A stretch of 21,419 nt of DNA, from positions 1 through 21,419 of the forward strand of contig MGSU01000015.1 of assembly GCA_001799195.1 (NCBI GenBank), written 5' to 3'. The DNA is from Deltaproteobacteria bacterium RIFOXYA12_FULL_61_11. Its GTDB lineage: Bacteria; Bdellovibrionota_F; JAHFAK01; YA12-FULL-61-11. A program made the position numbers and the translations under genes. Shown here piece after piece: positions 1 through 21,419 of this stretch (its first letter is position 1; each line of letters starts with the position of its first letter). The notes under the pieces were generated by a model that saw only the letters and a list, made by a program, of their open reading frames with translations, made no database searches and was not told the DNA's origin.

Positions 1-195
1 AAAGCCCTCGGCCGCTGTTCCTGTGTCGAGCTGCCGACCTCGCCGCCGCGCAAGGGACCGGCCGTACTGGCCCTTGCTGCCGGCACGACCAGTGCGGCAT
101 TGCCCGAGGCCGTGCTGCAGGTGCCAGAGGTCCAACAAGCCCTGCGTGAAGGTTGGCTGGTCATCGGCCGCAGCCACACAGGAGGTGCGACATGA
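1..195 (+). CDS. 3' end of a small unknown tail-operon protein (partial)
   Basis: Frame 1 is open from the first base to a TGA at 193-195 and gives the last 64 residues of a protein whose start lies outside the window. The fragment is Ala/Leu/Pro-rich, with a CSC near its start and a central helix-like stretch (LPEAVLQVPEVQQALREGW). Its stop overlaps the sheath start codon as ATGA, so the two are probably translationally coupled and in one operon. I do not recognise the family. Small proteins just upstream of the sheath are common in myophage tail clusters, but nothing here identifies one. Confidence 0.6.
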   Translation, partial: KALGRCSCVELPTSPPRKGPAVLALAAGTTSAALPEAVLQVPEVQQALREGWLVIGRSHTGGAT

Positions 196-2390
196 AAGAA
201 TTATTGTCGTCCAAGATCGTCCTCGTCGAGGAAGAACCCTCGGTCCGCGGAATTCCCTCGCTACCCACCGCGGTGGCCGGTGCGGTCGGTCTGACCGAAC
301 GCGGTCCGATCGACGAAGCGGTGCTCTGTACCTCCTTCGAAAGTTTCGTTCAGGTTTTTGGCACCTTCGTCCCCAACTCCGACTTGGCCCTCGCCGCCAT
401 GGGTTTTTTCGAGAACGGCGGCAGCCGGTTGTACGCCGTGCGCACGGTCCACCATCTCGACCCGCACAACCGCGCCAGTCTCACCGCCACCCGGGCTCTG
501 GCCTTTCTCACCGCCGCCGGAGCACCCACCCCGGCTCGCGTGGCCGGCACCGAACCCGCGGCCTGGAATCTTCCCGACGGCGCCACCCTCACCGTGCTGG
601 TGGACGGCGGCGTAGAACAAACCGCAACCTTTCAGGGCACCGCGGCCAGGGTGCTCACCTCGGCCGAGCCATTTGCCCTTGGTGAAGGGGCCGAGCTGCG
701 CCTGCGCCTCGGCTCCGACCTGATCCAGTCCGTGCTCTTCCACCCCCCGAGCGAGGACCCCATGACCGCCGACGAAGTCGCCGCGGCGATCAACGCCCAG
801 CTCAGCGGCGGCAAGGCCGAGGTGACGGGTGATGCTATTGCGATCTCCTGCGATCTTCTCGGTCTGCGCAGCCGCCTCGAGCTCGTCGGAGGGGATGCTC
901 TCGGTCTTCTCGGTCTCGTCCCCGGTCTTTCTCTCGGTTCGGGCAATGTGCAAAACCTCGCCGCCGTCACCCAGGCCGAGGTGCTCGACCTCGTCGCGGT
1001 CGAGCTCGTCGGAGTCCGGGCCGAGTACAATCTTCAAGGTTCCGTCGACCTGCGCACCCTTTCGACCGGCGCCTCGTCCACCTTGCAGGTGAGCGGCAGC
1101 GCGGCGGCCGTATTGGGTTTCTCGAGCGAACCTGCAAACGGTAGCGAGCTTGGCGTGGCCCAGGTGCTGCGCCTCGAAGGCAAAGATCCCGGATCGTATG
1201 CCAACCGGCTCGAGGTCGAGGTTCGGGCCGCCGCCTCCGGTGACCCGTGGGCTTTTGATCTGCTGGTCCTCGACGACGGCATCGTCGTCGAACGTTTTGC
1301 CAACCTGGCCATGGATACCGGCTATCCCAGCCATGTCGAAACCGTGCTCAACGACCCCCGGACGGGTTCGCTCGTTCTACGGGCCATCGACCTGCGCGTG
1401 CCCGAGGCGCCACTGCCCGAGCCTCAAACAGTCGGTCTTTCCGGGGGGGACGACGGGCTTGCCGGACTCGAGGTTCCGGACTTCATCGGTTCTTCCTCCG
1501 CCAAGACCGGTCTGCACGCCCTCGATGCGGTGGAGGAGATTTCCCTGCTTCTCGTGCCCGGCTGGAGCAGCGCCCCGGCCATCGCCCACGAAATGCTCCG
1601 CTGCTGTGAGGTCGTGCGCGACGGCCTGGCCTTTGCCGTGCTCGACCCGCCCTGGAATTGTTCGGCCAGGGATTGTTGCAACCACGTCGAAGGAAACGGC
1701 CTCTCCGGCCTGACCGAATGCGCGGCCATCTACTGGCCCTGGCCGATGGTCCGGAACCCGGACAAGACGTGTTTCGGTCCGGCAGAGCAGCTCGCCGTGC
1801 CGCCCTCCGGGATCGTGTGCGGCGTCTTTGCCCGCACCGACGCGGCCAGACCCGGCGGTGTCTATGACTCGCCCGCGGGCATCGACAAGGGAAAACTCTT
1901 CGGCGTGCTCGGGTTTCAAAACGCCGAAGTTCTGGAAGAGGCGGTGCGCGATTTGATCTATCCCAAACGCATCAACCCGCTCACCACCGGTCCGGGCCTG
2001 CCGCGTTTCATCGACGGCTCCCGCACCCTCAAGGGGGACGGCAATTTCCCCTACGTCGCCGAACGCCGGGGAGTGAGCTTCATCGAACGCAGCCTCAAGC
2101 AGGGCCTCCAGTTCGCCCGGCACAAGAACAATACCGAGGGGCTGCGCTCCCAGGTCCGCCGGACCATCATCACCTTCCTGCTGACCCAGCTTTCCAATGG
2201 CGCCTTTCGCAGTACCGAGCCGAAGAAAGCCTTTTTCGTCGACGTCTCGGATGCTCTCAACACCCCCTCGGTTATCTTTTCCGGCAAGCTGATCGCCCGG
2301 GTCGGCCTGGCTACGAATAAACCGGCCGAATTTATCATTCTAAGAATCAGTCAGGATACTCGGGCATTGGAAGCGGAGATAGCGGTTTGA
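192..2390 (+). CDS. Contractile tail sheath protein
   Basis: Forms the contractile outer sheath that shortens to drive the tube through the target envelope. The start at 192 is chosen over an upstream in-frame start because GGAGG (181-185) lies 6 nt before it; the product is 732 aa. The N-terminus (residues about 18-82, [11 protein letters not shown]...[16 protein letters not shown]) and the C-terminus (about 640-732: [37 protein letters not shown]) are typical of the phage tail sheath family. The central block includes [14 protein letters not shown] (332-345) and YWPWP (about 514-518). Residues about 105-310 look like an extra surface domain with two related segments, [17 protein letters not shown]...[14 protein letters not shown] and [16 protein letters not shown], making this sheath longer than the P2-type. 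It is followed by the tube gene, the usual sheath-tube order. Confidence 0.95.
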
Positions 2391-2393
2391 TAG

Positions 2394-2548
2394 TAGCTTT
2401 TAGCTGTTAGCGGTTAGCTTTTAGCCAGGGGGAAGAGAAGCTATTAGCTGTTAGCTGTTAGCTGGGAGGAGAACAATGAAAACAATGTCATGAACAAGGT
2501 GGCAACCTGTCCGGCTAACAGCCAAAGGCTAACCGCTAACAGCTAGTA
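2394..2548. repeat. Heptameric inverted-repeat structure 1 (sheath-tube gap)
   Basis: Runs of 7-nt units of the form TTAGCNN occupy 2394-2428 and about 2440-2464, and the complementary form GCTAACN occupies 2513-2546. An 18-bp perfect inverted repeat is present: TAGCTGTTAGCGGTTAGC at 2401-2418 and its reverse complement at 2528-2545, with a loop of about 109 nt. The loop contains GGGAGGAG followed by an ATG at 2476 that opens only a 5-codon ORF (MKTMS). The tube gene's own ribosome site lies just after the right arm. The same architecture recurs at 8521-8635 and 14507-14597. Confidence 0.85.
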
Positions 2549-2561
2549 ACGGAGTGAGCAC

Positions 2562-3023
<462 letters not shown>

Positions 3024-3060
3024 GCAACTCAGCAGACTACCGGAACCACTGTGGTGCGAG

Positions 3061-3921
3061 TTACTTCACTGGGATTGCACCAACGGAGAGAAGGTAGAGG
3101 ATGACGAAGATGGTTGCGTCCGCGAAGAAGTGGGTAACCACCGGTGCCAGCATTCCTCCAGAACGAGAACGGATGAGGCCAATTGCGAAGCCGTACAGCG
3201 CGGCCATGGCCGCCCCAGTCAAGCCGCGCGGAAAGCCCCCATAATGAATCACGCCAAAAAGAATCGCCTGAACGATGTTGACGACCCACGTCCGTGATAA
3301 GACGCTTTCGAGGCCGGCCCAGAGAATGCCCTTGAGTATGAACTCCTCCCAGATCGCATTGAAGACCGAGAACGTAAGACCGGCTGCGAGCAACACGAGC
3401 AGACCACCAGGAGGGATCATATGCACGAGATCCGAAAGGTCCGGACGGAGCAGCACGACCCAGCCCAGTAGCGCACACGAGCTCAGAACAATCGTTGGGA
3501 CCATCCAACCCAGCGTGGCTTTGGTGAGCCGGCCGCGCATGAGCCACCGAGTGCTTGGTCGAGAACGCGGCCACACTCCGTACAGTGCGAGATAGCCAGC
3601 GAGCGGCAGGACGAAAGTCAGTGGCCAAGGGAGGCATGCTGCAATGGCCAAATAGAACAGCGGCCAGAACAGTGAATGCAGCCACAGATCGCGAACGTTT
3701 CGGTAGAGATAGACCTCAGCAACCACCAAGGGGAGCAGAGGTGCCCAGCGCCACAGGGTAGCGGTGAGGAAGAATGCCACGAAAGGCGTGATGGCAACGA
3801 AGAGGAACAGCAGCCTTCCGAAGGGAGAGGGGTAAACCGCTGTCGCTATCCCTGGGCCCTGTGGCATCGCAGCTGTCCGTGTCGAATCGGAGGACGTTGC
3901 CAATGTTGAGTCAATGCTCAT
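3061..3921 (-). CDS. CPBP-family intramembrane glutamic protease (CAAX protease-like)
   Basis: A polytopic membrane protein of 286 aa, with hydrophobic segments at about 36-56, 60-70, 84-115, 139-158, 172-187, 213-225 and 257-280. The CPBP (Abi/CAAX) motifs are visible: E192-E193 in WEEFILK, FGVIH (222-226) and HFFAD (264-268). The usual EExxxR arginine is a lysine here (K197). Family members are putative membrane proteases, some linked to bacteriocin self-immunity. The start could instead be M19 (3867), since operator-like repeats overlap the first codon at 3921. It lies opposite to all neighbouring tail genes and diverges from a TetR-type gene, so it looks like acquired cargo and not a tail component. 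Confidence 0.85.
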
Positions 3922-3945
3922 GTCGTGATGTTGAGCAAATGCTCA
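3906..3945. promoter_or_regulatory. Tandem operator-like repeats between the CPBP and TetR genes
   Basis: Two 15-bp copies, TTGAGTCAATGCTCA (3906-3920) and TTGAGCAAATGCTCA (3931-3945), differ at two positions and are 25 bp apart. The second is a near-perfect palindrome (TGAGCA-AA-TGCTCA). They lie in the divergent control region. A weak - strand promoter can be proposed (-35 TTGACG at 3956-3951, 17-nt spacer, -10 CAACAT at 3933-3928), and the second copy would sit in its spacer. This is the expected position for repression by the adjacent TetR-type protein. The sites are seen; the binding is inferred. Confidence 0.55.
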
Positions 3946-3968
3946 GTTTGCGTCAAGCTCACGATGCC

Positions 3969-4584
3969 ATGAACCAGTGGCAACCCGCCACCCGCAAGCC
4001 GGTCCAACGCCGGGCGATGCTCCGTCGCGAGTCGATCCTGGATGCGACTGCGCGGGTTCTCGATCGCGAAGGATACGATGGATTGACAACCAACGCTGTC
4101 GATATGGAAGCGGGGACCGCCTTTGGCTCGGTCTATCAGTACTTTCGGGGCCGCGAGGCATTGCTCGAAGGGTTACTCGAAAGACGTGGTCGCCGACTAA
4201 GCGAGATGGTCGAAGCTGCGGTCGCAACAGGCGATGTCGATCTCCTTACCGCCGCCGACGACGTCGTTGACGCGTTCGCACGGGTTTGGCGGGAGGAACC
4301 TGGATACAGGGCTGCATGGTCGGCCAAGCAGCTCGACGGTCTACTCTCTCGTACCGGGGGCCGAGTGGGGTCGCGCCTTCACTGAACTTGTCAGCGAATT
4401 ACTGTCGAGATCATTTCCCACAATGCAAGCATCACGCGCCACGCTTGTGGCAAATACTGCGGTCTACCTCGTCAGTGGCCTCCTTCTGGCCGCGACGTGC
4501 GGCCCGCGAAGGGCGGAGAAGGCCTTGATTGCGGAGACGAAGGTCGCACTGCGCGCCTACCTCAAAGGGCGATTGGCAGTGTGA
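3969..4584 (+). pseudogene. TetR/AcrR-family regulator, frameshifted
   Basis: The first part (frame of 3969) encodes a TetR N-terminus: RKPVQRRAMLRRESILDATARVLDREGYDGLTTNAVDMEAGTAFGSVYQYFRGREALLEGLL, with a clear helix-turn-helix and the YQYF signature. That frame stops at 4385. The matching C-terminal half continues in the next frame (AEWGRAFTELVSELLSRSF...ALRAYLKGRLAV) to a TGA at 4582-4584. Skipping one base in the G5 run at 4356-4360 joins them as ...LSRTGAEWGRAFTELV and gives about 204 aa, the usual TetR length. It is either a true one-base insertion or a sequencing error. Other in-frame starts exist at 3903 and 3939; 3969 best matches family N-termini. It probably regulates the divergent CPBP gene. 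Confidence 0.75.
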
Positions 4585-4791
4585 TACCGCTTGCGGTCTG
4601 TCGACGCTTTGTATCGCTGGGCACAGCGTGCTCAAGGCTGAGGTACGTGAACGGGTAGTCACTCGCTCTTCCCCTGTCCCCGCTATGCCCCCCTCATGCT
4701 TTCCCCTCCTGGAAAACCCATCTCTCAAGGGCGGAGGAGCAAGCGAGGTCCCAAGTGATGTACCTTTTCCCCACCTTCCAAGAATTCCCTG

Positions 4792-4821
4792 TCCCTTTCC
4801 TCCCGCCTCTCCCCCTTTGCC
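4792..4821 (+). promoter_or_regulatory. Conserved pyrimidine-rich leader box, copy A (before tail chaperone)
   Basis: This 30-nt segment begins TCCCTTT and ends CCCCTTTGCC, with CC at 11-12 and CCT at 15-17. The same bases at the same spacing occur at 12961-12990 and 17582-17611, and 22 of 30 positions are identical in all three. It contains almost no G on this strand. A TTAGGA lies 5 nt after it, and the chaperone ATG is 32 nt downstream. A more diverged relative of the wider leader (CCTGTCCC ... GGAAAACCC) lies at about 4673-4719. The function is unknown: possible translational leader, Rho-entry-like (rut) element or regulator site. Confidence 0.7.
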
Positions 4822-4853
4822 TCTATTAGGAAATCCCTCTCGCGAGGCCCTCC

Positions 4854-5594
4854 ATGTCCACCATCACCTGCCCCTCGGGGTTGAGCGGTACGCTTCGCGG
4901 CCTCAAAGCCAAGGAAGAACGCATTCTGGCCGACCACAAGCTGGCCAAGACCGGCGGCCAGATCGACCAGCTTCTCGGCGCGTGTTGGGAAGCAACGCTC
5001 GACCCCGGTCCCTATGATTTCGATAAACTCCTCGACTGGAGCAAAGTGCTCCAGGGCGATCGCTTCTTCGCCCTGCTCCAGCTTCGCATACTCTCTTATG
5101 GTCCCGAGTATGCTTTTTCGGTCCCTTGCGAGCACCGGGGCTGCCGCGCCCGGATCGAGTGGGAACTCGATCTTCGGGACCTGCCGATCAAACCCTTGTC
5201 CGACACGAGCCGCCAATCCTTTCTTGCCGGTAATCGCTTCGAGACGGTGCTGCCCGAGGCCGGCCGCAGCGTCACCTTCCGGCTGCTCACCGGGGGCGAC
5301 GAACGGCGTTTGACCACCCTGCGCAAGAACTCCGGCGAACGGCCGATCACCACCCTGCTCGGCTTCCGCATCGACAGCATCGATGGGGTTGAGCCGCGCG
5401 ACAAACCACAATTTTTCGAGAATCTCGGCATGGCCGACGTGACCTATCTCTTGAGCGAGTTCGACCGGGTGGACTGCGGGGTGGAAACCGAGCTCGAGGT
5501 CGAGTGCCCCGAGTGCTACGGCCTCACCAGGATCGAGCTCCCTTTCGACAAAAACTTCTTCCTGCCGACGAGGAAGAGCTCTTCCCCCCGGTAG
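4854..5594 (+). CDS. Tail assembly chaperone / T4-baseplate (gp26-like) family protein
   Basis: The 246-aa product sits between the tube and tape-measure genes, the position of tail assembly chaperones. The sequence resembles the T4_baseplate (gp26-like) family found in contractile tails. Two Cys pairs are visible, CEHRGC (92-97) and CPEC (218-221), and could form a zinc ribbon. The start is supported by GAGG (4844-4847) 6 nt upstream. The C-terminal tail after residue 234 (FFLPTRKSSSPR) is basic and low-complexity, while the -1 frame there reads LLPADEEELFPPVDLEHW, which looks like genuine protein. A -1 frameshift at C_AAA_AAC (5549-5555) would give a 309-aa fusion with the following ORF, as in lambda G/GT. 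The family call is good; the frameshift is inferred. Confidence 0.8.
   Translation: MSTITCPSGLSGTLRGLKAKEERILADHKLAKTGGQIDQLLGACWEATLDPGPYDFDKLLDWSKVLQGDRFFALLQLRILSYGPEYAFSVPCEHRGCRARIEWELDLRDLPIKPLSDTSRQSFLAGNRFETVLPEAGRSVTFRLLTGGDERRLTTLRKNSGERPITTLLGFRIDSIDGVEPRDKPQFFENLGMADVTYLLSEFDRVDCGVETELEVECPECYGLTRIELPFDKNFFLPTRKSSSPR
5549..5555 (+). other. Candidate -1 programmed frameshift site
   Basis: The zero-frame codons are GAC AAA AAC, so the heptamer is C_AAA_AAC. It is one base off the canonical A_AAA_AAC; the A-site tRNA can re-pair fully at its first two bases after slipping. Shifting here joins 234 chaperone residues to 75 residues ending at 5782. A second possible slip point is the C6 run at 5584-5589 just before the zero-frame TAG. 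Tail chaperone genes upstream of tape measures commonly use -1 frameshifting. Confidence 0.45.
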
Positions 5595-5617
5595 ACCTCG
5601 AGCACTGGAGGGAAGCG

Positions 5618-5782
5618 ATGTTCCAGCTCTGCTGGCACCAGCATGGCGGCTCGGGTCTGGCGATCACCTATGCTGAGGCACTGGAGCTTCCCCTGCAGGA
5701 CTTTTCGTGGCTGATCGAGCGCATCGGCACCCAGCGCTCGCGGGAAGCCAGGGAACTTGCCAAGGCCGGGAGGACGCGCTGA
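5618..5782 (+). CDS. Small tail protein or frameshift extension of the chaperone (DUF6760-like)
   Basis: This is 54 aa if it starts independently at the ATG at 5618, which has GGAGGG (5607-5612) 5 nt upstream. The sequence [51 protein letters not shown] resembles the short helical protein often encoded between the gp26-like gene and the tape measure in contractile-tail loci (DUF6760-like, from memory). The frame is open upstream through 5555, and its translation there (DEEELFPPVDLEHWREA) is protein-like, so the product may be made both as a fusion through a -1 frameshift and alone. It lies 3 nt before the tape-measure start. Confidence 0.65.
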
Positions 5783-5785
5783 GCC

Positions 5786-8524
5786 ATGCTGAACCTCGGT
5801 CTCGGTTTTCTGTTCACCGCCCGCGATCTGGCCTCGTCCAAGCTGACGCAGCTCGAGCAGCGCTTTCAGAGTCTCGACGCGCGGGTTACCGGCGGCACCG
5901 AGAGCATGACGAGCTCCTTTCGTCAGCTCGGGCTTGGTCTGGCCACCTTCACCTCGGGAGCAATCCTGGTCGGCGGCGCCTTGAGTATGGCCAATGCCGC
6001 GGGGCGCTTCGAGCAGGGGATCAGTGCGATCGGCTCGGTCACCCGCGCCGGAACCAAGGAATTGAACTTGCTGCGCAATGCCGCCATCGACGCGGGTATC
6101 GCCACCCAGTTTTCTCCGGACGAGGCGGTCGAGGGCCTGCTTTCCCTGGCCACCGCGGGACAAACCGCCCTCCAGTCGACAAAGACCCTGATCCCGGTGC
6201 TCGACCTGGCCGCCGGTTCGCTCGGCCAGCTCGGCGTGGCACAGGCCGCCGAGGCTGTGGTCGGCACGCTCAACGCCTACGGCCTCGCCGCGGACCAGTC
6301 TGCCGGGGTCACCGACAAGCTCTTGCGCATCACCCAGCTTACCAATTTCATGACCCGCGACTTCGAGGCCGGGCTGGCCAAGGCCGCGGCCACCGGCTCG
6401 GTTTTCGGCCAGAGTCTTGACGACGTATTGATCGCCATGGGCCTTTTGCGCAATCGCAACATCGACGCCTCGTCCTCGGCCACCGCGTTTCGCGAGGCGG
6501 TACGCCGGGTCGGAGCGGAAAGTCGGGCCCAGAACGCCCTGCTCGGCGTCGGCATCGATATTTTTGACCGCTCGAGCGGCCGGATGCGTTCGATCATCGA
6601 CATCATCGGCGACGTCGCCACGGCCACCCGCAACATGTCGGAAGCCGAACGCAACCGCCGGGTGGTCACGGCCTTCGGCGCGCGAGGTCTGCTCGCCTTC
6701 AACGCCGTGCTCAACGCCTCGTTCACCACCTTGCGCGACGGTTCCGAGGTCACCTTGCGGGGAGCCGAGGCTATTGCCGCCATGCGCCAGGAGCTGGGCG
6801 AGGCGGCAGGTACGGCCCAGGGGTTTCGGGAAAAACTGCTCGACACCTTTGCCGGTCAGAAGACCTTGCTCCAGGGAACCTTGCAGACCTATGCGGTGGT
6901 GCTCGGCGAACCCTTCGCCCAGGTCTTCAAACCCATCGTCCGAACCGTGGTCGAGTCCCTCAATGCCCTGCTGCACACGGTGCTCTCCATTCCGGCGCCG
7001 CTCAAACGGCTGCTTGCCGGTCTGGTGGTCACCGCGGGGAGTTTTCTCATGGTGGTCGGCGGAGCCATTGCAGGAAAAGCCTCGCTGCTTCTCCTCTCGC
7101 TTGGCCTCAAGGCCCTGGGCCTCAGCCTCGGCGGCCTCGTCGCCACCATCCTCCCGGCCGTGCTGATCCTCATGGCCCTGGGCACGGTCATTTCCGGCGT
7201 AACCCTGGCCATACAACACAATGTGGGAAACCTGGGCGACGTGGTGAAAACGCTCGGCACTCGGCTGTCGCTCTTCTTCGGCGGCTTGAAACAGCTCATC
7301 GAGCAGGGAGGTTTTTCCGGAGCGGTGCGTGAGGAGTTGAACAAAAACCTTGGAATAAAAGCCTTTCTCATCCGGATCTACCAACTCGGCGCCCGCTTCG
7401 GTTCGAGCTGGCAAGGCCTGACCGCAGGGTTTGTTTCCTCCCTCGATAAAGCCCGGCCGATCTTCACGGCCCTTGGCCAGGCCCTTCTGGACCTTGTTGC
7501 CGGTTTCTCCTCGCTGGCGGGAGGTTTTGCAAAGAGCGGCGCAGCGCTGCCCTCGAGCGCTTTTCTCGGTTTCGGCCAACTCCTCGGCACCCTGCTCGGC
7601 ACGGTCGTGCGTTGGTGTACCACCCTGTTGACCGTGGCCCTGCGGGTGGCCGTCGGAGTACAAAGCGGCTTCGGAGCCCTTCGTTCCTTTCTTGGCCCAG
7701 TCCTGACAAGCCTCGGCAGAGCCTTGACTGGCCTGTTCAACGCATGGAACCAACTCACCACGGCCACCATCACTTCCGATGAGGCCACCAGCACGACCTT
7801 GGCCGGTTGGCAGGTTTTGGGACAAGCGTTCGGCCTGCTCGCCGGGGGGGCTTTGTTGGTCTTGCTCGATACCTTGACCGCCGTGGTCGATACCTTGAAC
7901 ATCTTGCTGTCTCTGGTCGATGCGGTCGCCACGGCTTTTGGCGCCTTGGGTACCTGGATCGGCGAGAGTGCGGCAAAAATCTTTCTTTGGTTTGAAAACC
8001 TGCCCGAGCTCGTTTCCTCGACGCTTGGCCTGCTGAACCCGCTGGTGGCCTTTTTCACGAAACAGCTCGGGGCTTTGTACGACCTTGTCCGATCCCTTGC
8101 CTCGGGGCTGAGCACCCTGCTCGACCCCCTCGTGGAACGCTTCCGCTCGCTCGGTCTGACCCTGCGGGCAGCGTTGGGCAACGTCCTCCAGTGGCTCCAG
8201 AATCTCTTGCAAAAAATTCCGGAAACCTTGTTGCCCGAGACTCTGATCCGCTTCAAACACCTCCCTCTCGAGCAACCTGCTGTCACGCAGGTGGCGCCGC
8301 AACCTCACCCCAGAGACAACAGCCTGGTTCCAGCAGTTGCCGAGACGACCACCCGCAGCCGGGATTTTGAAAGAATTTTCCAATCCCTTGCTCAACCGCA
8401 GAAGAAGGAATCGCAATCGCTCATGGTCAATGTCCAGGTCGATGGCGAAACCATAGCCCGTGCCGTACACCACGCAGACCAGGCCAATGCCGCCAGGGCC
8501 TTTCTGCCTGTGCCGGTGTATTAG
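5786..8524 (+). CDS. Phage tail tape measure protein
   Basis: The 912-aa product sets tail length and occupies the tube lumen before ejection. Residues about 72-290 ([32 protein letters not shown]...[21 protein letters not shown]...[27 protein letters not shown]) match the PhageMin_Tail / TIGR01760-type tape-measure core. A strongly hydrophobic region follows at about 400-480, then long helical repeats. By the usual rule of about 1.5 angstrom per residue, it would specify a tail near 135 nm (estimate). GGGAGG lies 12 nt before the start, and the preceding stop is 3 nt away. Its own stop (8522-8524) lies inside the left arm of repeat structure 2. Confidence 0.93.
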
Positions 8525-8635
8525 TTTTTAGTGATTAGTTTTCAGTTGTTAGCTGGAGAAACAAGGGTGGGAGCATGATGTTGCACGGCAATAAACATAG
8601 CACTAAAAACTAAAAACTAATGACTAACAACTACT
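8521..8635. repeat. Heptameric inverted-repeat structure 2 (after tape measure)
   Basis: The left arm (8521-8555) is made of 7-nt units of the form TTAGTNN, and the right arm (8601-8635) of ACTAANN units. Perfectly complementary blocks include TTAGTTTTTAGTG (8521-8533) with 8601-8613, and AGTTGTTAG (8544-8552) with 8624-8632. The loop carries GGGAG and ATG codons at 8575 and 8578. The resulting 12-codon ORF (8575-8613) ends with a TAA drawn from the right arm, 6 nt before the ATG of the next tail gene and in the same frame. That ATG is itself inside the repeat. Confidence 0.85.
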
Positions 8636-9093
8636 CCCCCCGTCCCCCGCGCTGCGTGCTCGTGAACGTCACGACCTCCGAGTCGATCGAGTGCCTGTTC
8701 AACCCGACCCAGCTCAACGAGAAAATCCAGGTCGTTTGGAACCGGCTGGTCGTGCCCGGCCTCTCGCACCAGGTGTTGCAGTACCAGAGCACCGCCAACC
8801 GCCAGCTTTCGGGAATCGAATTCTATCTCGACAAGTTTTTTGCCGCACAGTGCCCGAACCATCCCGACATCATGGGGTTTCAAACCTTTTTGCGAACCCT
8901 GACCGTATCCTCGGCAAACGCTCGGGACTTTTCACCCCCCCGGGTGCTCTTCGTCTGGCCGGGCGTGCTGTCATTCGACTGCGTGCTGATCGAGGTCGAG
9001 TTCCAGTACCGCCAGTTCGCACACGACGGCTCGGTGCTGGTCTACACCGCGACCTGCACGTTTGAAGAGCTGGTTGAGCTACCGAGGCAATGA
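8620..9093 (+). CDS. CIS_tube-type hub/tube initiator protein (Afp7/gp53-like N-terminal domain)
   Basis: The 157-aa product resembles the contractile-injection-system tube domain that normally precedes a LysM domain in Afp7/Pvc7-like proteins: [23 protein letters not shown], then [20 protein letters not shown]...[11 protein letters not shown] and [29 protein letters not shown]. Here the LysM part is a separate gene immediately downstream. It joins the tube to the baseplate hub. The start ATG is supplied by the right arm of the heptamer repeat, and no Shine-Dalgarno is visible, so translation may depend on re-initiation after the loop ORF. No good alternative start exists further in. Confidence 0.8.
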
Positions 9094-9094
9094 C

Positions 9095-9430
9095 ATGCAT
9101 GCCGCTTCCCGTTATCTGTTCTGCTCAGGGGTTCGCGATACCGAGGGGCGACTGTATCTCACCGAGCGCGAACCCTATGGTTTTCACGAACACCACGACA
9201 CCCGCATCCACACCGTGGTCTTGGGCGATACCCTGTGGAGCCTGGCCGGCCGCTATTTTGCGCCCCTGCCGCGGGCCTGCGGCTTCTGGTGGGTGCTGGC
9301 TGACTTTCAAAAAGATCCGATCATCGATCCGACCCTCGACCTCACCATAGGACGCCAGATGTTCATTCCTTCCCTGCGCGTGCTGACCGACGTGATCCTG
9401 GGCGAAGCAAGAAGACGGGAGGTTGGATGA
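9095..9430 (+). CDS. LysM-domain tail protein (P2 gpX / gp53-like)
   Basis: The 111-aa product carries a LysM-like fold at about residues 37-95: IHTVVLGDTLWSLAGRYF...FWWVLADFQ...DPTLDLTIGRQMFIPS, the pattern of peptidoglycan-binding or hub-clamping modules in contractile baseplates. The start at 9095 is chosen because GAGG (9084-9087) precedes it by 7 nt; an upstream TTG extension would overlap the previous gene. Its stop overlaps the hub start (ATGA at 9427). In many clusters it is fused to the CIS_tube domain; here it is split off. Confidence 0.82.
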   Translation: MHAASRYLFCSGVRDTEGRLYLTEREPYGFHEHHDTRIHTVVLGDTLWSLAGRYFAPLPRACGFWWVLADFQKDPIIDPTLDLTIGRQMFIPSLRVLTDVILGEARRREVG

Positions 9431-10629
9431 CGATCATCGATCGCAGGGCTCCGGGGGTGCGGATTAGCGTGCTGCCAAGCGAACGCTCCAGCGCTGGCGA
9501 ACCTCTCGATCTTCAGAACCGCATCCTCTCCTTCACCTACGAGGACAGCGAACAGAAAGCCGACCGGATGATCGTGCAGCTCGACAACCAGGACCTGTCG
9601 CTCTTCTCGCGAGCGGAGCTCATGGGTGGCGCCCTGCTCGAGGTCTCGTGGGGCTATCCCGGCGCCATGGCCCCGCCCCGGCGGGTTGTTATCAAGAAAT
9701 TTCGGGGTTTCACCACCCTCAACCTCGAGGGTCTGGCCCTTGCGGTGCTGCTTCGTCGCGAAGCCAAGACCCGGCAGTGGGAACACACCACCCGCTCCGA
9801 GGTGGTCCGCAGCATTGCCGCCGAATACGGCTACAGCGGCCCCTTTCTCGAGCTCGAGGACACGGCCGAGGTGTTGGACCTGCAGCAGACCGCCGAAAGC
9901 GATGCCCACTTCCTTCGGCGTCTGGCCGTCAAAGAGGGGTTTCTCTTCTACATCGACGACAGCGGCCTGCATTTCCACCCACGGCGACAGTACCAGGCCC
10001 CTCAGCATGTGTTCGTCTGGTACGCCGGTCAGGCCAAGGTCCTTTCGGTGAGCGTGGAGTCCGACCTTCTGCAGCGTGCTGGCAAGGTTGTGGTCAAAGG
10101 CCGAAACCCTTTGACCCGTACCACCATCGTCGCCTCGGCCTCCTCGGCCACAACGGCGCGCACCACGCTTGGCGAAACCCTCGAGGTGGTCGATCCCGAA
10201 ACCGGGAAAACCTCGCTGCAGCAACGCAATGCCACGGCGATCGTGCGCCCCAGCGCCGGTTCCCGAGAACAATCCATCCAACAAGAAGCCGACACGAGGT
10301 TTCGCACCGTCGAACGCACGACGATCAAGCTCTCGATGCAGGTCGTCGGCGATCCGACGCTCAGGGCCAAAAGCCTGGTCGAGGTGCGCGGCATCTCGCC
10401 GCTGCTCTCTGGCCTCTATTATGTCACCGAGGTCAAACACCAGATTTCTGGTGCGGGGTACGTGTGTGACCTGGCTCTCACCAGGGACGGTCTTGGAACG
10501 CAGCCGACCAGCAACGTCGCGCCCCAGGGGGGACAGCGTAACCGCAGCGTGCCGGTTGCCAGCCAAGTCCGGGAGGTCGAGATAGTCGATCCGGAAACCG
10601 GAACCACCAAGCTCGAGTACAGGAACTAG
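9427..10629 (+). CDS. Baseplate hub protein (P2 gpD / T4 gp27 / VgrG N-terminal-like)
   Basis: This 400-aa late-control-D-type protein forms the trimeric hub between tube and spike. Recognisable elements are [22 protein letters not shown] (33-54), a W-G-Y-P segment, [12 protein letters not shown] (125-136), the signature [34 protein letters not shown] (150-183), and a C-terminal domain ending with [27 protein letters not shown] (329-355). The motif [16 protein letters not shown] at 253-268 reappears as [16 protein letters not shown] at the extreme C-terminus (385-400). The start is supported by GGGAGG 4 nt upstream. The LysM gene lies before it and the spike after it. Confidence 0.9.
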
Positions 10630-10630
10630 C

Positions 10631-11209
10631 ATGCTCGACGATTCTTTGGAAATCGCCCGTCACACCTCGCCTTTCTTCGGTTTGTACGTGGGCCACGTCA
10701 CCCACAGGAACGATCCGGAAACCCTCGGCCGCGTGCGGGTCTGCATTCCCGGTCTGGTCGAGCCGTACGGACCCTGGGCCTGGCCTCTCGGCACCGTGGG
10801 CGGTGGGTCCAAGAATTATGGCTTCTTCGCCGTGCCCGAGCTCGGGGCCGAGGTCGCGATCTTGTTCAACCAGGGCGACGTGGACGAGCCCTATTACCTC
10901 TGTACTCACTGGGGTAAGCCGGACGGCCAAAGCGAAGTCCCCGAAGAGGCCCAACAAGACCCTCCGGACAACCGGGTTTTCGCCACCGAAACCTTTCGGA
11001 TAGAATTTGACGAAAGCCAGGGCAATCGCAAGCTCAAGCTGACCAACCGCAAGACTGGCGATTTCCTGCTCTTCGACGCTGAAGAGAATACCATCACGTT
11101 GCAGGGTACCACCGCCATCACCATCAAAGCCGTGGGAGCGATAAGCCTGGAGGCCGCCCAGGTGACGATCGCTGGACGGGTCGTTCGCCCGGTGGCTGAA
11201 CCGATATGA
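10631..11209 (+). CDS. Baseplate spike protein (gpV / gp5 OB-fold family)
   Basis: The 192-aa product has the OB-fold of the phage baseplate V / gp5 family: [76 protein letters not shown]. It is followed by a short beta-helix-like C-terminus ([61 protein letters not shown]), as in VgrG/Afp8 spikes. It forms the membrane-piercing tip capped onto the hub. It starts 1 nt after the hub stop, with AGGA upstream. No lysozyme domain is present. Confidence 0.9.
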
Positions 11210-11215
11210 AAGAGG

Positions 11216-11605
11216 TTAGGTATGAGCAGCGATACGGCGCAACATCCCGACAACCTCAGCTTTGCTGGTTCGTCCTTCAGCAACTGAAATGGTCAAGTCA
11301 TAGAGTTGTTGGGAATTATGTTCCATGACAATGCCGTTGAGCTCGAGGAAAACGAGGGCTGCGAGCAAACCTGTCCGTTTGTTGCCATCGACAAAGGGAT
11401 GATTGCACACCAGATGGAAGAGGTAGGCGGCTGCTTGTTCAAACAGATCGTCATGGACCAGGTTTCCGCTAAAGGTCGCTTGTGGCTGAGCTACGGCAGA
11501 CTCGAGCAATCCACGATCACGCAACCCCGCAGCGCCACCAAAGCGGGAAAGCTGCATTGCGTGAAGCTCGAGGACATCGTCGACTGTGAGAAACTCGGGG
11601 TTCAT
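11216..11605 (-). CDS. doc: Doc-type (Fic family) toxin of a toxin-antitoxin pair
   Basis: The 129-aa death-on-curing toxin carries the signature HPFVDGNKRT at residues 69-78, matching the Doc HxFx[D/N]xNKR active site. The rest (FLTVDDVLELHAMQLSRFGGAAGLRDRGLLESAVAQPQATF, then FEQAAAYLFHLVCNHPF) is also typical. Characterised Doc proteins phosphorylate EF-Tu and stop translation. The gene is on the - strand, follows the antitoxin with an ATGA overlap, and fills the gap between the spike and the next + strand tail gene, ending 6 nt from the spike stop. Confidence 0.92.
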   Translation of the reverse strand: MNPEFLTVDDVLELHAMQLSRFGGAAGLRDRGLLESAVAQPQATFSGNLVHDDLFEQAAAYLFHLVCNHPFVDGNKRTGLLAALVFLELNGIVMEHNSQQLYDLTISVAEGRTSKAEVVGMLRRIAAHT

Positions 11606-11826
11606 TCAGCCAGTTTACGAAAGGTGTTGTCGTGTTGGTCCATGAGACGACCGGCAGCTTGCTGTACCCGTGCCCAATGCACTTCTCGGACAGGCCGAAC
11701 GATCAGTGCCTCCCCATCTGTGCTGATCTCGAGTTTGGTGTTTTTGTCGATGTTCAACAGGTCGAGGATGGGACGCTCGATGATGAGCCCCAGGCTATTC
11801 CCGATGGTGGTGAGGGTTTTGACCAT
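11602..11826 (-). CDS. AbrB/MazE-type antitoxin
   Basis: The 74-aa product has an N-terminal swapped-hairpin AbrB/MazE DNA-binding domain (MVKTLTTIGNSLGLIIERPILDLLNIDKNTKLEISTDGEALIVRPV, residues 1-46). The short C-terminus (WARVQQAAGRLMDQHDNTFRKLAE) would be the toxin-wrapping part. A Phd-type antitoxin would be the textbook Doc partner; here it is AbrB-like. The start is the ATG at 11826, where the AbrB fold begins; the longer open frame further upstream is antisense to a tail gene. No strong Shine-Dalgarno is seen. A promoter and a palindromic operator lie immediately upstream. Confidence 0.88.
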   Translation of the reverse strand: MVKTLTTIGNSLGLIIERPILDLLNIDKNTKLEISTDGEALIVRPVREVHWARVQQAAGRLMDQHDNTFRKLAE

Positions 11827-11847
11827 GATTGGTTGTCCATATAAACA

Positions 11848-11889
11848 TTGTTCTAACGATAGTATAACAAACCATCGACTTTCCAGCAA
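11848..11889 (-). promoter_or_regulatory. Toxin-antitoxin promoter with palindromic operator
   Basis: On the - strand, -35 TTGCTG (11889-11884), a 17-nt spacer and -10 TATACT (11866-11861) form a good sigma70 promoter, with a TGT extension before the -10. Overlapping the -10 is an imperfect 23-bp palindrome, TTGTTNTA-N7-TANAACAA (11848-11870), suitable for autorepression by the AbrB-type antitoxin. The -35 overlaps the Shine-Dalgarno (AAGGAG) of the divergent + strand gene at 11899. Confidence 0.7.
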
Positions 11890-11898
11890 GGAGAAGGC

Positions 11899-12573
11899 AT
11901 GACTCTGCCGATCTGCTTGGAAATCCCCACACTTCCCGAGGCCTTCAACCTCACCTTGCCCGGCGGAGTACAGCTCGAGCACCTCAATCTCATGGAGGTC
12001 ATTCAGCCTGCGCTGACGCCGCTGATGCCGCTCTTTGACCTGGTCGACACCGTGGTCGCGGTGTTCAACTGTATCAAGGCCATTCCCGACACCCTCGGCC
12101 CGCCGCCGGACCCCTCGGCACTCATCGCCTGTCTGCCCGACCTCAGCGAAAAAATCGCTAAACTTTTGAAACTCATTCCCCAGCTCTCGCTGCCCCTGAC
12201 CATCCTCGGCCTGATCGACTTGGTGCTCGATACCTTGATCCGTGCACGCAGCGAGCTGCTGCACCTGCAACAACAACTGGTCCAGCTCACCGGCGCGATC
12301 GACCGGGCCACGGAGCTCGAGGATGCCGGACTTATGGCCATCGCCCAATGCGTGCAGGCCAACGTGGCCCAAGAAGCGGCGAACGTGGGCAAGAGCCTGG
12401 CCGCGCTGGGCAAGCTCATCGGCATGCTCAATCTTTTTATGCAAATGATCGGCGGACCCGAGGTTCCCGAGCTCACCAACCTGGCCGGTCGCCCGCTCGA
12501 TCAGGTGATCGAGCCGCTCGACGCGATCGTACAACAACTTCGGACCGTGCGTTCCTTGATCCCGGTGCCGTGA
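11899..12573 (+). CDS. Unknown tail-cluster protein, Leu/Pro-rich and helical
   Basis: The 224-aa product is not recognised. It is rich in Leu, Pro and Ile, with two hydrophobic amphipathic segments (about 32-60 and 92-114), a coiled-coil-like stretch (RARSELLHLQQQLVQLTGAIDRATELED, about 115-142) and a further helical region (155-187). Four Cys are scattered (6, 58, 78, 151). AAGGAG lies 6 nt before the ATG. It sits between the spike and the gp25 wedge gene; the next gene starts 2 nt after it. A baseplate adaptor or a chaperone of the hub are possibilities from position only. Confidence 0.75.
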   Translation: MTLPICLEIPTLPEAFNLTLPGGVQLEHLNLMEVIQPALTPLMPLFDLVDTVVAVFNCIKAIPDTLGPPPDPSALIACLPDLSEKIAKLLKLIPQLSLPLTILGLIDLVLDTLIRARSELLHLQQQLVQLTGAIDRATELEDAGLMAIAQCVQANVAQEAANVGKSLAALGKLIGMLNLFMQMIGGPEVPELTNLAGRPLDQVIEPLDAIVQQLRTVRSLIPVP

Positions 12574-12574
12574 G

Positions 12575-12949
12575 GTGACTTTGGACAATCGATCGATCAT
12601 CCTTCCTTTCCAACGCGACAAGAAGCGGGACTTCGCCTCCGGGGTGGGGGAGGACTTGATCGCTTCCAAGGTTCGCCAGGCGCTCTTGACCGAGGGCGCG
12701 ACGCCAAAGTCCTCGGGGGAATTACCCTGGCGGACCGAGTTCGGCTCCGGCCTGCAGCTCCTCCGTCACCTGCGCAATGAGGCCGCGCTTGCCGACCTCG
12801 CCAAAATTCATGTCCGCGACTGTCTGCAGCGCTGGGTGCCCGAGGTGGAGCTGCTTGAGGTCATTACAACCCGCGACGGCGAGACCCTGCAGCTCAAGGT
12901 GAGGTTTAGAGCGGCGGACGAGGCCACGGTGGTAAACCTACAACTCTGA
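12575..12949 (+). CDS. Baseplate wedge protein, gp25/GPW family
   Basis: The 124-aa product (GTG start) is of the T4 gp25 / P2 gpW family, a wedge subunit that anchors the sheath to the baseplate. Matching features are [35 protein letters not shown], the [18 protein letters not shown] signature (GE-P--PEFGS-L in the family; about residues 49-66) and a C-terminal beta region ([23 protein letters not shown]). A TTG at 12581 placed 5 nt after GAGG is an equally plausible start. It lies before the baseplate J gene, as usual. Confidence 0.9.
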
Positions 12950-12960
12950 AAATTTCATCG

Positions 12961-12990
12961 TCCCTTTCAACCGGCCTTCCCCCCTTTGCC
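12961..12990 (+). promoter_or_regulatory. Conserved pyrimidine-rich leader box, copy B (before baseplate J)
   Basis: Second copy of the 30-nt box: TCCCTTT at its start, CCCCTTTGCC at its end, CC and CCT in the same internal positions as at 4792 and 17582. AGGAGG (12996-13001) follows 5 nt later, and the baseplate J ATG is 20 nt downstream of the box. The gap between the gp25 stop and the box is only 11 nt. Confidence 0.7.
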
Positions 12991-13010
12991 TCTCTAGGAG
13001 GTACCTCTTC

Positions 13011-14506
<1,496 letters not shown>

Positions 14507-14510
<4 letters not shown>

Positions 14511-14597
14511 CTTTTAGCTTTTAGCTTTTAGCGAGGAGGAATAATGCCCAGAAACCACACTCTTCATTCTTGGCTAACCGCTAATCGCTAACCGCTC
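14507..14597. repeat. Heptameric inverted-repeat structure 3 (after baseplate J)
   Basis: The left arm (14507-14532) is four units of TTAGCTT type; the right arm (14571-14597) is four units of CGCTAAN type. The arms are only partly complementary. The loop contains GAGGAGG followed by the ATG at 14544, opening a 15-residue ORF (14544-14591). Its TAA comes from the right arm and lies 6 nt upstream of, and in frame with, the ATG of the next gene (14598). The plan is the same as at 8521-8635. Confidence 0.85.
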
Positions 14598-15146
14598 ATG
14601 ACTCTTCTTAACCCGAGCTTCGAGGACGCGGGTGCAGCGCCGGGGCAAGCTGCACACTGGACCCTTATCACCTCGGTCGCCGCGGAACGGCTTGCCGGCT
14701 TCGGCCCCGACCCGCACCGCGCCTGGGAGGATTTTGAACGCTGGTCCGAGCTTGTCCTGTCGCTCGGCCAGGGTGACGTGGCGCTCGCCTTCTTCGACCC
14801 GCTTGCCGAGGGCTTTGAGGACTTTGAAGATGGCTGGGACAACGACCTCTACTTGATCGAGCTGCCAAGCGGACACGTCATCGCCGCGCCTTTCGGCGGC
14901 GGCGCGGTCGAGGACCTGGAGGAGGGCTGGGACAACGTGCCCTACGCGCGAGCCTGGGAGGAGGTCGCGGGCGTGACCGGCATCTTCGACGGCGAGCCGG
15001 TGGAGGACTTCAACGAACAGTGGCACGGCAACGAGTCCTTCCTCTGGGAGTGGGAGATGGCCGTTGGCGTCATCGCGGCGTTCGACGGCGCCACGCAGAA
15101 CTTCGAAGATTTCGAGAACGGCTGGACCGCAGCCACAACGATCTGA
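14598..15146 (+). CDS. Acidic tail-periphery protein with about 31-residue repeats
   Basis: The 182-aa, very acidic and Trp-rich product is not recognised as a named family. The N-terminus (LNPSFEDAG...AAHWTLITSVAAERLAGFG) resembles the edge of a carbohydrate-binding-like beta-sandwich. Then the motif E-D-[FL]-x-x-x-W repeats: EDFERW (44-49), EDFEDGW (74-80), EDLEEGW (105-111), EDFNEQW (136-142), EDFENGW (170-176), spaced 30-34 residues apart, most units followed by aromatic residues and a short beta strand ending FDG or FDP. The start is directly after the heptamer repeat with no Shine-Dalgarno. It lies between baseplate J and tail protein I, so it is probably a baseplate-edge or fiber-attachment part. 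Confidence 0.75.
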   Translation: MTLLNPSFEDAGAAPGQAAHWTLITSVAAERLAGFGPDPHRAWEDFERWSELVLSLGQGDVALAFFDPLAEGFEDFEDGWDNDLYLIELPSGHVIAAPFGGGAVEDLEEGWDNVPYARAWEEVAGVTGIFDGEPVEDFNEQWHGNESFLWEWEMAVGVIAAFDGATQNFEDFENGWTAATTI

Positions 15147-15153
15147 GGAGTAT

Positions 15154-15846
15154 ATGGCAAGCACTGACTGGACCTATCTCAACAACGGACTCGACCTCGC
15201 CACCGTGGACCGCGGCGTCACCGCTGGCATCGCGCGACCACCGGGCGGCGGCAATTTCCTCTTCGCCTTCAACTCCCTTGCTGCTGTGCAGGGCGCGGTC
15301 GCGCTCTTCGCCAACCTCGTCGACTTCGCCCCCATGGCCAAGGGAGGCTCGATCCGGGGCTGTATCCAACGCGGTCCGAGCGGCGGTCCAACCGGCTTCT
15401 CGCCGTTCCTGTACCTCTGTTGCCAGGGTACTTCGGTCAACGATTATGCCTACCTGCTCGGCCTCTCCGACGAAGACCCCCATCGGATCATCTTGCGCAA
15501 GGGGCTGGTGCAGAGCGGCCTGACGACCCAAAGCCCCGGCACCCTCCTGGCATCGAGCGAAAGCTTTCTGCTCGGCACCTGGCTGCACCTGCGACTCGAC
15601 GTGATCGTCAATCTCAATGGCGACGTGGTGCTCGAGGCGTGGTGGAACAATCTCGACCTCCACCCGCTCGGCACCGCGCCCTCCTGGCAATCGATCGCGG
15701 GGATGCCCCAGTTCCTCGACGACCATCTCGGCATCAACAGCGGCTCACAGCCGCTCACCTCAGGGCGCGGCGGCTTCGGCATCATGGTCAAGGACGCCAC
15801 GCGCCGCTGCTTCTTCGATCATATCGAGCTGCTGAGGCAGATCTGA
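15154..15846 (+). CDS. Putative lectin-like (LamG/concanavalin-fold) tail protein
   Basis: The 230-aa product (MASTDWTYLNNGLDLATVDRGVTAGIARPPGGG...) starts at 15154, with GAGGAG 4 nt upstream. The alternation of beta strands with W and G, and segments such as ESFLLGTWLHLRLDVIVNLNGDVVLEAWWNNLD (about 137-169) and GRGGFGIMVKDATRRCFFDHIELLRQ (about 204-229), are typical of a jelly-roll domain measuring a coated surface. I infer a carbohydrate-binding or receptor role. The stop overlaps the next ATG (TGATG). It is one of three small genes inserted between J and I. Confidence 0.6.
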   Translation: MASTDWTYLNNGLDLATVDRGVTAGIARPPGGGNFLFAFNSLAAVQGAVALFANLVDFAPMAKGGSIRGCIQRGPSGGPTGFSPFLYLCCQGTSVNDYAYLLGLSDEDPHRIILRKGLVQSGLTTQSPGTLLASSESFLLGTWLHLRLDVIVNLNGDVVLEAWWNNLDLHPLGTAPSWQSIAGMPQFLDDHLGINSGSQPLTSGRGGFGIMVKDATRRCFFDHIELLRQI

Positions 15847-16241
15847 TGGAGCTCGACGCCTTCACGAGCCGCCTCGGCCTGGGCCAGGGACGGATTGTTT
15901 CCGCGAACGCGACCCCGGGCTCCGGCGATCATGTGTTCGTGCTCGGTGAGGACGATCCTGGCAGGTTCTTCGAACTCGCTCCGGGTGACCACGCGGAGGT
16001 CGTGCAGGACACCGAGCTCACCGACACAACCCTCGTCCGCGCCCACCTCCGACTGCACGTGCCCTCAAGCCTCCCGGGGATACTTGTTTGGGAAGTGTCG
16101 ATCATCGTGGACGGGGGGAAAGCGGCCCGCGCCACCTGCCGCGCCGGGCGGAAGCGTCTGCTGACCGACCTCGCCGCCAACGTCTCCAAGCTCACCGGCC
16201 TGCATAGGGTCGGCGTACGCCTCGAGCTCCTGGAGGGGTAA
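15846..16241 (+). CDS. Small beta-rich tail protein, unknown
   Basis: The 131-aa product (MELDAFTSRLGLGQGRIVSANATPGSGDHVFVLGEDDPGRFFELAPGDHAEVVQDTELTDTTLVRAHLRLHVP...) is not recognised. It is predicted beta-rich (alternating hydrophobic strands, DTTLVRAHLRLHVPSSLPGILVWEVSIIVDGG), consistent with a small sandwich domain. Its start overlaps the previous stop and its stop abuts the next start, so it is tightly coupled to the lectin-like gene and tail protein I. It probably forms part of the same peripheral structure. Confidence 0.65.
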   Translation: MELDAFTSRLGLGQGRIVSANATPGSGDHVFVLGEDDPGRFFELAPGDHAEVVQDTELTDTTLVRAHLRLHVPSSLPGILVWEVSIIVDGGKAARATCRAGRKRLLTDLAANVSKLTGLHRVGVRLELLEG

Positions 16242-17567
16242 ATGCCCACGCTCGAGCTACCTGCCCTCTACGCCGACAACATTATAACCATCGTTGCGGA
16301 CGAGCGTCTCATACTCCTCAACCGCGACCCAGGGCCGGACGAAACAGGCGTACCGCTCGACTGGCCGATCGCCCTCGAAGTGCTCGACACCGGTCCGGAC
16401 GGCGTAGACCGCGCTGCCACCCAGGTCTTCGTGGACGGCGTGCTCGCCTTCGACGGTGGGGTGGATCCCGAGCTGCAACCCGGCTATGACGGCCCTCGGG
16501 CCGAAGTCGTGCTCACCTCGGACACCCTGCGCCTCGTTCTCGATCCTATCGTGCCTTGGACGAGCGAGGCCAAGGTCGAGGTCCGGGTAATCTCCAAAAC
16601 TCTCGGCGGGGTCCACGCGCTCGACCAGATTTTTTCCTTCTTCGCCGAAGACCGCACCGGACCCAGGGTGCTGGCCGCACAAGCCAACAGTCCTACTACA
16701 GTCCTGATTGGCTTCGACGAAGAGGTCGCCGTCACAGAAAATTTCGCCTGCACCTTCACCGCCCTCGACCTTCCCGCGGTTCCCCTGCTTCCCCTTGCCG
16801 CCGAGGCCCAGAAAACTCTCGTCCGCCTCGAGCTCGCTACCGACATGACTCCCGACGTGCGTTATCGGCTCACGGTGTCCGGCGTTACTGATCTGCACGG
16901 CAATACTGTCCTGCCGCTCTCTGCCACGGCCATCTTTTCCGGCTTCCGCCCGCCCCGGCCAAGAGAACGGAACTTCGACCTCTGGTCGATGTTTCCCAAA
17001 CACCTCCGCCGAGACGACGCTACCGGCGATCTGAAAAAGTTTGCCGCGTGCCTCCAGGAAGTTGTACACTTGCTCCTCGTCGAGCTCGACCGCTTTCCAG
17101 ACCTCTACGATCTCGAACGCTCACCCGAGCCCTTTCTCGACGCCATCCTGACCGATCTTGCTGTTCCTTTTCCCTTCGAGCTCGACCTTCTTGAAAAACG
17201 CAGACTGGCCTCGGTGTTGGTCGAGATGTATTGCCAAAAGGGCACGGCCCTTGGTCTTCGCAACGCCGTCCGCTTCTTCCTCGGCCTCGAGGTGACCATT
17301 TCGTCATGTTCCCACACGCTCGTCCTGGGTGAAGCCGAACTGGACGACACCTTCGTGCTCGGCCCTTCCGACCGCTTTGCCCTCTATGCCTTCGAGGTAC
17401 AGGTCGATAGCCCCCTGTCCGCCACTCAACGCCGCCAGCTCGCGGCCATCATCGACTATCTCAGACCCGTCCATACACATGCCCTCCTGCGCGAACCCTT
17501 GCCGCCTCCGAGCTTTGTGGTCTGGGAACTCGGCGAAGGAGCGCTGGGGTCCATGCTGTTGCTCTGA
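16242..17567 (+). CDS. Tail protein I (TIGR02242-like) with N-terminal Ig-like domains
   Basis: The 441-aa product falls in two parts. Residues about 1-230 look like two bacterial Ig-like (Big_5/SbsA type) domains: [51 protein letters not shown] and [26 protein letters not shown]. Residues about 235-400 match the phage tail protein I domain: [66 protein letters not shown]...[34 protein letters not shown]. Protein I connects wedge and fiber. A GGAGGGG site precedes the start by a few nt. The fiber follows, as in P2. Confidence 0.85.
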
Positions 17568-17581
17568 CCTTTCTTTCGACG

Positions 17582-17611
17582 TCCCTTTTCACCAACCTTT
17601 TCCCCTTTGCC
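17582..17611 (+). promoter_or_regulatory. Conserved pyrimidine-rich leader box, copy C (before fiber)
   Basis: Third copy of the 30-nt box: TCCCTTT at the start, CCT at 15-17 and CCCCTTTGCC at the end. It is followed by AGAAGGA within 12 nt. The fiber ATG is 30 nt downstream and has its own GAGG (17630-17633) at 7 nt. The box lies in a 73-nt gap, one of the few gaps in this operon. Confidence 0.7.
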
Positions 17612-17640
17612 ATTACAGAAGGACTCGTCGAGGCTCGGTC

Positions 17641-19539
17641 ATGGCCGACAGAGTGGATTATTATTTTCACCAAAAACTCACCGAGGCCGAGCTCGACCTC
17701 GGCTTCGAATTGTTGGAAAAGGCCGATCGCAACCTCGCCGCCGACCTTGGTCTCCTGGGCATCATCAGCGGCGCCGAGCCGACGCCCCACGCACCGGTTC
17801 CGGACCTGACCCTCGACCTGACCGCTCCGGCTCGGGCCTATGACCGGCTCGGCCAACGCATTTCTTTCGGCACTGGACAGACCGTGAACTGTGCCGTCGA
17901 CCTCGTCGGTATGCCCACCGAGGTCCTGACTGCGGGTAACGAACGCTGGCTCGGGCTGTTTTTGTGCTTTGACCGCAGCTTGTCCGATCCCCGTACCGAT
18001 GGCAATTCCCAACAAGTCTTCTTCCGCCGGGACGAAGCGTTCCAGCTCAAAGTCCGTCAAGCTCCGGAAGGCGCCCTCGGCGCCGCACCCAAGGTCGCGC
18101 TGCAGGACGGCGAACTTCTGCTCTGCGACGTGCTGCGCCGGTATGGCCAGACCCAGCTCCTTTCGGCCGACCTCGACCTCTCTCGCCGGCAGGTCTTTTT
18201 ATTCACCACCGCCGCCTCAATCGGCATCGTCAGCGAGCTGTGGAACCTTTTGCCAACCCTGGGCACGGTCCAAGACGCGCTCGATGCGGTCGATACCGAG
18301 CTTACGAACCATTTTGGCGGCACGGCCAGACATCACCCTGCCGCGGACCTCGACTACACCCCCCACGGCTTCATCGCCGCGGACACCGTGCAGACCGCCC
18401 TCGACGAGTTGGTAGACGGCCTTTCGTCCACCGCCGCTGGCAGCCCCGGTGCCTCCAAGGTAGGAGCCGATGCCGTGTCCGGCACGCCCCAGGCGCTACC
18501 GGCAGGTTCGGTAGATGGTCAGCTTTCCCAACTCCTCGGCTGGATCAACGGCCACCTCGGCGCCTCCAGCAATGCTCATCATGCCAGTGCCATCCGCACC
18601 GACGCACACAATTATCTCGGCACGACCACCGTGCAGGGTCAGTTTCAAGAACTGGTTCTCGACCTGCTCTCCCAGACCGCAGGAAGCGCCGGGGCCGTTC
18701 GGGTCGGCGCCTCGGCGGTGTCGGGTAACCCGACGGCCTTGACGGCGGGAACGGTCAGTGCCCAGCTTGCAACCTTGCTTTCCGCCCTCAATGGCCATGC
18801 CACTGCTGCCGACAACGCCCATCCTGCCGCCGCGGTTTCCTTTGCCGATAGCGGCGACCGCTTCAATGCCGTTGAGACTGAGCTAGCATTGATCGAGCTC
18901 ATGGCTATCCTCGAGCAAGGTCACTATCGCGCCAACCAGACCACCCCCGGCCAGCACAAGGCCATCGTCCAGCCCGTGCTCGGCACTGGCAAGGCCCTTG
19001 TCTGGGATTCCTTGGGCATCGGTTGGACAGGCACCCGTCTCAGAGTCCTCATTGATGACAGCTCGGTCTGGTTCACCCTCAACGCTTTTTGGAACGGCAC
19101 GGCCTGGCAACGCGATTATTCCACCTTCTACGCCGGAGGCTTTCGCTTCTCCCGCAACGAGTTCGAAATCCTGCACGATCACAACCTCGTCTCGACCTTC
19201 ACCGACTGGTCGCGGCGCTGGAAACTGCCCCTGAGTTCGAGCGTGAATTCAGCCTTTGAGCTCACCGGAGAAGTCCAGGAAGTCGGAAGAATCGGCTTTG
19301 TTGGCACCAATACCGACAACGCCACCAGAAGCATGACCCTGGGTGGGTGTGTGACGTTCAGGAATCGCTTCCCCGCTCTGCCATCCTCGATCACCCTGAC
19401 CCGCATATCGTCATCAAACTGGAACCAAACCCCAGCACCTCTGGATGTCAGCAGGGACGGCTTTTTCTATCAAGCCACTGCGCAGGTTGCAGCAACTACC
19501 TCGGTGTTCTGGAACGGCGAGTACCATGCCATTGCGTAA
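17641..19539 (+). CDS. Tail fiber-like protein with 81-residue tandem repeats
   Basis: The 632-aa product starts at 17641 because of GAGG 7 nt upstream; the longer open frame would run into tail protein I. Residues 1-200 (MADRVDYYFHQKLTEAELDLGFELLEKADRNLAADLG...) form a baseplate-attachment region. Two tandem repeats follow at about 249-329 and 330-410: TVQ--L-EL--L...GSxGA-xVGA-AVSG-P-AL-AG-V--QL--LL---NGH----NAH-A-A. A partial copy precedes them at 209-248 (TVQDALDAV...HHPAADLDYTPHGFIAAD). These repeats resemble trimeric fiber shafts. Residues 411-632 are a beta-rich, aromatic C-terminal domain (WFTLNAFWNG, FYAGGFRFSRNEFE, FWNGEYHAIA), the probable receptor-binding tip. Confidence 0.82.
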   Translation: MADRVDYYFHQKLTEAELDLGFELLEKADRNLAADLGLLGIISGAEPTPHAPVPDLTLDLTAPARAYDRLGQRISFGTGQTVNCAVDLVGMPTEVLTAGNERWLGLFLCFDRSLSDPRTDGNSQQVFFRRDEAFQLKVRQAPEGALGAAPKVALQDGELLLCDVLRRYGQTQLLSADLDLSRRQVFLFTTAASIGIVSELWNLLPTLGTVQDALDAVDTELTNHFGGTARHHPAADLDYTPHGFIAADTVQTALDELVDGLSSTAAGSPGASKVGADAVSGTPQALPAGSVDGQLSQLLGWINGHLGASSNAHHASAIRTDAHNYLGTTTVQGQFQELVLDLLSQTAGSAGAVRVGASAVSGNPTALTAGTVSAQLATLLSALNGHATAADNAHPAAAVSFADSGDRFNAVETELALIELMAILEQGHYRANQTTPGQHKAIVQPVLGTGKALVWDSLGIGWTGTRLRVLIDDSSVWFTLNAFWNGTAWQRDYSTFYAGGFRFSRNEFEILHDHNLVSTFTDWSRRWKLPLSSSVNSAFELTGEVQEVGRIGFVGTNTDNATRSMTLGGCVTFRNRFPALPSSITLTRISSSNWNQTPAPLDVSRDGFFYQATAQVAATTSVFWNGEYHAIA

Positions 19540-19549
19540 GAGGGGAACC

Positions 19550-19933
19550 ATGCCGATTACTGCCTTCTATGACAATACTCTCACCCTGCATTGTGCCCGC
19601 TGTGGCGGCACCCAGGACGTGCCGCTCGACCTGCTCGTCGTCGGGATCCTGCGCGAAGCGACCGTCGAGCCGCTGACCATCGCCTTACCGCCGTGCCCGG
19701 CCTGCAACGGTCAAGAATTTTTGTTCCACCCCCAGGAGTATGCACATCCTCATCCCGGCAGCTATGGCCACCTCCATCGGTTACTGGTGATCGCCCTTTA
19801 TGATCGCCTGGTCGCCCTGGGCAAGGTGCAAGACGGCGTGACCACACTCCCGCCGCTCGATCCTGCCGTGCTCGCTGACTGGTTTCCCGAGGGCCTGGTG
19901 CTGCCGATGAGCACCGGCGAGGAGGCTGGGTGA
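19550..19933 (+). CDS. Small zinc-ribbon protein of the tail cluster
   Basis: The 127-aa product carries two CxxC pairs, CARC (15-18) and CPAC (49-52), which would make one zinc ribbon, followed by a His-rich stretch (FHPQEYAHPHPGSYGHLHRL) and a helical C-terminus. AGGGG lies 4 nt before the ATG. It sits between the fiber and the amidase, and its stop overlaps the amidase start. No specific function is recognisable; a fiber-assembly or capping role is possible by position. Confidence 0.75.
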   Translation: MPITAFYDNTLTLHCARCGGTQDVPLDLLVVGILREATVEPLTIALPPCPACNGQEFLFHPQEYAHPHPGSYGHLHRLLVIALYDRLVALGKVQDGVTTLPPLDPAVLADWFPEGLVLPMSTGEEAG

Positions 19934-20640
19934 TCATCAACGGACACAAGTTCGAGGTTTCAGGACTTTTTGTCAAAACCTATGAGGATGACGCAATCCT
20001 CCGCTTCCCCTCCCAACCTCGACACAAGGTCGCGGCGCTTGTCCTGCACGAGACCGTGACCCGCGAGCTCTCCACCACGCTCCGAGCTTTGACTGCCCGG
20101 CGGCTGGGGGTCCATCTGATCGTTGCTCCGGACGGCTCCGTGACCCAGCATGCCGATCTTTTTCGGGATCGCCTCGCCCATGCGGCCGGGCTCAATGCCG
20201 CCTCCGTGGGCCTCGAACTCGTCACGCCGTATTATCCCCATTTTCTACGGCCCGGAAGCCCCTGGACCGAAATCATACCTGCGCCCTGGGCTCATGGCGG
20301 CCGCTACGTTCTGCCGCTGCCCTGCCAGCTCGAGGCCGTGGCTCGTCTCGTCTCCTTCCTGACCGGCCCCGAGAGCGGCTTTTTGATCCACAAATCCTGG
20401 CCCGGAGTGACCGGTTCATCCCTCGCCATGGGCAGGGTGAAAGATCCTCATCCCCGACCGGGAATCTGGGCGCATCACTATGTCGGCCACGCCGATGGGG
20501 CGTTTCTCGTCCTCTATGCCTGGCTGCGGCTCGAGGCCGGGCTGAGCCCAGAACGGGCCTTCAACGAGGCCCGCAGCCTGGCCACCGGCGCCGGGCAGGT
20601 GATCGATCTCTCAAAAGGTAGAGCACAATCGGAGGTATGA
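19930..20640 (+). CDS. N-acetylmuramoyl-L-alanine amidase (amidase_2/PGRP fold)
   Basis: The 236-aa cell-wall hydrolase has a GTG start preceded by GAGGAGG. The amidase_2 pattern is visible: LVLHETVT with the first zinc His at H40, VHLIVAPDGSVTQHADL (61-77), AHAAGLNAASVGLELV with His 84 and Asn 89, and a C-terminal stretch rich in His near the expected third ligand (GRVKDPHPRPGIWAHHYVGHADG). It would cleave the lactyl-alanine bond of peptidoglycan, either as an endolysin with the following holin-like protein or as a particle component. No signal peptide is seen. It overlaps the zinc-ribbon gene by 4 nt and is followed by a holin-like gene. Confidence 0.85.
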   Translation: MIINGHKFEVSGLFVKTYEDDAILRFPSQPRHKVAALVLHETVTRELSTTLRALTARRLGVHLIVAPDGSVTQHADLFRDRLAHAAGLNAASVGLELVTPYYPHFLRPGSPWTEIIPAPWAHGGRYVLPLPCQLEAVARLVSFLTGPESGFLIHKSWPGVTGSSLAMGRVKDPHPRPGIWAHHYVGHADGAFLVLYAWLRLEAGLSPERAFNEARSLATGAGQVIDLSKGRAQSEV

Positions 20641-20642
20641 GA

Positions 20643-20897
20643 ATGCCCAACGATTTCAGTTCCATTGCAGCTTGGCTCCAAGCTACCGGACCTTATGGCT
20701 TCGTCGCCGTGCTCGGCTGGGCCTTCTGGCGGGTCAGCGAACGAAAAGACCGCGAATTGAAAACCCTCTATGAGCGTATCCTCTCGATGGCTGAAGTCCA
20801 GACTGCCGCGGTGGTGAAGGTCGAGAGTGCCCTGGTCGCCCTGAAAGAGGCGATCGAGGAACTTCGTGAGGCTGGAGGCCGGAGTTCGCAGGCTTGA
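20643..20897 (+). CDS. Small membrane protein, holin-like (BhlA/UviB-type)
   Basis: The 84-aa product starts at the second ATG (20643) because GGAGG (20631-20635) lies 7 nt before it; the ATG at 20637 is only 1 nt from that site. One membrane segment is visible at about residues 16-27 (PYGFVAVLGWAFW), then a charged coiled-coil region (RVSERKDRELKTLYERILSMAEVQTAAVVKVESALVALKEAIEELREAGG). The layout of a short N-terminus, one membrane span and a long helix matches BhlA/UviB-type holins. It follows the amidase, supporting a lysis pair. The assignment is by architecture only. Confidence 0.65.
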   Translation: MPNDFSSIAAWLQATGPYGFVAVLGWAFWRVSERKDRELKTLYERILSMAEVQTAAVVKVESALVALKEAIEELREAGGRSSQA

Positions 20898-21099
20898 GGA
20901 TGTGTCTGGAATAGATCAGGTGCGATTTTCACGCGCTCACGACTCCTTGCTCACTGCATGTACCCTCCGGTCTACAGTCTGCAGTCTCCGGCCTGTTTGT
21001 TATAATATATTGAAAATAAAGAACAAACAACCTTGATATCCCCGCAACCCTATGGCTCTATGTAGGTAGCACGAGAGAGCACACACCACGGAGGCCACC
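20898..21099. promoter_or_regulatory. Gap with heptamer track, inverted repeat and extended -10 promoter
   Basis: At 20968-20995 four 7-nt units (CGGTCTA, CAGTCTG, CAGTCTC, CGGCCTG) form a short direct-repeat track. Directly after it, TGT-TATAAT (20998-21006) is a perfect extended -10 element. The -35 region (about 20978-20983, TCTGCA) is weak. A 7-bp inverted repeat, GTTTGTT (20995-21001) and AACAAAC (21022-21028), brackets the -10 and start site, a plausible operator. No terminator with a stem and T-tract is visible after the holin-like gene. The region is AT-rich relative to the rest of the window. Confidence 0.6.
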
Positions 21100-21390
21100 A
21101 TGAAGATCATCGGAGCGATAACGACCTGCACGAGCGCAGAACACAAATATCTCAAGGGCTACAAGGTCAAGATTGTCGGGGTTATCAAGAACGCGGCCAG
21201 AGCGGACTACGATCCTGACAAGGATGACAGAATTCTTCGCAGCGATGAGGCCCTGAAAAGCGCCGGTGGCTTGACCGCGGACGACCGCGTCGAGGTTCAA
21301 CCCTTCCTCGAGAAAGAAGGGCGGTTCAGCTTCGTCAGCAGCGACCCCAAGGCTGTGGAGCTGGCAAATTTTAGAAAATTGAGGGGATAA
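21100..21390 (+). CDS. Unknown small protein, first gene of a new unit
   Basis: The 96-aa product (MKIIGAITTCTSAEHKYLKGYKVKIVGVIKNAARADYDPDKDDRILRSDEALKSAGGLTADDRVEVQPFLEKEGRFSFVSSDPKAVELANFRKLRG) is not recognised. Its pattern suggests a small beta-barrel (SH3- or OB-like): short hydrophobic strands, an Asp-rich turn (YDPDKDD, 37-43) and a final strand. GGAGG lies 5 nt before the ATG. It begins a separate transcription unit downstream of the extended -10 promoter and is followed 14 nt later by the next gene. Confidence 0.7.
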   Translation: MKIIGAITTCTSAEHKYLKGYKVKIVGVIKNAARADYDPDKDDRILRSDEALKSAGGLTADDRVEVQPFLEKEGRFSFVSSDPKAVELANFRKLRG

Positions 21391-21404
21391 CCCAGGAGGT
21401 TGGT

Positions 21405-21419
21405 ATGACCGTTCGAGAA
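21405..21419 (+). CDS. Start of next gene (partial)
   Basis: An ATG at 21405 is preceded by AGGAGGT (21394-21400) with 4 nt spacing and opens MTVRE to the end of the window. Too little remains to say what it encodes. Confidence 0.5.

What the first reader, a model, noticed from the sequence alone, without database searches (positions are those of the whole stretch)
4792..17611. One 30-nt pyrimidine-rich leader box recurs before three different tail genes
At 4792-4821, 12961-12990 and 17582-17611 the same box (TCCCTTT ... CC..CCT ... CCCCTTTGCC) occurs with exactly identical internal spacing, and 22 of 30 positions match in all three. Each copy lies in a short gap 20-32 nt before a start codon, and the downstream genes (chaperone, baseplate J, fiber) are unrelated, so gene duplication does not explain it. 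The strand is almost free of G. This could be a shared post-transcriptional signal (S1 or Rho binding, a translational regulator, an sRNA target) coordinating three blocks of the tail operon.
Basis: seen in the sequence. Interest (0 to 1): 0.75.

Follow-up and report, generated by a model that had tools for sequence, protein, structure and literature searches.

The report
Prophage promoter with its own sigma factor
The repeated box is most likely a two-part promoter that a virus-like element in myxobacteria places before each block of its particle genes, and the element appears to carry its own sigma factor (the protein that tells RNA polymerase where to start) to read it.

Summary
Three boxes match at exactly 22 of 30 columns, and shuffles predict none. 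The whole host genome (4.64 Mb) holds seven copies. All lie on three contigs of one prophage-like element and point at structural or packaging genes. Relatives show that only the two ends are conserved: GTCCC-Y…(18-22 nt)…CTTTG-Y-C. The pyrimidine-rich middle is not.

In myxobacterial relatives the box sits at the same block starts: chaperone 12/13, baseplate J 28/39, fiber 16/25, portal 9/25. It precedes none of the orthologous starts of the 24 other genes that are box-free in every element. Cargo genes, often antisense, lie directly upstream of it, so each block needs its own transcription start.

Box-bearing elements encode a gene beside terS of unknown annotation (phrog_36246). Its predicted structure matches RNA polymerase sigma factors almost exclusively. 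Among 26 related viral records, 6 of 7 with this gene carry the box, and 0 of 19 without it do.

Best reading: element-specific promoters read by an element-encoded sigma factor. It is not a post-transcriptional signal. Transcription start sites and sigma-DNA recognition are untested.

The parts
4791..4821 (+). Box 1 (promoter-like): GTCCCTTT (4791-4798) ... CTTTGCC (4815-4821), before the gene at 4854 (tail chaperone / hub-like, phrog_150)
   Evidence: same site boxed in 11 other loci with this gene
12960..12990 (+). Box 2: GTCCCTTT (12960-12967) ... CTTTGCC (12984-12990), before baseplate J at 13011
   Evidence: same site boxed in 27 other loci
17581..17611 (+). Box 3: GTCCCTTT (17581-17588) ... 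CTTTGCC (17605-17611), before the fiber gene at 17641
   Evidence: same site boxed in 15 other loci
4854..5594 (+). First gene of block 1 (phrog_150, baseplate hub / chaperone-like); block runs through tape measure and hub genes
13011..14510 (+). First gene of block 2: baseplate wedge J-like
17641..19539 (+). First gene of block 3: tail fiber-like
   Evidence: phrog_14469, E 2.4e-5
12996..13001 (+). Shine-Dalgarno-like AGGAGG, 5 nt after the end of box 2; the predicted transcription start lies about here
   Evidence: sequence; most box sites with an SD have it 5-8 nt after the box
3061..3921 (-). Cargo gene on the opposite strand (Rce1-like CAAX protease) between the tube gene and box 1
   Evidence: comparable antisense cargo upstream of boxes in relatives

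Best explanation
The box is a promoter of a prophage-like element of the Mx-alpha type found in Myxococcota. The 5' half (GTCCC plus 1-6 nt of element-specific flavour) acts as the -35 element and the 3' half (CTTTG[C/T]C) as the -10 element. Transcription then starts just before or at the Shine-Dalgarno sequence 5-8 nt further on, giving a very short leader. The promoter is read by host RNA polymerase carrying a sigma-70-family factor encoded by the element itself (phrog_36246 family, beside terS). One promoter heads each conserved block (terminase, portal, head protease, tail chaperone, baseplate J, fiber), so the blocks are switched on together although cargo islands, often antisense, are inserted directly upstream of the promoters. 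Shown: copy number, position, orientation, conservation, co-occurrence with the sigma-like gene, and a sigma-like predicted fold. Inferred: that it is a promoter, that this sigma reads it, and the start-site position.
For: Seven copies in the genome, all on element contigs and co-oriented with element genes. Same block boundaries boxed in Myxococcus, Corallococcus and viral contigs; 0 hits before the 24 genes that are box-free throughout. 6 boxes observed on G106:C494 against 0.015 expected. Antisense or variable cargo directly upstream. No sigma-70 consensus promoter at these gaps. Sigma-like gene in the window element, split across contigs C2 and C135 that share a 48-nt end, and in box-bearing relatives. 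26 records: sigma+ 7 (6 boxed), sigma- 19 (0 boxed). Fold: rows shown against PDB are essentially all sigma factors, Z 8.8, 3.0 A over 110 residues; top viral hit is an annotated phage ECF sigma, probability 1.00. Box flavour is uniform within an element (non-core identity 0.73 within, 0.31 between). Precedent: phage 7-11 and phiEco32 (PMC4331800).
Against: No start-site, binding or expression data. The sigma gene is below Pfam's cut-off for Sigma70_r2 (E about 0.2), and Foldseek E-values are only 0.002-0.03. Spacers run from 18 to 22 nt between hexamers, long for a sigma promoter at the gpJ and terS/int sites of Myxococcus. Some MAG fragments with boxes (G103, G105) show no sigma gene, perhaps through incompleteness. 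The early operon on C2 has no recognisable box. Close elements share ancestry, so record counts are not independent events.
Confidence: 0.77

Rival explanations
1. The box is a promoter or activator site, but it is read by another factor: the second sigma-like gene found in Myxococcus elements (L282:8044-9018), a host ECF sigma, or a DNA-binding activator such as the HTH terS-like protein.
For: A second sigma-like protein with a region-4 match (Pfam E 5e-5) heads the divergent early operon in Myxococcus elements. The terS-like protein has an HTH and in the window element both its copies are box-led.
Against: The second sigma is not found in the window genome. The terS-like gene is also present in box-free relatives. 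Host factors do not explain why the box is confined to element contigs or why its flavour differs between elements.
Confidence: 0.13
2. The box acts in the RNA as a leader element controlling translation (SD-masking hairpin, S1 or Rho site, sRNA target).
For: Near-constant 5-8 nt spacing from box end to SD; inverted repeats across the SD at several sites, such as GTCCTTCC-CGGA-GGAAGGAC before the Myxococcus chaperone gene. Mycobacteriophage start-associated sequences are a described precedent for short repeats at starts (PMC3203893).
Against: Fold z-scores are weak and structures differ from site to site (mean -1.2). The pyrimidine-rich, G-poor middle is not conserved. The gene upstream is often antisense and 16-60 nt away in places, leaving no room for a separate upstream promoter.
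Confidence: 0.07
3. Generic repeat or coincidence, or a recombination joint that marks module boundaries without regulatory function.
For: Boxes lie exactly where cargo is inserted.
Against: Not found elsewhere in the host genome; boxes also stand at boundaries without cargo (gpJ and fiber in the window); strand-specific with fixed distance to the start codon; co-occurs with a sigma-like gene.
Confidence: 0.03

Closest known systems
Promoters of phage-encoded ECF-type sigma factors of phiEco32 and phage 7-11 (PMC4331800)
   Same: A few highly conserved intergenic copies upstream of structural gene clusters, co-oriented, in a genome that encodes its own sigma factor
   Different: Those are short extended -10 motifs (TAATGTATA type) in lytic phages; here two GC-rich halves 18-22 nt apart, in an integrated element, one at every module start, with a sigma family unrecognised by sequence
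Start-associated sequences (SAS/ESAS) of cluster K mycobacteriophages (PMC3203893)
   Same: Phage-specific asymmetric repeats just upstream of start codons of unrelated genes; consensus differs between subgroups; absent from the host
   Different: SAS contains the ribosome-binding site; this box ends before the SD and sits at block starts rather than at many single genes
Mx alpha prophage of Myxococcus xanthus (PMC6070905)
   Same: Multi-copy large element in Myxococcus; the box-bearing element is present in several copies in M. xanthus AM003 and other Myxococcus genomes
   Different: Identity not established here: no annotated Mx alpha sequence was compared, and tail-less particles were reported for Mx alpha whereas this element has contractile-tail genes

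Membership tests
Phage-encoded sigma factor with cognate promoters | Element-specific motif in several co-oriented intergenic gaps, absent from the rest of the host | tested here: met
Phage-encoded sigma factor with cognate promoters | A sigma-70-family protein encoded by the same element | tested here: met
   Structure-based: the PDB rows shown are essentially all sigma factors, Z up to 8.8, 3.0 A over 110 residues. By sequence only weak Sigma70_r2 matches below cut-off
Phage-encoded sigma factor with cognate promoters | Motif and sigma gene occur together across relatives | tested here: met
   6 of 7 sigma+ records boxed, 0 of 19 sigma- records; the seventh has a variant CTCTG flavour
Phage-encoded sigma factor with cognate promoters | Two elements spaced like -35/-10, start site 6-8 nt downstream | tested here: inconclusive
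   Spacer mostly 18-19 nt but 21-22 nt at two site classes; no start-site data
Phage-encoded sigma factor with cognate promoters | Sigma directs transcription from the motif | not testable with these tools
   needs in vitro transcription or RNA-seq
Start-associated sequences | Repeat includes the Shine-Dalgarno sequence | tested here: not met
   SD lies 5-8 nt after the box at most sites
Rho or S1 pyrimidine-rich RNA site | Conserved C/U-rich, G-poor stretch | tested here: not met
   Middle is G-containing and unconserved in relatives
Mx alpha | Sequence identity with the mapped Mx alpha region of M. xanthus | not tested
   no annotated Mx alpha record in the collections used

The most novel reading that the evidence does not exclude
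A previously undescribed sigma-70-family group (phrog_36246, listed as unknown function) and its promoter class control a whole family of myxobacterial phage-like elements, probably including Mx alpha. The promoter 'flavour' co-evolves with the sigma in each lineage, and each promoter insulates a conserved block from cargo islands dropped in just upstream.
Probability: 0.6. Interest if true: 0.68.

Novelty: new member of a known kind. Interest (0 to 1): 0.6.

Why it matters
It gives a concrete handle on how a widespread, multi-copy phage-like element of social bacteria is switched on: one gene to delete and one motif to mutate. It assigns a likely function to an unannotated protein family, and it explains how a modular element can accept cargo at many points while keeping its particle genes co-expressed. 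Several natural sigma/promoter pairs with different flavours would allow specificity to be tested directly.

Tried and rejected
Rfam on the window: no match at gathering thresholds. Exact 30-nt box in viral contigs: none. Loose bipartite pattern in viral contigs: only single matches per contig, as chance predicts. Box in TerL relatives with two mismatches: none recognisable, because the 5' flavour differs, until the gpJ gaps were compared. RNA folding of 24 sites: weak and inconsistent. Sigma-70 consensus promoters and intrinsic terminators in the window: no more than in shuffles. Profile of the sigma family against PDB sequences: no sigma hit, only two weak mitochondrial ribosomal protein S16 matches.

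Full report
Observation. 22 of 30 columns are identical, the gaps to the start codons are 32, 20 and 29 nt, and all are preceded by G. No match is expected in shuffled sequence, even with three mismatches.

Whole genome. The window is contig C15 of a 4.64 Mb, 342-contig genome. The 30-nt box occurs five times in it. Allowing a 13-18 nt middle between TCCCTTT and CTTTGCC gives seven occurrences, all on contigs C15, C110 and C135 and all on the coding strand of an element gene; reversed-pattern controls give at most one. C110 and C135 carry terminase, portal, MuF-like, head protease, capsid and connector genes. The seven copies precede two terS-like genes, the holin-portal block, the head-protease gene, the chaperone/hub gene, baseplate J and the fiber.

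Relatives. TerL and baseplate J relatives came from viral contigs and from Myxococcus, Corallococcus, Citreicoccus and several MAGs. In the gap before baseplate J, myxobacterial relatives have GTCCCC...CTTTG(C/T)C followed by GGAGG. So the conserved parts are the two ends; the pyrimidine-rich middle seen in the window is not conserved. The match counts are 79 co-oriented with the locus orientation against 1. On a Myxococcaceae contig (G106:C494) there are six boxes against 0.015 expected from an order-2 Markov model. Five stand at portal, protease, chaperone, baseplate J and fiber, the same five boundaries as in the window's element. The 53-kb element of L020 has boxes at all five as well, plus one before its lysM gene.

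Specificity. Orthologous gene starts were scanned in all loci. Upstream boxes: chaperone 12 of 13, baseplate J 28 of 39, fiber 16 of 25, portal 9 of 25. The terS-like and holin starts had a box only in the window's own element. For the other 24 genes (terL, MuF, capsid, sheath, tube, tape measure, hub and others) there were none. The protease start was covered only once by this method because its N-terminus is not conserved, and scored negative there; its boxes are documented.

Why a promoter. In many relatives the box is immediately downstream of variable cargo. The nearest upstream gene is often on the opposite strand, with its start only tens of bases away (for example 37 nt in L227, 46 nt in L223, 16 nt in L036). 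A block in that position cannot depend on read-through and has little room for a separate upstream promoter. No sigma-70 consensus promoter is found at these sites. RNA folding gives no consistent structure. The window's own box 1 lies downstream of an antisense cargo gene (3061-3921) and a TetR-like gene.

The sigma factor. The gene just upstream of terS is a member of phrog_36246, unknown function. In the window's element its two halves lie on C2 (L309:1-378, minus) and C135 (L007:1-501, plus). The two contig ends share 48 identical bases, so the break is an assembly artefact. Myxococcus homologs are about 268 aa, and a second full copy lies on contig C189 of the same MAG, next to its own terS, terL and portal with two GTCCCCG-type boxes. 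Pfam gives only sub-threshold Sigma70_r2 matches (E about 0.2). AlphaFold2 on the family alignment gave mean pLDDT 74. The named hits are sigma factors almost throughout, against PDB and against viral models, and the structural alignment to sigma-S region 2 has Z 8.8 with 3.0 A over 110 residues. Z values below about 13 for helical folds can be non-specific, so the uniformity of the hit list matters more than any single score.

Co-occurrence. Among 26 viral records with the same gene order, 7 have the sigma-like gene and 6 of these have boxes; 19 lack it and none has a box. The seventh, L021's record, has a variant (GTCCC...CTCTG) before portal, chaperone and an early gene. The L022 record (39 kb) has every orthologous block but neither sigma nor box. 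Records may be fragments and relatives are not independent, so this is strong but not proof.

Flavours. The seven window boxes all begin GTCCCTTT; Myxococcus boxes begin GTCCCCG. At seven non-core positions, different sites of one element agree at 0.73 on average, while the same site in different elements agrees at 0.31. Sites within an element have therefore changed together, as expected if they follow one DNA-reading factor.

Known relatives of the idea. Phages phiEco32 and 7-11 encode ECF-type sigma factors whose promoters were found by aligning intergenic gaps (PMC4331800). Cluster K mycobacteriophages carry start-associated repeats, but those contain the SD itself (PMC3203893). The Myxococcus elements are multi-copy and resemble Mx alpha (PMC6070905), but that identity was not tested. 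No paper found in the open library describes this box or sigma; subscription papers were not searchable.

Limits. There is no transcription data. The assignment of this particular sigma to the box rests on co-occurrence and shared flavour. Spacers of 21-22 nt at two classes of Myxococcus sites are long. A second sigma-like gene exists in Myxococcus elements and could serve some promoters. The link between C15 and the other contigs is inferred from gene order and shared box flavour.

Noticed in passing
window 2390-2560, 8521-8640, 14510-14600; L006:7855-7990: Other gaps of the same element carry arrays of short repeats (TTAGCTGTTAGC / CTAACAGC) instead of the box.
   Followed up: no
window 5504-5782 overlapping 4854-5594: An overlapping reading frame between the chaperone-like gene and the tape measure, kept in Myxococcus elements, with a CCCCCC run near 5583; possibly a programmed frameshift as in other tail chaperones.
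   Followed up: no
window 3061-4584 and 11216-11844: Cargo inside the tail cluster: a CAAX-protease-like gene with a TetR-like gene, and a Doc-like toxin with an AbrB-like partner on the minus strand. The Rce1-like match was checked; the other names come from reading the sequence.
   Followed up: partly
L006:3861-7859: A 1332-aa open frame joining several DNA adenine methylase-like domains to a prohead protease.
   Followed up: partly
L282:8044-9018: A second sigma-like protein heads the divergent early operon in Myxococcus elements; not found in the window genome.
   Followed up: partly
L331 (G000:C189): The same MAG holds a second related element (own sigma, terS, terL, portal) with the GTCCCCG-type box; its higher third-position GC suggests another origin or a binning error.
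   Followed up: partly
L309 about 10880-11000: Tandem GATCCCATTGACC-like repeats next to a serine recombinase at the end of the element.
   Followed up: no
G100:C45:139643, G108:C304:30775: A conserved box-like sequence (GTCCCCATAA...GGGCTTTGTC) on Myxococcus contigs where no element gene was recognised.
   Followed up: no
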